Positions 1-64,000 of a DNA stretch of 64,000 nt are shown here, piece after piece; positions within the stretch are counted from its first letter, which is position 1; every line of letters starts with the position of its first letter. The stretch spans positions 2,790,001 through 2,854,000 of the forward strand of contig NC_013943.1 in the NCBI RefSeq assembly GCF_000025725.1, in the 5' to 3' direction. Source of the DNA: Denitrovibrio acetiphilus DSM 12809. Its GTDB lineage: Bacteria; Chrysiogenota; Deferribacteres; Deferribacterales; Geovibrionaceae. A program made the position numbers and the translations under genes. The notes below the pieces were generated by a model, which was given only the letters and a program-made list of their open reading frames with translations, was not told where the DNA came from and searched no databases.

Positions 1-37
1 AGAATTAAAACTCTCATCTTTCCTCCCGGAATATGAT

Positions 38-70
38 ACCGCCCGGCATTTTTCAGCCGGACGGCTTATT
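38..70 (+). terminator. Hairpin downstream of the flavoprotein gene
   Basis: A 9-bp interrupted inverted repeat (CCGCCCGGC / GCCGGACGG) with an 8-nt loop is followed on the plus strand by a T-rich stretch. It sits just past the stop codon of the minus-strand flavoprotein gene. The T-rich side fits a terminator for a gene entering from the left; read on the minus strand the T tract is poor, so at best it is a weak bidirectional terminator. Confidence 0.5.
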
Positions 71-76
71 TTGAGT

Positions 77-1603
77 TTATTTTAAAATATACTTAACTGC
101 GCTTTCTGCTGCTATGCGTCCGGAGTTGATAGCAAAACCAAATGTACCGCCTCCAAGCTTGAGGTCGTAACTGTCCCCATACATACCGCCTGCATCGAGA
201 CCGCCGGAGTAAAGCCCCGGTATTGTTTCCCCATCTGCGTCCACAACTTCTGTATGCTCGTTGATTCTAATACCACCAAGAGTACCCAAAGCTCTCGGAT
301 GCAGCTTTGTCACATAAAACGGTGCCTTTTCTATTTTTCTGAGATATTTTGCATCTTTATGGAAAAGATCATCTTTGTGCTTCTCAGCAGCGACATTGTT
401 TGCTTCAACAGTTGCTTTCAATACAGCAGGATCAGCCCCAATAGCTTTTGCAACCTCTTCAATTGTGTCGCATTTATACACATTGCCATTATTCTTTTTA
501 AGCTCTTTGTTAAAATCTTTTTCAAGATTGTCAAGCTTTGTACCGTGAATAACCCATTCACCGAGAGGCATCTGTATTCCTTCGTTGATGACCATCTGTT
601 TTGTATTTTCATCATAAATAGAGTAAGCTGTGCCGCCTATTCTCTCCAGAGCATTACCAGACTGAGGCCACTCTGTGATGTTTGACTCATCAGTATATCT
701 ATGACCGTTGGGGTCTACAAAAAGATACGGCTGTACAGCAGCAGCAATGAGATGTGACGCAGGGTGAAAACCCTTAAGACCAGGACGGTAAGACTGCATA
801 ACATCAACGCCTTCTTCATCGGCGCCTGCTTTCCATGCCATTTGTATACCATCACCTGTTTTGCCTATGTGACCGATGAAAATCATGTCAGGATATCTGG
901 AATATTTCGCGACCATCTCTCTATTGTTAGCAAAACCACCTGTAGCAACAAGAACCGCTTTTGCATTAATGCGTATCTTCTCACCTGACTTATCCTGACC
1001 TATAACACCTGCAATCTTTCCATCTTTTTTGATGAGGTCAACACCTGGTGTTTCAAGAAGCAGTGTCCCGCCCAGCTCCTGAAAGCGTTTAGTCAGTGCC
1101 ATCATTACAGCTTTCCCGTGGTGATAGTGTTTCCCATCCTGCTCATAGTCACCGATAACGTGCCATGTGAGAGGACCGCCGAAACCACCCACACCAATAT
1201 ACTCATACTGAATGCCAAACTGCTTAAGCCATTCAATTGTTTCGGCTGATTTATTGACAAAAGCACTCACCAGCGGGCCATTTGCACGCCAGTGGCTGTA
1301 GTCCATGATTGTTTTGAATGCAAATTCTTTTGATACATCTATACCCTGCCTAAGCTGAAGGCTGCTTTCAGCAGCGAAAATACCCTCTGCAAAGTTCCCT
1401 GTACCTCCTGTTATGGGCTGCTTCTCAAGGATGATAACATCAGCCCCAAGCATTTTTGCCTGTACCCCTGCTGCAAGACCTGTTGTCCCGCCGCCGACGA
1501 TAGCAAAATCTGTGTTGTAAACTTTCTCTGCAAATGCTGGAAAAGCAGAAAAAACTGCAAGAATGATAAAAACAAAAAACTTGTTCGATGATAAGGATCT
1601 CAT
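77..1603 (-). CDS. Periplasmic FAD-dependent fumarate-reductase-like flavoprotein
   Basis: This is a 508-residue flavoprotein of the flavocytochrome c / fumarate reductase family. Residues 1-25 form a Sec signal peptide ending in AFA. The FAD-binding GGGTTG motif lies at residues 37-42, and the family C-terminal flavin segment contains GLYSGG, LKLGGG and FAINSGR. I chose the start with the GAGAGG ribosome site and the signal peptide right behind it, not the longer upstream frame. It follows a tetraheme cytochrome gene by about 75 bp on the same strand. The two would form a split flavocytochrome c, as in methacrylate and urocanate reductase systems, reducing an unsaturated acid in the periplasm. 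An HRYTDE motif matches the catalytic Arg region, but the HHTMGG and GANRLGG residues of classical fumarate reductases are changed (GTLGG, DLKLGGG), so the substrate may not be fumarate. Confidence 0.88.
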   Translation of the reverse strand: MRSLSSNKFFVFIILAVFSAFPAFAEKVYNTDFAIVGGGTTGLAAGVQAKMLGADVIILEKQPITGGTGNFAEGIFAAESSLQLRQGIDVSKEFAFKTIMDYSHWRANGPLVSAFVNKSAETIEWLKQFGIQYEYIGVGGFGGPLTWHVIGDYEQDGKHYHHGKAVMMALTKRFQELGGTLLLETPGVDLIKKDGKIAGVIGQDKSGEKIRINAKAVLVATGGFANNREMVAKYSRYPDMIFIGHIGKTGDGIQMAWKAGADEEGVDVMQSYRPGLKGFHPASHLIAAAVQPYLFVDPNGHRYTDESNITEWPQSGNALERIGGTAYSIYDENTKQMVINEGIQMPLGEWVIHGTKLDNLEKDFNKELKKNNGNVYKCDTIEEVAKAIGADPAVLKATVEANNVAAEKHKDDLFHKDAKYLRKIEKAPFYVTKLHPRALGTLGGIRINEHTEVVDADGETIPGLYSGGLDAGGMYGDSYDLKLGGGTFGFAINSGRIAAESAVKYILK

Positions 1604-1678
1604 TGAATACCTCTCATAATTTTTGACGCATGCACGCCTTTTTATAGACAGCATAACTGCCTAAATATGTTTTTGACG

Positions 1679-2029
1679 TTACTTAACGACCATGTCAAAG
1701 TTGTGACACTCCTCATTACAGAAAAGATGCGACTCTTTATGGATACCGTGACATGAACCGCAATCAAGTTCTCCCATGTGTGAATCGTGAGGATTTGCCT
1801 CTTCAACATCTGCTGTAGCCTCAGCAAGCTCCTGATATGAACCATGACACTCAAGGCAGGCAGGCATTTTTGCAGACTCAGACGGAGAATCTGTCCCGTG
1901 GCAGTCTGCACACTGAACATCAGCGTCTTTATGGGCTCCCCTCAGCTCGCCACCGGCAATTACTGCTCCTGCATAAAGAACTATCAGAATAAATAAAAAC
2001 AAAGAAATCAGATTTCTAATGGACTGCAT
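1679..2029 (-). CDS. Small periplasmic tetraheme cytochrome c
   Basis: A 116-residue exported multiheme cytochrome. A signal peptide covers about residues 1-26. Heme sites follow at CADCH (40-44), CLECH (58-62) and CGSCH (90-94); the fourth site is CNEECH (104-109), which has three residues between the cysteines instead of two. Several other His residues could be axial ligands. It matches the heme domain of flavocytochrome c3 as a free-standing subunit. It is the first gene of the operon, with a clear AGGAG ribosome site, and would deliver electrons from the membrane quinol pool to the flavoprotein encoded next. Confidence 0.85.
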   Translation of the reverse strand: MQSIRNLISLFLFILIVLYAGAVIAGGELRGAHKDADVQCADCHGTDSPSESAKMPACLECHGSYQELAEATADVEEANPHDSHMGELDCGSCHGIHKESHLFCNEECHNFDMVVK

Positions 2030-2243
2030 ATTTTATCTCCTGTTTTTTTCTCATCAACAAACCAATAATCATTCAATGTTTAAAGGTCATATGTTATACC
2101 ATTGAATATATTGCTAATGTTTATATCTTGTCAATAAATTTTGTATAAATTCTTTACTTTTCTTTACAAAGAAAGCCAAAGAAGCAAGAGATAATGTTAA
2201 AATCAAAAACAGTTTCACCGTCAAGCTGTTACTAATTAAGGTC

Positions 2244-2272
2244 TTGACTTGCTTAGTAGTTGTTATTAATAT
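2244..2272 (+). promoter_or_regulatory. Sigma-70-type promoter for the GntR regulator
   Basis: TTGACT at 2244-2249 and TAATAT at 2267-2272 are separated by exactly 17 bp. The predicted transcript begins near 2279, about 50 nt before the regulator start. It lies in the divergent region between the flavocytochrome operon and the regulator. Confidence 0.6.
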
Positions 2273-2328
2273 AAAAATTGGAATACAAGACATTGATTTA
2301 ATCCATCATTGGAAATCGGAGTTACGTT

Positions 2329-3084
2329 TTGAATATATTTGAACCTATAAAGCAGGTCAGAGCATCAGATGCAGTACATAACCAGCTAAAAGATGCTATT
2401 CTCACAGGCAAGTATAAAGCCGGTGATAAATTACCCTCGGAAAGAGAACTTATTGAGACATTTCAAGTCAGCAGAACTGTAGTAAGGGAAGCACTGAAAG
2501 TTCTTGCGGCAACTTCTTTTGTTGAAATCAAACATGGTGCTACCGGAGGTGCATTTGTTAATGATATAACATTTGACAGGCTCTCTGACGCATGGAATGA
2601 CCTTTTCGTATCCGGCAAACTGACCATTCCCGACCTCATAGAAGCACGAATGCTTATTGAGCCCATGATTGCCAGAAAAGCTGCCGAAAATATAAACGAC
2701 CACTATATAAGCAAACTACATGACGCACTAAGCAAAGAAGACGGTACCAAAAAATATCCTGAAACAGTCCTGAACAGGTCAAGAGTCCACTATGTGATCG
2801 CTGAAATGAGCGAAAATAATTTTCTTGAGTCTATCTGTAAGACACTTGTCATTCTTATCAGAAATATTACTAATGAATTCCAGCCGCCCACGGATGAAGT
2901 TCACCCTCTTCATATGCACGACAATCTTGTTGATGCCATATGTAAAGGAGACGGAGCCAAAGCAGCAGAAGAAATGAAGCTTCACCTTGAAAAGTTTATT
3001 AAGCTAATGGCAGCAGCAGAGAAAAAATACAGAGATGAAAAAAGTGACTACGCTTCATCTAAGAATTCATTTCTCTCTCTATGA
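2329..3084 (+). CDS. GntR family transcriptional regulator (FadR/FCD type)
   Basis: A 251-residue regulator. The N-terminal winged helix (about residues 8-75) has the typical GntR text LPSERELIETFQVSRTVVREAL. The C-terminal all-helical FCD ligand domain (about 95-235) carries a run of His and Asp/Asn residues consistent with metal or carboxylate binding. The start codon is TTG, preceded by CGGAG. It is divergent from the cytochrome/flavoprotein operon, so it probably controls that operon in response to an organic acid. This is inferred from position and family habit; no operator was identified with confidence. Confidence 0.85.
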   Translation: MNIFEPIKQVRASDAVHNQLKDAILTGKYKAGDKLPSERELIETFQVSRTVVREALKVLAATSFVEIKHGATGGAFVNDITFDRLSDAWNDLFVSGKLTIPDLIEARMLIEPMIARKAAENINDHYISKLHDALSKEDGTKKYPETVLNRSRVHYVIAEMSENNFLESICKTLVILIRNITNEFQPPTDEVHPLHMHDNLVDAICKGDGAKAAEEMKLHLEKFIKLMAAAEKKYRDEKSDYASSKNSFLSL

Positions 3085-3266
3085 CTGAGCACAATGTATT
3101 CTCCAGAATAGCCAACAGCAGACATGAGCAAGTGTTTTTTTAGGAGATAAACGTAGCGACCTATATTTAATACTCATATTTTTGCAGGATAGCAAAGGGG
3201 AGTGATTACTTCACGGGAGAAGAGCCTGACTCTTTAAGGCTTCAGTAACCTGATCTTCCCATAGTC

Positions 3267-3443
3267 TTATTTTTTGTCATCACAGCCGCAGCTATCTCCG
3301 CCACCGCAGCAATTGCCACCACCGTGACTGTGCCCGCTGTTGTCCGCATCGCACCCACAGCCTTTCTTAACAGTGAAGTAATAGATCAGGTAAACTACAG
3401 CTAATGCAACAATTATAATCACTGCTAATGTGTCTAAACTCAT
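3267..3443 (-). CDS. FeoB-associated Cys-rich membrane peptide
   Basis: A 58-residue protein with one N-terminal membrane helix (about residues 4-22) and a tail of Gly, His and Cys including CGC, CC and CGC clusters. This matches the small FeoB-associated Cys-rich membrane proteins found with ferrous iron transporters. No feoA or feoB is visible nearby, so the link is by composition and layout only. The start is chosen at the ATG behind GAGGAG. The ligand is probably a metal ion. Confidence 0.7.
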   Translation of the reverse strand: MSLDTLAVIIIVALAVVYLIYYFTVKKGCGCDADNSGHSHGGGNCCGGGDSCGCDDKK

Positions 3444-3538
3444 GATTATCTCCTCAATCAAAACAAATTAATGATACTGATTATCAAAATCATACTTGCT
3501 TTGTTGTGCCATGTCAATTATAAATCTGGAGTAATCAT

Positions 3539-4693
3539 TTACAGCCTTGCGCCGGTTGTCTGTATACGCTGAAAAGCCTGCGCAGCAGCAGCTCTGACAT
3601 CTTCCGAATCATGATCTGCATACTGCTTAACAATCGGAACAGACTCAGGGGCAAGAGCCACCAGAGAGTTAACAGCGGCAGCCCTGATGCGCCAGCTTTG
3701 ATCTTCAAAAAATTTTCCGAGAAGACCACACTCATCCTTACAGCCCAACCTGCCAATTCCGGCAATCACAGCAATTCTAACCTTCTCTGACTCTTCACTA
3801 TCCAGAAGTTGCTGCCAGTCAACAGGCTGAGACAAAAGTCCCACAGCAGAAGCTCTGACCTCAGGTGACGAATGGCGCAGAAATCCGGCAAAGGCAGAAT
3901 CATCAATGCTTCCAGCGGGAAGACTGCAAAGAATACCCAGCACTCTGCTCAGCACTTCTTCGTCCTCTTCATTCTTAAGAATATTTAAAAGCAGTGGCTC
4001 ATGGCGTAAAACATCACGATCTTTCATGACGCCCAAACTCCACAAGCACACCTCACGGGGGAGCTCACCCCAGAATTTAAGCAGGTTTTCAAAATACCCT
4101 TCTTTTTTAAGCAGCAAGTTCCTTGCTCTGAAAGGATACACTCCTGTGAGCTCTTTCAGCCAGAGATGCAAGGTCTCAGCATCGGGGACAGGGACACTTA
4201 CATCATGGTCACTCAGTACAGCGACCCGCACCGCAAGCTCAACACTCAACTTTTTACTATGGGCTAAAAGATTAGCAGCTATTCTGGCTTTAGTGCTACT
4301 CTGACCATTCAGCAGGAATGGCGTAAAAAAATCGAGCCTCTCATCCTCAGACAGTCCCGAAAGCTTACTGGCGCAAAGTGTTATAACATCGTCACTTTCA
4401 GACTCAGCAAACTCACTTTCAGCAAAGTCGGTACGGGTTCCATCATCAAGGCTAAGAACGGCATATGCAAATGCCTTCCTTATCACAGGGTCTTTTGCCG
4501 ACCTACATAAATCTGTCAATATCTGGAGCAGGTCTTCACCTTCCCGCTCTGCAATCGCAGTCACCTTTTCAGCGGACTTGCCTATTTCCCGCAGTGTGGC
4601 AATACGCACAGGTATTTCAGGATGAGTCAGTGCCTTTCTCAGTCCATCAACAGTTGATATATCAATTTTTATTTTCGGTTTTCCGGTTTTCAT
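3539..4693 (-). CDS. HEAT-repeat protein
   Basis: A 384-residue, apparently cytoplasmic protein made of helical repeats. Repeats with the HEAT pattern are clearest at both ends, e.g. SPEVRASAVGLL, SEKVRIAVIAGIGRL, SWRIRAAAVNSLVAL and SEDVRAAAAQAFQRI in the C-terminal third. There is no signal peptide and no catalytic motif. Its ATG immediately follows the stop codon of the preceding gene (TAAATG), so it is almost certainly translationally coupled to it. HEAT proteins are usually protein-binding scaffolds; the partner is unknown. Confidence 0.8.
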   Translation of the reverse strand: MKTGKPKIKIDISTVDGLRKALTHPEIPVRIATLREIGKSAEKVTAIAEREGEDLLQILTDLCRSAKDPVIRKAFAYAVLSLDDGTRTDFAESEFAESESDDVITLCASKLSGLSEDERLDFFTPFLLNGQSSTKARIAANLLAHSKKLSVELAVRVAVLSDHDVSVPVPDAETLHLWLKELTGVYPFRARNLLLKKEGYFENLLKFWGELPREVCLWSLGVMKDRDVLRHEPLLLNILKNEEDEEVLSRVLGILCSLPAGSIDDSAFAGFLRHSSPEVRASAVGLLSQPVDWQQLLDSEESEKVRIAVIAGIGRLGCKDECGLLGKFFEDQSWRIRAAAVNSLVALAPESVPIVKQYADHDSEDVRAAAAQAFQRIQTTGARL

Positions 4694-5851
4694 TTATATA
4701 AAATTAATCTCTATAGTATCAGCAGGATCACCAAATTCATCCGCACCAGCCGCACCAACATCATTAGTCACGGAAGAGTTGAAGCTGTCGAGAGCCAGCT
4801 CAAAGCCAAGCTCATCTTCAAGCAGATCTATAAGATTAAAGTTTTTGGTACCGGATTTAGACAGCACCTTAAGAACACTGATGCTTGCCCATATCCCTAC
4901 AGAGATATTCATCATCTCAAGTGTATGCTTACAGTGTACGCCTATCCTCTCTACTGATGAATCTGCGGCGGGGTCTCCCTTAGGATTTGTCCCTGTAATC
5001 TTTCCACTGCCGCCAAATTCAAGATCCTGAAAAACGACATCGTCAGCAACGAGATCTGTTATCTCTATACGAATAGGAAAAACTATACTCACCTGAGGTC
5101 CGAAACCGAGACACACGCCAACTTCCTCTTCAAGATCAACAAGAGCTTCTGCAACTGTAGTAAGAGGGACAACCACCTCTACCAATGGACCGCTGACAAC
5201 ATCGGCACCAAGCTCTGCAAGCTGTCTTATAATATAAAAAAGATCCCACTTCATAGGCATATTAGGTTCCAGCCGGATACCGTCATCAACAGCGATACCA
5301 TTACCGTAAACCTGCATATTATCCAGAAGCCCTTTAGGGATAATGGCAAGGATCTTTTTAAATCCCGGGACCTGCTTGCCCAGAGAATACAAAAGATCAA
5401 CACATATCCCCAGCAGGTCAAACTTTATGTTTTCGTTAAAGCTGTGCTCCGTACCCCAATGCCCTGAAACCCATCCATGAAGTGATGGATGCCCGGGGTG
5501 CCATAGCTTTTCTTCAAAAATAAGATCAACATCAAACATGACGCCAAGAAGCATTCCTGCGAGGACATTATCTTCTGTAAGATGCACAACCATTTCATCG
5601 TCTTTCACCTGACCTTCGACAAGAGACGACATCGACCATGAAGGGAGAGCGATACCTGCGGTGATTGCTGTAGTTACTTTAGCAATGGTTTTAGTCCATG
5701 CGATTTTCACGTTGCTGTCTAACAAAATAGCGGTACTGCCAATAGTTGTTTTTTCCGCACTGGGAAATTTCGAACCGTAGTAAGAGAGACTGTATTCTAT
5801 ATTAACCGGGTCGCTGGACCCTACAAATGTGCTAGCTATTGATTGATCCAT
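4694..5851 (-). CDS. Conserved-looking protein of unknown function
   Basis: A 385-residue protein that I do not recognise. It is acidic and rich in Val, Ile, Leu and Asp, with no obvious signal peptide, long membrane helix or catalytic motif. A glycine-aromatic section (LHGWVSGHWGTEHSF) lies near residues 125-140. It is the middle gene of a minus-strand trio: 9 bp after a Tat lipoprotein gene and directly abutting the HEAT-repeat gene. A Shine-Dalgarno-like AGGAGG precedes the start. The tight packing implies a shared process, which the sequence does not reveal. Confidence 0.65.
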   Translation of the reverse strand: MDQSIASTFVGSSDPVNIEYSLSYYGSKFPSAEKTTIGSTAILLDSNVKIAWTKTIAKVTTAITAGIALPSWSMSSLVEGQVKDDEMVVHLTEDNVLAGMLLGVMFDVDLIFEEKLWHPGHPSLHGWVSGHWGTEHSFNENIKFDLLGICVDLLYSLGKQVPGFKKILAIIPKGLLDNMQVYGNGIAVDDGIRLEPNMPMKWDLFYIIRQLAELGADVVSGPLVEVVVPLTTVAEALVDLEEEVGVCLGFGPQVSIVFPIRIEITDLVADDVVFQDLEFGGSGKITGTNPKGDPAADSSVERIGVHCKHTLEMMNISVGIWASISVLKVLSKSGTKNFNLIDLLEDELGFELALDSFNSSVTNDVGAAGADEFGDPADTIEINFI

Positions 5852-5860
5852 AACGACCTC

Positions 5861-7219
5861 CTAGCTCGGTATACCGAGAACTAATGATGTTGTTCCGTCT
5901 GAAAAAGCGCAGAGGAAAACCAGTCTATTACCACTGTCAGCATGTCTGGTGCTGGTTCCGAAAAGCATCCTATAGACAGACGCTCCACTGGAGTTAATAA
6001 TATCCCCGGTTGACAGAATTGCCGAATGGCTAAAGCCGTTATAGGCAAAAATAGACATATCCGGTTCATCATCACCATGATCCAGAACAGCAGAGTAATA
6101 AAAAATACCGTCAGGACTGACTGTACCGTTCGCGAGGCTTAGTGCAGTTCCGCTAAGTACATTATCTCCTGTTGAACGAAAGGTTTTACCATCTTTCAGC
6201 AAAGTCATGGAATCATCATCGGACACCAGACTGTAAACTTCACCAGAAGGCCCGACACGGGTGCCGTAGGCAATCTCGCCGCCGGTAAGAGTGTCGTTAT
6301 CATCACCACTGTCAAGGCTTAACGCTTTGGTCTGTACATCCTTAGGATATTTCAGATTTCCTGAGATATTTGCAACAGACTGCCGAACTGACAAACCATT
6401 TCGGGATGTTTTATTCTCCTGACTCTGCATAAAAACACTCGCACTGTAGTCACCGCTGGTATTATGGTCTATAAGCCCAAATGAAGTCGCAAGGCTGTTT
6501 GCCCCCGGAACTATCGAACCGGCGGAAAGAATTACTTCCGCATCAGATAAGCTGCTATTAGGAATATGTAAAATACTGTCCATATGCCCTGTCAATCCGC
6601 CTGTGTTCGGGCAGTGGTGGGCTGAGACCAAAAGGCTCCCACCGTTATAAGACACATCTCCGAATATACCGGAGCTTACCTTTTCACCGTCACTGAACGC
6701 CTGCCCGCAAAGCATAAGAGGTTCAAAACCGTTCTGCCCGTTATCTATATAAAGACCTGCACCATAATGATCTTCTGACTGCTTCACGTCTGCTTCGAGC
6801 ACAGCGGAAAGATTCCCGTTCTCATCAGCGTCAAAAGAACGAATACTGCTGACAAGCCGATTGTCTTCAAGAACATCACCCTCGATAACAGCAGATCTTT
6901 CCCAGTCAATAACAGGAGAAGTTCCGCTGAAATCCAGTCCAAGCTGAAAGATGCCTCTTGTGTTGCTGTTGTCCACAGCATCAAAAGTAATGATGCCGTT
7001 ATCACTGATATGAGATACCCCGTAAAACTTATCAATCGTAAAATCACTCCCAGAGGTCGCAACAGTGCTTCCTACATTCTTTAGTTGATAAAACTTGTAC
7101 CCGCTGGGAATATCCGGACCGGAACCTCCGCCGTCAAAACCACCACACCCCGTAAGCATAACTCCCCCAAGGGCTGTGAGAGACAGCTTGACAAATTGCC
7201 GCCTGTTCATATGTGCCAT
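5861..7219 (-). CDS. Tat-exported lipoprotein, beta-rich, unknown function
   Basis: A 452-residue exported protein. The N-terminus holds a twin-arginine motif (NRRQFVK), a hydrophobic stretch and a lipobox ending in LTGC, so it should be exported folded and lipid-anchored. The mature part is rich in Gly, Ser, Asp and Asn with short repeated beta-like segments (SGDNDTLTGG, LSTGDIINSSG), which suggests a beta-propeller-like fold; this is inference. Start chosen behind GGAG; an ATG three codons further in is equally possible. It heads the trio with the unknown protein and the HEAT-repeat protein. Confidence 0.7.
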   Translation of the reverse strand: MAHMNRRQFVKLSLTALGGVMLTGCGGFDGGGSGPDIPSGYKFYQLKNVGSTVATSGSDFTIDKFYGVSHISDNGIITFDAVDNSNTRGIFQLGLDFSGTSPVIDWERSAVIEGDVLEDNRLVSSIRSFDADENGNLSAVLEADVKQSEDHYGAGLYIDNGQNGFEPLMLCGQAFSDGEKVSSGIFGDVSYNGGSLLVSAHHCPNTGGLTGHMDSILHIPNSSLSDAEVILSAGSIVPGANSLATSFGLIDHNTSGDYSASVFMQSQENKTSRNGLSVRQSVANISGNLKYPKDVQTKALSLDSGDDNDTLTGGEIAYGTRVGPSGEVYSLVSDDDSMTLLKDGKTFRSTGDNVLSGTALSLANGTVSPDGIFYYSAVLDHGDDEPDMSIFAYNGFSHSAILSTGDIINSSGASVYRMLFGTSTRHADSGNRLVFLCAFSDGTTSLVLGIPS

Positions 7220-7315
7220 AGTAAAACTTCTCCTTGTTTGTAATTGTTTCATAATACCATATACAAAAAACCAACAGCAACATTAAGTTATCATATTTAC
7301 CTGATAACTATTTAT

Positions 7316-7352
7316 AAAAGGCTTCCAGCCAGAAGTGACAGGAAGCCTTTTT
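7316..7352 (-). terminator. Rho-independent terminator
   Basis: An 11-bp perfect stem (AAAAGGCTTCC / GGAAGCCTTTT) with a 14-nt loop and T-rich tails on both sides. It lies 29 bp past the stop codon of the metallophosphoesterase gene and before the next operon's promoter region, so it mainly terminates the metallophosphoesterase transcript. Confidence 0.8.
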
Positions 7353-7380
7353 GCAGTGTTAAAGAAACAAAGGAGGGTAA

Positions 7381-9174
7381 TCAGATGTTCTTTACAGCAG
7401 CGAAATATCCATTTGTATTAATAACAGCCCATACTGTTTTGGAAGATGTATCCACGCCCCATGTGCCGAGGTCATATCCTTCAGCCCACGAACCTTTGAC
7501 AAACGTTGTTACCCCGTCGCTGTTGGCGAAAACAGCATTTTCCCATTCACCGTTTTTGGTATATCTGGCAAGCCCGAATGACTGGGCGTCAATCTCTTCT
7601 TCTGTAACGTTTTCATCAGAATAGCTCATAGAGAGTGTAAATGTCTCAGTATAGTCACTGCCCAGACTTGCCTGCATACCTCGCAGATAAAGGATATCAC
7701 TGCTGGTAGCTTCATCAGCATCATAGAAACCTGTATTAACTTCGACATTTAAAACCCTGCCGGCAAAGTCTCTGTTCGTACGACCGTTAATACCATCAAG
7801 GATAACAGCTCTGGTCCCATTGGCACTTGTCACATCCACATCAGTATAGGATTCATTGTAGGCAACAAGGAAGTCTTTGCCATTGAGACTGTAACCAAAT
7901 GACTCTCTTTTGGTAAATTTAAGATCGGGTGTTGTTGAAAATGTTTCCCCAGTCTCGGATATATAACTTGGTGCACCATAGTAATCAATTGTCAGATGAT
8001 CGCCATCTACAGTAACAATGTAATAGCCTATTTTATAGAGTTCCTGACTTAGCATAGTCTGCCTTACTCCGCCGAAATACTGAACATCATTAGGGATTTC
8101 CTGTGGAGTGTAAAATTTTGAACTGTCAGAAGCTGTCACAAGCTGAGTAACTTTAGCTGTTGTGCCGTCATTTGTGGCAACATAGCTTCTGTCGTGCATA
8201 TGGTCATGCCCGTTGATATAGTATCTGACGTTATTGTTTGCTAGGCTCTCGATAAAGTTATCATCAGCGTCATAATCATAACCAGCTTCAGCAGGTTCCC
8301 CGAAAAGGTTATCATCGTGATTCTGAGTAATAAGTCCTTTATGAGCGAAAACAATAGCATGTGTTCCTGAAGCACGCCCTGAGAGGGTTGAATCAATCCA
8401 GCTCTGCTGTGTAGAAATCGGATACTCAGCATCATCTGTTGCGGTGAAATGATCGAGCATTACAAACCTGAGATTATTATAGTCAAAAGAGTATGTCAGC
8501 CCTTCCATATGAGAGGCAGTCGAGAAGTTTGACCCTACATTAAACGGAAGCAGGTTTGTTCGGGTTATATTCGGCAGATAGGACTCATCAGGGTTCTTAG
8601 CTGCATATGCGGCTTCCTGAACAGTACCATCATTCTGTACGCCTGTTCTTGTTTGCGGAAAAAAATTCAGAAATTCTGTGGCAGCTTCTGCGGAATTATC
8701 ATGATTCCCCCTGAGAGGAAAGTAGCCAATACCGTTGTTGTAAAGCTCCTGAACATATCTGGCTCTAACCCCCATAGCATCCGCTGTTGTGTAGTCATAA
8801 GTCAAAGCTGTCTTTGTATTATACGCCTGAAAGTCATGACGTCCGTCATCAGTAAGGTCACCTACATGCACAACAAGATCAACATCGTGCTCAACAAACT
8901 TTGCGTTCAGGGCATTGATTATATCAACAGCACATGATGCCGGATTTTCGCCGTCATCATCTTTTGTCCACTGGGTATCACTGATTATCCCAAACTTCCA
9001 TGCATTTGCAGAGGGTAATGTTGATTTTGCAATAGTTTCAGGAGTTGAGGAATCACTATCGCCACCACAGCCCACAAGTGAGGATGCAGCGACAAAACTT
9101 GCTGATGCAGCAGAGTATTTCAGAAACTGTCTTCTGCTTAATCCGCTAAAATCTTTAATACATTTTTTAGACAC
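7381..9174 (-). CDS. Tat-exported calcineurin-like metallophosphoesterase lipoprotein
   Basis: A 597-residue protein with a twin-arginine signal (SRRQFLK) and a lipobox (LVGC). The phosphoesterase domain shows the metal-binding blocks in order: GIISDTQW (the usual DxH is DTQ here), HVGDLTDDG, GNHDNS, a buried His in VFAHKG, and GHDHMHD. A C-terminal region of about 200 residues after the catalytic domain is beta-rich and of unknown role. I prefer a GTG start seven bases behind GAGG over the upstream ATG, which overlaps the ribosome site. Substrate unknown; an extracytoplasmic phosphodiesterase or phosphatase is likely. It is transcribed alone. Confidence 0.85.
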   Translation of the reverse strand: MSKKCIKDFSGLSRRQFLKYSAASASFVAASSLVGCGGDSDSSTPETIAKSTLPSANAWKFGIISDTQWTKDDDGENPASCAVDIINALNAKFVEHDVDLVVHVGDLTDDGRHDFQAYNTKTALTYDYTTADAMGVRARYVQELYNNGIGYFPLRGNHDNSAEAATEFLNFFPQTRTGVQNDGTVQEAAYAAKNPDESYLPNITRTNLLPFNVGSNFSTASHMEGLTYSFDYNNLRFVMLDHFTATDDAEYPISTQQSWIDSTLSGRASGTHAIVFAHKGLITQNHDDNLFGEPAEAGYDYDADDNFIESLANNNVRYYINGHDHMHDRSYVATNDGTTAKVTQLVTASDSSKFYTPQEIPNDVQYFGGVRQTMLSQELYKIGYYIVTVDGDHLTIDYYGAPSYISETGETFSTTPDLKFTKRESFGYSLNGKDFLVAYNESYTDVDVTSANGTRAVILDGINGRTNRDFAGRVLNVEVNTGFYDADEATSSDILYLRGMQASLGSDYTETFTLSMSYSDENVTEEEIDAQSFGLARYTKNGEWENAVFANSDGVTTFVKGSWAEGYDLGTWGVDTSSKTVWAVINTNGYFAAVKNI

Positions 9175-9454
9175 AAAAACACCTCTCATATATATTTTAT
9201 GAATAATATAAGCATTTTCATGTCAGGCTGATTTCATTAAAAATTAAGTTTACCGTAAACTAATCTGCACTTTTTCTCCATATTCTCACAATATTTTTAG
9301 CTGGCTTATCAATATCTTATATCACATGCACCACCTAACAAATTAAACTAATGATCAAAAAGAAGATTAATAGACACATAAATAAGGGAGGTAAGTATTA
9401 TACTAAAACATACTAAAAGTGAATACCGGAGACAGAGCACCTCAGGTACATAAA

Positions 9455-10042
9455 TTATTTCTTTTCAACCATCTCCAGATCAATGGTTATCTTTACCAGA
9501 TCTCCTATCATCGGAGCACCATTCTGAAGTATCTGATTCCATACTATTCCGAAATCTTTTCTGTTGATAACAGCAAAAGCTTTCAGTCCCTTTCTTTTAA
9601 AGCCCCAGGGATCAACGATAGCCTCAGAAGGTCCATAAACATCAAACACAACTTCATTTGTAATACCCCGTATTGTCAAATCACCAGCAACAGCAAGCCG
9701 CCCCTGACCTTTCTGTTCAACTTTTCTGGATACAAAGGTCATTTTAGGGAATTTATCAGCCTCGAAAAAATCGGAACTCTTCAGATGCTCATCACGCTTG
9801 GCAACACCTGAATCAATAGACACAACATCTATATTTACTGAAACTGTCGATTTTGTAATATCATTTTCATCAATATTGACAACGCCTGTGACATCTGGAA
9901 ACATCCCTGCCACATCAGCAATCATCAAGTGCCTGACACTAAATACCGCATTGGTATGTTGCGGATCAATATCCCACTCAGTCGCCGCTGCCGTAGACAC
10001 AAAAGTCATCACAGTCAACAGACCTAGCAAAAACCTCTTCAT
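9455..10042 (-). CDS. YceI family periplasmic lipid-binding protein
   Basis: A 195-residue protein with a signal peptide of about 20 residues followed by the YceI signature: WDIDPQHTNAVFSVRHL, a DVTGVVNIDE strand, the D-x-G-x-x-K-R-DEHLKSSDFF block and FPKMTFVS. These proteins fold as a lipocalin-like barrel that binds isoprenoids or amphiphiles in the periplasm. Length is normal for the family. It is monocistronic. Confidence 0.93.
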   Translation of the reverse strand: MKRFLLGLLTVMTFVSTAAATEWDIDPQHTNAVFSVRHLMIADVAGMFPDVTGVVNIDENDITKSTVSVNIDVVSIDSGVAKRDEHLKSSDFFEADKFPKMTFVSRKVEQKGQGRLAVAGDLTIRGITNEVVFDVYGPSEAIVDPWGFKRKGLKAFAVINRKDFGIVWNQILQNGAPMIGDLVKITIDLEMVEKK

Positions 10043-10166
10043 ATAATACCTTCCTTAGAGATTAAGGTTATACTTTGACAATCCTAAAGACACGGATTCA
10101 ATCATTTCTTCTAAGGTAATACGCATCTCGATATTTGCAATGGGAACAGGACCAAAAGTATCTTCT

Positions 10167-11378
10167 CTAAGACAGACATTCGGCCGCTTTCGCAGCATGC
10201 TTCCTTTCTCTGGAGCATTTCTTACCATGAAGAAGATAGTATATAAAAGTACATATCAGCACTACAACTACCATATCCATATACATGCCTCTATAGCCGG
10301 AAAACGGAATAAACATTCCCAGGACAACCGGTCCAAAACCAACCCCTGCATCCAGAAACATATAAAATGTTGAATTTGCAAGTCCAAGACGGTGCTGCGG
10401 TGTAACTTTTACGGCAATAGCCATCCCGCATGACTGGACAACACCAACGCCAAACCCCAGTAAAACTGCAGAAAACATCAGCGTCACCCCATGATGAGCC
10501 TGACTTATAAGCACAAGTCCAAAGATAAAGATAAGCAATGCAGGATATATCGCTACATTCTCTCCTTTTCTATCAAAAAGCCTGCCGGTAAAAGGTCTCG
10601 AAAAAAAGATCGCAGCAGAATATACGATAAAGAAAAAACTCGCAGCCCCGGTCAGATTAATCTCTTTTGCATAAGGAGAGAGGAAAGCAAGAACTCCTGA
10701 ATAACAGAAATATACCATTGAGCACACTATGCTTATCGGAACTGCTTTAATTTCAATAAAATTCTCAAGCCTGATTTTTTTCATGGCAGACACATCTTCG
10801 GCTGAAAGTTTTATTACCGGCACGCGAAGAAGCATTACCTGCAAACAGCAAAGTATTGCCAACCCGGTACAAATAGCAAAAACAAGAGAAAAGCTGCCAT
10901 GCTGAAGAAGATACATTGCAAGAAAAGGCCCGATAGCCGATGCAAGTGTTATACTGAGCATATAATAGCCGATCCCTTCACCACGTCTGTCCACAGGAAC
11001 AAGATCAGAAACAATAGTTGCAACTGCTGTTGCAGCAACACCATACGAAACGCCATGTATGAAACGAATGAAAAGAAGAGGTACTATATCCGTAACTTCA
11101 AAATACAGCAAAGTCATAAACACGTTCAGCGCAGCTCCGCACAAAAGCATCTTTCTCCGTCCGATCTGCTCAATAAGCATCCCGCAAAACAAGCGCGAGA
11201 CAAGCGCTCCTATAACAAAAATACTTGATGCAAGCCCGGCACCACCGGGTGATGCCTCAAAAACCTCTATTGCATACACGGTCATAATTACAACTAAAAG
11301 ATAGTAATTCATCATAAGCAGAAAATTTATCGATGTCCCTATGACAAAGTCTTTCGTCCATAATTTAGCTTTATCCAT
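10167..11378 (-). CDS. MFS transporter
   Basis: A 403-residue integral membrane protein with about 12 hydrophobic helices and the MFS loop motif between helices 2 and 3 (GMLIEQIGRRKMLL), repeated in weaker form in the second half (RPFTGRLFDRKGENVA). The substrate cannot be read from the sequence; drugs or small organic solutes are typical. It starts behind AGGAGA and is divergent from a LysR regulator 157 bp away, which is the usual layout for a regulator and its target. Confidence 0.88.
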   Translation of the reverse strand: MDKAKLWTKDFVIGTSINFLLMMNYYLLVVIMTVYAIEVFEASPGGAGLASSIFVIGALVSRLFCGMLIEQIGRRKMLLCGAALNVFMTLLYFEVTDIVPLLFIRFIHGVSYGVAATAVATIVSDLVPVDRRGEGIGYYMLSITLASAIGPFLAMYLLQHGSFSLVFAICTGLAILCCLQVMLLRVPVIKLSAEDVSAMKKIRLENFIEIKAVPISIVCSMVYFCYSGVLAFLSPYAKEINLTGAASFFFIVYSAAIFFSRPFTGRLFDRKGENVAIYPALLIFIFGLVLISQAHHGVTLMFSAVLLGFGVGVVQSCGMAIAVKVTPQHRLGLANSTFYMFLDAGVGFGPVVLGMFIPFSGYRGMYMDMVVVVLICTFIYYLLHGKKCSRERKHAAKAAECLS

Positions 11379-11504
11379 TGACTTAGGTCTCCTTGATTTA
11401 ATTTCTCAGTATACGCCGCCTCACGATAGCAAAGCCTTTATCGATACGTTCCAACATAACACCTGCTCTTAATAACTGGAAATACATATTTATTCATGAT
11501 ATCA

Positions 11505-11521
11505 TAGCTATAAAGCTATAA
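11505..11521. promoter_or_regulatory. Candidate LysR operator (imperfect palindrome)
   Basis: An ATAGCTATAAAGCTAT element lies just upstream of the LysR start in the divergent region shared with the MFS gene. AT-rich inverted repeats at this position are typical autoregulatory sites for LysR proteins. The assignment rests on position and symmetry only. Confidence 0.35.
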
Positions 11522-11535
11522 AGAGAAAATTGCAC

Positions 11536-12432
11536 ATGGACTTATTACAACTTAAATACTTTCAAACTGTTGCCAAATTTGAGAATGTAACCAGAGCTGC
11601 CGAAGAGCTTAACATAGCACAGCCTTCTCTGAGTAAAACGATTTCAAACCTTGAAAAAGATCTCGGAGTATCACTTTTTGACAGACCCGGACGGCGTATA
11701 CGCCTCAACAAGTTTGGCACAGCATTCCTCAAAAGAGTACAGAACAGCTTCAGCGAACTTGAACAGGGACAAAAAGAGCTGATGGATATGGCAGGTTTGG
11801 AACAAGGAAATATAAACATCGGTGCATCTATCGCACGGCTGCTGCCTAAGATGTTCAGTGAATTCCTTAACCACCACGGCAATGTGCGCTTCAGGCTGAT
11901 TCAGGTTATCAACCACCTTGATTTACAGCAGCGGCTTATTAACGGCAGAATCGACCTGTGCATATCCATCCTCCCGGTAGAAGAGAATAAAGTTCACTGC
12001 ACTCCGCTTTTTGATGAAGAAATATTTCTGGCAGTAATGCCGAAACACCGTCTGGCGGGGCGCGAAAATATTAACCTTAAAGAAATAGCCGATGAGCCAT
12101 TTATAAGATATGCGGCAGACAGCGCCCTGAGACTGATAACCGACAACTTCTTTCAAGAGGCTGAAATTATCCCTGACACCGCTTTTGAATGTACAACACC
12201 GGAAGTGATTTGCAGTCTTGTCCAGAATGGATTCGGCATAGCACTTATACCTGCCTCATGGTGGAATCTAACGGGAATGGATGCCCTTGTGAAAGTCAGC
12301 ATAAGAAAACCTGTATGTAAAAGAACCATTTGGCTTTCATGGATGGAAAACCACTACCTCTCGCAGGCTGCCGATAAATTCAAAGAATTTGTAATAGATT
12401 ATTACGCAGCAGACAAAGTAAATTCTCCTTAA
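11536..12432 (+). CDS. LysR family transcriptional regulator
   Basis: A 298-residue regulator. Residues 1-60 hold the LysR winged helix (LLQLKYFQTVAKFENVTRAAEELNIAQPSLSKTI), followed by a linker and the two-lobed effector domain typical of the family. Start placed at the ATG of MDLLQLKYF, as is usual for this subfamily; an upstream TTG adds two residues. It is divergent from the MFS transporter, its likely target. Confidence 0.9.
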   Translation: MDLLQLKYFQTVAKFENVTRAAEELNIAQPSLSKTISNLEKDLGVSLFDRPGRRIRLNKFGTAFLKRVQNSFSELEQGQKELMDMAGLEQGNINIGASIARLLPKMFSEFLNHHGNVRFRLIQVINHLDLQQRLINGRIDLCISILPVEENKVHCTPLFDEEIFLAVMPKHRLAGRENINLKEIADEPFIRYAADSALRLITDNFFQEAEIIPDTAFECTTPEVICSLVQNGFGIALIPASWWNLTGMDALVKVSIRKPVCKRTIWLSWMENHYLSQAADKFKEFVIDYYAADKVNSP

Positions 12433-12570
12433 GGAATTTTACCTGTCTGCTCATAATTTAAACACTTCGAAGGTTGTTTTTTAATCATGTACTGCTCTCA
12501 AAAAGCTTATTAGACTAATCAGGTTCTCCTCTATCTATAATCTGCAACATTGAAACACGAAACAAAAAAC

Positions 12571-12586
12571 TGGCACACAACATGCT
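12571..12586 (+). promoter_or_regulatory. Candidate sigma-54 promoter for the chemoreceptor gene
   Basis: TGGCACACAACATGCT has the -24 GG and -12 GC with the invariant 10-nt gap and a full TGGCAC block. It is 29 bp before the start codon of the chemoreceptor, so the transcript would start near 12597. Sigma-54 use fits chemotaxis and nitrogen-related genes; a CowN-like gene follows downstream. Confidence 0.55.
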
Positions 12587-12614
12587 CTGTTAACTTCTTT
12601 TAAGGGGTAACAAC

Positions 12615-14021
12615 ATGTTCAATTTTAACTCATCTCAATACGAAAAGCTCCTTCAGCCTCTTGAGATTATGGCATCAGGCAAATGGGATCTGAACCACAG
12701 GCTTGAGGGACTGAAAAGAGGCATAACAGAAAAAGCAGGCGATGTGCTCAACCGTGTTTTTAAATCATTGCGCCAGACAGTAGAGGCGATATCCAAATCG
12801 TCTGTGGTGCTTTCACAAACCGCTCCAGAGCTCGACCAGGCTGCAAAGTCTCTTGAAAACCAGTCCAGACAGCAGGCTGACAGAGCAGCACAAATAGCCG
12901 CTTCCGGCAAGCAGATGGCCGTGTCTGTAGAACATGTAACCGGGAGCACTCTGGAAGCGACTCAGTTTTCATCTCAGATAACAAAATCAGCAGGAACTGC
13001 TATGGATAAAAGTAAATTGTCCGAACAGTCAATGGTTGAAGCAAAAGAGCTTGTCAACGGATTAAAAAAGCAGATGGAAACCCTCGCAGAAGAATCAGAT
13101 AAAATCGGCTCCATAATGGAAATGATTAAAACTATAGCCGACCAGACAAATCTGCTCTCCCTTAACGCATCCATAGAGGCTGCAAGGGCTGGAGATGCAG
13201 GGCGCGGGTTTGCTGTAGTGGCAACAGAAGTTCGTAAACTGGCTGAACAATCTATGGAAGCAACAAACGGCGTTGAAAGCATACTTTACAGTATCCAGAG
13301 CAGCATAAAGACCTCTATGGACTCTGTAAATAAGGTTATGGGGTCTGTTGAAAGGTCTGCAACAATAAGCGAACAGGCAGCAGAAGTCCTGTCGGAAGTC
13401 ACACAGAACATGGACGAGCTTGACAAACACCTGAACACCATCGCAGCAGCGGGGCAGGAACAGGATACAACCGTAAGATCAGTTGTTGAAGAAATTGAAG
13501 GGATAGCATCTGCCGCGGAAGAACAGTCTGCCCTTGCTGTTCAGCTCAACGGAATAGTTGACAAGATAAACAGCGGTTGTGACGACCTTCTGGTTGCGGT
13601 GGGCGTATTTCGAACCACTTCACATGAGAATGCAGTAAAAGCAGCTCAAGAGGCCGCGGCAAGTGCAGATATTAAATCACTGAACACCGCATCCGCAGAA
13701 AGCTTTATGGATAAGTTTATCAACAGGCACTCATTTATAGAGCTGGCTTACCTCACAGATGCAGGAGGCAGACAGGTAACACCGAATATCTGGAATAAAA
13801 TAACAAGAAACAGCAACGACAGCAGTTCCATCGGCTCTAACTGGTCATCAAAAGATTGGTTCAAAATACCAAAAGACACAGGAAAAACGTATATTACAGA
13901 CATATACCGCTCTGTTGCAACAGAAAACTTCTGCTTTACTGTGGCAGTCCCGATCAAAGATTCCGCAGAGAAAGTAACGGGAGTTCTGGCTGTTGATATA
14001 AATTTCGCCAATATGCAATAG
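12615..14021 (+). CDS. Soluble methyl-accepting chemotaxis protein with C-terminal sensor
   Basis: A 468-residue chemoreceptor without a membrane segment. The coiled-coil signalling domain spans about residues 60-340; its conserved hairpin tip ([38 protein letters not shown] split over 174-212) docks CheA and CheW. Residues about 350-468 form an alpha/beta domain with a [10 protein letters not shown] and VAVPIKD...GVLAVDINF pattern typical of Cache/PAS-like sensors, here placed after the signalling domain and in the cytoplasm. This inverted order resembles cytoplasmic receptors. A strong AAGGGG ribosome site and a sigma-54-like promoter precede it. Confidence 0.9.
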
Positions 14022-14084
14022 TGAAGGATCCCGGGAAGCTCAATTTATTAAATAGTTTTATTAAAATTAAAGGGGAATGATTTA

Positions 14085-14405
14085 ATGTGTAACTGTAAAA
14101 AAAACATCAAAGTTGACGAGAGTTATGTAAGTTTCAAAGATATAGACTGCTTTGAAAATGCCTGCCTTGTCATCGACAACCTGTTGCGAATACTCAAGGA
14201 ACCGAAAAACACCAACGCCTACTGGGAAAAGTTTATAGAAAAAATTCCTGAAGCATACTATACAAGGGACTCTAAAAAAGACCCGTCAGAAGCTCTGCTT
14301 TATCTCGTCTGCTCCTGTACATCCAACATCATGGAACTGTTTGAAGAGATCGACGATGAAGAGGCCATCGACGCAATGTCCAAATGCGAACAGGAATGCT
14401 GTTAA
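14085..14405 (+). CDS. cowN: CowN-like nitrogenase-protecting protein
   Basis: A 106-residue protein that matches my memory of the CowN family: a YVSFKDIDCFENA start corresponding to the family YVSFKGIDCDGNA, a middle NAYWEKF, and the NIMELFEEIDDEEA...QECC end. In diazotrophs CowN sustains nitrogenase activity when carbon monoxide is present. An extra Cys-rich leader (MCNCKK) sits at the N-terminus. It follows the chemoreceptor by 63 bp with an AAAGGGG ribosome site. No nif genes are in the window, so the role is inferred from family resemblance only. Confidence 0.7.
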   Translation: MCNCKKNIKVDESYVSFKDIDCFENACLVIDNLLRILKEPKNTNAYWEKFIEKIPEAYYTRDSKKDPSEALLYLVCSCTSNIMELFEEIDDEEAIDAMSKCEQECC

Positions 14406-14412
14406 GATAAAT

Positions 14413-14585
14413 TGGCGGAGGCGCACAGGAATCAAAGGATGTCCAATATTGGAGTCTTATATCCACCAAAGTAGCACTCAGCAAGGAACTCCATTTTTGG
14501 AGTCTCGCCTCAGACTCGCGAATTTGCTCCAATATTGGAAAAAAATGGCAGAAATTTGGCAGAAAATATTTGGTCTTTTCGACCT
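14413..14585 (+). repeat. 173-bp palindrome-rich dispersed repeat, copy A
   Basis: A stretch about 83% identical (by eye) to 55929-56101, same orientation. It contains three palindromes built on TCCAATATTGGA (14442-14453, 14488-14501, 14527-14540) and a tandem TGGCAGAAAT. A fourth related palindrome, ACTCCATATTTGGAGT, lies outside it at 14628-14643. It begins 8 bp after the cowN stop codon. It fills most of the 355-bp gap between cowN and the lipoprotein gene; the rest shows no gene. Confidence 0.8.
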
Positions 14586-14760
14586 ACTAGAAACACCAAC
14601 CTCTGACAAAAATCCCAAAATCCAACTACTCCATATTTGGAGTTTCAAAATTAGTTTAGCACAACTTACCACATTAAATATCATTAAAATTTACATGCGA
14701 CACAAACTGTCACCCGTATCAATTAATATTTATTCAGAAATTGAAACTAAGAGGTGATTT

Positions 14761-15216
14761 ATGAAAAAGATTCTAATCTTTACTTTTGTGTTGTCGTTTA
14801 TTCTTACAGGCTGCGGAGGTAATATTCTTAACCCACAAGAAAGGAGTTCTGCGAAAGTACTAGAGAAATGCAACTATGAGATCAGTGGAGTTTCTGCAGA
14901 TATCATGAATAAAATGCATATTACAAACATTACTGAAGCTGATCTTACTCGTCAGTTGAAAGTTTTCAGAAAAATCGCTGATTCATATAATGAATGCATG
15001 TCTGACAATGGCTACAGTGTTGATAAAACATTACAAGAATATATCAAAGATGGCTTAAATGATTACGAAAAAGCCTATAGTGCTCACCTTGCGGGAACTT
15101 ACCTACTCATGACAGATAACCTTAAAATCCCTGCATCAGCTATTGTTTCTGCTAAAGTTTATTCCAAAGAGCAAGTTGAACTCTTTGAAACAGTTATCAG
15201 TATGCTTAAAAACTAA
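14761..15216 (+). CDS. Small lipoprotein, unknown function
   Basis: A 151-residue protein with a type II signal peptide (hydrophobic residues 4-15, lipobox LTGC at 16-19). The mature part is helical and charged, with no recognisable motif. It starts behind GAGGTG. It ends only 42 bp before the original start codon of the AAA+ gene that an IS21 element has since split, so the two may have been one operon at the edge of the accessory island. Confidence 0.7.
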   Translation: MKKILIFTFVLSFILTGCGGNILNPQERSSAKVLEKCNYEISGVSADIMNKMHITNITEADLTRQLKVFRKIADSYNECMSDNGYSVDKTLQEYIKDGLNDYEKAYSAHLAGTYLLMTDNLKIPASAIVSAKVYSKEQVELFETVISMLKN

Positions 15217-15244
15217 GTATTTCATTATCCATTAACTACATCTC

Positions 15245-15267
15245 AATTGGAGGAATAGATGGTTTTT
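15245..15267 (+). pseudogene. Orphaned ribosome site and first codons of the AAA+ gene
   Basis: TTGGAGGAATAG is followed by ATG GTT TTT, and then the IS21 left end begins. Past the IS21 right end the same GTTTTT is repeated and the reading continues TAT CAT CGA into the AAA+ protein. This is therefore the native start of that gene, now 2.6 kb away from its body. Confidence 0.85.
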
Positions 15268-15386
15268 TGCCTGTATCGGCTTATTCGGACAGTGGGATCG
15301 GAAACATTCGGACAGCGTATCGGTCGTCGGACACTTTTGCCGCAAGGTAACCTTTTTCTGATTATAAGAACCAGTTCATCTATAAA

Positions 15387-16121
15387 TCAAGCGTTATCCG
15401 CCTGAATTTTCCTTATACTTTCACCTTTAAGTTTGATCTTGTGACTGCTATGCAGCAGTCTGTCCAGAATGGCGTCAGCCACAGTGTCGTTGTTGAGATA
15501 GTCATACCAGCGATCTACAGGCAGTTGCGAGGTGACGATAACACTGCTGATACCCGCACGATCCTCAATCACCTCAAGAAGGTCGTTGGCATCATCGGTG
15601 GTGAGCGGATTAATTCCGAAGTCATCAAGGATGAGCAGATTATATTTGGCTATTTTATTAAGCCCCTTAACATAAGTACCGTCCAGTCTTGCCAGCTTCA
15701 TCTCATCCATAAGCCTGGGAAGTCGGTAGTATCTAGCGGTGAGTCCGTCCCTTACAACCATATTGGCGAGAGCCTGAGCAATAAAGCTCTTCCCTGTTCC
15801 TGTGGGGCCTGTGATAAGTATATTCTGCTTTTTATTCAGATACTCACCTGAGATGAGCGAAAGCATAGCTGACTTATCAAGCCCCCTTGGTATCGTGTAG
15901 TCGATATCCTCGACCCTTGCGTTGAGGTCTTTGAACTTCGCCTGCGCCATGTTCCTCTTTATCTTGCGTGACAGCCTCTCTGCTGATTCCGCCTGCAGAA
16001 GCTGAAGCAGACGATCCTCAAACGGCAGATCTCTGTACTGTGGATTCTCCATCTGTCTGGAAAGAGCTGCCTCCAGTCCGGCGAGCTTCAGCTCTGCAAT
16101 AAGGTTTTCTAACTTTGACAT
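15387..16121 (-). CDS. istB: IS21 transposition helper ATPase IstB
   Basis: A 244-residue DnaC/IstB-type AAA+ protein. Walker A is GPTGTGKS near residue 105, and LLILDDFG is the Walker B. It assembles on target DNA and activates the IstA transposase. The start behind GAGGAGG overlaps the end of istA by 13 bp, the usual coupling in IS21. Length is normal for the family and no lesion is visible. Confidence 0.94.
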   Translation of the reverse strand: MSKLENLIAELKLAGLEAALSRQMENPQYRDLPFEDRLLQLLQAESAERLSRKIKRNMAQAKFKDLNARVEDIDYTIPRGLDKSAMLSLISGEYLNKKQNILITGPTGTGKSFIAQALANMVVRDGLTARYYRLPRLMDEMKLARLDGTYVKGLNKIAKYNLLILDDFGINPLTTDDANDLLEVIEDRAGISSVIVTSQLPVDRWYDYLNNDTVADAILDRLLHSSHKIKLKGESIRKIQADNA

Positions 16122-17653
16122 TTGTCCTCCTCTTTATAATAGTCTCTCCCCCGCACATTATTATGATTGCTGAGCGGAGCAGTGTTCTTCTCATCCTTCT
16201 CAAGATATATTTTACTGCTAAGTATGGATTCAAGGCTCTTTACTGAATAAGCTCTTATCTCTACAGCCTTCTTACATGCCATGTTGAAGTCACTTTTATC
16301 ATGGCTTTTTGCTCTGCTGAGGATAGCTATACATGTCCTGTAAGCGTTTGCCGGATGACTTCTGGAATCAAGGATATTCTTCATGAGCCTTGCAGTATCG
16401 AAGCCTATAGAGCCTGCCCAGTTGAGTATACGTGTAGGGTTCCATTTCTCCTGCCACATGACATGATTCGGCGGCATGTGCTCTGTGAGAGTGGAACCTC
16501 TCTTTGACTTAGGGTGGATGGCTACAGGGTATCCTTTGTGATGTATTTCAACAGTGGTAGCGGAGTGCCATACGTCCACCTTGTTCTTTATGAGCTTGTA
16601 AGGGACAGAGTATCTGCTGCCGGAAACATCCACATGATAGTCGACTCCTACATGTCTTATCAGATACTCACGATACTGATATCTCTCCTTTGGCAGGGGC
16701 AGCATCTCAGGACGGTCTATCTCATTCAGAAGCTCAAGACGGCTCTTGCCGATACCTCTTATGACTTTATTGTTATAGGCCTCAGTAAGCGGAGCTATGG
16801 CAGAGTTCAGTTCCTGCACGGTGTTAAACAATCTGTTTCTGAGCTTTGCAAGTACCCATCTCTGTATCCCCTGAACTGCCTGTTCTACCTTTGCTTTGTC
16901 CTGAGGTTTCGCAGGTCTGGCAGGGATGACTGCACAACCGTAATACTTAGCCATGTCTGAGTAGCTGCTGTTGACCGTAAGAACATCTCTGGTGTGTTTA
17001 GTTACTGCTGATTTCAGATTATCCGGCACTACGGTCTTTGAAACTGCACCGTAATATTCAAATGCGAGACTATGAGACAGGATGAATGATTCTTTCTTCT
17101 GGCTTTCTGTTGCATGTACGAACACAGCTCCCGATGCTCCAAGAGCTGATACAAAGATCTGTGCCTCACTCACTTCTCCTGTATAGCGGTCTACTATATC
17201 CATTGTCAGGCCGGAATAGTCTACGAACATTATTTCACCGGCGTTGTATATCTGGCGCATGGTCGGACTTAGACGGGATATGTGTTTCTTGCAGTACTCT
17301 TTGAACTGAGTGTAGTTATAGCCGTCGGGATGGACTGATTTATACTCCTGCCATAACAGAAGCCATGTGACACCCTTGCGTCGTTTCTCTCTGGCGATAT
17401 AATCCAGATCCGGCATAGGGAAGGTTCGGTTCAAAGGCATTGACCTTTCTGGAAAGAGACGGCTGTACAGCTCATCTTCGGATACTGAAGACAATTCCTC
17501 AGCCTTAAGGCCTGTTATACGGAAACGGTTCACATAGTCTGATACCGTTGACTTAGGGATTCCGGTGGATACCGATATCTGACGGATGGAAAGCTGGTTT
17601 ATGTATCTTAGGCGTATTACCTCTTTGATCTCGCTCATTGTTAACCTCGTCAT
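16109..17653 (-). CDS. istA: IS21 transposase IstA
   Basis: A 514-residue transposase. An N-terminal helix-turn-helix (IKEVIRLRYINQLSIRQISVS) precedes the retroviral-integrase-like core, with its acidic residues in FVDYSG, VVPDNLKS and the downstream KAKVEQAV. A C-terminal beta-barrel region follows. I start at the ATG of MTRLTMSE, which has GGAGG at the right distance, rather than the in-frame codon 12 bases upstream. Intact. Confidence 0.94.
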   Translation of the reverse strand: MTRLTMSEIKEVIRLRYINQLSIRQISVSTGIPKSTVSDYVNRFRITGLKAEELSSVSEDELYSRLFPERSMPLNRTFPMPDLDYIAREKRRKGVTWLLLWQEYKSVHPDGYNYTQFKEYCKKHISRLSPTMRQIYNAGEIMFVDYSGLTMDIVDRYTGEVSEAQIFVSALGASGAVFVHATESQKKESFILSHSLAFEYYGAVSKTVVPDNLKSAVTKHTRDVLTVNSSYSDMAKYYGCAVIPARPAKPQDKAKVEQAVQGIQRWVLAKLRNRLFNTVQELNSAIAPLTEAYNNKVIRGIGKSRLELLNEIDRPEMLPLPKERYQYREYLIRHVGVDYHVDVSGSRYSVPYKLIKNKVDVWHSATTVEIHHKGYPVAIHPKSKRGSTLTEHMPPNHVMWQEKWNPTRILNWAGSIGFDTARLMKNILDSRSHPANAYRTCIAILSRAKSHDKSDFNMACKKAVEIRAYSVKSLESILSSKIYLEKDEKNTAPLSNHNNVRGRDYYKEEDKCQS

Positions 17654-17710
17654 ATTTGCCTCCAACTTATTATTGGAGGACAGTTTAAAGGTTAACCTTG
17701 CTGGCGGGAA

Positions 17711-17895
17711 GTGTCCGAGCTCCGCTAAGCTGTCCGAAGGCCGATACAGTGTCCGGCGAGCGCTACAGTGTCCGGCGAGCGCTACAGTGTCCGAGCACCG
17801 ATAGACTGTCCGGCGGCCGCTATGGTGTCCGAATGTTTCCGCTACGGTGTCCGACGGGAAAACGCTACGCTGTCCGAGTCACGCCGCTACGAGCA
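17711..17895. repeat. Nine TGTCCG iterons at the IS21 right end
   Basis: Nine copies of TGTCCG, each followed by a CCGATAC/CGCTAC-like block, are spaced 19-23 bp apart. The left end of the element has three. IS21 transposases bind multiple subterminal repeats; nine is a large number. The array has no stop codon in one plus-strand frame that runs into the AAA+ gene. Confidence 0.8.
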
Positions 17896-19554
17896 GTTTT
17901 TTATCATCGACTTTTATCAGATATACAATTTACTAAAAAGATAATAACTGGTGACCAATACCCTGATGAAATCTTATATCTTGAAAAAGAACTCAATTTA
18001 TCAAAAGCAGAGGCAAAGGCATTATTGCTAATGCTTGCCTATAAGATTACGGCCAACATCGAAGATTCTGATAGTTATAATGAATCCATCGAGATGAAAG
18101 ATGTCAAAAAGAGATTGAACCTCTCTGCCGGTGAGTACCATCGTCTAATGAGCACAACAACCGCATTAGTTGAAAAACAGATGCTTGTTTATGAAAATGG
18201 TACAAGTAAGCGAACAGCCAGCCTTAGGCATACCGATTTCTTTCCGGAATACGATATTCATCCAGTGGTTACTAACTTTGTAATCACTGGAGAGCATCCA
18301 AAAGACGAGGTTGATTACAGTAATCTATACTCAGTGCTAAATTATTTTAGTAAACTGCTGTTACAGCTTGAGGATGAAGAAATTACAACCTACAAGTTGT
18401 TGTTGGAAGTAAAATCTATTTCTCAGAAATGCACTGACAATATCCCATTCAGTCATTTGCTGCGCAGGCTTAATACTGAAGAACAGACACTCCTTTTATA
18501 TATGAACCTGAGATGGACTGAAGGCATAGAAGAGATCAGTCTAGTACGATATTTGCGTGATATATACATCACACTGACAATGAGTAGCGATATGAGACAT
18601 AGCATTGCAGAGGGTAAAATAAAACTAATCAAAGAAGGCTACCTGCAAATTGAGGAAAATGACTCATTCAAGTCTGATGCTGATTTTTCTTTAACGAAAA
18701 AATTCAGGGATGAATTTATACATACTTCGGTAAAAGCAAAGGAGAAAGAGTTTTCAAGTAAATTCTGTACTTTGGTTAAGCACGAAGAGATAAATCAAAA
18801 GCTTGTATTCAGTGGGGAGCTCGAATCTGAAATTACGGAGATATCTAAAGCTATTGGTCGTGCGAAATATAAACAGCTTAAAAAACGTTTAAAAGATAAG
18901 AAGATGCCAATGGCTTTTACATGCCTGTTGCACGGTGCCCCAGGGACAGGCAAAACAGCGTCTGTTTATGAAATAGCAACCAAAACAAAAAGGAACATTC
19001 TGCATGTAGATATCTCTGCTATAAAAGACATGTGGGTTGGGGTAAGCGAGAAAAACCTTAAAAAGATTTTCGAGAGCTATTATTCAGCTACAAAACATTT
19101 TAAATATGAACCAATCTTGCTTTTTAATGAAGCTGACTCACTTATCAATAAGAGAATTGAGGCTAACCATAGCGTTGACCACATGAATAATGCTATGCAG
19201 AACATTTTATTGGAAGAGCTTGAAAAATTTGACGGAATACTCTTCGCAACAACAAACCTGACAATGAATATCGATAATGCTTTCTCCAGACGGTTCCTAT
19301 ACAAGGTGTATTTTGATGTACCTGATGCTTCTCTGAGAGCAAAGATATGGCGGATGAAAGCACCTCATTTAAAGGCTAAAGATACTGCTCATCTCGCGGA
19401 ATTCACACTCTCTGGAGGCGAAATAGATAACGTCTGTAAAAGAATGCTGGTCGAGTCTACCATATTTGATAAATCTCTAGGAATCGATGACATCGTTAAG
19501 CTGATCAAATCTGAAATGTCATTAAAACAAGAAAGCACTCGAGTAGGGTTTTAA
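17896..19554 (+). CDS. AAA+ ATPase, 5' end displaced by IS21
   Basis: The body of an AAA+ ATPase of about 553 residues including the first codons left of the IS. A helical N-terminal half without known motifs is followed by the ATPase domain: Walker A GAPGTGKT, Walker B LLFNEAD, sensor-1 FATTN and an arginine-finger region FSRRF, close to the FtsH/spastin-like group. Insertion separated the ATG and ribosome site from the rest after codon 3. The frame stays open back through the IS end to about 17698, so a fusion protein starting inside the IS is possible. It ends 4 bp into a convergent gene. A role in a defence or conflict system is inferred from the island context. Confidence 0.75.
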   Translation, partial: VFYHRLLSDIQFTKKIITGDQYPDEILYLEKELNLSKAEAKALLLMLAYKITANIEDSDSYNESIEMKDVKKRLNLSAGEYHRLMSTTTALVEKQMLVYENGTSKRTASLRHTDFFPEYDIHPVVTNFVITGEHPKDEVDYSNLYSVLNYFSKLLLQLEDEEITTYKLLLEVKSISQKCTDNIPFSHLLRRLNTEEQTLLLYMNLRWTEGIEEISLVRYLRDIYITLTMSSDMRHSIAEGKIKLIKEGYLQIEENDSFKSDADFSLTKKFRDEFIHTSVKAKEKEFSSKFCTLVKHEEINQKLVFSGELESEITEISKAIGRAKYKQLKKRLKDKKMPMAFTCLLHGAPGTGKTASVYEIATKTKRNILHVDISAIKDMWVGVSEKNLKKIFESYYSATKHFKYEPILLFNEADSLINKRIEANHSVDHMNNAMQNILLEELEKFDGILFATTNLTMNIDNAFSRRFLYKVYFDVPDASLRAKIWRMKAPHLKAKDTAHLAEFTLSGGEIDNVCKRMLVESTIFDKSLGIDDIVKLIKSEMSLKQESTRVGF

Positions 19555-20378
19555 ATTTGTGCTCTCGCTATTTTAGGCTTTTCAAATATTTCAAATGTAA
19601 TAAATGGTTCAGTGCAAAGTTCTTTATTCTGAATATTTTTTAGGTAGTCAGAAACTTCTGCAAATTTAACCGCATCGTATTGCTCTGAATCCACTTCGAT
19701 CATAAACAGCATGTTGCACCCAGATTGTCCTGGGCAATCAACAAGCTTAAGACTTTTGATATTATACCCATACTTATCAAGACGATGAAGGATCTCGTAA
19801 GTTTCTAACATGGAAAAATAATACCTATTTTCAATTACTTTGCTCGGTATTAAAGCATTTCGCAAAACATAATCCATAGTAGAGTTAGGCTTGTAAAGAC
19901 TGAGGATTATATCTTCTTTCTGTATTTCTTCCAGTGCGATAGAGACAACAGCCCGACCTGCCGTATATGTAATTGATTCGAACTCTATTGAGTATTCTAG
20001 GTTGATTGTCTTGTCAGAACTATATCTGTCGATTACTTTTACTTCATATACAAAGCAGAAGTTATTCTTAACGATAATCATCACATAAGGGTGTAAATGA
20101 TTATGATTAACCCCTTGCTCTAGAACTTCAACTGCTGGAAGATTAAGGTAGTAATCTCCAACAATACAACTTTCATTCTCTAAATCCAGATCAGTACAAA
20201 CATCAGATTCTAAATTAGAGATACATGCTGGGTTTAAATTATTCGATATCGCCAGAAAGAACTCTACACCAAAGCCTTGCGTGTGAACTTGAGTCAATAT
20301 CTTTAAAGTGTCTCTTTCGCTATTAAAATAATTCTGCCTAAGAACGCGGCATAAACTCCTGCTAAGACTTGTACCCAT
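19551..20378 (-). CDS. Unknown accessory protein
   Basis: A 275-residue protein without a motif I recognise. It is predicted soluble, with mixed alpha/beta content, several Cys residues and a HNHLHPYVMIIVKNNF stretch around residue 93. It overlaps the convergent AAA+ gene by 4 bp at its end and follows the PD-(D/E)XK gene by about 70 bp on the same strand, so it may be co-transcribed with that gene. Function unknown. Confidence 0.6.
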   Translation of the reverse strand: MGTSLSRSLCRVLRQNYFNSERDTLKILTQVHTQGFGVEFFLAISNNLNPACISNLESDVCTDLDLENESCIVGDYYLNLPAVEVLEQGVNHNHLHPYVMIIVKNNFCFVYEVKVIDRYSSDKTINLEYSIEFESITYTAGRAVVSIALEEIQKEDIILSLYKPNSTMDYVLRNALIPSKVIENRYYFSMLETYEILHRLDKYGYNIKSLKLVDCPGQSGCNMLFMIEVDSEQYDAVKFAEVSDYLKNIQNKELCTEPFITFEIFEKPKIARAQI

Positions 20379-20445
20379 ATAAACCTCTTAAGTATTTATA
20401 TGAGCATAACAAATCAGGGCGACAATAAGTGTCACCCACTCAGTA

Positions 20446-21726
20446 TTAAAACTTTATATAAACTTTTTCAGATTCACAGCATAATTCAGAAACTTCTGAA
20501 GCGTCACTGAAAGCAGCTTGCACTTCACTGAAACTATACTCGTTCGCTCTAATTTCAAGTATGCTAGATCCATGAAACTTACTAAGCAATGTATCTATAG
20601 GCCTTATAACATTCGCAACTAGCTTTTCTTTATTTGTAATATCAAACAAGGGAATTACAAATGCCCAACCATTAGAGTTACAATCATTAAAAGTTGCTAA
20701 TCTACCACCAATAATACGTGGAGCTGAGTATATTTCATCCTTAGCAAAGTCAAAGTTGATCTCATTATAAGACCATTCTGAGTCGTTACCATCAGGATAA
20801 AACAATATCGTGACAAAAGGCTTTTCAAAATTTGAATGATAGGCACCTGACTCGTCATTATTGAAGAAAGATATCTTAAAACCTAGTAATCCTGTCCTCC
20901 TTTTACCAAAATCAACCTTTATATTAAACAAGAACCCACTTTGAAAGTTGTAATCTATATCATCACCTGGCTCAGTTGAGACATATTCAAGAGTTCGTTG
21001 TCCATTGGAAAGCTGATCCAAAGAAAAATCTATCATCGCATCTATTTGTTTCTCAACTTCCTGAATGTACTTGAAGTAAGCAGATAGCCCGTGTGTATCT
21101 GATAATTCTTTTAATTGCTCATCCATATCAAACCCTCTGAAAATTATATTTGATCGATAAATCATTTCTACATATTGAATAAAAGAATGATTTTCTTTTA
21201 CATAACTAAATGTCCTAGCTAAATCATCCCATGTAATATTCTCTGCATAAGGCTGTAAAGTTGCTTTTGACTCTTGAGTAATATACAACACCTTAGTTTT
21301 TGTATTTGGGTAATTACTTGTGAATTTTTCATAATACTCCTCAATTTGAGAAGGTATTTTTTTTATTTCACCATCAACCTCTGTCTCTTTAAATCTTGAC
21401 TCTGGCGAATTCCACTTAGCCTCGAAAATTACCATGTATTCACCTTGATCAGTTACAACCTTAAATAAGCCATCAAGCTCTAACTTACCAATTTTGTACC
21501 ACGGGAAAAACACTACATCTTTAATATTAAGTTTCAGTCTAAAAATATTTTTTAACAACAGAGCAATAATTCTATTTTTCTCAGCACTATCGAGTTGATT
21601 AAAAGAATAGCTAAATATTGCTGTCAAACCATCTTCACTTACATATACTCCTTTTTTAAAAGTCTTTATTACCAATTTTTTTTGCATCATAAGAGCTAGT
21701 AAGTCATTTTTAGGTAATTCAGACAT
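20446..21726 (-). CDS. PD-(D/E)XK-like nuclease-fold protein
   Basis: A 426-residue protein. Residues 80-104 read KLELDGLF, a short strand, then YMVIFEAKW: the D-(x)n-E-x-K arrangement (about D85, E102, K104) of PD-(D/E)XK nucleases. The C-terminal 200 residues look like a separate alpha/beta domain. I start at the ATG behind GGAGG, giving MSELPKN. Its promoter region borders an IS3-family element. Its neighbours suggest a defence nuclease, but activity is not proven by the motif alone. Confidence 0.65.
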   Translation of the reverse strand: MSELPKNDLLALMMQKKLVIKTFKKGVYVSEDGLTAIFSYSFNQLDSAEKNRIIALLLKNIFRLKLNIKDVVFFPWYKIGKLELDGLFKVVTDQGEYMVIFEAKWNSPESRFKETEVDGEIKKIPSQIEEYYEKFTSNYPNTKTKVLYITQESKATLQPYAENITWDDLARTFSYVKENHSFIQYVEMIYRSNIIFRGFDMDEQLKELSDTHGLSAYFKYIQEVEKQIDAMIDFSLDQLSNGQRTLEYVSTEPGDDIDYNFQSGFLFNIKVDFGKRRTGLLGFKISFFNNDESGAYHSNFEKPFVTILFYPDGNDSEWSYNEINFDFAKDEIYSAPRIIGGRLATFNDCNSNGWAFVIPLFDITNKEKLVANVIRPIDTLLSKFHGSSILEIRANEYSFSEVQAAFSDASEVSELCCESEKVYIKF

Positions 21727-21793
21727 TAAGACCTCCATTTAATATCAATTTCCTAATTGACCTAGGTCGAGTTTTTTAGACACCATAACTTTA

Positions 21794-22516
21794 TCATTTA
21801 GCGTAACGCTTCGTCAATTCTAATCGAGCATATGCAGTAGGTGAAAGATTACCAAGACTGGCATGTCTTCTCACTCGATTGTAAAATATCTCAATGTATT
21901 CCTGAATCTCAGCCTCTGCTTCCTGACGGGTAGAATATCTCTGATGATAGATCAGCTCATTCTTCAGCGTACCAAAGAAGCTTTCCATCGGCGCATTATC
22001 GTAACAGTTGCCCTTACGACTCATTGAGACCTCGAAACCAAACTGTTCCAGCAAGGCTCTGTAGCTCTTTGAGCAGTATTGCGACCCCCTGTCGGAATGA
22101 TGGATGATGCCAGCAGGAGGGCGTTTCAGCGATACCGCACGGAACAGAGCACGACCAACGAGGTCTTGGGTCATTCTGGAGCTCATAGCATAGCCCACAA
22201 TCTCTTTATTCCATAAATCCTTTATCCCAGCCAGATACAGCCAGCCTTCGTCTGTGGCGCAATAGGTAATGTCAGATACCCATACCTGACAAGGACCGGA
22301 TACTGAGAATTTCTGGTTCAACAAATTCGGTGCAACAGGGTGATTGTGCTTTGAATTCGTTGTCGCCTTGAATTTCTTCACCTGCTTACACCGAAGCCCC
22401 ATCTCTTTGCGCAGACGCTTGATGCGATGAAGGCTTACTTCTATGCCATGCTCATCTCTCAGCTCGTCTTGAAGCTTCTCTACGCCATATGTGCCTCGCC
22501 CCTTCTTGTGAGCCAT
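21794..22516 (-). CDS. IS3-family transposase OrfB (DDE integrase core)
   Basis: The catalytic half of the transposase. The DDE residues are in WVSDITY, HSDRGSQY and APMESFFGTLKNE. The open frame continues upstream of the first ATG through an HTH_21-like segment (ITAICKTLKVSRSSYYSW) to about 22707, where it joins OrfA by -1 slippage. The real product is therefore most likely an OrfAB fusion. Intact. Confidence 0.9.
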   Translation of the reverse strand: MAHKKGRGTYGVEKLQDELRDEHGIEVSLHRIKRLRKEMGLRCKQVKKFKATTNSKHNHPVAPNLLNQKFSVSGPCQVWVSDITYCATDEGWLYLAGIKDLWNKEIVGYAMSSRMTQDLVGRALFRAVSLKRPPAGIIHHSDRGSQYCSKSYRALLEQFGFEVSMSRKGNCYDNAPMESFFGTLKNELIYHQRYSTRQEAEAEIQEYIEIFYNRVRRHASLGNLSPTAYARLELTKRYAK

Positions 22517-22659
22517 CCTGATAAATACTTTAAGCTTCTCATCGTCCTGAGAGCGTTTAGAGGCTTTACGGTTAATCCAAGAGTAATAGCTACTCCGGGA
22601 TACTTTCAGGGTTTTACAGATTGCTGTTATAGGGAAACTGTTTTCCCTGTTTAAAGCCT

Positions 22660-22974
22660 CTACTTGTGCGTACCTTTCTGAGGCTCTTGTGCAAGGTACG
22701 CCATAGCCTTTTTTAAGATTTCTCTCTCCAGGCGAACCTGTGAAAGCTCTTTCTTAAGGCGGGAGACCTCCGCCTCCAGTTCTGTTACTGTTCGGCTGCC
22801 TGATTTATCTTTCAGGCTACCTTCCTTATGCTTCTTAATCCAGTTACGCAGCGTCTGCTCAGATAAACTGAGTTGACGGCTTACCTCTGCTACTGAAAGA
22901 CCTCCGTTCAACACTAAAGAGACTGCTTCTTCTTTAAAGGCGTGGGTATAGAAACTTCTCGGTAATCTCTCCAT
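22660..22974 (-). CDS. IS3-family transposase OrfA
   Basis: A 104-residue DNA-binding protein with a helix-turn-helix (LSVAEVSRQLSLSEQTLRNWIKKH) and a leucine-zipper-like coil. The start is placed behind GGAGGG. An A6G slippery heptamer (complement at 22708-22714) near its 3' end puts ribosomes into the OrfB frame. Confidence 0.88.
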   Translation of the reverse strand: MERLPRSFYTHAFKEEAVSLVLNGGLSVAEVSRQLSLSEQTLRNWIKKHKEGSLKDKSGSRTVTELEAEVSRLKKELSQVRLEREILKKAMAYLAQEPQKGTHK

Positions 22975-23093
22975 GGACTTCCCTCCGGTTATATTATTTA
23001 TACCAGATATGGTGTCCAATTTTCCCGACCTACCTCAAATAGATTATACATTGTTATATAAATAATGGTATAAAAGTTTACCAAAGGTGGATT

Positions 23094-24002
23094 ATGAATA
23101 AACTAAACGTTGCCTTAGGGCTTTTCAGAATGCTTAGCGAAAATAGAGAGATAAATGCCCGAATGGTCGCTGAATATTTCGAAGTGAGTAAAAGGACAGC
23201 CCAAAGATATCTAGAGGAGATTTCATTTCTTCCCTCCATACATAGAGATGAAGAAAGATACACCTATTCACTTACAGAAAAAGTTACACTCTCTGACTCT
23301 CTACTCAAAAGTGCAGAGATGTCATTCTTAAATGCTGTACTCGGTTATGCAAAGACAGTTATGGGAGAACAAAACTCCCCTATGCTCGATAAGATTTCTA
23401 AAAAGATTCAGTATGCAGGGAACTCCACCCATCAAATCATTAGTTCTCCAGTTATAGACTATGACATAGTAGCCGAAAATCATATCAAACTAGAAGAATA
23501 CATTGAGAATAAACTCTTAATTTCATTTTACTATGAAAAATCTGACAAGAACTACACCGTTGAGCCATATAAAATAATTCTACACAATGGTTTCTGGTAT
23601 CTTGCTGCTGGACATAATAATACTCTCAAGAAGTTTGTACTTGAGTATATTCAAGACATTAAATCTTCAGGAGAAAACTATTCAGAAATTCCACAAGAGT
23701 TTGCAGAAATACTTTCATCGGCTAAAAGTATGTGGTTTGAACAGGGCGAGAACACTAAAGTAACTGCCCATATAGGTGATGTTGCTGCATCCTATATAAC
23801 AAGAAAGCCTTTTCTCAATAATCAAAAGATACTAGAAGAACACAGAGACGGCTCGATTACAATTAAATTTGATGTAGCAAATGAGATCGAACTATTACAA
23901 CTCTTATCTCCATGGATAGAGTATATTTCAATAATAAAACCTGATAATTATAGGAATTTTTTCAAAGAGATAGGACAAAAGATAGCTAAACAAAACTCCT
24001 AA
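23094..24002 (+). CDS. WYL-domain transcriptional regulator
   Basis: A 302-residue regulator. A winged helix (about residues 1-60: REINARMVAEYFEVSKRTAQRYL) is followed by a WYL domain, whose signature appears as VEPYKIILHNGFWYLAAG near residue 160, and a C-terminal extension (WCX-like). WYL regulators of this build (BrxR/CapW) commonly control phage-defence islands, which fits the context. Ribosome site AAAGGTGG. The IS3 end lies only about 60 bp upstream, so the promoter may be truncated or supplied by the IS. Confidence 0.85.
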   Translation: MNKLNVALGLFRMLSENREINARMVAEYFEVSKRTAQRYLEEISFLPSIHRDEERYTYSLTEKVTLSDSLLKSAEMSFLNAVLGYAKTVMGEQNSPMLDKISKKIQYAGNSTHQIISSPVIDYDIVAENHIKLEEYIENKLLISFYYEKSDKNYTVEPYKIILHNGFWYLAAGHNNTLKKFVLEYIQDIKSSGENYSEIPQEFAEILSSAKSMWFEQGENTKVTAHIGDVAASYITRKPFLNNQKILEEHRDGSITIKFDVANEIELLQLLSPWIEYISIIKPDNYRNFFKEIGQKIAKQNS

Positions 24003-24061
24003 TACCTGCGACATATACTGTCACATCATGTCTGTATACTTTATATATCTAAGGAGGCGAC

Positions 24062-24370
24062 ATGAATTTCAATGGACATTTTTCAGCAGAGATAATTAAT
24101 GGAAAAATAAAATTCCCACAAGACTTACTCAAAACCTGTAATAAATTCAGAATGTACTTGCATGATAATGCTATTATCTTAGCCCCACACACTGAAGAAA
24201 TTAACACGCCAGGATACTCAGAAAAAAATCCACTTTGTGAGGTTACTATTATTGACACACTTACTCTCCCTAAGGAAGAAATCACTCAACTGACCAGCAA
24301 TGACAACAAAGAAGTGATCATTGTAGGGGCGGGAAAAGTTATTGAGATCCATGTTGCATCAATTTTATAA
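24062..24370 (+). CDS. Small MraZ/AbrB-like protein
   Basis: A 102-residue protein. Two halves each resemble a SpoVT-AbrB/MraZ strand unit: residues 7-22 (FSAEIINGKIKFPQDL) and 69-99 (LTLPKEE, then KEVIIVGAGKVIEIHV). MraZ binds DNA through two such units. Here the match is loose and the gene is far from a cell-division cluster. It starts behind AAGGAGG, 60 bp after the WYL regulator. Possibly a transcription factor or antitoxin-like protein. Confidence 0.5.
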   Translation: MNFNGHFSAEIINGKIKFPQDLLKTCNKFRMYLHDNAIILAPHTEEINTPGYSEKNPLCEVTIIDTLTLPKEEITQLTSNDNKEVIIVGAGKVIEIHVASIL

Positions 24371-24383
24371 ACCAAAGCCCATC

Positions 24384-24470
24384 TTGACAATATACGCCAC
24401 ACCGGATAATATAAAAATATACGGCAAAGCGGATAAATATATAATATACGCTCTAGCGCAGACCGAGTAT
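24384..24470 (+). promoter_or_regulatory. hipBA promoter with three 27-bp operator repeats
   Basis: TTGACA (24384-24389) and TAATAT (24407-24412) with a 17-bp spacer form a near-perfect promoter. ATATACG recurs at 24390, 24417 and 24444, exactly 27 bp apart. The first two copies continue with a shared CA...CGGATAA block and the third is degenerate. The first repeat fills the promoter spacer, so HipB binding would block RNA polymerase: a classic autoregulated toxin-antitoxin operon. Confidence 0.7.
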
Positions 24471-24500
24471 TTATAGCCTGAAGCATATAAGGAGTCTAGC

Positions 24501-24740
24501 ATGAATCAGGTCGTCAGTTCACCATCAATATTAGGGCAAGCTATTAAAGCAGCAAGACTTGAAGCCAAACTTACACAAAGTCAACTTGCTGAAAAAACTG
24601 GTCTACGACAAGGGACAATATCTGACATCGAAAACGGAACTCAAAGAGCCAAGCTGGATACTCTATTCATAATACTGTCAGCCTTAAACTTAGATATGCA
24701 CCTGCAACCAAAGTCCACCAATAAAATGAGCGAGTGGTAG
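24501..24740 (+). CDS. hipB: HipB-type antitoxin
   Basis: A 79-residue HTH protein of the Xre/Cro fold (LGQAIKAARLEAKLTQSQLAEKTGLRQGTISDIENG). It is followed one base after its stop codon by the hipA start, with which it should form the neutralising and repressing complex. Ribosome site AAGGAG. The C-terminus (NKMSEW) resembles that of the second HipB in this window (DEDAEW), a small hint of a shared family feature. Confidence 0.88.
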   Translation: MNQVVSSPSILGQAIKAARLEAKLTQSQLAEKTGLRQGTISDIENGTQRAKLDTLFIILSALNLDMHLQPKSTNKMSEW

Positions 24741-24741
24741 T

Positions 24742-26064
24742 ATGGGGCGTAAAAAGACATCTGCAACTTTAAAAATCCTCATGAACGGAATGCCCGTAGG
24801 CACTCTTGAACGTAGCTCATCCAATATGCTAGAGCTTATATACGATGACCAGTGGCTAGAGTCCGACATACGCAGACCGATATCACTATCGCTCTCCTTG
24901 TTCAGCAAGAAACACAGAGGAGACGCAGTACAGTATTTCTTTGACAACCTGCTCCCTGATAATCAACAGATACTAGACAGGATACAAGCACGCTATAAAA
25001 TAGGTAAATCTAATGCTTTTGACATCTTAGCCGAGATAGGACGTGACTGCATCGGAGCTATCCAATTGACACCAGCCGAGATCGTTGGAGATATCCACCA
25101 GATAACGTCAAAACCACAAAGTGAAGCAGACATAGCCGACACTCTGAAAAACTACAGACTCAAGCCCCTTGGCATGGGAGAGGATGAAGATTTCAGAATA
25201 TCCCTAGCGGGCGCACAGGAAAAAACAGCCTTCCTCCTGCTTGAAGATAGATGGCACCTGCCGACAGGTTCAACACCAACGACACACATATTTAAGCAGC
25301 CAATTGGCAAGATAGAAGCGAATAACATCGACCTTTCGGAAAGCGTTGAAAATGAATGGCTATGCCACCTTATTCTGAAAGAGTTCGGTTTGCCTGTGGC
25401 GAACATGGCAGTGCATACATTTGAAGATACCAAGGCATTAGTTGTGGAGCGTTTCGACAGGCAGTGGGCATCAGATGGTTCATGGATCATGAGACTGCCT
25501 CAGGAGGACTTTTGTCAGGCTAGCGGTACATCTCCTGCTTTAAAGTACGAATCCGACGGAGGGCCAGGAATAAAGGATATAATGGCACTGCTCCAAGGTT
25601 CATCAAAAGCGGATAATGACAGGTATACATTCATGAAATCCGTCTTTCTCTTCTGGGTGTTAGGCGCAACAGATGGTCATGCGAAGAATTTCAGCATCTT
25701 CCTTGAGCCCGAGGGGCGCTATCGACTCACTCCACTTTACGATATACTCTCCGTCTACCCCATTATGGCAAAGAAGCAGATCCATCCGAGCAAAGTAAAA
25801 ATGGCGATGTCAGTAGTAGGCACAAAGAAGAATTACCTTTGGGAACGAATACATGTTGATAACTGGATACGCACAGCTGATGCATGTAACTTTTCAACAA
25901 CAGCCATGCGAGAGATAATAGAAGACGTTTTAGGAAACATGGATAGTGTCATTGAAAAAGTACAAACACAACTTCCTAGTGATTTCCCTGCTCATATCTC
26001 TGAACCAATCTTTCATTACATGCAGGAAATCAAAAAGAAGTGCGTAAGTGACTTAGCTTCTTAA
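24742..26064 (+). CDS. hipA: HipA-type serine/threonine kinase toxin
   Basis: A 440-residue HipA. The N-terminal lobe carries the HipA couple domain (GTLERSSSNMLELIYDDQWL). Then come the glycine-rich SLAGAQEKTAFLL loop near residue 155, the ATP-binding HIFKQP, the catalytic loop GATDGHAKNFSIF near residue 312 and the metal-binding DIL. Length and order match E. coli HipA, which phosphorylates glutamyl-tRNA synthetase; the target here is unknown. Intact and coupled to hipB. Confidence 0.9.
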   Translation: MGRKKTSATLKILMNGMPVGTLERSSSNMLELIYDDQWLESDIRRPISLSLSLFSKKHRGDAVQYFFDNLLPDNQQILDRIQARYKIGKSNAFDILAEIGRDCIGAIQLTPAEIVGDIHQITSKPQSEADIADTLKNYRLKPLGMGEDEDFRISLAGAQEKTAFLLLEDRWHLPTGSTPTTHIFKQPIGKIEANNIDLSESVENEWLCHLILKEFGLPVANMAVHTFEDTKALVVERFDRQWASDGSWIMRLPQEDFCQASGTSPALKYESDGGPGIKDIMALLQGSSKADNDRYTFMKSVFLFWVLGATDGHAKNFSIFLEPEGRYRLTPLYDILSVYPIMAKKQIHPSKVKMAMSVVGTKKNYLWERIHVDNWIRTADACNFSTTAMREIIEDVLGNMDSVIEKVQTQLPSDFPAHISEPIFHYMQEIKKKCVSDLAS

Positions 26065-26073
26065 TATAATGGT

Positions 26074-26820
26074 TCATAGATAAACAACTTTATCATTCCG
26101 ACCGCAGCACTTCTTATATTTTTTCCCGCTACCGCAAGGGCATGGTTCATTCCTGCCGACTTTCTCTTTTTTTACTGCTGGCTCGCTTGCTGGTTTTGGA
26201 GTTTTTGATAAGCGTATGGTGTTTGCAGCATCATTCATCATGATCAGATTAGTCATTATAAATACTGCAATCTGCCTGTAATAGGCTGCCCGCTCACCTT
26301 TTCTGGACAGGTCAGCAACCGCCTCAATAGCAGTTCCGCTCAGAGCATCGCACATCTCTGCATGATTGTGGATGTCATGATTCTCTAAAACCTCTTTGCT
26401 GAGCGTCATCGCTGCAAGCTCTTCCTCATAACAATCGAGGATAAAGTCAAAACTATCCCTGCACTGATTTAAAAGATCAATAAGTCCTTTTTTCTTTTGG
26501 TATTCAATAGCGCTGTCGACCGCCTTTTCTGCCAGTTTTACAGCATCATCAATGAAGTTTTCATTTTCAGACATAAAGAAATCAGATACAGCATTGTAAC
26601 TTTCCATAATCATTGAAGCTGCTTTCTGTGCATCAGTGTTATCTTCTAACTGAATCCCACTTAACAGCTCTGAGATCATACCGTTAAGATGCCTTGCCGG
26701 ATTAAACCTTGAGGGTAGGATAACTCCCTCCATGCTTAAAATTAGTATTTCATACAGTCGTATCTTGTATTTGTTATCATGAGGGAAATCCATTAAATCC
26801 ACTAAGCGCTTCTTTTTCAT
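26074..26820 (-). CDS. SEC-C motif protein
   Basis: A 248-residue helical protein ending in the zinc-binding SEC-C motif ([18 protein letters not shown]), as at the end of SecA. The rest has no motif I recognise. SEC-C appendages are common on accessory and conflict proteins, where they may recruit ribosome- or protein-associated targets. It is convergent with hipA and ends 9 bp from it. Ribosome site AGGTGAT. Confidence 0.75.
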
Positions 26821-26854
26821 ATCACCTAATCCTTATTTTCAAGCTCATTAAATA

Positions 26855-27113
26855 CTAAACCGCTCGTTCGGAATTGACCTTGCAGCTAACCGCAATAATG
26901 GCTGACAGGTTATAATGGTTTGTATTGTAGTTTTTTCTGTCTGCTGCAGCTATTCGAAAATTTCGAATAACTGAAGTCTCCTCAAGCTCACTGTCAGAGA
27001 ATACTTTATTCAGGTGGTGGTTTATCGTATAACACTCCCATCATTTTCTGAGTAAGCCCGATATTTTGGATATCTTCATTGGTCCAAAGAGAAAAATTGA
27101 CTCCGAATGGTAA
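26855..27113 (-). pseudogene. RhuM family gene fragment
   Basis: Read on the minus strand with one frameshift, this stretch gives LTQKMMGVLYDK, then TINHHLNKVFSDSELEE, SVIRNFRI and HYNLSAIIAVSCKVNS before a stop. These match the N-terminal third of the intact RhuM-like protein next to it. It lacks the start and the C-terminal two thirds, so it is a decayed second copy. The match also explains the otherwise gene-free stretch between SEC-C and RhuM. Confidence 0.75.
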
Positions 27114-27129
27114 GCTTAAACTATTTTAT

Positions 27130-28167
27130 TCACTTACCTTTATCTTCAATTTCATGCAATACTTTATCAAAATCACTTTCAAAGAGTTTGTCCTGCACAA
27201 TACGATACTTCTCAAATTCACTCTCAGCATGATTTTTTGCAACTTTGCCAGAGATTCTTCCTTTATCTTGAAGAACCTCTCTCTCGTCAAATTCAAGAAA
27301 CATATCCAAACGCTCAGACCAATCCTGCATTGTCATAGGGATTTTTCTTTTTGCTCTGTTTTCAGCTAAATCCAGAAAGGCATTTACTATTCTACCCAGA
27401 GAATCAAGCTCGTCTTTGGAAAGATAGTTTTTAGCAACAGATACATCCGACTTGATGACTTTTCCATCAGGAGCATTTTCCCATGTTTCAAGCCCCATGT
27501 TAGGCTCTTTGCTATCTGCACGCTTCATGATTAGTTCAGCCGCTGTATTACCGTGTATAGCATAATGTAATTTATTTTGAACTTTGGAAAAGAACTGTTG
27601 GGTTGTCGGAGCATCCCTATTATAATCAACACTTGTGGCATAGATATCAGTAACCTTCTGGTAGAAACGGCGCTCGCTTAGGCGTATTTCACGTATTTCT
27701 TCAAGCAGGCGCTCAAAGTAATCTTCTCCGATAAATGAGCCATTCTCCATCCGTTTTTTATCAAGCACATATCCTTTTATGGCGAACTCACGGAGAACTT
27801 TAGTTGCCCATTGCCTAAACTGGGTGGCCTTTATCGAATTAACCCTATAACCAACGGATATTATTGCATCAAGGCTATAATAATCAAGATTTCTTGATAC
27901 TTCCCTTTCTCCCTCTTTTTGAACTATTAGGAATTTCCTAATAGTTGAAATTTCATTTAATTCTCCACTTGAAAATATATTCTTTAAATGCTCATTGATC
28001 GTAGGCACTGTTACATCAAATAACTGAGACATCATTTTTTGAGTTGCCCAAATTGTTTCGTCCTCATATCTGACTTCAATACCCTGATCTCCGCTTTGGC
28101 TTGTAAAAATAAGGAATTCGGCTGTACTGTTTCTAATCAGTTGTTTTGACTCTCTATCTGAACTCAT
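27130..28167 (-). CDS. RhuM family protein
   Basis: A 345-residue protein of the virulence/RhuM family: IWATQKMMSQLFDVTVPTINEHLKNIF, a SRNLDYYSLDAIISVGYRVNS block and an ATQFRQWATKVL segment. These are often paired with Fic genes in accessory DNA and are suspected DNA-binding or toxin-antitoxin partners; a biochemical role is not established. I start at the ATG behind AGGTG, 22 bp after the Fic stop codon, so the two form one operon. Confidence 0.82.
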   Translation of the reverse strand: MSSDRESKQLIRNSTAEFLIFTSQSGDQGIEVRYEDETIWATQKMMSQLFDVTVPTINEHLKNIFSSGELNEISTIRKFLIVQKEGEREVSRNLDYYSLDAIISVGYRVNSIKATQFRQWATKVLREFAIKGYVLDKKRMENGSFIGEDYFERLLEEIREIRLSERRFYQKVTDIYATSVDYNRDAPTTQQFFSKVQNKLHYAIHGNTAAELIMKRADSKEPNMGLETWENAPDGKVIKSDVSVAKNYLSKDELDSLGRIVNAFLDLAENRAKRKIPMTMQDWSERLDMFLEFDEREVLQDKGRISGKVAKNHAESEFEKYRIVQDKLFESDFDKVLHEIEDKGK

Positions 28168-28189
28168 AAACACACCTATTGATTTGTTC

Positions 28190-29347
28190 CTATTCTGTCC
28201 CTTCATTAAGAATAGAGATGTATTCAGCATAAGCAAATATTTTATGCCTTTGTTTGCCGGTTGTCTCTTTAACAATACCAAGTGACTCTAACATGGCAAG
28301 ACTACGTATGACTGTAGGTAAAGATATTCCACAGGCTTCCTTTATCTTTGCGGTATTCGTCATAGGATGATTCTGCATGTAGTTATGAACTGCAATAACC
28401 GAAGCATTTGATTTGCCGGACTCATATATACTAGCCCTGTCCTTTTCAATAACTAAAGTTATTCTCTTTGCTTTATCAATCGCTTCTTGAGAAGTTTCAA
28501 TAACCCCTTGCAGGAAAAATTTAATCCATGACTCCCAATCACCTGTAAGTCTGACATTTTGCAAATGTTTATAATACTCTTCTTTATTTATCTTAAAATA
28601 TAAACTCAGATACAAAAGAGGTTCTTTAAGAAGTCCCTCTATGCAAAGGATGAACGTAATAAGCAACCTTCCAAGACGTCCGTTACCATCAAGAAAAGGA
28701 TGTATCGTCTCAAACTGAACGTGAGCAATAGCTGCTTTTATCAGCACAGGCATAACATTTTTTTCATCGTGTAGATATTTTTCAAAGTTATCCAAACACT
28801 CCATAAGGCTTTCAGGTGGAGGAGGTACAAATTTTGCAACTGAGGGATGTAGGCCGCCAACCCAGTTTTGACTCTTTCTGAATTCACCTAGCTGCTTTGT
28901 ACTGCCTCTTGAGTTTGTCATAAGCTTTTCATGTATTTCTTTAATTAGCCTTAAAGACAATGGGAACTCACTCAATTTCTCAAGACCATAATACATCGCA
29001 GATACATAGCTCGAAACTTCAGCAACATCATCAATTGAAACGCTAGGTAACTCGTCATTTTCAAACGTTAATAAGTCTGATAACGAAGATTGAGTCCCCT
29101 CAATTTGAGATGAAAGTACTGCTTCTCTTCTAACATACATATATAAAAAACGCGCAGTATCTTGAAAAACCATATTCATGCTATCCAATCTACCGATTGC
29201 AGCTGTAGCCTTATCAAGTAGGGGATAAATTTCACTCATATCGATAGGAGGCTCTGGAGGCAGCAGATTAGGGATATAGGCATTATACGGTTTCCCACCG
29301 ACAACCGAACCTTTAACATATCTGCCAATTCTTTTGCTTTTGTCCAT
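28190..29347 (-). CDS. Fic family AMPylase-like protein with winged helix
   Basis: A 385-residue protein. An N-terminal Fic_N region (about residues 30-110) contains an inhibitory-helix-like motif SSQIEG. The Fic core has HPFLDGNGRLGRLL near residue 215. A C-terminal winged helix (about 320-375) would bind DNA. Fic proteins transfer AMP or related groups to target hydroxyls; the glutamate of the inhibitory motif blocks ATP in the resting state. It is the first gene of the Fic-RhuM operon, behind paired operator-like repeats. Confidence 0.9.
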   Translation of the reverse strand: MDKSKRIGRYVKGSVVGGKPYNAYIPNLLPPEPPIDMSEIYPLLDKATAAIGRLDSMNMVFQDTARFLYMYVRREAVLSSQIEGTQSSLSDLLTFENDELPSVSIDDVAEVSSYVSAMYYGLEKLSEFPLSLRLIKEIHEKLMTNSRGSTKQLGEFRKSQNWVGGLHPSVAKFVPPPPESLMECLDNFEKYLHDEKNVMPVLIKAAIAHVQFETIHPFLDGNGRLGRLLITFILCIEGLLKEPLLYLSLYFKINKEEYYKHLQNVRLTGDWESWIKFFLQGVIETSQEAIDKAKRITLVIEKDRASIYESGKSNASVIAVHNYMQNHPMTNTAKIKEACGISLPTVIRSLAMLESLGIVKETTGKQRHKIFAYAEYISILNEGTE

Positions 29348-29360
29348 AACGACCCCTAGC

Positions 29361-29494
29361 TAACGTTTTTATCGATTTATGTTACTTAAGTTATAATAAG
29401 TAACGTGCAAGTTATTTACAAGCCAGAACTTGTATGTAAGTAACGTTTTTTGCGAATTATGTTACTTGGCAAAAAATAAGTAACACGCATGTTA
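29361..29494. promoter_or_regulatory. Two 54-bp operator-like repeats upstream of fic
   Basis: Two copies start exactly 80 bp apart (29361-29414 and 29441-29494), about 78% identical by eye. Each begins TAACGTTTTT and contains GTTACTT, a 10-bp gap and AAGTAAC, a perfect inverted repeat. They lie 14 bp upstream of the fic start. The Fic winged helix or RhuM is a natural candidate to bind them. The rest of the gap to the next gene has no gene that I can support. Confidence 0.65.
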
Positions 29495-29703
29495 CCAAAG
29501 CAAATGTCGTGATAATATACCTTATGACAAACACTGACGAGCTGATAATCAAAATTCTTAAAATCAGAACAGACTAGAACAGAGGGCGCTGGTCGGAATC
29601 AACATATAATTGCTCTCCGTATAAGCCCGCCCTTTTACTGTCTATTATAGACCTGATAGAATCAGTTCGTAGAGCCTTGCGAACGAGTCTATACAAAAGG
29701 TAT

Positions 29704-29783
29704 TTTTTTACCTGTTATGCTCTATATGTGATACAACTAGTAATTTTTTACCTATTGACACCAGATACTGTTCTTTATATATT
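29704..29783 (+). promoter_or_regulatory. Promoter and repeated sites for the second hipBA module
   Basis: TTGACA (29755-29760) and TATATT (29778-29783) with a 17-bp spacer make a strong promoter. The predicted start of transcription falls at or next to the ATG at 29791, so the mRNA may be leaderless. The 10-mer TTTTTTACCT occurs at 29704 and 29744, 40 bp apart, the second touching the -35 box, and again inside the gene at 30009. HipB binding sites are likely. Confidence 0.6.
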
Positions 29784-29790
29784 CATTACT

Positions 29791-30123
29791 ATGAACATGT
29801 ACAAGATGACAGACAACAACATACTTATTGAACTGGGCAGGCGTCTCAAACAGGCCCGAATCAATAGAAACCAGACTCATAAAGAGCTGTCTGCCAAATC
29901 CGGCATTTCTATCAAGACAATCCAAAATATAGAGAATGGCAAGTCTGCCTCTCTGAAAAACATAATATCAATACTAAGAGCACTCAATCTTCTTGATCAG
30001 CTTGATAATTTTTTACCTGTACAAAAAATAAGTCCTATCGCGCTCGCTGAGATGAAGGGCAAGAAGCGTCAACGTGCTTCTTCCAAATATGATAAAAAAG
30101 ATGACGAGGATGCAGAATGGTAG
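29791..30123 (+). CDS. HipB-type antitoxin, second module
   Basis: A 110-residue HTH protein (LGRRLKQARINRNQTHKELSAKSGISIKTIQNIENG) with a basic-then-acidic tail. No Shine-Dalgarno sequence precedes the ATG at 29791 or the later one at 29806; together with the promoter position this suggests leaderless translation. Its last codons overlap the start of the toxin gene by 7 bp. Confidence 0.82.
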   Translation: MNMYKMTDNNILIELGRRLKQARINRNQTHKELSAKSGISIKTIQNIENGKSASLKNIISILRALNLLDQLDNFLPVQKISPIALAEMKGKKRQRASSKYDKKDDEDAEW

Positions 30124-31391
30124 AAGTGGCAACTGTACATCTTTGGAACATGAAAGCAGGGGCAGTCTCATGGGATGATGAGAGAAATGTTGCGTCCTTT
30201 CAGTATTATCCTGAATTTATACGGCACGAGCTGGATATTTCGCCTATACATATGCCTGTCTACGGATCTGAAAACAACATATACGAATTTCCAAGTTTAC
30301 CTATGGATACTTACTATGGCTTACCGGGACTACTTGCTGACTCATTGCCTGACAAGTTCGGCAATACCATTTTAAATGCATGGCTTGCCCAACAAAGCAG
30401 AACCCCGGCAGACATGCTTCCAGTTGAAAGGCTTTGCTATCTTGGCAACAGAGGCATGGGTGCGCTGGAATACACTCCGGCTATCTATAAGAAAACAAAA
30501 GCGGAAAAAATAGATATTGAAGAGATGACAGGCGTTGTTGCTGATATTTTAGCGATGCGTCAGGCACTCAACACAAATACAGGCTCGAAAGGCGTGGTTC
30601 AAGATATCGTTAGCGTTGGCACTTCCGCAGGAGGAGCTAGAGCAAAAGCGGTTGTTGCGTATAACCAACAGACAGGTGATTTATATTCAGGACAGCTCAA
30701 AGCACCGAGAGGGGCGGAACACTGGCTTTTGAAGTTTGATGGCGTCAATCCTGAAGGCGATCCTGAAGGTTTTGGCAGGGTAGAGTTTGCTTATTATCAG
30801 ATGGCGATAGCATGCGGTATCGAGATGACTAAATGCCATCTATTAGAGATAGGCAAGCACGCCCATTTCATGACTAAAAGGTTTGACCGCATCGGTAATG
30901 AAAAATTACACCTGCAGTCGCTTTGCGGTATTGCACACTTCGATTTTAATAACTCTTCAGCATATGCGTATGAGGATGCTTTTCAAATAATGAGAAATCT
31001 AAGGCTCACTTATTCCGATGCCGAGCAGCTGTATCGAAGAATGATTTTTAATGTGCTTACGTATAATAGAGATGACCACACTAAGAACATCTCTTTTTTA
31101 ATGGACAAAAAAGGGAAATGGAGTCTTTCTCCCGCATACGATATGACTTTTTCATATCGACCTGACAGCCCTTGGGTATCCAGACACCAAATGTCAGTAA
31201 ACGGAAAAAGAGAACGCATTACTACTGATGATTTTCTTGCTGTTGCTAATGGTATGAATATAAAAAAGCCAAAGGAAATTATAGAACAAATATCAGGGAC
31301 CGTGCATCAGTGGAAAACATACGCTAAAGAGGCTGGCGTCGAACCAAGCATATGCGAACAGATAGAAAAATTAATTAACGGAGATAGGTGA
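30117..31391 (+). CDS. HipA-type kinase toxin, second module
   Basis: A 424-residue HipA family protein of a different subgroup from the first. A Gly/Ser-rich VSVGTSAGGARAKAV loop near residue 175, a HWLLKFDG ATP-binding segment near residue 200 and the catalytic TYNRDDHTKNISFL near residue 318 are all present, followed by SPAYDMTFSY. It looks intact. It is translationally coupled to its antitoxin and convergent with a Fic gene 40 bp away. Confidence 0.88.
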   Translation: MVEVATVHLWNMKAGAVSWDDERNVASFQYYPEFIRHELDISPIHMPVYGSENNIYEFPSLPMDTYYGLPGLLADSLPDKFGNTILNAWLAQQSRTPADMLPVERLCYLGNRGMGALEYTPAIYKKTKAEKIDIEEMTGVVADILAMRQALNTNTGSKGVVQDIVSVGTSAGGARAKAVVAYNQQTGDLYSGQLKAPRGAEHWLLKFDGVNPEGDPEGFGRVEFAYYQMAIACGIEMTKCHLLEIGKHAHFMTKRFDRIGNEKLHLQSLCGIAHFDFNNSSAYAYEDAFQIMRNLRLTYSDAEQLYRRMIFNVLTYNRDDHTKNISFLMDKKGKWSLSPAYDMTFSYRPDSPWVSRHQMSVNGKRERITTDDFLAVANGMNIKKPKEIIEQISGTVHQWKTYAKEAGVEPSICEQIEKLINGDR

Positions 31392-31431
31392 TATCGTTAC
31401 ATTCGATGTGTTATAGTAAAGTACATCTCAT

Positions 31432-32616
31432 TTAGCCAAACAAACCCGGTAACCAGTATTCTTTCGCTTCTTCAGAAATCGCCAAACGAACAGGTGCTTT
31501 CTTATCTATGGATTGCAACAGACCTCTTTTAAGAAGCTCGGATAAAGTTTTACTGGCAAGAGCACGGCTTACGCCCATTATTTCAGATACTTCACCACGA
31601 CCAAACTCGCCTTCTTTAACAGCACAAGACAAAAGTTTAAATGACTTTGGATGCAGTTCGCCTTTAGCAATCAGGACATTTGTATGTGCCTCTATACGAC
31701 CAAGAAAACCATCCTGATCTATGAGCCTGCCCATAAAATCTATCTGATCTATACAGCACTGAAGAAAGAATATGCAAAACTCCTGCAAGCCAAACAAAGA
31801 CAAATTACCCCTGCCGTCTAAAGCTCCGTCTCTTTCACTATCAGCTTTTGCTAGCATTCTCTTATACTTCTCAGAATCTCTAGCCAATCCTCTTGAAACA
31901 GACCAAAGGTCACTGCCAACACCAATTTCTTTAAGATACGCATGACTAAACAATCGTGCCACCCTGCCATTGCCATCTAAGAAAGGGTGAATCCACAAAA
32001 GCCTATGGTGTGATGCTGCCGCGGCTGCAACCTGCTCATGTCTACCCAGCTTGCTGATTGAATATGCACTGCAAAATCTATGAGCGAAAGAATCCACGTC
32101 CTTATAAGGCACACCTATGTGGTGCCCAACAATAACGTCTCTCGTTCTATATTCGCCGGGAATAATAGGTATGCGTTCCTCTGCCTTATCATCTACGACA
32201 AACTTTAACGACTCTGGCAGATTTTCATAAAATGCACGATGGATCCACTTGATAAAATCTTCTGAAACAATCTCTTCAAACCCATGCTCTCCATAGTCTA
32301 TGGTTCTTTGCACTTCTATATGGGCAGTTGCCTCAAGCTGAAGGTCGCGTGTTTCAGCGACATTAGAAAACTCACCTTTCAGCGCATCTTCAATATCTTT
32401 AGGTTTGGTAGGATGCCCCTCTATCAGGTTGCTGTAATAACAGTTCATAAGACGCACCTGATCTCCAATAAGCGAGAGGACTTTTGGGTTTAGTTTGCTT
32501 TTCAGCAAAACAGACTTTTCCCGAAGTTCTGCTATCAGGTTATCAATATTGCGCCTTTTTTCTGCATTTTTGCCATCTTGAAGAGGCAACATAGGTTCTA
32601 TACCTGCTAAGCTCAT
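31432..32616 (-). CDS. Fic family protein, second copy
   Basis: A 394-residue protein with an inhibitory-helix motif SNLIEG near residue 65, the Fic motif HPFLDGNGRVARLF near residue 210 and a C-terminal winged helix (EVSEIMGVSRALASKTLSELLKRG). It is only distantly similar to the other Fic. No ribosome site precedes the ATG; instead two tandem TATGTCTA repeats abut the start, so translation may be leaderless or coupled to autoregulation. Confidence 0.88.
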   Translation of the reverse strand: MSLAGIEPMLPLQDGKNAEKRRNIDNLIAELREKSVLLKSKLNPKVLSLIGDQVRLMNCYYSNLIEGHPTKPKDIEDALKGEFSNVAETRDLQLEATAHIEVQRTIDYGEHGFEEIVSEDFIKWIHRAFYENLPESLKFVVDDKAEERIPIIPGEYRTRDVIVGHHIGVPYKDVDSFAHRFCSAYSISKLGRHEQVAAAAASHHRLLWIHPFLDGNGRVARLFSHAYLKEIGVGSDLWSVSRGLARDSEKYKRMLAKADSERDGALDGRGNLSLFGLQEFCIFFLQCCIDQIDFMGRLIDQDGFLGRIEAHTNVLIAKGELHPKSFKLLSCAVKEGEFGRGEVSEIMGVSRALASKTLSELLKRGLLQSIDKKAPVRLAISEEAKEYWLPGLFG

Positions 32617-32640
32617 ATAGACATAATAATAGACATAAAT
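32617..32640. promoter_or_regulatory. Tandem TAGACATAA repeats at the Fic start
   Basis: Two copies of TAGACATAA lie back to back directly upstream of the second Fic gene; a third copy is at about 32718-32726 in TTAGACATAAATC. They are candidate operators for the winged helix of this Fic protein. Short AT-rich repeats can arise by chance. Confidence 0.4.
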
Positions 32641-32730
32641 ATAAATTTCAATTTAATTAAATTTAATTTTGCATTACAGATATATACAGGACGACTATCT
32701 AGAACATTAGACAAAAAATTAGACATAAAT

Positions 32731-33084
32731 CTAGATCTTCCCACGCAAGCTTAAAACTATATCTAACACTATTGCTGAAACAAAGATTAATCCAGCAATC
32801 AATGTATGCAACTTTTCTGCCTGCACCAAATTAATTAATAATATTGCATTAAGCACGTGCAGGAAACGTATCGCCAGTGATTTGGCTCTCTGATACGCAG
32901 CATTTAGAGGCATAAATATCCATGACCAAAGCACAAACGAAACCATCAAAGCTCCCACAAACATAATCTGCTTTAGCAACTCATTTGTACTTAATTCAAA
33001 ACTTAGTCGTACCACATAAATCAACACAAACAGCATCAGCACTTTTAAAAGGTTCTTAACATTCACTTCTGGAATCTTAAACAT
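32731..33084 (-). CDS. Small integral membrane protein
   Basis: A 117-residue protein with about four hydrophobic helices and short charged loops. I do not recognise a family. The start is the ATG behind GGAG. It is the last gene of the excisionase-integrase-HD block, about 40 bp after the HD gene. A role in superinfection exclusion or membrane-level defence is possible but only a guess. Confidence 0.6.
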   Translation of the reverse strand: MFKIPEVNVKNLLKVLMLFVLIYVVRLSFELSTNELLKQIMFVGALMVSFVLWSWIFMPLNAAYQRAKSLAIRFLHVLNAILLINLVQAEKLHTLIAGLIFVSAIVLDIVLSLRGKI

Positions 33085-33123
33085 AATAATCTCCATAAGT
33101 ATTGCTCACATTATAAATTCTCA

Positions 33124-33921
33124 CTATACAACACCCAGTCCTTCTATACTTGCGCTGAGACTATCCAAATTCCTAACGATATTTGCCTCAATCGAAATAG
33201 GCTTCACTTTGCTGCTATAGTGGTGGCTCAAAATGATATTAACAAGCTTTTCTTTTAAATTTACAGGGAAGTCTTTTAAGTCACATACCTTGTTTAAAAA
33301 TAATTCAGCCCCCATAGTGACATGACCAATTTTACGCCCTCTATCTGTCATGAACATATCATACCCTTCAACCTTGTAACACAGAGCCTTGCCTATATCA
33401 TGCAGAAACAGCCCTAACAGAAGAGTACTTTTATCAATATCATACTTAAACAAACTGCTCTCACACAAACTCAAGCCAAACTCCATAGCCTCCACCGTAT
33501 GAACCAAAAGACCTGACATATGAGCATGGTGGCTGTTCAAGCTAGCAGGGACAAGAAAAAAACTGCTTATAATATCTGGCTCCCTGTAAATACTCATGAA
33601 TACTTCATGACAGTTATCCTCACTAATGTACTTAATGATTTCATGAAACCTTGTAGTATAATCTACATACAACTGTACAAAACTGATCATCAGCCTTTGT
33701 ACGCTAATGAAAGACTTACCGTCGTTTACCATTCTAAAGCCATAAAGACTAACGGAGTCAGTTTGATCCAAGATTTTAAGACAATGAGCTACATCATTAT
33801 AGCAATAGGCTATTTCTGCCCCTTGTTCCCCTTCAACAATAATCCTCAGATATTCAGCACCGTTTTTACTTATCCTAAGCGTTCTATCAATTACCTTAAA
33901 GTCTCCTAAAAATTTATTCAT
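33124..33921 (-). CDS. OB-fold/HD-domain phosphohydrolase, YhaM-like
   Basis: A 265-residue protein. An OB-like N-terminal part (residues about 1-85) is followed by an HD domain with HHAHMSGLLVHTVEAM, LFLHDIGKA and KIGHVTMGAELF, and a late HH pair (ILSHHY). This layout matches YhaM-type 3'-5' exoribonucleases and relaxase-associated HD proteins. Start behind AAGGAG; it overlaps the integrase end by 8 bp, so the two are co-translated. Its role in the mobile module is unknown. Confidence 0.75.
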   Translation of the reverse strand: MNKFLGDFKVIDRTLRISKNGAEYLRIIVEGEQGAEIAYCYNDVAHCLKILDQTDSVSLYGFRMVNDGKSFISVQRLMISFVQLYVDYTTRFHEIIKYISEDNCHEVFMSIYREPDIISSFFLVPASLNSHHAHMSGLLVHTVEAMEFGLSLCESSLFKYDIDKSTLLLGLFLHDIGKALCYKVEGYDMFMTDRGRKIGHVTMGAELFLNKVCDLKDFPVNLKEKLVNIILSHHYSSKVKPISIEANIVRNLDSLSASIEGLGVV

Positions 33922-35074
33922 TATCCTCTCCTTTAATATTTGAATATATGCCACCAATTATTGAGCCGTCTTTTCTCTCTAGGCTTGGAATATACCGAGT
34001 GTACGTTGTTAAAGTTGTTTTAAGGTTTGAGTGCCCCAACATACGGGAAACCCATAAGATATCCTCACCGTTTTTAATCGCCATAGATGCGAAAGTGTGC
34101 CTAAGCTGATACGCTGGGCGAGATACTATATTTTTCAGCTTTAGTACCCTGTGGTACTTTTGCCTGAAATTTTCCCAACAGATTCTTCGATTAAATTCAT
34201 TTACAAAAACGTATTCACTATCAATACCTTTATCTAGTTGCTGTAGTAGCAGAACTTCCAGAGGCTCAGTCATATCGATATCCCTGACACTGCTATCTGT
34301 TTTCAGAAGTGTTTCTTCACCAAGGACAAAACCTTCACGTATTAATATTTTTCTATTTTCCCAATCGATCTTATCCCACTTCAACCCGACAACTTCGTTC
34401 GGGCGACAGCCGGAAAATGCAAGGAAGGCCACAAAACTCTCATATGCAGGATACTTTTCAGCAAAGCCAACTAGTAATCTAGCTAGCTCTTCTTGGTTGA
34501 AGGGTTTAATATCTACCTTCTCGTTTCGGAGGTATTTTACTTTCTTGAACGGTGACTCTTTCAGATGACCCTCTTCAACAACTTCGTTAAAGAATGAACG
34601 TACCGAACGGAGCTTTCTATTAACCACAACATTGCGGTTAACCTTTGACATCACTGTCATCATCATACGAATATCTTTTTCTGTGATATCACCAAGAAGC
34701 TTATGTCCAATATAAGGCGATATGTGATTCCGATGAAAAGAGAGCATCGTCCGCCTTGTATTTTTTGCTATATGAGTCTTATGGTCGATCCACTCCAGAT
34801 ACAGCACATCAAATGTTGCCGTCAGGAACCTGTCAACCTCCAATTCTTCCTTAGGCTTTTGAAACAATCCAAGCCCCGGAAATATCTGTTTAAAGTCGAC
34901 TTCTCCGAGTCCAAGCTTCTCTCCTTTGATGGCACCATCCAGCAAGTTAATTTTTGCTTCGAGTATTGCTCTATTATGAGCTGTGTTGCTCAGACCAAGA
35001 TATACTCGCTTCCTTTTCCCTCTGTACGAGAAGTCTATATAAAGAACGTCTTTATCAACTCTTATAGATGCCAT
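33914..35074 (-). CDS. int: Tyrosine-type site-specific integrase
   Basis: A 386-residue phage-like integrase. The N-terminal arm- and core-binding regions are followed by the catalytic domain with Arg in SGCRPNEVVGLKW, HxxR represented by QLRHTF, the LGHS motif and the nucleophile in TTYTRYIP. All catalytic positions are present, apart from Gln in place of the first His. It probably integrated part of this island. It overlaps the excisionase-like gene by one base and the HD gene by 8 bp. No tRNA or att core could be identified nearby. Confidence 0.88.
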   Translation of the reverse strand: MASIRVDKDVLYIDFSYRGKRKRVYLGLSNTAHNRAILEAKINLLDGAIKGEKLGLGEVDFKQIFPGLGLFQKPKEELEVDRFLTATFDVLYLEWIDHKTHIAKNTRRTMLSFHRNHISPYIGHKLLGDITEKDIRMMMTVMSKVNRNVVVNRKLRSVRSFFNEVVEEGHLKESPFKKVKYLRNEKVDIKPFNQEELARLLVGFAEKYPAYESFVAFLAFSGCRPNEVVGLKWDKIDWENRKILIREGFVLGEETLLKTDSSVRDIDMTEPLEVLLLQQLDKGIDSEYVFVNEFNRRICWENFRQKYHRVLKLKNIVSRPAYQLRHTFASMAIKNGEDILWVSRMLGHSNLKTTLTTYTRYIPSLERKDGSIIGGIYSNIKGEDNE

Positions 35075-35382
35075 TATGCACTCCTTAAGTGACCAGCGAA
35101 GTTCTTGCTCAGATAGCTTCTACATGCTGACCACTTGCAGATGATCTTGCCCTCTACTTTGAAGTAATGCACTCCTTCCATAAGCCTGCCTCTGCTGATC
35201 AGCTTTCTTGTGGCTGAATCTGAGTACGGCCAGTCTTTATGCTCACCAATTTGCTTAATGGTTATAAACTCCGCATCATCCGCATTTGCCTCAGCCGAGA
35301 AATTAGACTCGATTTTCTCAAGCTTACATTTCATCTCATGGATTGTTGAAACCAGTTCATCCAGTGTTTGCTCCAGAAACAT
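35074..35382 (-). CDS. Excisionase-like DNA-binding protein
   Basis: A 102-residue protein: an N-terminal coiled coil (about residues 1-28), then a winged-helix segment ITIKQIGEHKDWPYSDSATRKLISRGRL and HYFKVEGKIICKWSACRSYL, typical of excisionase/MerR-like binding domains. Sitting directly before the integrase, it is the natural recombination directionality factor. It is divergent from a small regulator across three palindromic sites. Confidence 0.7.
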   Translation of the reverse strand: MFLEQTLDELVSTIHEMKCKLEKIESNFSAEANADDAEFITIKQIGEHKDWPYSDSATRKLISRGRLMEGVHYFKVEGKIICKWSACRSYLSKNFAGHLRSA

Positions 35383-35404
35383 AACGACCTCCTTTTATCG
35401 TGTA

Positions 35405-35480
35405 TCGGAATTCCGACTGCCATAAAGAGAAGATATTACGGAATTCCGATTATGTCAAGCATAAAAAATCGGTATTCCGA
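35405..35480. promoter_or_regulatory. Three-operator regulatory switch
   Basis: Three palindromes lie between the divergent excisionase-like and small regulator genes: TCGGAATTCCGA (35405-35416), CGGAATTCCG (35439-35448) and TCGGTATTCCGA (35469-35480). Centres are 33 and 31 bp apart, about three helical turns, so dimers would bind on one DNA face. The layout resembles the operator region of a temperate phage. Confidence 0.75.
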
Positions 35481-35503
35481 ATTTGATTGATTTTTGATTT
35501 GAG

Positions 35504-35752
35504 ATGTGTGACTATAATGGCATGAAAGATGCGCACTATATTGTAAAAATAAAGCCTGAATATGTTGATGAAATTAAGAAAAAATTCAACACCACAACTC
35601 TTGGCAAAGCACTTAATTTTGATACCGCTCATAAATTACTAAATGGTAATGCCAATATTAATCTAAAAAACTTCTGTAAATTATGTGAACTGATGGAATG
35701 GGACTTACCTGAATATCTTGAAATACAAATTGAAAGCGACCAAAATAACTAG
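35504..35752 (+). CDS. Small Cro/CI-like regulator
   Basis: An 82-residue protein with a likely helix-turn-helix (LGKALNFDTAHKLLNGNANINLKNFCKLCELMEW), similar in plan to small Xre-type proteins. No clear ribosome site; a second ATG at 35522 is an alternative start. It faces the excisionase-integrase operon across three palindromes, so it probably represses that operon and itself. Confidence 0.6.
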   Translation: MCDYNGMKDAHYIVKIKPEYVDEIKKKFNTTTLGKALNFDTAHKLLNGNANINLKNFCKLCELMEWDLPEYLEIQIESDQNN

Positions 35753-35781
35753 TCATTAATTCCAGCTATGAATGTATATTA

Positions 35782-38700
35782 TTACCTATACTTTTTAAAA
35801 TTCTCAGCCTGCTCAAAGATTTCTTTATAAACCTCGTCTCTGTCTACTGGCGGATAATCATTTTCCGCAAGCAGCACAACCAGGTCAGCTTTAAGCTCCG
35901 CCTTTATGTCAGTTCTCTGGCTCCAGTCTGTGTACTTAGCTTTATCATCCACCACTTGCTTCACTTCTTTTGCCAATGCTAGAAGCTTATCTTCTGGATA
36001 GGTGAAGTCATATTTGATCGCTAGAGCCTTCAGGATGTCATAGAAAGCCTTTTCTTCAAAATCTATTCCCATTTCGTTGAAAGATTCTTTCTCTTTCTTA
36101 AGGGCATTATATAGATCAATGATCTCATCCGTGAAATCTTCCAGGACGCTGCTGACAAGGATACTATCTTCCTTGCGTTCGTTATATTTATCAACTAGGG
36201 CCTTAAACTTTTTAGAAAAATCTGTCCCTTTCATTTTATTAATTTTCTTAAAGTCATTGATTGCCTTTGTAAGAAGCTGCTGCAGTAACTTAATCTTGGT
36301 ATTAGGCAGCTTTATCTTGTCAATTTTCGCCATATAATTATCATCAAAGATGTCGATTTCCTGCCCCTGATCCTCACCGAGCTTCAGTATCTCTTCTACC
36401 CCGTCACTTTGCAGTGCTTCTTTGATCATCTTCGTCACAACTGCATTCATCTGTGCGGTGTCCGGAGCGTCACCCTTGGTCAGCTTGAAGACGATAGACC
36501 TCACAGCTAGATAAAAGTGAATAAGGTCTCTTTCTGCCTGAGAGAAGGCATCACTGCCGCAACATATATCATATGCCGCCTTCAGCCTTTTCACTAAATA
36601 CATGAAACGCTTTTCAAGCTCCTGCGTCACCTGGACAAACTCAGCTGCCATATTCAGACAATGAAGCTGTTCAAGCGCTGAACCCTGAAAATACGGTATG
36701 GTATTGAATTTATGGAATATCTTTGACAATAAATCCAAGTGGTCTTTGACTACCACAATGGACTGCTCAATCTCTTCAATGTTTGACTGGTCAGCTTTTG
36801 AGTATATAGCAAGAGCCATATTCATTTGACTCTTGATACCTATGTAGTCAACAACCAGCCCTTTTTCTTTCCCCTCATATTTCCTATTCACACGGGAGAT
36901 AGTTTGTATCAGGCTATGCCTCTGAACTGGTTTATCGATATACATAGTATCAAGAAATGGTACATCGAAGCCTGTGAGCCACATGTCTACAACAATGGCT
37001 ATTTTGAAATTGGACTTCCCATTCTTAAACTGACGGTCAAGCTCTTTCCGGTAGTCTTTGCTACCTAGCATATCATAGAGCTCTTTAGGGTCATCTTTAC
37101 CTCTGGTCATGATCATCTTGATACGTTCCATAGGTTTGATTTCTTTCTGCTCTTTCTCGGAAAGTTCCACGCCTTCTTCACAAACTCTTACTTCTGCCCA
37201 TGATGGCCGAAGTGCTACTATTTCCTTATAAAGCATGTAGGCAATTTGCCTATTGCTGCAAACAAACATAGCCTTGCCTTTAACGGTCGAACCTTCTTCC
37301 AATCGTTTTTCGTAATGCTCTACAAAGTCCACAGCTATGGCTTTTATCCTGTCAGGGTCTCCGAGGATACTATTCATTTGGGCGGTGGCTTTCTTGCTTT
37401 CTTCTATCTGATAATCGCTGGCGCCTTCCTCGGCGCATTTATTGTAGTATTCTTCAATCTCTTTAAGCTTGCTGTTATCCAGAAGCACTTTTGCCGCTCT
37501 TCCTTCGTAGACTATGCGAACAGTTATCTCGTCCTGAACAGACTCGTTCATGGTATAAGCATCAACAACCTCGCCAAACACATCTAGTGTCGCATCAATA
37601 GGCGTCCCGGTGAATCCCACGTAGGTAGCATTAGGCAGAGAATCATGGAGATACTTGGCAAAACCGTATGTCTTTCTGACACCGTTTTCTGTAATCTTGA
37701 TTTTCTGGTCTAGATTCACCTGACTGCGGTGAGCCTCATCTGAGATGCAAATTACATTGCTTCTGTCAGTAAGTAGTTCGGTATCTTCAGTAAATTTATG
37801 TATAGTTGTAAGAAACACGCCTCCGCTATCACGACCTTTTAACAAGTCACGGAGGTGCTGCCTGCTCTCAACACTTATTACGTTTTCATCGCCAATATAC
37901 TTCTTCCCACCGGTAAATTGGCCAGAGAGCTGATCATCAAGGTCAGTGCGGTCGGTGATAAGGACAATTGTAGGGCTGGAGAAATCCAGACTTTTCATAA
38001 GCAGTCTGGTGAGAAACAGCATGGTAAAGCTCTTCCCGCAGCCGGTAGCTCCGAAGTATGTACCGCCTTTTCCGTCTCCATGCGGGCGGCGTTGTTTGAG
38101 TATGTTTTTGTACAGCTTAGTCGCTGCGTAATATTGCGGATATCGGCAAAGAACTTTTTCTTCTCTGGATGATGAGTCAGGGAAATAAATAAAATTCCTT
38201 ACTATTTCCCTCAGCCTATCTTTATCAAACATCCCGTTGATCATAGTAAAGAGGGAATCAATTCCATCTTTCTCTATGGACTCATCTCCGGTTATCTTCC
38301 GCCATGAATAATAAAATTCATAAGGGGCGAAAAAGGAACCGGCTTTATTATTTACTCCATCACTGATTATGCAGAAGGCATTATATTTGAAGAGCTCTGG
38401 GATGTCCCTTCTGTAGCGTACTGTTAGCTGTATGAAAGCATCATGGACAGTAGCCTCTTCTCTTATGGCGCTTTTGAACTCAAACACCACAAGTGGCAAA
38501 CCGTTTATATATAATATCCCATCAGGGATTCGCTTTTCATAGCCAACAATCTCAAGCTGATTAACTACTTTATATATGTTTCTATCTTCTTCAGAATAAT
38601 CTAGAAGTTGAATGAACAGGTCTTTCTTGGTACGGTCTTCACGCTTAAACGAAAATCCGTCAGATATCATCCTTATTATAGTTTTGTTGGTTTCATATAG

Positions 38701-38922
38701 GTCGGAGGCAGGAAAAAGTTCCAACTGGCGGATTATGGTTTCTATCTCTTCACTGGTTATGCTTTCACCTGAATATCTATCTGACAGATAAGCTCTGAGG
38801 TCATCTTTGATAATTACATCCGACAGTTCACGTGCAATATTCTCACCCGGGACATACTCGTAACCTTTCTGCCCTAAGAGCTCAATAATTGCCTTCTCTA
38901 GTTTGTCTTCAGTGAATTTCAT
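35782..38922 (-). CDS. hsdR: Type I restriction enzyme, R subunit
   Basis: A 1046-residue HsdR. The N-terminal nuclease domain has PDGILYINGLPLVVFEFKSA (D...ExK). The translocase follows with Walker A GATGCGKS near residue 295, DEAH as CISDEAHRSQ, and helicase motif III in GFTGTP. The C-terminal part is helical. It cuts DNA after long translocation when hemimethylation is absent. It is the last gene of the operon and is separated from hsdS by three inserted genes; about 85 bp follow the last of these. Confidence 0.95.
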   Translation of the reverse strand: MKFTEDKLEKAIIELLGQKGYEYVPGENIARELSDVIIKDDLRAYLSDRYSGESITSEEIETIIRQLELFPASDLYETNKTIIRMISDGFSFKREDRTKKDLFIQLLDYSEEDRNIYKVVNQLEIVGYEKRIPDGILYINGLPLVVFEFKSAIREEATVHDAFIQLTVRYRRDIPELFKYNAFCIISDGVNNKAGSFFAPYEFYYSWRKITGDESIEKDGIDSLFTMINGMFDKDRLREIVRNFIYFPDSSSREEKVLCRYPQYYAATKLYKNILKQRRPHGDGKGGTYFGATGCGKSFTMLFLTRLLMKSLDFSSPTIVLITDRTDLDDQLSGQFTGGKKYIGDENVISVESRQHLRDLLKGRDSGGVFLTTIHKFTEDTELLTDRSNVICISDEAHRSQVNLDQKIKITENGVRKTYGFAKYLHDSLPNATYVGFTGTPIDATLDVFGEVVDAYTMNESVQDEITVRIVYEGRAAKVLLDNSKLKEIEEYYNKCAEEGASDYQIEESKKATAQMNSILGDPDRIKAIAVDFVEHYEKRLEEGSTVKGKAMFVCSNRQIAYMLYKEIVALRPSWAEVRVCEEGVELSEKEQKEIKPMERIKMIMTRGKDDPKELYDMLGSKDYRKELDRQFKNGKSNFKIAIVVDMWLTGFDVPFLDTMYIDKPVQRHSLIQTISRVNRKYEGKEKGLVVDYIGIKSQMNMALAIYSKADQSNIEEIEQSIVVVKDHLDLLSKIFHKFNTIPYFQGSALEQLHCLNMAAEFVQVTQELEKRFMYLVKRLKAAYDICCGSDAFSQAERDLIHFYLAVRSIVFKLTKGDAPDTAQMNAVVTKMIKEALQSDGVEEILKLGEDQGQEIDIFDDNYMAKIDKIKLPNTKIKLLQQLLTKAINDFKKINKMKGTDFSKKFKALVDKYNERKEDSILVSSVLEDFTDEIIDLYNALKKEKESFNEMGIDFEEKAFYDILKALAIKYDFTYPEDKLLALAKEVKQVVDDKAKYTDWSQRTDIKAELKADLVVLLAENDYPPVDRDEVYKEIFEQAENFKKYR

Positions 38923-39006
38923 GTTCTATCCTTATCAACAGCTTATATGCCGTACTTTCTATTTCTAGTACCGAGGATGGTATTGCTCATCTTAATGTCG
39001 ATTAAT

Positions 39007-41034
39007 TTATATTAAAAGCTCTGGTGGCACGGGATGAATCAGCCCACGTTTGCGCCATCGATTTCTATTTACTAACGAATCAAACTCTACCCCATTTGAA
39101 AGTATAAGGTCATCTGCATGATCGGTAACAATGATCTGTGGACAAAAACCATTTTGTTGCTCAATCTTATTGCAGTATATAGATAACTGGCTAAACAGGT
39201 TTTCTACCGCTTGAATATCTTCGTCGACAGGTCGATCATTTTTTGTTCGTTGCTCCTTTTCCTGTTTTTTTTGTTCATCAAAGGATTCAGAATCATCACG
39301 ATTGAAGTTTGGAAAATACACCTGTGTTGGCTGATCTAAAAAGAGGAGTGACGGTATTGAACATTTGTCACCCAATTGGACAAAGTATTCATGCAATGCT
39401 AGAAAAAGAGTCACATGGCTATATAACCAATTTGCACCGCTTCCCATTGACCTTAAATAAATTTCTTCATTCTTCGGCGTTAAGTGATAGAGGTCAAATG
39501 TTTCAAAAGAAAAATGTAGGTTTATTGGTTTGTAGCTGTCTTCAAACTCAAAATGGCTACCGATTTCAGCCATATATTCATTGACCTTTTTAGAAGCATT
39601 TTCTAACTCTTTTTGTACATCGTATTTTTTTAAGTCTTTGTTGATATCATTAAGCTGTTTGTTTCGTGCTTCGATTTGCTTTTCAAGCTCAGAATCATCT
39701 GTCATATTAAGAGTATCGAGAAGCATAATTAACTTAGCCTTCTGCATCAAAATGCTTTCATACAGACTCTTTTTTTCTGTAAGTTGGTTTTCTGATTTTT
39801 CAATTTCTGTTATCTGATGGTTTAGTGTGGCTAACTCGCTTCGAACAATTTCAATGTTTCGATTTACATCAACTAACGATGATTCAAATTTTGCTTTTAT
39901 AGGACGTGCTTGTGCTAGATTTCCCGACACCTTGGTGATAGCTTGCTGTAGTTTTACGGCACTTTCTCGTAATGTATCTTTTTCTGTATGGCAAAATGGA
40001 CAGATTGAAGCAGAGATATAGACATTTTTGGGTGAACTAAACTGTTTTATATTACAAACAAAACTTTTTTCTTCTTGAATGTGTTTGTTTAATGATGCTG
40101 CATCTCTTTGCAACTTTCTTAGATCCGATGTTTTTTGAGTCCTCTCCAACTTTAACTTGTTATATCGTTGGCTAACAGCATCAGAATCATAAATAATTTC
40201 TTCTGATACAATAATTTTGTCAAGTTGATCCTGTGCATCTTGTGGATGGCGAAGTACTTGCTGCAAAGAGAGTGGTTCTTCTTTAAATCCCATAAGAGCA
40301 TACATTTGGCTCAAAACTGGGCCAATTCTTTCCTTGTACTTTTCAGCAGCACGTTTGTTCGTCTCTTTTTGACGTGCCAAACGCTTAACTTCTATACTTA
40401 GCCTTTCTTTCTCTTGTGACAAGTGAAAGTATTTTTGATCAACTAAGCCTAAAAATATCTTGGTATGATCAATTGCCTGGTCACGTTTTTCCTTTTCATC
40501 AAAACGGTAAAACAAAGCATGTTTATTAGCTACGAGATTCTGGTGCTGAAGTATAAATGATGAAAAGCTGCGTATTGATGGCGTTGCTGCTTTAGCATTA
40601 GACCGTCTATTGGCTCTAGCAGCTAGCGATTCATCAACATCATCTATATCCAGGAAAAACTCTCTTAAGTGTTTCTTGAACTCATCTAAAGGACGAAAAT
40701 AGTTACTACTGAAGTAACCGCGATCAATATCCTCAGGATTAAACGATTCAACGCGACGAAAAAAAGCTTTATTTGTGATTTCAGGATTGCGAGCGATAAC
40801 CATATCTTGATCATTAATAGAAAGAGCAACATAATAAATAGCGGCGCAATCGGTAATAATGCCCTTCGGAATGGTATTTTCACGACTGCCGAAGCAGTAA
40901 TCAAAGATTTCAATTAGGGCACTTTTACCCGTCGAGGATTTACCCGTAACAACATTTAGACCCTTTTTAAAACTAACAGGGTGTTTTATCCCATGTTTTT
41001 CAATAACGCCAATTTCATAAATTAATGTTCTCAT
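39007..41034 (-). CDS. ABC-3C system ATPase (DUF3732-like)
   Basis: A 675-residue SMC-like ABC ATPase. Walker A is GKSSTGKSAL near residue 35. Two long coiled coils flank a CPFC zinc-hook-like tip near residue 343. The signature MGSGANW and Walker B LLFLDQP follow near residue 560, and VTDHADD is the H-loop region. This matches the DUF3732 type in ABC three-component conflict systems. It overlaps the small middle gene by 4 bp (ATGA), so the three genes are translationally coupled. Confidence 0.85.
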   Translation of the reverse strand: MRTLIYEIGVIEKHGIKHPVSFKKGLNVVTGKSSTGKSALIEIFDYCFGSRENTIPKGIITDCAAIYYVALSINDQDMVIARNPEITNKAFFRRVESFNPEDIDRGYFSSNYFRPLDEFKKHLREFFLDIDDVDESLAARANRRSNAKAATPSIRSFSSFILQHQNLVANKHALFYRFDEKEKRDQAIDHTKIFLGLVDQKYFHLSQEKERLSIEVKRLARQKETNKRAAEKYKERIGPVLSQMYALMGFKEEPLSLQQVLRHPQDAQDQLDKIIVSEEIIYDSDAVSQRYNKLKLERTQKTSDLRKLQRDAASLNKHIQEEKSFVCNIKQFSSPKNVYISASICPFCHTEKDTLRESAVKLQQAITKVSGNLAQARPIKAKFESSLVDVNRNIEIVRSELATLNHQITEIEKSENQLTEKKSLYESILMQKAKLIMLLDTLNMTDDSELEKQIEARNKQLNDINKDLKKYDVQKELENASKKVNEYMAEIGSHFEFEDSYKPINLHFSFETFDLYHLTPKNEEIYLRSMGSGANWLYSHVTLFLALHEYFVQLGDKCSIPSLLFLDQPTQVYFPNFNRDDSESFDEQKKQEKEQRTKNDRPVDEDIQAVENLFSQLSIYCNKIEQQNGFCPQIIVTDHADDLILSNGVEFDSLVNRNRWRKRGLIHPVPPELLI

Positions 41035-41483
41035 CTTGGTTTCACTCCTAAAAACGCATAAATTTCGACCACAGAGTGACCTTTGAATAATTTACCTAAC
41101 TGTTCAGCTCTTTTTTGATTGATGCATGTTGAATCAGATTTATCACATGCACTAATAGATAGATTTTGTTCGTTTACGGATAACCAGTCATTTATCAAAC
41201 AATAATTAATGCACTGTTCTGTTAATTCTTGAAATTCGTCGATTCGTTCTTGTAGATCATATAGTTTTGTGCGATCCTCGAAGATCGACCACATAGAGCT
41301 TCTAATATTAGAATTGTGTATTTTTTGACCAAAGAAAGGGTGACTGCATAGCGGTATCACCAAAGAAGCAAGTAAAAGATTATTCTCTGATTCGTCTAAT
41401 GTAGCGTAAAACGAACTAAGATATGCCCCATATTCGAACGGGTTGTACTTAAGCTCATATAATGTTTCAATAATACTACTCAT
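41031..41483 (-). CDS. ABC-3C middle component
   Basis: A 150-residue helical protein beginning MSSIIETLYELKYNPFEYGAYLSSFY, with no catalytic motif. The size, position between the nuclease-like gene and the ABC ATPase, and general pattern match the middle components of ABC-3C systems, which link sensor and effector. Start is the ATG behind GGAAGG; it overlaps the upstream gene by 8 bp. The family call rests more on context than on motifs. Confidence 0.7.
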   Translation of the reverse strand: MSSIIETLYELKYNPFEYGAYLSSFYATLDESENNLLLASLVIPLCSHPFFGQKIHNSNIRSSMWSIFEDRTKLYDLQERIDEFQELTEQCINYCLINDWLSVNEQNLSISACDKSDSTCINQKRAEQLGKLFKGHSVVEIYAFLGVKPR

Positions 41484-42609
41484 TATCAACCTTCCATTTT
41501 AAGTCACGCTCTTCATCATCCATAGCATCGTGAATTAGACCATTCTTGTATTCAAGTGGAGGTATATCATTACCCATATTCAGTGGTTGCTCTCCTATGG
41601 TCTTGTTATAAAGCAATTTTGAGCTTTTAATTGGATCAGTTGCTTCAAGTTTTGCACTTGAATAGGCGAGCTTATATTTTTTGACCAATTGGTTTTGGTA
41701 ATTTATTGTCTTATCTTTATAGAGAGGGTACTCATCCAGCTGTTCAAAAAGTGAGTTTTGTAATTCAAGCCAATTGCCTACAGCTTCAGGAATCATTTCG
41801 TGGTGCTCAATCTCATTAATCTTTTGAACAAAAGCTCTGTCATTATGCTGTTCTACATCCTGTTCAGAAGCTTCAAATCCATGAAATACGGGAAAGGAGA
41901 ATTCCTTTTTACACAGCAAAGAGGTCAATTCTTCGCACTTCGCAACAAATTCTTGATATTTGATGCTCCAAGACTGTTGAGTTGCCTGTGCATATACAAA
42001 GCCAATAAGTCCATACAAGTAGCTTTTTAGGTTATTTTTGGGAATGCCTATCGGTTTTGAAAGTATTTGTTTTTCCAATTCGTCACCATTATCAGCTTGC
42101 GTATATAATGTGACCTTGCCAAGGATATTTTTTAGAAATAATTTATCTGCCGCCATGACTTCTTTTTGTAATTTAATGATTGCAGAAGGTTCTTTAGCAT
42201 TTAACTGAGCTTTAGTTCGTTCAGCAAAAATAGTTTCTAGTATTTCCAGACGTTTTTGTGCGCTAACTAAGTTCCACTCTTTTAGGCGAGTTGTGGCACC
42301 GAATACTTGTGTAGTGTGAAGTACTAAAGCTCCATATTGAGTGTGATCAAACTCTGGTGCTAACCAATTTTTTAAAGTCTTCCAAAGGTTTTCGTGATGA
42401 TCAGTTAATGGAGCTGCATAATTTTTAACTTCAGTCTGTGTTGACTGCGCAGTGCTTGATGAAAGCAAACTTACATCCCCATCTCTTTCAAACCAAATAG
42501 ACTGCCCATCTTCAAGCGAAAAGCACTTGTCTAGACCTATCAATACTTGATAATGAAAAGCTAAAGCTGTTGTTAATGTGGCATTTTTGGTTTTAGTTAT
42601 CTCACTCAT
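41476..42609 (-). CDS. ABC-3C C-terminal component with PD-(D/E)XK-like N-terminus
   Basis: A 377-residue protein. Residues about 40-67 read IWFERDGDVSL, then QTEVKNY: the acidic-strand-ExK layout of a PD-(D/E)XK nuclease. The remaining 300 residues are helical and resemble the C-terminal scaffold domain of ABC-3C effectors. It is the first gene of the three-gene set and probably the DNA-cutting effector. Start at an ATG (or the GTG just before) behind GGAG. Confidence 0.72.
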   Translation of the reverse strand: MSEITKTKNATLTTALAFHYQVLIGLDKCFSLEDGQSIWFERDGDVSLLSSSTAQSTQTEVKNYAAPLTDHHENLWKTLKNWLAPEFDHTQYGALVLHTTQVFGATTRLKEWNLVSAQKRLEILETIFAERTKAQLNAKEPSAIIKLQKEVMAADKLFLKNILGKVTLYTQADNGDELEKQILSKPIGIPKNNLKSYLYGLIGFVYAQATQQSWSIKYQEFVAKCEELTSLLCKKEFSFPVFHGFEASEQDVEQHNDRAFVQKINEIEHHEMIPEAVGNWLELQNSLFEQLDEYPLYKDKTINYQNQLVKKYKLAYSSAKLEATDPIKSSKLLYNKTIGEQPLNMGNDIPPLEYKNGLIHDAMDDEERDLKWKVDNE

Positions 42610-42732
42610 CACGTGGTCTCCAATTCATTACTTACACCATAGTTTGGCAATGTACTGTTGAGTACCGTGTAAGAATACGATAAGCCCATCCCTCAACAGT
42701 TCCTAATTGGTATTGAATGGTTTCGGCAGCAA

Positions 42733-44022
42733 TTAGCATTTAGTTGCCTCCGCTTTGATCATTTTCTGAAGCAAGAGTATACGAGCCTTCAAAAGATATT
42801 CGCTTTGAGCGGATAAATTTTCCTTGTAGCAAATAAGGCTATCGGTAATCTCCTCGAAGCTTTTCATAGAATCGTTCTTGGGGATCAATATCTCAAATTC
42901 TTCAATATCACCTTTTGTAATTGCTTGTCTTGTTGATCCAGCTTCGCTGGATCCAAGTAGCTTTTGCTTGTAGATGGCAGAGCAGAGCGTAAATAGCAGG
43001 TAGCTTGATGACAATTTTTCGGGTTCCACCCTAACGATTGATACGTGCTGATTCACTCTAGCAGGTAATACATTAGAAGGAACTCTACAGCATCGAGCAA
43101 CAGATACGCCCGTAATATTGAGAAGAACGTCTTTCTCCTTAACTTCAACATTATCCAGCTTAGTAGCCTGGGTACTATCTATAAATGCGAGATCCCTATA
43201 TTGGAAATTGTAATCATGCACGTTAAGGCTTCGAATGAGAGAGATTCCAGATTTTTTGTAGGCAGATTTCCCTCCGCATGGAGTTGAGCCACTTCCTATT
43301 TTTGTGCATCTATTACTGAGCGTATCGTATTTCCATTCATCTGGAACATCTTGGTCTAGGTCATTATTCCATACCATTTTACCGCCGGAAGATCTGTATG
43401 GTTTGCCTTCCAGTTCTGGTTTGCCGATGGACTGTGCATATTCGGCTGTAATGGGAAATTCAAAATCTACGAACCAGTGTTTATAAAGAGTCTGTGCAGT
43501 TTCCTCAAGCTTTTGGCTGAGCTGTTCATTCAGCTTTATTCGATTAACAATTGTGTTGTATTCATCCACTATCTGCTGCTGCTTATCAGGATTAGGTACA
43601 GGCAGCTCAATATTACAAAAATCTTCCCACTCAAGACTCCCTCTTACACCACCAACAGCATAAAAACACGCTTCTCTGTCAAACTCTGATCTGCTCATCC
43701 ACATCATTAAATATTCAGGTAATAATTCACAGTCGTCTATTATCTTAAAAACTGGATACGCTTGAGATATAATTGCCTCATCAAAATCAGTTAACAAAGC
43801 TACTGGAATTTTTCCATCTCTTCTGACCTGCATTAAGCTACATGCAAATTGACCTTTCTTGATAATCTTATATTTGCTCATATCTGAGCCCACAATATTG
43901 GCTACTGAAGGGATAAATATTTTATCCACAGTAAGCCCAAGTAATGTATTAACTTTTAAATCGTTATTACGCTTATCTACAAGCTGGATGTAGTTTCCAA
44001 TCTTCTTATAGTTCGATTTCAT
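42733..44022 (-). CDS. hsdS: Type I restriction enzyme, S subunit
   Basis: A 429-residue specificity subunit with two target-recognition domains (about residues 1-140 and 225-370), each followed by a helical spacer (central: VDEYNTIVNRIKLNEQLSQKLEETAQTLYKHWFVDF; C-terminal: LSAQSEYLLKARILLLQKM). Each domain reads half of a bipartite site that cannot be predicted here. It overlaps hsdM by 17 bp. Confidence 0.93.
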   Translation of the reverse strand: MKSNYKKIGNYIQLVDKRNNDLKVNTLLGLTVDKIFIPSVANIVGSDMSKYKIIKKGQFACSLMQVRRDGKIPVALLTDFDEAIISQAYPVFKIIDDCELLPEYLMMWMSRSEFDREACFYAVGGVRGSLEWEDFCNIELPVPNPDKQQQIVDEYNTIVNRIKLNEQLSQKLEETAQTLYKHWFVDFEFPITAEYAQSIGKPELEGKPYRSSGGKMVWNNDLDQDVPDEWKYDTLSNRCTKIGSGSTPCGGKSAYKKSGISLIRSLNVHDYNFQYRDLAFIDSTQATKLDNVEVKEKDVLLNITGVSVARCCRVPSNVLPARVNQHVSIVRVEPEKLSSSYLLFTLCSAIYKQKLLGSSEAGSTRQAITKGDIEEFEILIPKNDSMKSFEEITDSLICYKENLSAQSEYLLKARILLLQKMIKAEATKC

Positions 44023-45571
44023 AACCTAACTCTTTGAAAACTTTAAGCAATTCAGCTTTTGATTTTTCTTCTCCTTTCAGAAGCTCAGTAAAATCATCCT
44101 TAAGACTCCTCATCTTTTCATCAAAATCTATATCCTCATCCCTGTTAACGAACTCAATATATTTACTAGGGACGAGAGAGAAGTCTTTTGCTTTGATCTC
44201 ATCAAAAGTTGCTGAATAACAGTATTCGGGTACATTATCAAATTCGTCATGAAATTGTTTTGTCTGCCATGTATGGAATGTTCGTGCAAATCTTTTTATA
44301 TGGTCTTCGTGAAACTGAATGTATTTTTTCTCAAAGGGCTCGCCTTCCTGACGTAAATCCATAAACAGAACTTCTTTCTCTCTACTCCTATACTCTCTAG
44401 TTGAATCAGGAATATTAACAACTCGCTCTTTTTTATTCTTGTTTATTATCCAGAGTGTTACACTAATATTTGTTGTATAAAACATGTTTTGAGGCAGAAT
44501 TATTATCGCCTCAACAAGGTTATTCTCTATTATCTTCTTACGTATTTTATACTCGTCTCCACCACCAGACAGAGCACCATTCGCAAGAATGAAGCCAGCA
44601 ACACCGTTTTCAGAAAGCTTAGAAACCATATGAAGGATCCAGCCATAGTTAGCATTTCCAACAGGAGGAGTCTCATATCCATTCCAGCGAGGGTCACTTG
44701 TCAGTTCGGTACCTGCACGCCAATCTTTTTGATTAAAAGGTGGGTTAGCCATAATATAATCTGCTTTCAGGTCTGGGAACTGGTCATTAAGAAATGTATC
44801 TTTACCGATCTCACCAAGGTTTGCAGAAATCCCCCTGATAGCAAGGTTCATCTTAGCCAGTTTATATGTTGCCGCTGTTAGTTCCTGACCGTAGATAGAA
44901 ACATCTTTCCTGTTGCCTTTGTGGGCATCGATGAACTTCATCGACTGGACAAACATACCGCCAGAACCACAGCAGGGGTCATATATCTTTCCTTTGTAAG
45001 GTTCGATCATCTCAGCTATAAGATTTACTATACTCTTCGGAGTATAGAATTCTCCTTTCCCTTTACCTTCTGCCAGAGCAAATTTACTGAGAAAGTATTC
45101 ATATACCTTGCCAACGATATCCCGCTCTTTGTCTTTCAGAGTGTCTATGTTGCTTATGGTGTCAATGAGTGCGGCAAGCTTGCTTGTCTCAAGCCCCAGT
45201 CGGGAGAAGTAATTATCTGGAAGAGCTCCTTTAAGAGCTGCATTATTCTTTTCAACTGTGGAAAGAGCAGTATCAACTATCAGAGCTATATTGCTTTGTT
45301 TAGAGTTCTTTTTGATATGACTCCAGCGTGACTCCTCTGGCAGATAAAACACATTCCTCATGGTATAAAACTCCACCATGTCGGTGTACTTTTCTTTGCC
45401 CTCAGCTATCAGTTCTTTCTTTCGCTCTTCAAATTTATCACTGGCAAATTTCAGGAATATCAGACTCAATACCACATGCTTATACTCCGAAGGTTCTACA
45501 CTCCCTCGAAGCTTATTAGCTGAATCCCATAAGATTTCTTCATCTCTTTTGCCGTTTTTCTGTTTTGCCAT
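44006..45571 (-). CDS. hsdM: Type I DNA methyltransferase, M subunit
   Basis: A 521-residue N6-adenine methyltransferase. Motif I is DPCCGSGGMF near residue 197 and motif IV is NPPFNQKDW near residue 277. The N-terminal helical region (LWDSANKLRGSVEPSEYKHVVLSLIFLKFASD) is typical of HsdM. It is the first gene of the RM operon, 128 bp after the recombinase trio in the same direction. Confidence 0.95.
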   Translation of the reverse strand: MAKQKNGKRDEEILWDSANKLRGSVEPSEYKHVVLSLIFLKFASDKFEERKKELIAEGKEKYTDMVEFYTMRNVFYLPEESRWSHIKKNSKQSNIALIVDTALSTVEKNNAALKGALPDNYFSRLGLETSKLAALIDTISNIDTLKDKERDIVGKVYEYFLSKFALAEGKGKGEFYTPKSIVNLIAEMIEPYKGKIYDPCCGSGGMFVQSMKFIDAHKGNRKDVSIYGQELTAATYKLAKMNLAIRGISANLGEIGKDTFLNDQFPDLKADYIMANPPFNQKDWRAGTELTSDPRWNGYETPPVGNANYGWILHMVSKLSENGVAGFILANGALSGGGDEYKIRKKIIENNLVEAIIILPQNMFYTTNISVTLWIINKNKKERVVNIPDSTREYRSREKEVLFMDLRQEGEPFEKKYIQFHEDHIKRFARTFHTWQTKQFHDEFDNVPEYCYSATFDEIKAKDFSLVPSKYIEFVNRDEDIDFDEKMRSLKDDFTELLKGEEKSKAELLKVFKELGYEIEL

Positions 45572-45698
45572 TTATCCCGCCTCATAATAAGTGATTTTAT
45601 AACCACATCATATATTAAACCATATTATTTACTATTTGAAAACCATAACACACATGTTGCAGATCCAATTATATAGGATAAAGCATTCTATATATAAC

Positions 45699-47993
45699 CT
45701 ATAATTTTGATATTAATTCTATCACATTTTTTTTAAGCCGCATACCATGTGGTTTTTGTGTAAAAGTCTCTCTATGAAGGGTATTATCATTTACTCCTTG
45801 TATTAAATTACATATTTGCTTTGATGTCATATACTGTCTTCCATTATCAGCTTCTCTGATAAAATACTCCGCAAAGAAATCAAGCGTATGGATATACCTC
45901 TCTATCGTTGTTTCCGGCCCGGCATGCCCCATAAACTTTGCAAGATTATGGAATAGTGTAGACCGGCGATAACCCGTACCAATTAACTTCTGAAACCTAC
46001 CCAAGTCGCTTGGAGGTACATGTAAACTTCTAAAACCTGTAGGAAGGTATTTCTTAGCCCCCGGGTAGTAAATTAGCATCAGCTCAGTCGCCAGCCATGA
46101 ACAACAGCAATGCCTCAACGAATGAAATGAAAGTGTTTTTTCATTAAACATCTTCTTTAGCAGAGTGGCTATATTCTGTATATATGGCGAGAGATCTTGT
46201 GCGATCAGTTTGTAGTTAAGCTTACCCTTCTTTTCACCAAGACGTTTATTCCAATAATTTTTTATTATTTTTCTATGGTGTTCAGGAACCATATGCTCGA
46301 TAGGGACATTGCGCCTGCCTGCTGCTGTCTTTGATTTTGCTACTCTTATAATAGCCTCTATGTCAAAATTGAAACTGTGCAAATGCAGTTTTCCTATTTC
46401 AAAACGACGCAATCCACAATAGAAACCTAAAATGCATAACAATTCTATAATCTTATATGCTTCTGCTGTTTCATGCTTTTTAATCTCTTCTAAACACATG
46501 TCTAACTCGAGTGGAGTTATAAGGAGCGGCTTAACATTAGAAGATGTACCCTCGAGCTCCGGAGACTTCAGAAACTCATTTATGATACTTTTATCATCAG
46601 TCCGTTTCGGCAGATACCAAGCCAAAAACGCTTTAACCTTACGAGTCATATTACCGCCGGAGTGTTTTCGCACATCACGATCTACCTGAACAATATCTAC
46701 AAATAAACTATAAAGCTCATCAAAATCGTACTCACTTAAGGGTGTCTCGTCACAAACCTCCATAAGTAACGAACTAAACTTAATATAGTATGTATAAATA
46801 GTTGATACCGCTTTTTTACTGCTGAGCAAATCCATCACATACGCGACAAGCAAACGGAATGTTTCATTACCATTTAGCAACTCTTCATTCCCCTCAATAA
46901 ACCCCTTCATTTCACTCTTAATCTCCTGTTTCCTTTTCTTAGGATTAAGTATTTTCTGGACTTCTTTCATCGCTTTGACATATTGATTACTCATGCTCTG
47001 CTTAACTGGTGGAGCAAACTTCGTTTCTTCTGGTTCATCCTCTGGAACGTCATTCATACTAACACGTTTTTTTCTGTACTCAGCCCAGTTCATATGCTCA
47101 AACCTACTCTGTTTTACTGAGTAATAGTTGACCGACTTGCTTAATACCGTAGAGATCACAGGAGGAATCTTTTCTGAATTACATATTCTGGCTACCTGTA
47201 TGAGTTTAGAATAACTCATCTTTTTATCGTCAAAAAGCTTTACAAGCCACCTGCGGAAGTCATCTGATGTAAAATCTGAAAATGGACATTCATCTTTGTT
47301 TTGTTTCAATATGATTGCCAGCAGAACCTGAGCTGTTAAAGACAAAGGGACTCGTACGGATCTATTTTCAAGTTTCTTATCTTCTGCTGTTATCAGATAC
47401 GTATGCTCATATTTTATCTCATATGGCTTGTCCTCGAACTGGCTTCTTTTGACAACCCTAAGTGACTTTATGAGATTTGGAAATGTAACAAACGACTGAG
47501 TCACAATTGCAAATGCAAATGCACAGCAAAGTTCATTGTAGTAATCATTCTGCTCATAAATCTCAGCAGCAAGATATCTCGTTGCGAATTCTTTGCTGAT
47601 CTTCAAATACTTATTTCTTTGCTGAACAGCATCCTCACTAAATTTAAAAGATAATTCCCGAACCTCCTTCTTCGGTATCGAAGGTATTTTGCAGTCCAAA
47701 ATATCTTGTTCATTCAGATATTTTATAAAAGAGCACAGAACCCTTTGCGTGATATTATCTGCCTCATTTTCGTTGAGGATTTTCATTTTTTTGATGTACT
47801 TTCGGAGGCGATCTTCCTCTATTGTAACTGGCAACTTTTTATTAGTCACAAGAGGGTAAAGCACCTCATCAATTTTATGGAGAGTATCTATTTCTATCTC
47901 AATATTCTTATTCCGTTTACTATTCTGCTCACATTCCATACGCACACACAAAGCGGCGTGGTAATCACGTACACAATCAATATATATATTCAT
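45699..47993 (-). CDS. Large tyrosine recombinase (trio gene 3)
   Basis: A 764-residue protein with a tyrosine recombinase domain in its C-terminal third: Arg in GFYCGLRRFEIGKL near residue 527, HSLRH near residue 625, MGHAGPE near residue 687 and the nucleophile in ERYIHTLD near residue 698. All catalytic residues are present. The first 400 residues are unlike standard integrases. It is last in a tightly packed three-gene operon (4-bp overlap). It resembles in plan the multi-recombinase modules of Tn554-like, RIT or Gamma-Mobile-Trio elements, but sizes and order do not let me assign it. Confidence 0.82.
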   Translation of the reverse strand: MNIYIDCVRDYHAALCVRMECEQNSKRNKNIEIEIDTLHKIDEVLYPLVTNKKLPVTIEEDRLRKYIKKMKILNENEADNITQRVLCSFIKYLNEQDILDCKIPSIPKKEVRELSFKFSEDAVQQRNKYLKISKEFATRYLAAEIYEQNDYYNELCCAFAFAIVTQSFVTFPNLIKSLRVVKRSQFEDKPYEIKYEHTYLITAEDKKLENRSVRVPLSLTAQVLLAIILKQNKDECPFSDFTSDDFRRWLVKLFDDKKMSYSKLIQVARICNSEKIPPVISTVLSKSVNYYSVKQSRFEHMNWAEYRKKRVSMNDVPEDEPEETKFAPPVKQSMSNQYVKAMKEVQKILNPKKRKQEIKSEMKGFIEGNEELLNGNETFRLLVAYVMDLLSSKKAVSTIYTYYIKFSSLLMEVCDETPLSEYDFDELYSLFVDIVQVDRDVRKHSGGNMTRKVKAFLAWYLPKRTDDKSIINEFLKSPELEGTSSNVKPLLITPLELDMCLEEIKKHETAEAYKIIELLCILGFYCGLRRFEIGKLHLHSFNFDIEAIIRVAKSKTAAGRRNVPIEHMVPEHHRKIIKNYWNKRLGEKKGKLNYKLIAQDLSPYIQNIATLLKKMFNEKTLSFHSLRHCCCSWLATELMLIYYPGAKKYLPTGFRSLHVPPSDLGRFQKLIGTGYRRSTLFHNLAKFMGHAGPETTIERYIHTLDFFAEYFIREADNGRQYMTSKQICNLIQGVNDNTLHRETFTQKPHGMRLKKNVIELISKL

Positions 47994-50086
47994 TTGATCA
48001 CCTCATATCCGCATTCCGCTAATAACTTGCTTTGCATTGTAATAATCTCTAACTGAACCTCCGGCATATCAGCAAATGAAAATATGTTATTCAGTTCAAT
48101 CCCATCAGTAACATGCCCAAGCCAGTAATTTGCAATCTCATAATCAAAGTTCTTTTGCATAAGATTTGTTCGCAAAAAGTGCCTGCAAAAGTTCATGACA
48201 ATGCAGTTCCTCTCAATGCCTATTCTGCTTAGATAGCGAGATTCAACTGTACCCTTGTCGTAATATCCAAGCTTATCCTTATGACCTAGATGATAAAGAA
48301 GATCAGTCAGCTCAAAATATTCATAAACAGGTGTTATATACCCTGCAATACTGACAGTTTCTCGATATCGTTTCAGTATTCTGAATTGTTCTTTTATGTC
48401 ATCACACAAATCTACAATTCTATGCTCTTGCTTTCTTTGGCTGTCTTTATCTCTCAAAATTACATGACTGAAATCTGACGCTATCAAAGATTTTGATTCC
48501 GACGCAATACGCCGCAGGGAGCTTGTAAGCTGCAGTCCTATATACGTATAGAATGAAAGGATATTGAGCTTTTCTTTTAGCTTAATTTCTGAGTAATACA
48601 GCTCTCGTATATTCTTAAAAATATATTGCATTGTCTCTACTTCTGGTACAGCTCTACTGCCATAATTTTCATTGTAAACACACGCTTGTTCTGGAAGCAT
48701 GGTAAGCTCTGTGAAACCAAGCCTATGCAGCAGCTCGGAAACAACATCTGCAAATCGATTCCCTATATATTCTGCTGAAATACGTGTGTAAAACGTCTGA
48801 GTAAAAGAAGTTTCTGCGAATGTATTTGAAATATACGCGATAGTCAGGTCATTCTGTCCGCAGACATCAGAAGCAAATGCTCTGAAAAATTTTCTGATTC
48901 GAGCCGGTGTAATGTGCGTGTAATTAATATGATTAAATGCATTGATATGCTCTTTTATATCATTCAAAGACAGCCTTTCTGGCAACTCTATGCTCTGTAC
49001 GAGTTCACATAAAAACGCTGGCAGTACAACTTTCACCTTAAGACGAGTGTTCTGACTATATCGCGACATGCTCTTAAAGCTCTTGCTATGATATCCTACT
49101 TTATGCAGATGAAACCAATAGTAGTCCTTGTCTTCACTTAGCTTTATGCTTCGATATTTATTACCACGTAATATCTTCGACCAGTCATCGACATCAACGC
49201 CACTCAAAGCCGAAAGTATAAGAAGAGCCGTGATAGGATGCTGCCTTCTTTGATAATCATCTAACAACTTTTTCATTTCATGAAGCTGAACGACATCATA
49301 GTCATAGATGCTTACAACTCGAGATTGACGAACGAACTGCGTGGTCTTTTCATAGAAATACTTCTTTACTTCAGATGTGGGACAATATGTCCACGCGGGT
49401 ACTATATAGTTTCTAACTGAGTTATCAGCTGATACTTCAACCTGTGAATGGCTTGCACTTAAGATTTGAAGATACGAATTATCTCCACCATGACTTTTGA
49501 TCCGAAAAAACTTACGAATCCTCTTGCCACAGATTCGAGTATAAGAGTTCCCCTCCTCCCAAGCATCATGCATTATTTTATCAAAGCGCTCTATATGCTT
49601 TTCATCTTGTTCTACGATCGTATCCAGCATGTCAGAAAAGATTATCTCGTGGATATTAATCACTTTTCCTGTCCTTTGCAGATATGCATCAGCACTTGCA
49701 ACAAATACACGGGCAGCCAATGAGGCATTATAAAATCGCTGGTGGATGTTATTGGGATACTGCTTATCGAAATCAACAAGTTTATGATGTATCTCATATG
49801 CGTAATACTGATAAGCTTCGTGCTGGCAAGCATCTATATGAAATCCAATCAGTATATTCTGATCAGACTTATTAAGCGTTTTCCCTACTTCGATAGAAGT
49901 AAAATGTTCATAAAGACTCGCCACATATTCAATTGAAATATCATCTAACTCGTCATCGTCAAATGACTCATGCAGCCAGTATATTATCGCTGGTAAAAGC
50001 TCATCGTAATTCTCTTTAGCAAGTGGAAGGGGGCACTGGATAAAATCCAGTGCCTCCATGATTCTTTTAGTGACTAGCTCTTGCAT
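47990..50086 (-). CDS. Recombinase-like protein lacking the catalytic tyrosine (trio gene 2)
   Basis: A 698-residue protein. The C-terminus keeps recombinase-like features: SSLRRIASE, NFCRHFLRTNLM near residue 635 and YWLGHV near residue 655. Where the nucleophile is expected the text reads NNIFSFADM, with Phe and no Tyr. It is probably a structural or regulatory partner of gene 3. Ribosome site GGGGTGAT; the upstream gene ends 4 bp before its ATG. Confidence 0.68.
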   Translation of the reverse strand: MQELVTKRIMEALDFIQCPLPLAKENYDELLPAIIYWLHESFDDDELDDISIEYVASLYEHFTSIEVGKTLNKSDQNILIGFHIDACQHEAYQYYAYEIHHKLVDFDKQYPNNIHQRFYNASLAARVFVASADAYLQRTGKVINIHEIIFSDMLDTIVEQDEKHIERFDKIMHDAWEEGNSYTRICGKRIRKFFRIKSHGGDNSYLQILSASHSQVEVSADNSVRNYIVPAWTYCPTSEVKKYFYEKTTQFVRQSRVVSIYDYDVVQLHEMKKLLDDYQRRQHPITALLILSALSGVDVDDWSKILRGNKYRSIKLSEDKDYYWFHLHKVGYHSKSFKSMSRYSQNTRLKVKVVLPAFLCELVQSIELPERLSLNDIKEHINAFNHINYTHITPARIRKFFRAFASDVCGQNDLTIAYISNTFAETSFTQTFYTRISAEYIGNRFADVVSELLHRLGFTELTMLPEQACVYNENYGSRAVPEVETMQYIFKNIRELYYSEIKLKEKLNILSFYTYIGLQLTSSLRRIASESKSLIASDFSHVILRDKDSQRKQEHRIVDLCDDIKEQFRILKRYRETVSIAGYITPVYEYFELTDLLYHLGHKDKLGYYDKGTVESRYLSRIGIERNCIVMNFCRHFLRTNLMQKNFDYEIANYWLGHVTDGIELNNIFSFADMPEVQLEIITMQSKLLAECGYEVIK

Positions 50087-50089
50087 ACA

Positions 50090-51109
50090 TCACCCCAAAA
50101 CCGGCATGATCGCATGCTTATAAAGCTTACTCTTTGTTTTTGCACATTTGTCACTACTTGCTACACAATAGCGTCCATCAAGCACAAACTTAAATTCCTC
50201 AACGCCAATATTTGCATGGAAAACCCCATTGTTTTTAGATATCGTTGTGCGATTTTCGGTTATATCACCCTTAGGGTTTTTGCTAAAAGTATTGACGATT
50301 CCCCGGTTAAGAGAATCATTCAGATTGATGTATATAATCAGAGAGCAAAGATCAAAACAGTAAAAGTTCTGGTTTTTGGCTACCATAAACGATGTCTTTT
50401 CGATAACGTTTGACGTATCTTCATATACTTTATATTTATCTCCATAAATAGGTTTGTAATTCAACAACTCCGCTGATCCATCAGTTATCAGCTCAAGCAG
50501 CCTGATACGCCCTGAGGAGTCAAAAGACACCTCAACTTCATCCCCATCAAGACATAGCCAGTGTGCCTTTAAGACAAAATCTGCAGTTTTATGCCGCTTT
50601 TTCTTCTTACCTTTGTCCTGCGCAAAGTTGAATATTGTCGCATGTTTGAAGATTGTAAGCATGTCAGCCACTTTCTCTTTAGTTGTAGCTCCGCTGTCCA
50701 TGAGTAGCATTGCACCTTTTGCAACATCACTTTTCCAAGCATGGCGGACGGTCTCTGCGAGCATGATATTGTAGAGTCCATTATTTGACAGAACCCTCCG
50801 GTACATGTTGTCAAATAAATCCCGCAAAATCAAAGATGCAACATCCTGTGCATCTACAGCCTCCATGATTCTTACACGAACCTTTTCAACACCAACTTTC
50901 AAAGCACATAAATATGTTGCTAATCCATACACCAGATAATAGCCCCTACTATTTTCATAAACAGTTAGCTGATGCGTAACATTACGAAGTTCAAAATCAG
51001 CTTTATCGACCATCGGGGCAAAAGTCAGCTTGTCAATATCTGACCAATACTTCTTATACTCATCTAGCTTTACATCAGCTAGCATCAATAGTTGTGTTCT
51101 AAACTTCAT
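50090..51109 (-). CDS. Unknown protein (trio gene 1)
   Basis: A 339-residue protein that I do not recognise. It is predicted cytoplasmic, alpha/beta, with a KGKKKKRHKT basic patch near residue 183 that could contact DNA. No recombinase motif is visible. The start at MKFRTQLL has GGTGGTG at a fair distance; an upstream in-frame start would add 16 residues. Its position as first gene of the operon suggests it helps the two recombinase-like proteins, perhaps in DNA recognition. Confidence 0.6.
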   Translation of the reverse strand: MKFRTQLLMLADVKLDEYKKYWSDIDKLTFAPMVDKADFELRNVTHQLTVYENSRGYYLVYGLATYLCALKVGVEKVRVRIMEAVDAQDVASLILRDLFDNMYRRVLSNNGLYNIMLAETVRHAWKSDVAKGAMLLMDSGATTKEKVADMLTIFKHATIFNFAQDKGKKKKRHKTADFVLKAHWLCLDGDEVEVSFDSSGRIRLLELITDGSAELLNYKPIYGDKYKVYEDTSNVIEKTSFMVAKNQNFYCFDLCSLIIYINLNDSLNRGIVNTFSKNPKGDITENRTTISKNNGVFHANIGVEEFKFVLDGRYCVASSDKCAKTKSKLYKHAIMPVLG

Positions 51110-51179
51110 AAAACACCACCACGCACCTATATACGTAATTTCTACATACAGCAACATTCGTATGCTCGTATTTATGCAC

Positions 51180-51890
51180 GCTCATAACACATCTCCTTTT
51201 ATAAGCAATTGATGTACTGCTGAAATTACGATGGTGCACTTTGTAGTTTTGATTTGTTTTTAGACGGAAATGTCTAATTTTGGACGCAAATCAACTGTCA
51301 GATTTGCAATTTTGATGGTTTTGATATATTAATTAGAAACAATGATGCGCGGTTACTCATTGTGATTATTTTGCCTTCGCCTGCCGTGCCAGACTAATCT
51401 CTTGCTTTTATGGTGGTGGAAATGACATCGCTATGTACCACACGTTCAATAGGTGCAACGCCTATTGCTTAATCAAAAAGCTCGTAGGTTTTGTAAGCAG
51501 TGGACTGACCATCAATGCTATCGCATTATTTATAAGCCTTGTCGAGCCGTACTTACTTTATTTTTTGTTATTAATATCTAACTGTAATTTTCTTTTCACC
51601 AGACCGGCTTAAAGTCAGGCAAAAAAAAGAATCAGAGCTGATTTGCAGAAAGCTCATCATGACCGTCATTAGCTACAAGCTCCTAATTCTGTTCATGATT
51701 CACTTCAAGCTAGATATAATTGTTTTCTTATCCCATCGTCATATTCAGCTGTCAAACATCTAAGTCTATTATACATAAAAGTTTCATTTATCTCTAGCAA
51801 TAATTGATCTCTTCCCGTACAGGATTAAAAATGACTATTTTAACAATTTCACACTACTTCATTACCGTACGGTAATATGTACTACCTATC
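51180..51890 (-). other. Gene-free, hairpin-rich leader of the recombinase trio
   Basis: About 0.7 kb without a supported gene, lying upstream of the trio. Within 51340-51530 there are at least four stem-loops: CAATGA/TCATTG (51340/51357), GTGGT/ACCAC (51413/51437), CAATAGG/CCTATTG (51447/51461) and AATGC-TATC-GCATT (51514-51527). It could be a structured RNA, a recombination site or both. It does not look like a tRNA or a known riboswitch to me. Confidence 0.5.
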
Positions 51891-51891
51891 T

Positions 51892-52233
51892 CTATGCGCT
51901 AATCAGTGCTTCATAAGGAATATCCAGATCATTATGAAGATTTTTGATCATACGGATGGTCAGACTTCGTTTTCTATTCAGGATTTCGCTAGCTCTGTTT
52001 GCACCGCCAAGTGTTTTGGCAATATCTTTATTGGAAAGTCCCATTTGCTCCATGCGGAATTTAATCGCCTCTACAGGGTCTGGAGTGTCTATTGGGAAAT
52101 GCTCTTCTTCGTACTTTTCCACAAGGATTGACAGTATCACAAGTTCATCAAGATTCTCTTCGCTGTCCATCAGGGCATCTATTCTCGCAAGTGCTTTCTC
52201 ATAATCGGTTTCATTTTTAATCGGCTTTATCAT
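51892..52233 (-). CDS. higA: HigA-type antitoxin, orphan
   Basis: A 113-residue protein beginning MIKPIKNETDYEKALARIDALMD, with a C-terminal Xre helix-turn-helix (LSNKDIAKTLGGANRASEILNRKRSLT): the HigA plan. The start is the ATG behind AAAGG. Immediately upstream is only the tail of a higB toxin gene, so this antitoxin has lost its partner. Confidence 0.85.
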   Translation of the reverse strand: MIKPIKNETDYEKALARIDALMDSEENLDELVILSILVEKYEEEHFPIDTPDPVEAIKFRMEQMGLSNKDIAKTLGGANRASEILNRKRSLTIRMIKNLHNDLDIPYEALISA

Positions 52234-52234
52234 T

Positions 52235-52297
52235 TCAAACCTTTTTAGCGTCCACTTTGTTATACTCGGCATGTGTGCCGACAAATACGTAACAGTA
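52235..52297 (-). pseudogene. higB: 3' remnant of a higB toxin gene
   Basis: In the minus-strand frame just before higA the sequence reads CYVFVGTHAEYNKVDAKKV and a stop. This is the typical C-terminus of HigB toxins (FIGTHAEYDKID...). An in-frame stop occurs about six codons before it and the rest of the toxin is missing. It ends one base from the higA start, as in an intact higBA operon. Confidence 0.8.
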
Positions 52298-52371
52298 GAA
52301 CCATAGAATTTAAATTACTTATCAAAATATACATTATTAGCGACTCACTATAACAAGTGTATGAGCATAAG

Positions 52372-52872
52372 TTAACTGTTGCGATTTTTTAATTTATCGA
52401 TAAACACCTTACTTCTGAGCTTGGCTCTTTCAAGAATACTTGTGTAAGAAATAACTTCAGTATACAGGGAACCATGCTCCTTGTTCAGCCCAGTCACCTT
52501 CTGATAAGGCCTAAAAAGATAATCAAAGGATTCTGCCGATGTAAACTCAGGAAATCTTCTTTGTATAGCAAAATCATCAAACTTTTCACCAATTAGGTAC
52601 CCATAATAAGTAGTAAACCCAAATTCATCCGATGAAAAATTGTGAATCAAAGAAGCATAATCCGTAATCTGATCGATATGCTTAGCAGCATCTACTTTTG
52701 GATCTTTAAGCTCGATTATAATGCACTTCCTCTCCTTAGGAAAAAGCAAGATATCAGGCTTTTTATCATACAAGTCTTTGTCGAAATAAAAACGTTTTTT
52801 CTCAAGTTCCTCATCAAGATCATCACTAAAAAGCTTTTTGCCATTTATAGCAATATCTTTAAATTTACAATC
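52372..52872 (-). pseudogene. C-terminal part of the split GHKL-nuclease gene
   Basis: The 3' piece (166 residues) of the gene broken by IS3 element 2. It holds a nuclease-like core: KPDILLFPKERKCIIIELKDP, with D and ExK of the PD-(D/E)XK fold, followed by VDAAKHIDQITDYA. It has no start codon of its own at the joint. Removing the IS and one AGA copy joins it in frame to 54150-55766. Confidence 0.82.
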
Positions 52873-52939
52873 AGAAGAGGTGGTCCCAGAAATCTGTACA
52901 GTATGCTAAGGTGGAAAAAGCATATTGGAGGACCACACG

Positions 52940-53230
52940 ATGTCAAAAGCAAAACGTACCCGTTACTCAGCCGAGTTTAAATCAAAAGTAGCCCTTGAAG
53001 CTCTGCGAGAAGAGCTGACCTTATCGGAATTATCAGCCAAGTATAATGTTCATCCGAATCAGATTTCTAAATGGAAGAAAGAAGCCATCGAAGGGATGGC
53101 TACAATCTTTTCCAATAAGTCCAGCAAGTCGGAAGAAATATCAGAAGCAGAGATAAAGGATCTGCATGCAAAAATAGGACAACTGACGGTGGAACGAGAT
53201 TTTTTGCAACGAGCCTTCGGGAAACGGTAA
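52940..53230 (+). CDS. IS3-family transposase OrfA
   Basis: A 96-residue DNA-binding protein (TRYSAEFKSKVALEALREELTLSELSAKYNVHPNQISKWKKE) with a C-terminal coil (ISEAEIKDLHAKIGQLTVERDFL). The start is placed at the second of two in-frame ATG codons, behind GGAGG. Intact. Confidence 0.9.
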   Translation: MSKAKRTRYSAEFKSKVALEALREELTLSELSAKYNVHPNQISKWKKEAIEGMATIFSNKSSKSEEISEAEIKDLHAKIGQLTVERDFLQRAFGKR

Positions 53231-53250
53231 GTATTTCTCGGAGGAAGTTT

Positions 53251-54120
53251 ATGATAGAGAATTCTGGAAGCAAGCTTTCAATCAGTAAGCAGTGCCGTCT
53301 TCTTAGTATCAGTCGCTCCAGCTTTTATTATCAAGAGTCTGGAGAATCGGCTTTGAACCTTGAGCTTATGCGTATCATAGACGAGCAGTTTATGATGTCA
53401 CCGGACTTCGGCTCAAGACAGATGACCAAGGTTCTTCAAAGGTATGGATACAATGTTGGTCGTAAGCGTGTCCGCAGACTTATGAAGAAGATGGGAATAG
53501 AGGCTGTTTATCAGAAGCCTAAGACCAGTAATCCGCATCCTGAGCATAAAAAGTACCCATATCTGCTCAGGGGGCTGGATATAGACCGCCCTAATCAGGT
53601 TTGGTGCTCAGATATTACTTATATACCCATGAGGCGTGGATTTCTCTATCTTGTGGCGATTATGGATTGGTATAGCAGGAAAGTTCTCACTTGGAGACTT
53701 TCAAACAGCCTTGACTCTGATTTCTGTGTTGCTGCACTGGAAGATGCTCTTGAGAAATACGGGACGCCTGAAATATTTAATACTGATCAGGGGAGCCAAT
53801 TTACCAGCTATGAGTTTACACAGACTCTTAAGGATGCTGGTGTTAAAATATCTATGGATGGCAGAGGCCGCTGGATGGATAACGTCATGATTGAGCGTAT
53901 CTGGCGAACATTAAAATATGGGTTTGTATATCTCCACGCTTTCGATAACGGACACGATCTGAAGAGAGGACTGGGGAGCTGGATCAACATGTACAACACT
54001 AGAAGACCTCATTCTTCTCTGGGAGACAGGACACCATATGAAGCTTATAACGGATTAGAGATTCAGATTTGGGAAAAAGATGATAGAATGACTGAGAGTT
54101 TACACCTTATTTCAGTCTAA
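53251..54120 (+). CDS. IS3-family transposase OrfB
   Basis: A 289-residue integrase-core protein. An HTH_21-like N-terminus (SISKQCRLLSISRSSFYYQ) precedes the DDE core in WCSDITYIPM, FNTDQGSQFTS and NVMIERIWRTLKY. It has its own ATG and GGAGG ribosome site, 20 bp after OrfA. Intact. Confidence 0.92.
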   Translation: MIENSGSKLSISKQCRLLSISRSSFYYQESGESALNLELMRIIDEQFMMSPDFGSRQMTKVLQRYGYNVGRKRVRRLMKKMGIEAVYQKPKTSNPHPEHKKYPYLLRGLDIDRPNQVWCSDITYIPMRRGFLYLVAIMDWYSRKVLTWRLSNSLDSDFCVAALEDALEKYGTPEIFNTDQGSQFTSYEFTQTLKDAGVKISMDGRGRWMDNVMIERIWRTLKYGFVYLHAFDNGHDLKRGLGSWINMYNTRRPHSSLGDRTPYEAYNGLEIQIWEKDDRMTESLHLISV

Positions 54121-54149
54121 AAACTGTGCAGGATATGGGGACCACCTCT

Positions 54150-55766
54150 AGAAGAACCTTGAAAATATACATACTCTTCACTAAATAACCAAAGATCGCT
54201 ACCAGACGGATCTTGAGTATTTTGTTTAAAAATAAGGCTATGCAGTAAACTCTCATCACACTTTTTATCTGACTTCAACTTACTTAGAGTGTATTCAAAC
54301 AGTTCTAAAACTGCAATCCGCCTAGAAATATATCTAGACAAACTCTCTTTATTAACAGCTGGAATATGTTTTGAAATATTTTTAGACGCTTTTTTCAGTA
54401 GTCTTAAATAGTCCTCTGACTTAGGTGACAAATTTTTAATATAATCGAGCTGTTTTTTTATACTCGCATCTTGTCTCGCTGCTTTCACGGCATTAACTCT
54501 ATACACTTTTTTCAATATCTCTCTATCATTATCTTTTGGAGAAATATCAGCTTCAGCAATCGACTCGTCATCAAGTAAAAACATGTCTTTAAGAGCATTT
54601 AAATCTTGGTCTCTTTCAATAACTTTATCTCTAAGTTCTGAAAATTTTTCTAGAATAATACTACATGACTGAGACTGAATATCTTCTAATAAGACGACCT
54701 CTTGATAAGCAAACAAGGACATTTGTCCGCCCTGTCCTTGTGCCAAATTAATGAACTGCTTTTTATCATAAATTTCAAGTTCACCTCTTGTATCATCAGA
54801 ATGCTCATCAAGATAATCTCCAGAAATTAAAAATAGATAGCGTTTATCATTAATTGTGTCCGTTTCTGACAGAATCTTTAAGTCAATTTTATTTTCAGCA
54901 ATCTCTCCTTTACAAGTCAGCTTCAATTCATTCTGTGCTAATATCTCCTCATCTATTACAAAGCAAGTTAAAGACATTTTTGTTGATTCATCTGTATAAA
55001 GGACATCTTGGTTTTCGGCGGAAAATTTTGAGTAAGAGACATCTATGTCTGTTTTCAACTTTTCCTCAGGAATATCCGTATCAGATATTAGATCACTATC
55101 AATCAGCGTCTCATCCAAATATTCCTCAAGCTTTAACATAGGTAAAGAATCTCGATTCAGGCAAAAAGTTAAAAGAAAGTGATTTATGAGTTTATTCTTT
55201 ATAAAAGCAATATTAAGCTTGTGGTATTCATACTCATCTTTCTGATCCAATAACTGAGTAAATTCCACTTTACTACCTTTACCTATACCTTCCTCTATTG
55301 CTTCAGTCTTTATATGATACACAAGGGCATTTTTCTTTTTGAAATCTCCTTCTTTTGACATTTTGAAGGTTCGTCTTATAAGCTTACCATTCTCTTCATA
55401 ACAACTTTCAAAATTAGCCCACCTAAAAAACTTTACATACTGCAAGCGTCCAGAACCTTTATTTAATTTTCCTTTTCTGTCATCCTTGTAATTTAAAAAT
55501 CTCTCCCAATTTTCTTCATTAAAACCAACACCTGAATCACTAATTTCAATCTTATTAAAAATAGAATCATCTGGATCAGTAGGGTTAGTTCTTTTATAAA
55601 GTCGAATAATGATCTGATTTTCATGCACTGGATTAGGCAGTGATTCGTAAGAATTAACAAAAGCTTCTATAATAGGTCTTAAGTAATCATTGCTCTTTTT
55701 TATTTCACTCTTAAGTACGCCTTCATAATGTATACCCAAAGCTTTCACATATGTGTTATCTTTCAT
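54150..55766 (-). pseudogene. N-terminal part of the split GHKL-ATPase/nuclease gene
   Basis: The 5' piece (539 residues) of a large gene. It has a GHKL ATPase fold: the E-x-x-x-N helix as IEAFVNSYESL, then ISDSGVGFNEENW and a LNKGSGRLQYVKF loop, as in HSP90/MORC-like proteins. A long helical section follows. The present frame runs a few codons into the IS and stops. Joined to the 3' piece it would give a 705-residue ATPase-nuclease fusion, probably a defence protein. Confidence 0.85.
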
Positions 55767-55928
55767 AGAGTTTACTCACTAACATAATAGGTTATAGTAG
55801 CATCTTTTTTGTTCTAAAAGCAAACAGTCATAATAATGACGACCGACACGAAACTAAGGCCACATTTGGGCAGAAGGATTTTGGACACATTTGTAAGATA
55901 TTGATAAATTGACAGAATAAAATTTAAT

Positions 55929-56101
55929 GGCGGAGGAGCACAGAAAGCAAAGAGTGTCCAATATTGGAGCGTTATGTCTCCGAAAGTAGCACTCAGCAAG
56001 GGATTCCATTTTTGGAGTCTCGTTTCATATTTGTGGATTTGCTCCAATTTTGGAAGAAAATGGCAGAAATTTGGCAGAAAAATAATTGATCATTTCGACC
56101 T
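55929..56101 (+). repeat. 173-bp palindrome-rich dispersed repeat, copy B
   Basis: The second copy of the repeat at 14413-14585, same orientation. It holds GTCCAATATTGGA, TTCCATTTTTGGAG, GCTCCAATTTTGGA and tandem TGGCAGAAAT. IS3 element 3 starts one base after it, so any further homology may have been cut off. It fills the gap between the GHKL gene and that IS; no gene is seen. Confidence 0.8.
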
Positions 56102-56117
56102 TTGAATCGCCACTGAA

Positions 56118-56951
56118 TTAGTAGACACTTTTCTTGTTTATATCATAGTTCTTTTCAAATTCAACTGGAGATAGATATCCGTTGTTTCCGTGACGCCTAA
56201 TCGGATTGTAAAACATCTCGATATAGTCAAAGATATCCCGCCTTGCTTCTTCTCTATTTTTATAGATCCTTCGCTTTATTCGCTCTCGCTTCAAGAGCTG
56301 GAAAAAGCTCTCAGCAACAGCATTATCGTAACAGTTTCCTCTCCTGCTCATACTGCATGTAAGGTTGTGTGTCTTTAGAAAGCTTTGCCACTCAGAGCTT
56401 GTATACTGGCTGCCCTGATCAGAATGTATGATCACATTATTATCAGGCTTTCTGCGCCACACAGCCATAAGTAGAGCCTTTAAAACTATATCTGAATGCA
56501 TCCGATGTTGCATTGACCATCCGATAATCTGACGAGAGAATAAATCGATCACTACTGCCAGATACAACCAGCCTTCATAAGTGCGAATGTAAGTAATATC
56601 TGTTACCCAAACCTTATTAGGCTCGGATACTGCGAAATCCTGCTGAAGATAATTATCTGCTATATGAGATACATTGCCTTTAGAATATCTTGGCTTACGG
56701 TAGCCGACCTGAGACTTGATGCCAGCCAGCCTCATGAGCTTATGTACACGATTCTTGCCGCAAGATTCACCCAATTCCATCAGATCAGTATAAATCTTAC
56801 GGTAGCCATATACTCCGCCGCTCTCTATCCAGTATTGCTTTACGAGTCCCATTAGGTGTTCATCACGCTTCTGCCGTCTACTTTTAGGCTCTTTTACCCA
56901 AGAGTAGTAACCACTAGGATGAACACGCATAACTGAGCAGAGCCTTGTCAC
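56118..56951 (-). CDS. IS3-family transposase OrfB
   Basis: A 277-residue integrase-core protein with DDE residues in WVTDITYIRTYEG, HSDQGSQYTS and AVAESFFQLLKRE. The frame extends upstream of the first ATG and joins OrfA at an A6G slippery site (complement at 57023-57029), so an OrfAB fusion is expected. Intact. Confidence 0.92.
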   Translation of the reverse strand: MTRLCSVMRVHPSGYYSWVKEPKSRRQKRDEHLMGLVKQYWIESGGVYGYRKIYTDLMELGESCGKNRVHKLMRLAGIKSQVGYRKPRYSKGNVSHIADNYLQQDFAVSEPNKVWVTDITYIRTYEGWLYLAVVIDLFSRQIIGWSMQHRMHSDIVLKALLMAVWRRKPDNNVIIHSDQGSQYTSSEWQSFLKTHNLTCSMSRRGNCYDNAVAESFFQLLKRERIKRRIYKNREEARRDIFDYIEMFYNPIRRHGNNGYLSPVEFEKNYDINKKSVY

Positions 56952-56989
56952 AGCGTGGTCAGTTCGGTGTTCATAAATGAATGCGTACC

Positions 56990-57268
56990 TTACTGGGACT
57001 CTTTGGCAAAGTACGCTGCGGCCTTTTTTAAGATGTCCCTCTCTTCAGTGACTCTACGTAGCTCTTTCTTTAAACGGTTTATTTCGGATTGATGATCTGA
57101 CTGGATTTTATAATCGGAATTGTCTGAACCATATTTCTTAATCCAGTTGTAAATACTGCTGGGGTTGACGTCAAGCCTAGAAGCTACGTCATTCACTTTG
57201 TGGCCTTGTTCTGTGATTTGTTTGACTACTTCAATCTTAAATTCATCTGTGTAACGTTTGCCATTCAT
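56990..57268 (-). CDS. IS3-family transposase OrfA
   Basis: A 92-residue HTH protein (YTDEFKIEVVKQITEQGHKVNDVASRLDVNPSSIYNWIKKYG) with a coiled C-terminus (INRLKKELRRVTEERDILKKA). The ATG is preceded by GGAG. Intact. Confidence 0.9.
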   Translation of the reverse strand: MNGKRYTDEFKIEVVKQITEQGHKVNDVASRLDVNPSSIYNWIKKYGSDNSDYKIQSDHQSEINRLKKELRRVTEERDILKKAAAYFAKESQ

Positions 57269-57330
57269 GGAGCACTCCTGATAGTTGTAATTTATAACTC
57301 AGAAGTCTCTACAAAACTAGGGGCGATTCA

Positions 57331-57732
57331 CTGCTGGAGGACTATGCGACAAAGCTGAAAGACAGCTTCCCTAAGCACTTTATAGGATTTGGCGACGACG
57401 GGCTGGCTGCTGTGCTGATCCGCACTTTGAAAGACAAAGGGGTGACCATCGCAACAGCAGAGAGCTGTACAGGCGGAATGATCGGCGCAGACCTGACATC
57501 TGTGTCTGGCTCAAGCGAAGTGTTTATGGGCGGGATCATCAGCTACAGCAATGATGTGAAGGAGCGCATACTCCGAGTGCCGAAGAACATCATGGTGAAC
57601 CACGGCGCAGTGAGCGAAGAGACAGCAAAGGCTATGGCTGTTGGCGCTGCGAATAATATGCGCACCAGAGCGATGAAAACAGCATTGCGAGAGATGACAG
57701 ATCTGTTGAAAAAGTTAAATTGTGCAAGATAA
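57331..57732 (+). pseudogene. cinA: cinA fragment truncated at both ends
   Basis: From the first base after the IS the frame reads LLEDYATKLKDSF, then the CinA C-terminal deamidase region (VTIATAESCTGGMIGADLTSVSGSS, FMGGIISYSNDVKERIL, VSEETAKAMA). The N-terminal CinA domain is missing. After AVGAANNM the expected VSVTGIAGPDGG block is replaced by an unrelated tail of about 20 residues and a stop. It is probably not functional; full CinA is about 410 residues. Confidence 0.85.
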
Positions 57733-57793
57733 CTTGTGTCGATGGGCTATTTCATCTACAATCACCGACTGAAAAGAAAAACGGGTGGTTCTT

Positions 57794-58873
57794 TTGAAAA
57801 GAATTCTTCATTTATATAAAGAGTTTTATCCTGTCAGCGGAGGTATCCAGCAGGCTATCAAGTCTGTGGTAGAGCTGACTCCTGAATACGAGCATACTAT
57901 CCTGACCACCAGCAGCGAGCTGGATGGCACAGAATCTCTGTATGGGGCAAAGGTGATCTATTGCAAAAAACTGGCAGAGATCATGTCCACACCAATCACA
58001 TTCAAATATATCTCCACAGCTAGAAAGCTGATAAAGGAGCACGATATCGTTTGTGCTCACTATCCATACCCCATGAACGAGCTGGTTCTTCTGGGGCTGA
58101 AACCTAAAAAATTAATATACTTTTGGCATTCGGACATAGTGTCACAAAAGATCGCGAAGCATGCGGTTTATCCTTTTGTACGTATGGCACTGAAGAAGGC
58201 TGACAAGGTGTTCATCAGCTATCCGGAAATGGCAACTAACTCTGATGTGCTAAACGCCTTTGCCGACAAGACTGTCGTCAGCTCCTACTATGTGGACACC
58301 ACTCAGACCGAAGCGAGCACAGATGATGTAAAAGCGAAATACGGCAGATATATGCTGGGGATCGGACGACTGGTTCCTTACAAGGGCTTTGACTATATGA
58401 TCAGAGCTATGAAGGATATAGGCGATATGAACCTTGTCATTGTCGGCTCTGGACCTGTGCAGGAAGAGCTGGACGGGCTCATCACAGAGCTGGGGCTTCA
58501 GGAGAGGGTCTTTATAGTGAATGGTGTGACAGACGACCAGCTAAAAATATTCTGTAAAGGGTGCGAGTTTTTTGTCTTCCCTTCATGCCTGCCCAGCGAG
58601 GCTTTCGGCATAGCGACTCTGGAGGCAATGGTGTATGGCAAGGCTGTGCTGAACACATGGCTGCACACAGGTGTTAACTATGTTGCCAGAGATGGTGAGG
58701 AAGCTGTCACAGTCGAGGCGAAATCGGCTTCTGCACTGGCATCTGGGGCAAATCGGCTTGGTTTAGATGTTGAATTAAGAGACAATCTGGGATATAATGC
58801 TAAGTTACGTGTGGAAAGTTTTTTCACTAAAGAGAAAAGACGCAGTGCGCTCCTTAGTGAATTTGGAGATTGA
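57794..58873 (+). CDS. Glycosyltransferase family 4
   Basis: A 359-residue GT-B enzyme. The N-terminal acceptor lobe starts [19 protein letters not shown]; the donor lobe carries [30 protein letters not shown] and the E-x7-E-like [13 protein letters not shown]. It should add a sugar, probably mannose or a derivative, in polysaccharide assembly. I favour a TTG start close to the GGGTGG ribosome site; a GTG 9 bases upstream is possible. It ends 7 bp before the phosphomannomutase start. Confidence 0.88.
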
Positions 58874-58880
58874 GGGGAAA

Positions 58881-60221
58881 ATGTTTAAAGCTTATGACGT
58901 GAGAGGAAGAGTTCCTGAAGAACTGAATGAAGAGATTGCATACCGCATAGGTGCTGCTTATGCGGAAGTTATAAAGCCTGAAAAGGTAGTTGTAGGAATG
59001 GATGTCAGAGATTCTAGCGAAATGCTCTCCGCTGCTCTGGCAAAGGGTCTGACCGATATGGGTGTCGATGTTTACGACATTGGGCTCTGTGGTACAGAGG
59101 AAGTCTACTTTTCTACATTCCACTACAAACTGGACGGAGGGATCATGGTGACAGCCAGTCACAACCCTCTGGGATACAACGGAATGAAGTTTGTCCGTGA
59201 GCAGTCGAAGCCTATATCCGGCGACAGCGGGCTGAACGACATCCGCGACCTTGTGCTGGGTGACATAGTCTTTAACCCTACACCAAACAAAGGAAAAATA
59301 GAAAAACTGAGCCACAGAGATGAATACATCAAGCATCTTCTGGGCTATGTAGATACAGCATCACTCACCAAGCTGAAGATAGCTGCAGACCCTGGTAACG
59401 GATGTGCGGGTGTGGTGATGGAAGAGATCGAAAAGTTCCTGCCGTTTGAGTTTGTGCATGTGCACTATCAGCCGGACGGGACATTCCCTAATGGCATCCC
59501 GAACCCACTGCTGGAGGAGAACAGAGCCAGCACCGCAGAGGCTGTGAAGAGCAGCGGAGCAGACCTCGGTATTGCTTGGGACGGCGACTTCGACAGATGT
59601 TTCTTCTTTGACGAGAATGGCGAGTTTATCGAGGGGTACTACCTCGTCGCTATGCTGGCGGAAGAGATGCTGAAGAGCGACAAAGGGGCAAAGATTGTCC
59701 ATGACCCAAGGCTGATGTGGAACACTGTGGATGTTGTGAACGCTGCAGGGGGCGAGCCTGTGATGAGCAAGACAGGGCACGCCTTTATCAAAGAGCGCAT
59801 GAGACTGGAAAACGCTGTATACGGCGGAGAGATGAGTGCGCATCACTATTTCAGAGACTTTGCATACTGCGACAGCGGTATGATACCTTGGCTGCTTGTT
59901 GTTTCCCTGCTGAGCAAGAAGGGATGCAGCCTGTCCAGCTTGGTCGAGGGATACATCGCAAAATTCCCATGCAGCGGTGAGATCAACAGCACAGTGGATG
60001 ATGCAAAAGCTAAGATCAACATGATCGAAGAAAAGTATAAAGACGCTGCTGTGGACGTTGACTATACCGACGGGCTGAGCATGGCTTTCGAAAACTGGCG
60101 CTTTAACCTGCGTATGTCAAATACTGAACCTCTTCTCCGCTTAAATGTCGAAAGCAAGGGTGACATAGCCCTGATGGAAGAGAAGCGTGACGAGCTCCTT
60201 AAACTGATAAGAAACAATTAA
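58881..60221 (+). CDS. manB: Phosphomannomutase/phosphoglucomutase
   Basis: A 446-residue alpha-D-phosphohexomutase. The phosphoserine loop is [13 protein letters not shown] near residue 97, the metal loop [12 protein letters not shown] near residue 235, the sugar loop [11 protein letters not shown] near residue 315 and the phosphate loop [12 protein letters not shown] near residue 410. It makes mannose-1-phosphate for GDP-mannose synthesis. The start is behind GAGGGG; a longer frame overlapping the previous gene is rejected. Confidence 0.93.
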
Positions 60222-60239
60222 TATATAGACGGGTGCATT

Positions 60240-61649
60240 ATGATCAATTTTTTACTTTGTGGTGGAAGCGGAACAAGGCTATGGCCTATCTCCAGAAAAA
60301 ACTTCCCTAAGCAATTCTGCAAGTTAATAGGTGAACAATCTCTGTTTCAGAACACGATATCCAGAAATCTACCTAACTGTTCCAGACAGATGATTATTGC
60401 TAATAAAGAAAACGTATTCATGGCTATGGATCAGATAGAAGAAGCAAAGGGGACAGGTGCAGGTGTGCGCTATGTGCTGGAGCCTGTTGGACGAAACACA
60501 GCTCCTGCTATCGCTCTGGGCTGTTTCTATTGCGACCCTGACGATGTGATCCTCGTGACACCCACAGACCACATGATCCAGAAGCTGGACATATACGAAG
60601 AGACCCTGCAGATGGCGCAGGATGCAGCGAAAGCTGGCTATATTGTTACATTCGGTATAATGCCTACTGCACCAGAAACTGGCTATGGTTACATCGAGAG
60701 TGAAGAGAGCAGCGAACCTGTGCGTAAGGTTGTCTGCTTTAAAGAGAAGCCGGATGCAAAAACTGCTCAGGAGTATGTCGACTCCGGCAGATTCTATTGG
60801 AACAGCGGTATGTTCTGTTTCACTGCTAAAGTCTTCCTCGAGGAGCTGGAAAAATATGCTCCGGAAATTTATAACAAAAGTAAAAAGGCCTTTGAGGCTA
60901 GCTTGATAGAAGACGAAGTATGCAACGTTGACATGGACGACATGCTGGCTATCCCATCAGACAGCATCGACTATGCTGTTATGGAGAAGAGTGACTGTGT
61001 GAAGGTCATCCCTTCATCCTTTGTGTGGAATGACGTGGGCAGCTATGACGCTCTGGAGACGGAGCTTCCATCTACAGAAGATGGCAATACCGATCTGGAC
61101 CATCACATCAGCATCAATTCCAAGAACAACATGATATATTCCGATAAAGTTATCGCCACTGTGGATGTCGAGGATCTGATCATTGTCGACACCATAGACG
61201 CTATGCTGATAGCGAAGAAAGGCAGCTCCCAAAAGGTAAAAGATGTAGTAAACATGCTGAACAAGCGTGGAAAATCAGATAAAAAATACTCTCAGCTCAC
61301 TGAGATACACACCACGGCTTATCGCCCTTGGGGATCCTACACAGTGCTGGAGGAACACCCAAGATTTAAGATGAAGCGCATAGTCGTGAAGCCGGGTAAG
61401 AGGCTCTCTCTGCAGAAACACCATCACCGTAGCGAGCACTGGGTTGTTGTCAGCGGCTCTGCTCTGGTGACAAAAGGCTCGGAAGAAATCTTTCTGAAGC
61501 CTAATGAGTCTGTATACATCAACATGGGTGAGGTACACCGCATGGAAAACCAAGGCATGATCGACCTTGTATTCCTCGAGGTACAGGTAGGCGAATATCT
61601 TGGAGAAGACGACATAGTCAGGCTGGAAGATGACTATGACAGGAGCTAG
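60240..61649 (+). CDS. manC: Mannose-1-phosphate guanylyltransferase / mannose-6-phosphate isomerase
   Basis: A 469-residue bifunctional type II enzyme. The nucleotidyltransferase signature GGSGTRLWPISRKNFPKQF is at residues 8-26 and FKEKPD near residue 168. The C-terminal cupin isomerase has RPWGSY and QKHHHRSEHWVVVSGSA near residue 395. It produces GDP-mannose from mannose-1-phosphate and can supply mannose-6-phosphate. Follows manB by 18 bp. Confidence 0.95.
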   Translation: MINFLLCGGSGTRLWPISRKNFPKQFCKLIGEQSLFQNTISRNLPNCSRQMIIANKENVFMAMDQIEEAKGTGAGVRYVLEPVGRNTAPAIALGCFYCDPDDVILVTPTDHMIQKLDIYEETLQMAQDAAKAGYIVTFGIMPTAPETGYGYIESEESSEPVRKVVCFKEKPDAKTAQEYVDSGRFYWNSGMFCFTAKVFLEELEKYAPEIYNKSKKAFEASLIEDEVCNVDMDDMLAIPSDSIDYAVMEKSDCVKVIPSSFVWNDVGSYDALETELPSTEDGNTDLDHHISINSKNNMIYSDKVIATVDVEDLIIVDTIDAMLIAKKGSSQKVKDVVNMLNKRGKSDKKYSQLTEIHTTAYRPWGSYTVLEEHPRFKMKRIVVKPGKRLSLQKHHHRSEHWVVVSGSALVTKGSEEIFLKPNESVYINMGEVHRMENQGMIDLVFLEVQVGEYLGEDDIVRLEDDYDRS

Positions 61650-61654
61650 ACACT

Positions 61655-62449
61655 GTGGGTAGCTTGTTAAAACAGATAATAAGCTATAGAATGTTTATTA
61701 TCTCATCCATAAAGTCAGACTTTAAGATTAGAACAGCCAGAAGTAAGCTAGGTTTCCTGTGGATAGTGATACACCCTTTGGTTCAGGTTTTGGTATACGC
61801 CCTTATACTTTCCAACGTGATGGCTGCCAAGCTCCCCGGGATCGATAATAAGTATGCATATGCCATATATTTGATGGCAGGCATCCTCGGATGGACAATG
61901 TTTAACGAAGTCCTGATGCGATGCGTCGGTATATTTCTAGATAATGCCAATTATGTGAAAAAGCTTGTTTTCCCCAAGGTTGTGCTCCCCATAATTGTGG
62001 CAGGAGTATCCCTGATAAACATGTCTATTCTGCTCGTTTGCACAATAGGCATATTCCTTCTGCTCGGGTTTGTCCCTGGGATCAACATATTTTGGCTCCC
62101 CTTACTGCTCGCAATTACTTTGCTCTTGGCTATCAGCGTGGGACTAGTGCTGGGCATACTTAATGTCTTTGTGCGGGATGTCGGTCAGATTGTACAGGTT
62201 TTACTTCAGTTTTGGTTCTGGCTAACTCCGATTGTTTATATGCGATCAATTATCCCAGAAAATTTAAGATACGTTCTCAATTTCAACCCTTTGGTTCCTA
62301 TCATCGAATCATTTCAGAATGTTATCCTTTTGAATGAAAAGCCGATGTTTGTTCCACTTGCGATCATATCAGCGGCAAGCTTTGCTCTGCTGATTTTTGG
62401 ACTTTTCCTTTACAAAAAGGCGTCTCCTGAGATGGTGGATGTGCTATGA
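61655..62449 (+). CDS. wzm: ABC-2 type polysaccharide export permease
   Basis: A 264-residue membrane protein with six hydrophobic helices. The N-terminal RTARSKLGFLWIVIHPLVQVLVY motif is typical of Wzm/TagG permeases. It starts with GTG behind AGGAG and overlaps the ATPase gene by 4 bp. It exports an undecaprenol-linked polysaccharide across the inner membrane. Confidence 0.92.
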   Translation: MGSLLKQIISYRMFIISSIKSDFKIRTARSKLGFLWIVIHPLVQVLVYALILSNVMAAKLPGIDNKYAYAIYLMAGILGWTMFNEVLMRCVGIFLDNANYVKKLVFPKVVLPIIVAGVSLINMSILLVCTIGIFLLLGFVPGINIFWLPLLLAITLLLAISVGLVLGILNVFVRDVGQIVQVLLQFWFWLTPIVYMRSIIPENLRYVLNFNPLVPIIESFQNVILLNEKPMFVPLAIISAASFALLIFGLFLYKKASPEMVDVL

Positions 62450-63675
62450 GCAGGATCGCAGCTAGAAATATCAATAAGACATATAAATATTATAAAAGTG
62501 AGATCAGCAGATTTCTTTCTTGGTTCGGGTTTAATTCCACACCGTCAGAAAGCTATGAGGTTCTGAAAGATATCAGTTTCTTTGTAGAACCCGGTGAGGC
62601 TCTCGGTGTTGTCGGTGAAAACGGTGCAGGAAAGAGCACTCTGCTGAAAGTTCTCACCGGAATTGTAAAACCAACTTCTGGAGAAGTGCAGGTGAATGGT
62701 CGCGTTGCAGCCATACTGGAGCTTGGAATGGGCTTCAACATGGACTTTACCGGCAGGCAAAATGCAAAAAATGCACTTGGCATGATGGGGTTTTCTCCTT
62801 CGGAGATCGATAGAGTGCTACCAGAAGTTGAAGATTTTGCTGAAATTGGTGAGTATTTTGATCAGTCTGCCAGAATGTACAGCAGCGGGATGCTGGCAAG
62901 GGTTGCCTTTGCAGTGGCGATCGCATTCACTCCCGATGTTCTGATTGTAGATGAGGCATTGAGTGTCGGAGATGTATATTTTCAGGGGAAATGCTTCCAA
63001 AAAATGCTAGACATAAAAAACAGTGGTACGAGTATATTGCTTGTATCCCACGATATGCAGTCGGTATGTTCCTTTTGCGACAGAGCTCTGCTGCTAAAGA
63101 AAGGGACTGTTGCTGCATACGGAACACCAAAAGACATTGCTCAGAAATACGAAAGAATGGTCAATTCTTACTCCAACAGAGATGTGGAGATAGAGCCGCT
63201 GAACACCGCGCGCCAAGTAGAGACTGATACAGTAAAAGCTAAGCTCATCAAAGCAGAAATTCTGGGAAAAGATGGCGAAAATAAAAAGAATTTTGTCAGT
63301 GAAGAAGGTGTAAGCCTGCAATTCTCTTATCAGATATTAGAAGATCTGAATGACGCTCATTTCGGCATAAGGATCACAGACAGGCTTGGTAACTCTGCTT
63401 TTGAAACCAATACATACTGTATGCGTGAGCAGGGCAAACAGCTGAAGAAGGGCGATATTGCAGAAGTAAGCTTCGATTTTGACATCAATATCATATCGGG
63501 CGCTTACACGGTGGATGTTGCCATTGCAAACGAAGGACATAGTGACACATTCTTTAGAGAGTATATATCCATGGATAATAATGTTCTGATCATTGATGTG
63601 GTACCTAACAAAGACAGTATTATTTACCACGGATACTGCAACCTGAAGCCAAAAGTCACTGTCAGGAGCGTGTAA
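62446..63675 (+). CDS. wzt: Polysaccharide ABC exporter ATPase with carbohydrate-binding domain
   Basis: A 409-residue protein. Walker A is GENGAGKST near residue 65, the signature YSSGMLARVAFAVAI near residue 147 and Walker B VLIVDEALSVGD near residue 167. Residues about 260-405 form the Wzt C-terminal beta-sandwich that reads the capped end of the O-chain. Presence of that domain implies a chain-terminating modification on the polymer, although no capping enzyme is in view. Confidence 0.94.
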   Translation: MSRIAARNINKTYKYYKSEISRFLSWFGFNSTPSESYEVLKDISFFVEPGEALGVVGENGAGKSTLLKVLTGIVKPTSGEVQVNGRVAAILELGMGFNMDFTGRQNAKNALGMMGFSPSEIDRVLPEVEDFAEIGEYFDQSARMYSSGMLARVAFAVAIAFTPDVLIVDEALSVGDVYFQGKCFQKMLDIKNSGTSILLVSHDMQSVCSFCDRALLLKKGTVAAYGTPKDIAQKYERMVNSYSNRDVEIEPLNTARQVETDTVKAKLIKAEILGKDGENKKNFVSEEGVSLQFSYQILEDLNDAHFGIRITDRLGNSAFETNTYCMREQGKQLKKGDIAEVSFDFDINIISGAYTVDVAIANEGHSDTFFREYISMDNNVLIIDVVPNKDSIIYHGYCNLKPKVTVRSV

Positions 63676-64000
63676 TGATTGTTTTGTCACATAGAGGCTA
63701 CTGGAAAGACACACATGAGAAAAATACTCCTATAGCTTTTAAAAGAAGCTTCGAGCTGGGCTTTGGAACCGAGACAGACTTTCGTGATCTGGACGGAGAA
63801 CTGGTTATATCCCATGACATGCCACGAAAAGGGGACTGTATTTCTGCAAAAGAATTCTTTGACATATATTCAGAAATTGGGAAAGGGCTCCCCCTCGCTC
63901 TGAATATAAAGGCGGACGGACTTCAACAAAAGCTTATGGATTTGCTCAGCGAATACTCTGTAACAAATTATTTTGTTTTCGATATGTCATTGCCAGATTC
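63675..64000 (+). CDS. Glycerophosphodiester phosphodiesterase-like protein, partial
   Basis: The first 108 residues of a gene that leaves the window. The start shares one base with the wzt stop (TAATG). MIVLSHRGYW contains the GDPD HRG, TETDFRDL the metal-binding E and D, and LVISHDMP the second His. The family hydrolyses glycerophosphodiesters, or makes or breaks phosphodiester links on cell-surface polymers; here it may act on the O-polysaccharide. Function cannot be fixed from a partial sequence. Confidence 0.8.
   Translation, partial: MIVLSHRGYWKDTHEKNTPIAFKRSFELGFGTETDFRDLDGELVISHDMPRKGDCISAKEFFDIYSEIGKGLPLALNIKADGLQQKLMDLLSEYSVTNYFVFDMSLPD

Follow-up and report, generated by a model that had tools for sequence, protein, structure and literature searches.

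A predicted Cap4-type Lamassu system nested in a type I restriction-modification operon of Denitrovibrio acetiphilus, between hsdS and hsdR

Genes and junctions of the locus

The locus lies within a stretch of 64,000 nucleotides of the Denitrovibrio acetiphilus DSM 12809 genome (contig NC_013943.1, positions 2,790,001 to 2,854,000), referred to here as the window. Six genes follow each other on the minus strand in the order hsdM-hsdS-[lmuA-lmuC-lmuB]-hsdR (Table 1), and all six are long, intact and motif-bearing open reading frames, which rules out a frame artefact as the origin of the middle trio.

Table 1. Features of the locus, with positions in the window
Feature	Position	Strand	Assignment	Family matches or length
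hsdM	44006..45571	-	N6-adenine methyltransferase subunit, 521 aa	Pfam N6_Mtase 1e-103, HsdM_N 1.5e-23
hsdS	42733..44022	-	specificity subunit, 429 aa	Pfam Methylase_S 6.5e-12 (two stretches); PADLOC Specificity_I 3e-76
hsdS-lmuA junction	42613..42732	-		120 bp
lmuA	41476..42612	-	Cap4-like PD-(D/E)XK nuclease-fold effector, 378 aa	PADLOC LmuA 4.7e-41
lmuC	41031..41489	-	middle component	Pfam MC3 2.4e-47; PADLOC LmuC 2.7e-19
lmuB	39007..41034	-	SMC/Rad50-like ABC ATPase, zinc hook, DUF3732, 675 aa	Pfam DUF3732 9.3e-60; PADLOC LmuB 8.7e-119
lmuB-hsdR junction	38923..39006	-		84 bp
hsdR	35782..38922	-	restriction/translocation subunit, 1046 aa	TIGR00348 1.7e-144 (over cut-off); PADLOC REase_I 1303 bits

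Judged by family matches and motifs, the hsd genes form an intact type I restriction-modification operon with predicted methylation and restriction activity: HsdM carries the motif NPPF, and HsdR carries PD...EFK, GATGCGKS and DEAH. A preliminary description of this DNA covered positions 38922-45571, a range which stops at the first base of hsdR and leaves the gene itself outside. The overlaps given there can be read directly in the sequence, and amount to 17 bp between hsdM and hsdS, 8 bp between lmuA and lmuC (counted from the ATG at 41483) and 4 bp, ATGA, between lmuC and lmuB. This ATG would yield an LmuC of 150 aa and the alternative upstream TTG at 41489 one of 152 aa, while lmuA starts with the GTG at 42612, followed three bases on by an ATG at 42609.

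The trio is joined loosely to the hsd genes, at 120 bp after hsdS and 84 bp before hsdR. Neither gap held a minus-strand consensus promoter or terminator in a scan of low power (promoters were no commoner than in shuffles), which also listed sites resembling minus-strand promoters within hsdM and lmuB. Fold stability was unremarkable in both gaps (z -0.7 and -1.1), neither of them showed an insertion footprint, in that they did not match the upstream or downstream sequences of relatives, and a 35-codon frame in the longer gap was without convincing relatives. The GC content at third codon positions is 0.30 in lmuABC, as against 0.37 in hsdM and hsdS and 0.45 in hsdR.

Identity of the middle genes

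ABC-3C systems are part of the Lamassu superfamily. The middle genes had been described beforehand as a complete ABC-3C system inside the type I operon, running in one direction and beginning with a nuclease-like component, and this description is borne out by profile searches, in which the three proteins matched DUF3732, MC3 and the PADLOC Lamassu models (Table 1), and by the predicted fold of LmuA. Given the Pfam and PADLOC matches, the possibility that the three genes have nothing to do with ABC-3C was rejected.

LmuB is assigned to the SMC/Rad50-like ABC ATPases with a coiled coil by its PADLOC, DUF3732 and PDB profile matches, the last ranging from 3e-56 (9hqu) to 2e-51 against Lamassu ATPases of known structure. 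It carries a Walker A motif (GKSSTGKS), a zinc hook of the CPxC kind that is found in many members of the family, albeit not all (CPFC at 345), and a Walker B motif (LLFLDQP at 563) in which Q replaces E, a change that has been described (PMC10586767). Residues C345, P346, C348, D567 and Q568 are invariant in 12 sequences, the window included. The middle component LmuC lies between A and B, and its profile matched the LmuC of 9hqu at 2e-4.

For LmuA, the PADLOC match spans residues 10-367, and the best fold match of its AlphaFold model (pLDDT 85, pTM 0.57) is the Salmonella LmuA nuclease tetramer on DNA (9hr5; Z 25.2), aligned over residues 6-376 with an rmsd of 7.8 over 358 residues and about 16% identity. 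The N-terminal part resembles Cap4 receptors (Z 11-12); together, the PADLOC and fold matches point to a Cap4-like nuclease domain followed by an ABC-3C C-terminal domain. The sequence profile by itself gives a weaker link than the fold: it reached LmuA chains of known structure at 6e-6 to 1e-4, and it also picked up two isomerase chains of no relation (9e-4 and 2e-3). D46, E61 and K63 do not vary between the window and 19 relatives. On sequence and model grounds, lmuABC is a complete Cap4-type Lamassu (ABC-3C) system with predicted anti-phage or anti-plasmid activity.

The hsdS-hsdR junction in related operons

The junction was surveyed in 50 loci, the window included, that have intact hsdM and hsdS genes and encode an HsdR of at least 60% identity. 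These were drawn from 59 stretches, of which nine were set aside before counting because hsdM was absent from the stretch (L154, L166, L172, L189, L193) or hsdS was broken (L083, L112, L198, L205). Outside the count are L204 (HsdR 39-41%), L206 (the second type I locus of its genome), four matches at 34-35% and a partial second match in G630. Five of ten plasmid records at 60-80% identity were retrieved. The Escherichia coli chromosomal operons examined were L111 and L112 only, among 1114 genomes with a match; L110 and L113, also from E. coli, hold hsdR remnants, and a near-mode search of E. coli with a Klebsiella hsdR returned no match.

The hsdS-hsdR junction is empty in 16 loci (-4 to 260 bp) and occupied in 34 (799-9368 bp), and occupied loci sit together on the HsdR tree, where occupancy changes 7 times as opposed to 13.8 times in shuffled data, so that the 50 loci are not independent. 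Empty junctions occur in relatives, among them L079 (10 bp; HsdR 70%, HsdM 75%) and L094 (-4 bp; HsdR 77%, HsdM 74%). The window groups with the latter and with two loci of other cargo, L082 and L096 (support 98), although L082, like L097 and L099, sits on a long branch and its placement is unsure. The window thereby presents the picture of an embedded system: a complete second system on the same strand, between intact hsd genes, in an operon whose relatives have an empty junction.

A known or candidate defence gene was found in 26 of the 34 occupied slots, 23 by direct PADLOC match (weak in L099, at 3e-9, and partial in L180) and 3 by similarity (L171, L173 and L176, which cluster with L098 and have no direct match of their own). 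The cargo includes a CBASS cyclase with a 4TM effector, DRT4, HEC-01, Mokosh and PDC-M23. Eight occupied loci had no PADLOC match that was counted (L080, L081, L161, L162, L169, L183, L184, L185); the L162 result covers one of its seven ORFs for PADLOC and two for Pfam, the status of L183 rests on the scan of its relative L184, and a weak JetC match in L185 (6e-9) was left out. The occupants of L161 and L162 are not obviously defence genes. Many occupants match PADLOC PDC and HEC models, and most PDC families are reported to stem from a guilt-by-embedding study (PMC12988326), so that PDC matches are no proof of defence function. Single-gene occupants without a family match (L080, L081, L170; L183, L184) are candidate new defence genes.

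The flanks bear on the reading that a mobile element carries a defence island in which the two systems came together by chance, their nested order having arisen without selection. A phage-type integrase gene lies directly downstream of the locus, a large integrase-like gene and two further genes lie directly upstream, and the contents of the slot vary freely, all of which would suit this reading. Against it, cargo sits in the hsdS-hsdR junction of 34 of the 50 loci, whereas the hsdM-hsdS junction holds an extra gene in four, each with an occupied hsdS-hsdR slot too (discordant loci 30 vs 0), and in 30 of the 34 occupied loci all cargo ORFs of at least 150 aa are co-directional; kinship among loci is not factored into either figure, yet both are far from random, and we regard chance neighbourhood as most improbable. 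Searches of the surroundings found no near-identical DNA on plasmids, no convincing att repeats for an element and, for the island borders, only scattered partial matches of the flank.

Lamassu occupies the junction in a single one of the 50 loci, the window. The order hsdS-ABC-3C-hsdR, pointed out in the preliminary description, thus stands for the window itself and recurs nowhere else, either in this survey or in 77 Lamassu loci (73 from one search plus L003, L004, L219 and L220), on stretches that include several short contigs; nesting as a conserved unit was rejected on this count. With the junction empty in 16 loci, variously filled in 34 and filled by Lamassu once, position alone speaks of a passenger slot and not of a dedicated partnership. 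Judged from these comparisons, the stretch between hsdS and hsdR serves as a cargo slot, and lmuABC looks like an exchangeable passenger.

Distribution of related Lamassu systems

Among 43 relatives with an LmuB at least 46% identical, 36 are without type I genes on the stretch examined (several contigs are short, and neighbours may be missed), which indicates that the Lamassu is independent of the restriction-modification operon. In the other 7 of the 43, the same Lamassu clade lies behind an hsdS that belongs to an unrelated type I system, and the pairing therefore arose at least twice; this repeated attachment 3' of hsdS is more than nothing as a sign of a functional link. Two further candidate associations with type I genes were rejected, since the trio is flanked by a phage tail hub and a WD40-like protein in L006 and by a UvrD helicase in L030. 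The neighbours in L028 had no match to hsd HMMs, one of them being by eye another kind of DNA methyltransferase, and PDB searches around L044 identified hsdR only.

Among the genomes searched from the strain's own order and class, DUF3732 occurred in 1 of 45 and an LmuB relative at 1e-30 in 1 of 47, in both cases the window's own. In a sample of 369 genomes DUF3732 was found in three, one of them type I-linked (G053, the source of L013) but the centre of the sample, and two with hsd genes absent from the stretch.

This distribution bears on the back-up role proposed in the preliminary description, in its form of a guard: the Lamassu would be kept silent by the type I complex, or by the activity of that complex, and released by phage anti-restriction proteins or by restriction failure. 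A precedent is prrC, described as embedded in and silenced by EcoprrI (PMC3874165; PMC12707154), and genes of the RloC kind, which encode a zinc-hook ATPase, are reported as inserts in Campylobacter type I loci, RloC being proposed to act upon restriction alleviation (PMC2610378); the attachment of Lamassu behind hsdS at least twice points the same way. However, PrrC is described as invariably linked to type Ic systems, and of 73 RloC cases just 8 are reported to have a link with a type I or III system (PMC2610378), while 36 of the 43 Lamassu relatives lack type I genes on the stretch examined, the slot carries unrelated systems equally well, and Lamassu complexes have their own restraint on LmuA (the title of PDB 9hqu reads 'nuclease sequestration state'). 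Such a guard is, in our view, very unlikely.

Restriction might also act as the trigger, with HsdR cutting unmodified DNA, LmuB sensing the free ends and the Lamassu finishing the response. Structural work is cited as suggesting that Lamassu binds DNA ends (PMC12904381), PDB entry titles show that LmuACB and LmuABC complexes have been solved with DNA, and RloC, a Rad50-like zinc-hook ATPase, is reported to respond to double-strand breaks (PMC3874168). On the other hand, most relatives lack a type I neighbour on the stretch examined, phages supply DNA ends of their own, and breaks in host DNA would risk suicide, so we hold this sequence of events to be highly improbable. Taken more broadly, a functional nesting in which either HsdR-made ends or a phage-inhibited HsdR trigger LmuB, as a cut-then-suicide relay that would explain the repeated attachment behind hsdS, is unlikely.

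Proposed mode of action

We favor the reading, with a probability of roughly 0.78, that a Cap4-type Lamassu occupies the cargo slot of an intact type I operon and most likely serves as an independent abortive-infection second layer. By analogy with solved Lamassu systems, the zinc-hook SMC-like ATPase LmuB and LmuC would keep LmuA inactive until the binding of DNA ends or unusual structures, in phage or plasmid DNA, releases it; freed LmuA would then form a tetramer and cut DNA, whereby the infected cell is stopped. The anatomy of the locus suggests that the passenger may be read from the hsd promoter, and that the slot is used because an insertion there leaves the hsdM-hsdS pair, upstream of hsdR, undisturbed. 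The Lamassu would act alone against DNA escaping restriction, with no physical or signaling contact assumed. A transcript shared by the hsd and lmu genes and a back-up role of the Lamassu, both put forward in the preliminary description, are plausible hypotheses.

For this one HsdR family the slot can be given numbers, 34 of 50 being filled and 16 empty, among them related operons with different passengers. This amounts to a natural experiment, in which one kind of restriction operon carries an interchangeable second system, and whether embedding means cooperation or mere shared transport and expression is now directly testable.

Comparison with known systems

With Lamassu type II/DdmABC the trio shares the gene order A-C-B, the Cap4-type nuclease fold, the middle component and the zinc-hook ATPase with its E-to-Q Walker B, and the profiles of all three proteins match chains of solved complexes. 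It differs from solved Lamassu in the distant LmuA sequence (about 16% identity in the fold alignment) and in lying inside a type I operon rather than forming a free-standing unit.

PrrC/EcoprrI and RloC resemble the locus in that an ABC ATPase gene lies inside or near a type I locus, in RloC likewise with a zinc hook. Both are described as single-chain anticodon nucleases, whereas here the nuclease fold resides on a separate Lamassu-type protein and no anticodon-nuclease domain is fused to the ABC ATPase; none of the three middle proteins matched a PrrC or RloC family at E up to 1, whether in Pfam, NCBIfam or PADLOC. The guilt-by-embedding candidates PDC and HEC (Payne et al.) are, as described, also genes embedded inside defence operons.

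Published cases of defence systems inside type I operons already exist, and the Lamassu joins them as a further passenger between hsdS and hsdR. TgvAB, a two-gene defence system inside the type I cluster of Vibrio cholerae VPI-2, is like the present case in its placement and unlike it in being a type IV restriction enzyme. As the closest published test of a back-up role it gave a mixed outcome: it is reported to protect without HsdR nuclease activity, yet against several phages tgvAB alone is reported to fall 10-100-fold short of the complete cluster (PMC11411939). In the RRDM island of EPEC, the gap from hsdS to hsdR accommodates DarTG2, a second defence system that is complete in itself (PMC12255303); the E2348/69 region examined here held an hsdR remnant only, at another site. 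DarTG2 is a toxin-antitoxin passenger with the regulator RptR upstream and an M48 peptidase downstream, and to such published cases the window adds a Lamassu.

Identity of the Three Genes Between hsdS and hsdR

In the single-contig genome (3,222,077 bases) that contains the window, three genes, lmuA, lmuC and lmuB, are located between hsdS and hsdR of a type I restriction-modification operon, whose six genes are all intact and lie on the minus strand. HsdM, HsdS and HsdR match their families and have the motifs. The preliminary description had interpreted the three middle proteins as an ABC-3C system with a nuclease-like first component, and both points are borne out. PADLOC matches were obtained for LmuA (4.7e-41), LmuC (2.7e-19) and LmuB (8.7e-119), and in Pfam the lmuC product corresponds to MC3 (2.4e-47) and the lmuB product to DUF3732 (9.3e-60), while LmuA has no Pfam match. 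According to a review, ABC-3C belongs in the Lamassu superfamily, for which a zinc hook and an E-to-Q change in Walker B are given (PMC10586767). LmuB of the window has both, the hook CPFC at 345 and the Walker B sequence LLFLDQP at 563, and hook and Q are invariant across the window and 11 relatives. Against the sequences of solved Lamassu complexes, the LmuB family profile matches strongly (3e-56) and that of LmuC weakly (2e-4); the LmuA profile is also weak (6e-6), two unrelated isomerase chains following at 9e-4 and 2e-3.

It is the predicted fold that settles the identity of LmuA. The AlphaFold model, built from 20 sequences (mean pLDDT 85, pTM 0.57), has as its top match 9hr5, the DNA-bound LmuA nuclease tetramer of Salmonella (Foldseek E 2e-13), with a Z of 25.2 and an rmsd of 7.8 over 358 residues, a high value which suggests that the two domains are placed differently. 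For the N-terminal part there is also a similarity to Cap4 receptors (Z 11-12). D46, E61 and K63, invariant in the alignment of relatives, fit a predicted PD-(D/E)XK site assigned by eye.

The gene overlaps described earlier were confirmed, namely 17 bp for hsdM/hsdS, 4 bp (ATGA) for lmuC/lmuB and, provided that lmuC starts at the ATG at 41483 as read from the sequence, 8 bp for lmuA/lmuC. Gaps of 120 bp and 84 bp separate the trio from hsdS and hsdR, respectively; on the minus strand of these gaps neither a consensus promoter or terminator nor a notable fold was found, in weak scans that cannot show co-transcription. GC3 is 0.30 for the three Lamassu genes, lower than for hsdM and hsdS (0.37) and hsdR (0.45), and a low value common to the trio is as would be expected for a unit acquired separately from the operon.

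Features of the window and of related loci (positions without a locus prefix are those of the window)
Feature	Position	Strand
hsdM	45571-44006	minus
hsdS	44022-42733	minus
lmuA (first middle gene)	42612-41476	minus
lmuC (second middle gene)	41489 or 41483 to 41031	minus
lmuB (third middle gene)	41034-39007	minus
hsdR	38922-35782	minus
Integrase region just downstream of hsdR	33914-35752	
Three consecutive large genes	45699-51157	minus
Transposase-like pairs and 549-aa ORF	52925-57268	
Second type I locus, same genome (L206)	G000:C1:2712278	
Slot with biosynthesis-like set	L161:3573-10314	
Slot gene, ~1,095 aa	L183:3388-6687	
Slot gene, ~1,095 aa	L184:12802-16077	
Slot family, 286-287 aa	L080:11063-11923	
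Slot family, 286-287 aa	L081:6180-7043	
Slot family, 286-287 aa	L170:15126-15989	
LmuABC between hsdR and hsdM	L044:68-17527	

The three large genes (764, 698 and 355 aa) immediately precede hsdM and share its orientation; the first matches Phage_integrase (2e-8), the other two have no convincing family match, and together they may be a recombinase trio moving the island. Downstream of hsdR come an integrase of phage type (Phage_integrase 1e-20), preceded immediately by a small gene, and an opposite-strand gene that by eye looks HTH-like; a search for an att repeat there found none. Further away, two gene pairs, by eye IS3-type transposases, lie on either side of a 549-aa ORF, by eye a histidine-kinase-type ATPase, which has no PHROGs match. 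In this genome's second type I locus, whose HsdM is 47% identical, several ORFs separate hsdM from an hsdR-like gene (34%), and one of them is probably hsdS.

The hsdS-hsdR Junction as a Cargo Slot

The window's HsdR was searched in 369 sampled genomes of the class of a Paraferrimonas genome (G053), in 394 of its order, in 390 of the order of an Acinetobacter genome (G062) and in plasmids, and loci were retrieved. HsdR is at least 60% identical in 59 stretches, window included, 50 of which have hsdM and intact hsdS and hsdR; the other nine, five lacking hsdM on the stretch and four with a broken hsdS, were set aside. Of the 50 loci, 34 have a filled junction of 799 to 9368 bp, and in the remaining 16 it is empty, measuring -4 to 260 bp. 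In four of the 50 an additional gene separates hsdM from hsdS, always with an occupied hsdS-hsdR slot, so that discordant loci number 30 versus 0, a count that ignores kinship. All cargo ORFs of at least 150 aa are co-directional with hsdR in 30 of the 34 occupied slots. Judging from these gene orders, the site of the window's Lamassu system is a cargo slot.

Direct PADLOC matches were obtained in 23 of the 34 occupied slots and three more were assigned via clustering, leaving eight without. The cargo includes a CBASS cyclase with a 4TM effector (L082), DRT4 (L186), HEC-01 (L190, L167), Mokosh (L194) and PDC-M23 with a HamB-like helicase (L096); since the PDC families derive from an embedding study (PMC12988326), PDC matches are not independent proof of defense. 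Lamassu is cargo in the window alone (1/50), and the loci thus give no sign that the slot favors it. One slot (L161) contains SLOG/LDcluster4, M20 peptidase, asparagine synthase and glycosyltransferase genes, a biosynthesis-like set of amino-acid- and sugar-type enzymes at the usual site of defense genes, and another (L162) a reversed gene set including a PAAR protein; the slot is therefore not reserved for defense. The single gene of ~1,095 aa in L184, without a Pfam or PADLOC match, and its relative by clustering in L183 are candidates for a new defense gene. A family of 286-287 aa occupies the slot in two Psychrobacter plasmids and genome G630, and its L080 and L081 copies have no match in Pfam or PADLOC.

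On the HsdR tree, made with a quick method, the window groups with L094, L082 and L096 (support 98); the order within the group is not settled, and the placement of L082, on a long branch, is uncertain. These four operons have four contents, Lamassu, none, CBASS and the PDC-M23 set, respectively, and on this comparison slot contents turn over. The label empty or occupied changes at least 7 times on the tree versus 13.8 in shuffles, and occupancy is therefore partly inherited along lineages.

Lamassu Relatives and Their Neighbors

Scanning 84,980 species genomes with an alignment of three LmuB sequences (two short peptide patterns) yielded 73 loci; at 43 of these, LmuB shares at least 46% identity with that of the window. 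In seven of the 43 (L012, L013, L016, L017, L022, L027, L035) the trio begins 9 bp past the hsdS stop, and the order is hsdR, AAA ATPase, hsdM, hsdS, LmuA, LmuC, LmuB in the six with a sufficiently long flank; L013 was the locus checked with Pfam. Their type I system is only remotely related to that of the window, the HsdM identity of those six being 25-28%. In the LmuB tree (quick method), the seven fall in a 12-row set (support 95) with the window outside, six of them forming one clade (support 100). With this placement, the different type I family and the different gene order, Lamassu became attached behind hsdS at least twice.

HMMs made from sequences of this analysis detected hsdM on the examined stretch in 10 of 77 Lamassu loci. 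The window's own order, hsdS-LmuABC-hsdR, which the preliminary description had proposed to survey in related genomes, was found in none of the 77 on the stretches examined. Within the window's order and class, its genome is the only one with DUF3732 (1/45 genomes searched) or an LmuB relative at 1e-30 (1/47), which points to horizontal arrival of Lamassu. In a Desulfuromonadaceae MAG (L044), LmuABC lies between hsdR (PDB 3h1t, 6e-299) and hsdM, several genes apart, and the ORF after hsdM looks by eye like a cut-down hsdS. The Paraferrimonas genome has both arrangements, hsdR-AAA-hsdM-hsdS-LmuABC in L013 and, in L099, an operon related to the window's whose hsdS-hsdR slot holds a PDDEXK_4 gene.

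Proposed Mechanism

By analogy with solved Lamassu complexes and with reviews (PMC12409362; PMC12904381), LmuB and LmuC would most likely hold LmuA in check until foreign DNA is sensed, upon which LmuA would be released, form a tetramer and cut DNA. Titles of solved complexes among the matches include 'LmuACB in nuclease sequestration state', 'LmuACB bound to DNA duplex' and 'LmuA nuclease tetramer bound to DNA duplex'. The trio, which follows hsdM and hsdS, is probably transcribed together with them, and insertion ahead of hsdR would leave the methyltransferase genes unharmed.

A functional link to restriction could take the form of a PrrC-like guard of the type I system, which we consider very improbable, or of a relay in which LmuB senses DNA ends made by HsdR, which appears hardly more than a slim prospect. 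The nearest precedent for either is RloC, a zinc-hook ATPase present in some type I loci (8/73 cases with a linked type I or III system; PMC2610378) and responsive to DNA breaks (PMC3874168), but 36 of the 43 close Lamassu relatives have no type I neighbor on the stretch examined and the same slot accepts unrelated systems. For these two reasons, the Lamassu system of the window is taken to work independently of the restriction operon.

Comparison With Known Embedded Systems

In the literature searched, which did not cover the embedding preprint, no earlier description of a Lamassu system within a type I operon was found. Embedding in type I operons as such is already known, prrC in EcoprrI being the classic case (PMC3874165; PMC12707154), and a coupling of immunity and suicide genes through such linkage was proposed in 2012 (PMC3506569). 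In EPEC, DarTG2 lies between hsdS and hsdR, at a site described by the authors as a potential recombination hotspot (PMC12255303). TgvAB is part of a type I cluster in V. cholerae and its protection does not need HsdR nuclease activity, although TgvAB alone protects less well than the whole cluster (PMC11411939). Given the precedents of DarTG2, TgvAB and prrC, Lamassu is a further member of this known embedding, to which the present analysis adds the Lamassu passenger and a useful quantification of the slot.

Follow-up and report, generated by a model that had tools for sequence, protein, structure and literature searches.

The 64-kb stretch of the Denitrovibrio acetiphilus DSM 12809 chromosome analyzed here (contig NC_013943.1, positions 2,790,001 to 2,854,000; hereafter, the window) contains three tightly packed minus-strand genes, designated A, B, and C from first to last, which raise the question of why a large tyrosine recombinase is encoded together with a second, seemingly inactivated one, and whether such a trio moves the genes around it. 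A sequence-only reading had described proteins of 339, 698, and 764 aa with gaps of 3 and -4 bp, and the ORF listing for the window agrees: A and B are separated by 3 bp, and B and C overlap by 4 bp (Table 1). The ORF of gene A, counted from its first ATG, spans 50090-51157 (355 aa); homology with its counterpart in a congener (genome G002) begins at 51108, supporting the 339-aa start at 51109.

Table 1. Features of the trio and of the surrounding island, in window coordinates
Feature	Position	Strand	Extent, basis, or remarks
Gene A	50090..51109	-	339 aa; ORF, start from G002 homology
Gene B	47990..50086	-	698 aa, tandem tyrosine-recombinase-fold protein; ORF, alignments, structure comparison
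B domain 1	48722..49315	-	About residues 258-455; recombinase catalytic fold, pocket not conserved
B domain 2	48017..48589	-	About residues 500-690; Phe669 codon at 48080-48082
Gene C	45699..47993	-	764 aa, large tyrosine recombinase with complete catalytic set
hsdM	44006..45571	-	About 130 bp after C; homologous to hsdM directly after the G002 trio
hsdS	42733..44022	-	Methylase_S match
Lamassu-like three-gene ABC-3C operon (LmuA, LmuC, LmuB)	39007..42612	-	PADLOC
hsdR-like gene, type I restriction system	35782..38922	-	Read from ORF sequence
Ordinary integrase, same island	33914..35074	-	386 aa
HD-motif protein adjoining integrase	33124..33957	-	HD assigned by eye from sequence
Attachment-type site, selC 3′ end (selC-side island border)	55928..56101	-	85% identical over 174 bp to 14413-14585
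Attachment-type site, displaced selC 3′ end (far island border)	14413..14585	-	21-bp exact match to selC 3′ end, plus 174-bp homology to the other site

The claim that C has a full set of tyrosine recombinase residues stands. The set comprises R529, K555, H624, R627, H628, H690, and Y700; the Pfam model Phage_integrase gives a significant match (E = 2e-8), and the R, R, H, and Y are retained by all 34 homologues of C and the K by 32 of them. Departures from this pattern are the replacement of His-II by Tyr in seven of the 34 and of the following His by Arg in three. Judged by its R-K-H-R-H-Y pattern, C is a member of the tyrosine recombinase superfamily. A single-protein search of the genome contigs with C gave no match.

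B has no family match but aligns instead to the recombinase pattern, through R525, K547, an NxxRH motif (632-636), a GH motif (657-658), and F669 at the Tyr position, in accord with the Phe and the RH (635-636) and GH motifs noted previously. These residues lie in domain 2, whose profile matches recombinases with a probability of 87%. Among 34 homologous sequences, Arg525 (Arg-I), Lys547, Arg635 (Arg-II), and His658 (His-III) are kept throughout, Asn (Asn632 in the window copy) always replaces His-II, and the nucleophilic Tyr has been lost in 27; the other seven, including the nearest homologue (G002), have Tyr at the Phe669 column. Arg639, the last Arg of NxxRHxxR, was considered as Arg-II and rejected in favor of Arg635, and the fused B-C proteins described below therefore do not lose Arg-II.

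The earlier description of B as catalytically dead, although correct with respect to Phe669, is too simple, as B consists of two tandem recombinase domains, the first of which has a Tyr at the nucleophile position. This residue, Tyr433 (codon 48788-48790), is invariant in 32/32 homologues and is the sole catalytic-type residue of domain 1 to be so. Structure prediction, which had been suggested as a check, was informative in part: pLDDT was 43 for A, and the B model was confident in parts of domain 1 only, with domain 2 below 50. Structure comparison of domain 1 (VIA-align) gave Z scores of 12.6 to SSV1 integrase over 160 residues, 11.6 to archaeal Xer, and 5.9 to XerD; each of the nine best rows belonged to a recombinase or topoisomerase IB fold, the next unrelated one having a Z score of 5.7. 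Foldseek alone returned nothing significant for the B model, and sequence searches of the PDB found no relative of B or C. By predicted fold, B belongs to the tyrosine recombinase superfamily, with domain 1 placed there structurally and domain 2 by its profile match.

The two domains of B are conserved in a complementary manner, the invariant Tyr433 of domain 1 facing a fully kept Arg-Lys-Arg-His pocket in domain 2, where the nucleophile column seldom holds Tyr. It is thus possible, if tentative, that B is active through a split site in which the Tyr of domain 1 attacks a phosphate held by the domain 2 pocket, within or between chains, and that such a B, often fused to the complete recombinase C as one chain, moves tRNA-anchored islands with C. 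Flp shares its active site in trans. The recombinase catalytic fold of domain 1 suits this proposal, as does a profile alignment that sets Tyr433 on Phe669 with a score above those of all 60 column shuffles. However, the E-values of that alignment are weak (0.0016), a profile comparison with C does not place Tyr433 on the nucleophile of C, His-II is invariably replaced in domain 2, the predicted two-domain model is poor, and the invariant Tyr433 could serve DNA binding or allostery. Simple decay of a formerly active recombinase is disfavored and very improbable: the nucleophile is substituted and the G001 copy has in-frame stops, but the other complete trios have an uninterrupted B ORF, the pocket residues are constant, and fusion to C has been maintained across many genera.

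That the three genes belong together, as had been proposed, is supported by a search for the same trio in other genomes. Two congeners share the A-B-C order, as do Vibrio, Aeromonas, Acinetobacter, Oceanisphaera, Halopseudomonas, and Ketogulonicigenium, so the arrangement is not due to chance, and tRNA-anchored island ends accompany it in several genomes. A single protein of ~1800 aa takes the place of B and C in Marinobacter, Thalassolituus, Spongiibacter, and others, its first half matching B and its second half C; at every recovered locus with enough sequence, evidently broken copies excepted, C either directly follows B or is fused to it. With B joined to the active enzyme C in an entire clade, the two very probably work as one complex, most likely as a heteromeric recombinase, and would bind each other. 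The first gene had been called unrelated to anything familiar, but it is not an orphan: the N-terminal part of A is positioned where other trios have a first protein of 140-230 aa, albeit with very weak similarity (7-17% identity in an alignment with 16 trio-first proteins, except for 60% with G002), and A has an extra beta-rich C-terminal part. A contains no recombinase motif and is probably a DNA-binding accessory protein. Searches of viral contigs with three B alignments and of phages with B yielded no matches, and hence no sign of a phage-borne trio; a nine-sequence alignment was too diverse for pattern search.

In the window, the trio lies within a 41.5-kb island at selC (14413-55927), which carries an ordinary integrase, type I restriction genes, and Lamassu-like genes (PADLOC: LmuA, 5e-41; LmuC, 3e-19; LmuB, 9e-119). 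The congener G002 has an island of about 28.5 kb, also at selC, and the HD-motif protein adjoining the integrase is found in both congeners and in Aeromonas-type trio islands. A tRNA fragment adjoining the window trio, sought with the tRNA genes of this genome, was not found, the islands ending at selC. The trio does lie beside the restriction/ABC-3C operon, as described earlier, but the suggestion that it may mobilize these defense genes is not supported for the trio alone, the island having its own integrase and selC attachment sites.

In other lineages, the DNA upstream of trio relatives contains displaced 3′ halves of tRNA genes, which end close to the anticodon and derive from tRNA-Met at most fused loci, tRNA-Gly(TCC) at four chromosomal Vibrio loci, and tRNA-Asp(GTC) at six Aeromonas/Oceanisphaera/Halopseudomonas-type loci. 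In three clades the trio is directly inside this displaced-tRNA end; in the window genus it is instead 4-5 kb inside the selC-side border, indicating that the layout differs among lineages. No tRNA gene marks the position of the trios carried by Acinetobacter and Ketogulonicigenium plasmids. Where both island ends were found, an ordinary integrase is near the intact tRNA, as in the 27.7-kb Parathalassolituus island (tRNA-Met, 242-bp direct repeat, BREX cargo) and in an island of about 130 kb in V. hannami (tRNA-Gly, 120-bp repeat), where 0.8 kb separates the integrase from the intact gene. In several genomes, homologues of the window integrase are found 0.8 kb away from a tRNA-Met sequence. 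At G151:C9:240320, the tRNA sequence proved to be a 3′ half that has been displaced and not an intact gene. Many integrase homologues occur in genomes with one trio only, and thus dependence of the integrase on the trio is not universal.

Such independence, with some integrase homologues lacking a trio, together with the position of the integrase near intact tRNA genes, would suit a division in which the ordinary integrase does all the moving and the trio serves another replicon function, such as multimer resolution or maintenance of an excised circle or plasmid. A close relative of the trio adjoins rep and parAB on plasmids of A. towneri. Such a division is nevertheless unlikely given the location of the trio directly inside the displaced-tRNA end in three clades, a typical place for recombination genes. 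Near-identical segments with different flanks (for loci L034/L035, 97.9% identity over the element and 71% in the flank; for L020/L021, 90% identity over 6.7 kb) might instead point to a small transposon that moves autonomously and is nested within islands and plasmids, which is improbable: terminal repeats of the trio's own were looked for and none were found, its left border coincides with the tRNA fragment, i.e., the island end, and the shared DNA also stops inside neighboring genes.

On balance, the evidence tips toward A, B, and C forming one recombination module of genomic islands that insert at tRNA genes, in which C would cut, B would be a non-self-contained partner, and A an accessory. 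Within the complex of the two large proteins, strand cleavage would be carried out by C, and the two-domain B would most likely hold the scissile phosphate and bind the partner sites while lacking normal catalysis of its own. With only part of the assembly able to cut, a single strand exchange may be favored, leaving the host to resolve the junction; the same has been proposed for strand-biased circularizing integrative elements (SE; PMC10214605). Basic tRNA integration would probably be performed by the ordinary integrase elsewhere on the island, with the trio assisting or biasing excision or integration, or acting at the island's other end. Some of these islands carry type I restriction, Lamassu-like, or BREX systems, and the module therefore bears on the spread of defense genes.

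Recombinase-fold partners without catalytic residues are already known in SE and GInt elements. The two tandem domains of B have lost catalytic parts in a cleanly complementary way, and B could be an inert scaffold, a brake that lets a single strand exchange proceed, or an enzyme with a split site. The sequence-only reading had likened the gene plan to Tn554, RIT, and Gamma-Mobile-Trio elements; the multi-recombinase resemblance is real, but the gene content differs from that of Tn554 and RIT, and two models linked to Gamma-Mobile-Trio do not place the trio there. Gamma-Mobile-Trio (GmtX, GmtY, GmtZ), like the trio, consists of three genes with a tyrosine recombinase and is linked to defense cargo. 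The recomb_GmtY model (NF040693, NCBIfam, cut-off 340 bits) had no match over its cut-off, C was absent among the weak matches, and the best matches in the genomes tested reached about 30 bits at other genes. A second linked model, NF040692 (recomb_assoc), presumably GmtX, had no match in the window genome or among trio-first proteins; NF040694, considered as the GmtZ model, was rejected as an unrelated family.

Tn554 and RIT likewise have several recombination genes per operon. All RIT recombinases keep Tyr and measure 315-410 aa, and no counterpart of the recombinase-fold partner exists in Tn554 (PMC10214605); the trio instead has B and C of 698 and 764 aa, a first protein that is no recombinase, and Phe in domain 2 of B. 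GInts (ginABCD, PMC5385486) resemble the trio in forming an operon at one genomic-island end, in GinC lacking catalytic residues, and in variable cargo. However, they comprise three integrase-type proteins, two of them complete recombinases, plus the small GinD, which comes last, and, in the pseudomonads described, have repeats of 10-11 nt at the gene for an ABC transporter (PMC5385486), whereas the trio has three genes and two recombinase-fold proteins, one of these a complete recombinase, with tRNA targets and an ordinary integrase encoded separately. SE elements (intA-tfp-intB-srap, PMC10214605) resemble the trio in their target specificity and in pairing a large tyrosine recombinase with a small accessory protein and with a recombinase-fold protein, Tfp, that lacks the catalytic residues. 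Their described gene content, two complete RHRY recombinases with Tfp and Srap in one operon, together with imperfect inverted repeats (PMC10214605), sets the trio apart, which instead combines one complete recombinase (C), a small gene in first position, tRNA ends with long direct repeats, and B-C fusions.

The three genes lie on the minus strand at the positions given by the sequence-only reading; A and B are 3 bp apart, and B and C overlap by 4 bp. The start of gene A that gives 339 aa (see table) is the most likely one, because homology with the congener G002 starts there. In family searches C matched Phage_integrase, and no meaningful match to A or B was obtained in Pfam, NCBIfam or PADLOC. 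Across the alignment, the Arg-I, Arg-II, His-III and Tyr columns of C are invariant (34/34), with Lys present in 32 of 34 sequences and His-II in 27, the remaining 7 having Tyr there. C also far exceeds a plain recombinase in length, and its first third resembles by eye a degenerate recombinase domain, a resemblance that profile comparison did not support. The C-terminal domain of B keeps R525, K547, R635, H636 and H658, and carries Asn at His-II, in 34/34 sequences; its nucleophile column holds Phe (11), Tyr (7), His (7) or other residues (9). Residue alignment upheld the earlier call of Phe at this position in the window protein, versus Tyr in its nearest homologue, that of the congener genome G002. 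Judged from the alignment, absence of the tyrosine is typical of the B family, not universal.

AlphaFold modeled B poorly as a whole (mean pLDDT 43), with confident stretches at residues ~266-305 and ~353-415. Structural alignment of modeled residues 258-457 returned the SSV1 integrase (Z 12.6, rmsd 3.4, 160 residues), followed by archaeal Xer (Z 11.6), P2 integrase (7.9), topoisomerase IB (6.3) and XerD (5.9); the best nine matches all have the recombinase/topoisomerase IB fold, and the next has Z 5.7. When 32 B proteins are aligned, full invariance in this region is limited to Tyr433 and, past the domain, Gly476. In a profile-profile comparison (E 0.0016, with a low probability of 16%), Tyr433 of this first domain falls on Phe669 in the nucleophile column of the C-terminal domain; the score was 26.9, whereas 60 column shuffles gave no more than 16.2. 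An equally weak comparison of the first domain with C did not align the tyrosines. Given the fold matches, the invariant Tyr433 and the profile alignment, B is best read as two tandem recombinase domains with complementary losses.

A search of 146 related genomes found B homologues in only two further members of the genus: G002 (54% identity, intact trio) and G001 (24% identity), where in-frame stops in B and C indicate a decayed copy. G001 nevertheless has the integrase and HD genes of the island. Protein searches of plasmids added relatives in Vibrio, Aeromonas, Acinetobacter and Ketogulonicigenium, and the genome scan yielded 29 loci. At unfused loci of sufficient length, the only ones at which gene order was judged, the order is small A, B (~700-790 aa) and C (~760-1120 aa), with genes that overlap or nearly abut; A is unannotated at L014, the contigs of L030 and L031 start inside B, and B is broken in the V. 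hannami copy. B and C form one ORF of 1734-1841 aa in Parathalassolituus, Denitrificimonas, Marinobacter, Spongiibacter, Zhongshania, Thalassolituus and one Oceanospirillaceae bin, the B match falling in the first half and the C match in the second (14 such ORFs). No A gene could be identified next to a fused gene; instead, most fused genes are followed by a ~290-aa gene in the opposite orientation, which is conserved among these loci. At L041, the fused gene contains an IS21-like pair and lacks its C half.

Because B and C are fused in a clade, the view that they act as one machine is strongly supported by gene architecture. Tyrosine recombinase tetramers cut two strands at a time, via a Holliday junction, and in Flp the tyrosine is supplied in trans. 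In a B-C assembly, C subunits would do the cutting, and B may block the second exchange, favoring replication-linked movement as proposed for SEs; alternatively, B might cut through a split site.

selC lies 15.4 kb beyond the end of the window, and two sites within the window that end in its 3' end (85% identity over 174 bp) mark off a 41.5-kb segment containing the trio, hsdM, hsdS, a Lamassu-like operon, an hsdR-like gene, the ordinary integrase and the neighboring HD protein, followed in tandem by a second selC unit. ORFs in the first 8 kb of this second unit read as sugar-nucleotide and glycan export genes; thus, a surface-polysaccharide cluster may be riding on a selC island. In G002, the island starts at selC and shares its initial 72 bp with that of the window. 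Gene order is also the same (trio, restriction genes, integrase, HD protein), and the G002 island terminates after ~28.5 kb at a site with 77% identity to the one in the window. Unlike in the other clades, the trio of this genus is set 4-5 kb in from the selC side and is co-oriented with the integrase. Two different IS3-type transposase pairs lie near the selC-side island end. A small HTH protein has a strong match (8e-41) to PADLOC PD-Lambda-2_B that spans just the initial part of the model, and is probably a remnant or an antitoxin-like gene.

Coordinates of features in the window and at related trio loci
Sequence	Coordinates	Feature
Window	14413	site with selC 3' end
Window	14413-55927	first selC unit
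Window	33124-33957	HD protein (motif called by eye)
Window	33914-35074	ordinary integrase (386 aa)
Window	45699-51157	trio
Window	46960-47700	first third of C
Window	51109	start of gene A
Window	51892-52284	small HTH protein
Window	52925-54120	IS3-type pair
Window	55928	site with selC 3' end
Window	55928-79358	second selC unit
Window	56118-57268	IS3-type pair
Window	~79360	selC
L007 (G001)	7785-12201	decayed trio
L034	11972-12850	~290-aa gene
L038	11656-12522	~290-aa gene
L041	9268-11563	IS21-like pair
L032	5951	tRNA-Met half lacking 5 bp
L036	6046	tRNA-Met half lacking 5 bp
L041	6097	tRNA-Met half lacking 5 bp
L042	5674	tRNA-Met half lacking 5 bp
L043	6051	tRNA-Met half lacking 5 bp
L044	6046	tRNA-Met half lacking 5 bp

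Elements that insert into a tRNA gene and supply a replacement 3' end are expected to leave tRNA fragments. Truncated tRNA genes lie directly upstream of the trio: the 3' half of tRNA-Met, up to the anticodon, at most fused loci (not found at L033 and L046), of tRNA-Gly(TCC) at all four chromosomal Vibrio loci, and of tRNA-Asp at six Aeromonas/Oceanisphaera/Zobellella/Halopseudomonas-type loci. Both ends were found for a 27.7-kb Parathalassolituus island (242-bp direct repeat, 95.9%), which has the fused gene at the displaced end, an ordinary integrase ~1 kb from two intact tRNA-Met genes, and BREX cargo (brxL, pglZ, pglX, brxC, brxB and brxA, named from reading ORFs), and for a ~130-kb V. hannami island (120-bp repeat, 84%) with its integrase 0.8 kb from intact tRNA-Gly. 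Spongiibacter thalassae has two displaced cores ~75 kb apart with an integrase between them, S. pelagi retains a decayed 6.4-kb remnant with the same two ends, and integrase homologues lie 0.8-1.4 kb from tRNA-Met sequences in further genomes of the fused clade. Many displaced tRNA-Met halves in this clade lack the same 5 bp (CTTCG region before the anticodon stem), which intact tRNA genes keep; this loss may keep the fragment from being a rival RNA or attachment site. In A. towneri, plasmid-borne trios adjoin a replication gene, parAB and type I restriction genes, with no tRNA fragment noted, and one A. lwoffii plasmid has only the later part of C, behind IS1. The plasmid-borne copies thus indicate that the trio is not confined to tRNA islands.

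A literature search, mostly without subscription papers, found no description of such a module, and the trio matched neither of the two Gamma-Mobile-Trio-linked models searched. In SE (PMC10214605) and GInt (PMC5385486) operons, one recombinase-fold protein without catalytic residues (Tfp and GinC, respectively) is encoded next to a small protein and a pair of complete recombinases; circularization of SEs involves a single strand, with no empty site left behind (PMC10214605). The trio resembles both systems in pairing a noncanonical recombinase-fold partner with a small helper, and differs from both in its single complete recombinase, gene order, fusions, tRNA ends and separate ordinary integrase.

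Follow-up and report, generated by a model that had tools for sequence, protein, structure and literature searches.

Iyer, Abhiman and Aravind described in 2008 a family, paraMORC3, in which a GHKL ATPase is combined with a conserved C-terminal RE-fold nuclease, and they suggested that its genes, which are sometimes standalone, might in that form function outside restriction-modification (RM) (PMC2292703). The V. cholerae WASA study of 2025 reported that VcSduA, a GHKL ATPase and a PD-(D/E)xK nuclease in one protein, stops phages, that either the ATPase substitution E27A or the nuclease substitution K557A abolishes protection, and that protection occurs without evident cell suicide (PMC12137116). 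Its authors class VcSduA as type I-D Shedu, following a scheme of Gu et al. 2025 as cited in that paper (PMC12137116). Classical Shedu senses DNA ends (PMC12904381).

The window analyzed here is a 64,000-nucleotide stretch of Denitrovibrio acetiphilus DSM 12809 (NC_013943.1, positions 2,790,001 to 2,854,000), and positions given without a prefix are those of the window. With a probability of roughly 0.85, we consider that it holds a recently IS-inactivated gene of the paraMORC3 family whose product had the architecture of the single-protein anti-phage system VcSduA. This class of single-gene defence is already known, and what is added is an IS-broken member. The locus is thereby placed in a recently validated single-gene defence class that is missed by PADLOC 2.0.0, NCBIfam, and the Pfam Shedu model.

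A nuclease gene split by an IS3-family element

The split gene lies on the minus strand. Its N-terminal piece (54150–55766, 539 codons) encodes a GHL ATPase, a putative transducer-like domain, a helical middle domain, and the first part of a nuclease, and its C-terminal piece (52372–52872, 166 codons and a stop) encodes the PD-(D/E)xK core (PD-x14-ExK) and a C-terminal helix. Between them, on the plus strand, is an element of 1274 bp (52876–54149), flanked by two AGA copies of a target-site duplication (TSD) (52873–52875 and 54150–54152), the second of which is, on the minus strand, the codon of Ser539. Removing the element and one AGA yields a 2118-bp frame of 705 codons and a stop (539 + 166) with no internal stop. 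The N-terminal ORF at present runs from 55766 to 54117 on the minus strand and encodes 549 aa, the last ten codons (RGGPHILHSF) and the stop being supplied by the end of the IS (54117–54149, minus strand). The first ATG, GTG, or TTG start in the C-terminal piece is a TTG at 52773, which omits the initial 33 residues.

When the genome was searched with a profile built from 17 intact homologues on plasmids, the N-terminal piece matched model positions 9–509 (E 9e-53) and the C-terminal piece positions 527–667 (E 1e-15). By BLAST, the same three proteins, from Prevotellaceae, Spirochaetia, and Prevotella ruminicola (L051, L052, and L054), were the top three matches of the N-terminal piece and, independently, of the C-terminal piece, with identities of 32, 33, and 30% for the former and 45, 42, and 41% for the latter. 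In the alignment to L051, the N-terminal piece stops at residue 546 and the C-terminal piece begins at 547, with no residue lost or duplicated; the Ser just before the joint is invariant (32 of 32 rows), and all but one of the 32 rows (31) have Asp or Glu next. The complementary profile positions, the concordant top matches, the adjacency in L051, and the invariant Ser at the joint argue, beyond chance, that the two pieces were formerly one gene. The GC content of the locus is 32–34% versus 40% for the whole window, which is consistent with acquisition. The preliminary description had read an IS insertion into a GHKL-ATPase/PD-(D/E)xK nuclease gene and had joined the 539 and 166 residues in frame by taking out the element and one AGA. 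We reproduced that joint, and the uninterrupted homologues across it on which this reading depended were found, full-length ORFs spanning the joint in 74 of the 80 relative loci fetched.

The transposase proteins that it encodes place the element in the IS3 family: orfA (52928–53230, plus strand) matches HTH_Tnp_1, and orfB (53251–54120, plus strand) matches HTH_21 and the rve integrase core of the transposase. Its termini are inverted repeats starting AGAGGTGGTCCC, and these, together with the 3-bp TSD, are further features of the family. The genome contains seven matches to the element, amounting to about six copies, all about 88–92% identical to the window copy, which is the only one of them with an evident TSD. 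Since the TSD is evident and the host gene is undecayed, with all catalytic residues kept, the insertion into the window gene is probably recent. One of the other copies lies within, and interrupts, an apparent Tn7-type transposase gene, as read by eye (L016:4008–5018).

Domain architecture and class assignment

The ATPase motifs of the N-terminal piece (E34, N38, D77-x-G79-x-G81, and G104-x-G106-R107) are invariant in all 32 alignment rows and are kept in the window protein. The nuclease residues are divided between the pieces: E505, H509, W526, and S539 lie in the N-terminal piece and D-x14-ExK in the C-terminal piece, and E505, D, and ExK are conserved across all rows, which bears out the DxnExK nuclease core that had been described at the C terminus. 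Of the relatives scanned, 19 of 33 match HATPase_c, and the C-terminal piece gives weak HSDR_N/PDDEXK_4 matches. AlphaFold models had a pLDDT of 84 for the window N-terminal piece and 87.7 for the intact homologue L051, whose model has an alpha/beta domain at the nuclease position. Foldseek matched the ATPase part to TRAP1/Hsp90, SMCHD1, TopoVI-B, MutL, and MORC2 with modest TM-scores (0.2–0.54), and alignments of the model to MutL, TopoVI-B, and Hsp90 covered about 300–530 columns, extending past the ATPase domain into what may be a transducer-like domain. The ATPase is GHL-type, and the intact homologues are single polypeptides in which a helical middle region lies between a GHL ATPase fold and a C-terminal nuclease. 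Where the ATPase had been called HSP90/MORC-type, the Hsp90- and MORC2-like fold stands, but the MORC-specific GhXhhpXXRhl motif is absent from both window pieces and from all 92 relatives searched for it.

The window family has the features published for paraMORC3, to which it is likened here by description, that family having been defined from sequence alone: an N-terminal GHKL ATPase, in this case with intact ATP-binding motifs and no MORC-specific motif, a C-terminal RE-fold nuclease carrying residues of the E-D-ExK type, a patchy distribution, and often standalone genes. MutL, MORC, and Hsp90-type GHL ATPases have the GHL fold in common with it, but they carry no fused PD-(D/E)xK nuclease. 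Compared through its published residues, VcSduA has the same GHKL plus PD-(D/E)xK plan in a single protein, and equivalents of E27 and K557 are conserved; in a V. fluvialis homologue the matching residues are E27 and K556. The window protein differs in lying on a distant branch, with only 20–30% identity to VcSduA-like Vibrionaceae proteins, in giving no SduA_C match, and in being broken by the IS.

Classical Shedu likewise has a C-terminal PD-(D/E)xK nuclease, alignable to that of the family across the whole domain, but it is without a GHKL domain, and in V. fluvialis the classical Shedu and the GHKL-nuclease are separate adjacent genes. Comparison of the nuclease with one single Shedu sequence was uninformative; it was resolved by profile–profile comparison, in which hhalign aligned the family nuclease profile with nine Shedu nucleases over the whole domain (E 6.6e-7, probability 85%), while a negative control with the N-terminal part gave E 0.08 and probability 0.4%. 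The Pfam model SduA_C (SduA_C/DUF4263) matched neither the C-terminal piece nor any relative in two scanned sets of 17 and 33, where hits were accepted up to E 0.1 for the C-terminal piece and the larger set; a classical Shedu scored 1.3e-25 on the same model. The domain model therefore gives no support for calling the gene a Shedu. Because none of the members scanned matches SduA_C, despite the profile-level homology of the nucleases, we file the gene as paraMORC3 and do not claim the Shedu domain definition for it; the comparison fits a paraMORC3 protein that would have acted like VcSduA. Searches of Pfam, NCBIfam, and PADLOC 2.0.0 gave no informative match for the N-terminal piece. The earlier impression of a design outside the standard named defence systems was overturned, since the design matches paraMORC3 (PMC2292703) and shares its domain plan with VcSduA (PMC12137116), and that impression reflects a gap in the profile libraries.

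Relatives and genomic neighborhoods

A scan of about 85,000 genomes produced 124 confirmed relatives. The intact homologues are proteins of 640–790 aa, and a two-gene form cut at the position of the window's IS was found in none of the 80 homologue loci; other truncated homologues (L092, L107, L080, and L122) have no evident IS. The family tree contains sequences from the Pseudomonadota, Bacteroidota, Spirochaetota, Bacillota, Actinomycetota, Cyanobacteriota, Planctomycetota, Acidobacteriota, Synergistota, Verrucomicrobiota, and Saccharimonadota. The family is broad, with deep branches from at least 10 phyla that are mostly far from VcSduA. The window gene clusters with L052, L051, and L054 (support 100/99), and these closest intact relatives are suited to asking whether the branch shares the VcSduA mechanism. 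Scans of phages and viruses with the N-terminal piece or alignment A2 detected no relatives, nor did a first genome-contig scan with the same two queries, and the sequences in alignment A1 diverged too much to serve for a pattern scan. In another genome of the phylum there is a 287-aa mini version (L032:1225–2088), in which the ATPase start is fused in frame to the whole nuclease and about 370 middle positions are missing.

Neighbors at unannotated loci were longest-ORF calls. Type I RM genes adjoin homologues, with or without classical Shedu, and other neighbors include DRT4, CBASS-like genes, and GajB-type helicases, with GmrSD-like genes next to the L046 and L049 homologues. Beside the three closest relatives we found PARIS-like AriA/AriB and a type ISP RM (L052), RloB (L054), and a type II restriction enzyme (L051). 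Clustering for recurrent neighbors gave no conserved partner gene. In Pseudoalteromonas piscicida, the GHKL-nuclease gene is followed by a DRT4 reverse transcriptase gene with overlapping start and stop codons (L003:9956–13707); the reverse transcriptase directly downstream was considered as a partner gene and rejected, DRT4 being a known defence type of its own and no partner gene being conserved. On a V. fluvialis plasmid, a type I RM operon includes a classical Shedu gene and, directly after it, a GHKL-nuclease gene (L005:8631–12025).

Type I RM and Lamassu-type LmuABC genes also lie close to the split gene. LmuA, LmuC, and LmuB (Lamassu; ABC-3C MC3 and DUF3732) are encoded at 39007–42612 between type I RM genes. 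At 45699–51157 on the minus strand are three consecutive overlapping or adjacent ORFs of 764, 698, and 355 aa, the first a tyrosine recombinase, which together resemble a recombinase trio. An ORF for a HigA-like antitoxin with no evident toxin partner adjoins the broken gene (51892–52284), and another IS3-family element (56118–57732) lies beside an apparently shortened CinA-type ORF (57412–57732; CinA read by eye).

Probable loss of function and a second family member

Relatives suggest how the intact protein may have worked. It would dimerize through its GHL domain, and ATP-driven opening and closing of the resulting clamp would sense or hold some feature of DNA that arises in the course of phage infection and then free the C-terminal nuclease to cut, so that phage DNA would be restricted directly. 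The great distance in the tree from the VcSduA-like branch calls for caution in reading the protein as defence. The IS sits inside the nuclease domain, past the conserved E/H helix but ahead of the D-ExK strands, and since it parts the E/H/W/S section of the nuclease from the D-ExK core, leaving a complete active site in neither fragment, the broken gene is almost certainly dead; in the present strain, the defence would thus be lost.

The genome's only other GHKL-nuclease member (C1:658611–659834, within C1:658605–659969; L015:8605–9969) has been cut short by a copy of the same IS that is 90% identical to the one in the window gene. It belongs to a different, distant branch, where its nearest relatives are L119 and L031. 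A search of the genome with the family profile did not find its nuclease half. To the right, beyond the IS, comes an IS256-type transposase; because this copy has also kept no TSD, the truncation could have arisen by rearrangement at a later time.

GHL enzymes also work in repair, as MutL does, and the intact protein might have been a repair or DNA-processing enzyme, a MutL-like ATPase with an endonuclease carried on mobile DNA, instead of a defence; we regard this as improbable. The GHL fold is common to MutL and TopoVI-B and several plasmid copies are standalone, but the family is patchy across many phyla and plasmids, defence genes recur as its neighbors, the sister genomes have no full-length homologue, and VcSduA, which shares the plan, acts against phages directly (PMC12137116). 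Less probable still is that the pieces remain functional, the 549-aa GHL protein with its IS tail and the C-terminal fragment complementing each other, or the GHL part alone being regulatory. Both pieces are stop-free and retain every signature residue, and the second paralogue likewise retains its GHL half; against this, the nuclease domain itself is severed, with E505/H509/W526/S539 on one side and D-ExK on the other, translation of the C-terminal piece could start only at the TTG, at the cost of its first 33 residues, none of the 80 homologue loci has a two-gene form cut here, and the clean TSD suggests an insertion so young that there has been little time for decay.

A recent inactivating insertion into a VcSduA-like defence gene thus remains our preferred reading, and a separate matter is why both members were hit. 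It is conceivable, though doubtful, that the two GHKL-nuclease defences, on their distant branches, were lost by selection against a costly nuclease, autoimmune or blocking the uptake of useful DNA, with the same IS lineage as the tool, and not through random IS traffic. The truncation of the second member by the same IS, which is present in only about six copies, and the missing nuclease half would fit such selection; IS inactivation of cas genes and of other defence systems is on record (PMC10359306), and heterologously expressed Shedu can be toxic (PMC12904381). Two hits from about six copies are striking, but the idea is post hoc, and defence islands gather IS elements anyway; the remaining copies of the IS occupy a transposon gene, intergenic DNA, or sites next to other IS elements; the IS256-type flank and the absent TSD leave room for later rearrangement at the second member; and the other nearby defence loci (IetAS, Lamassu, and type I RM) seem intact. 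The pair of paralogues hit by this IS offers a modest hint about what such nucleases may cost. The IetAS match is a subtilase and AAA ATPase pair (L015:12719–16140) next to the truncated second member.
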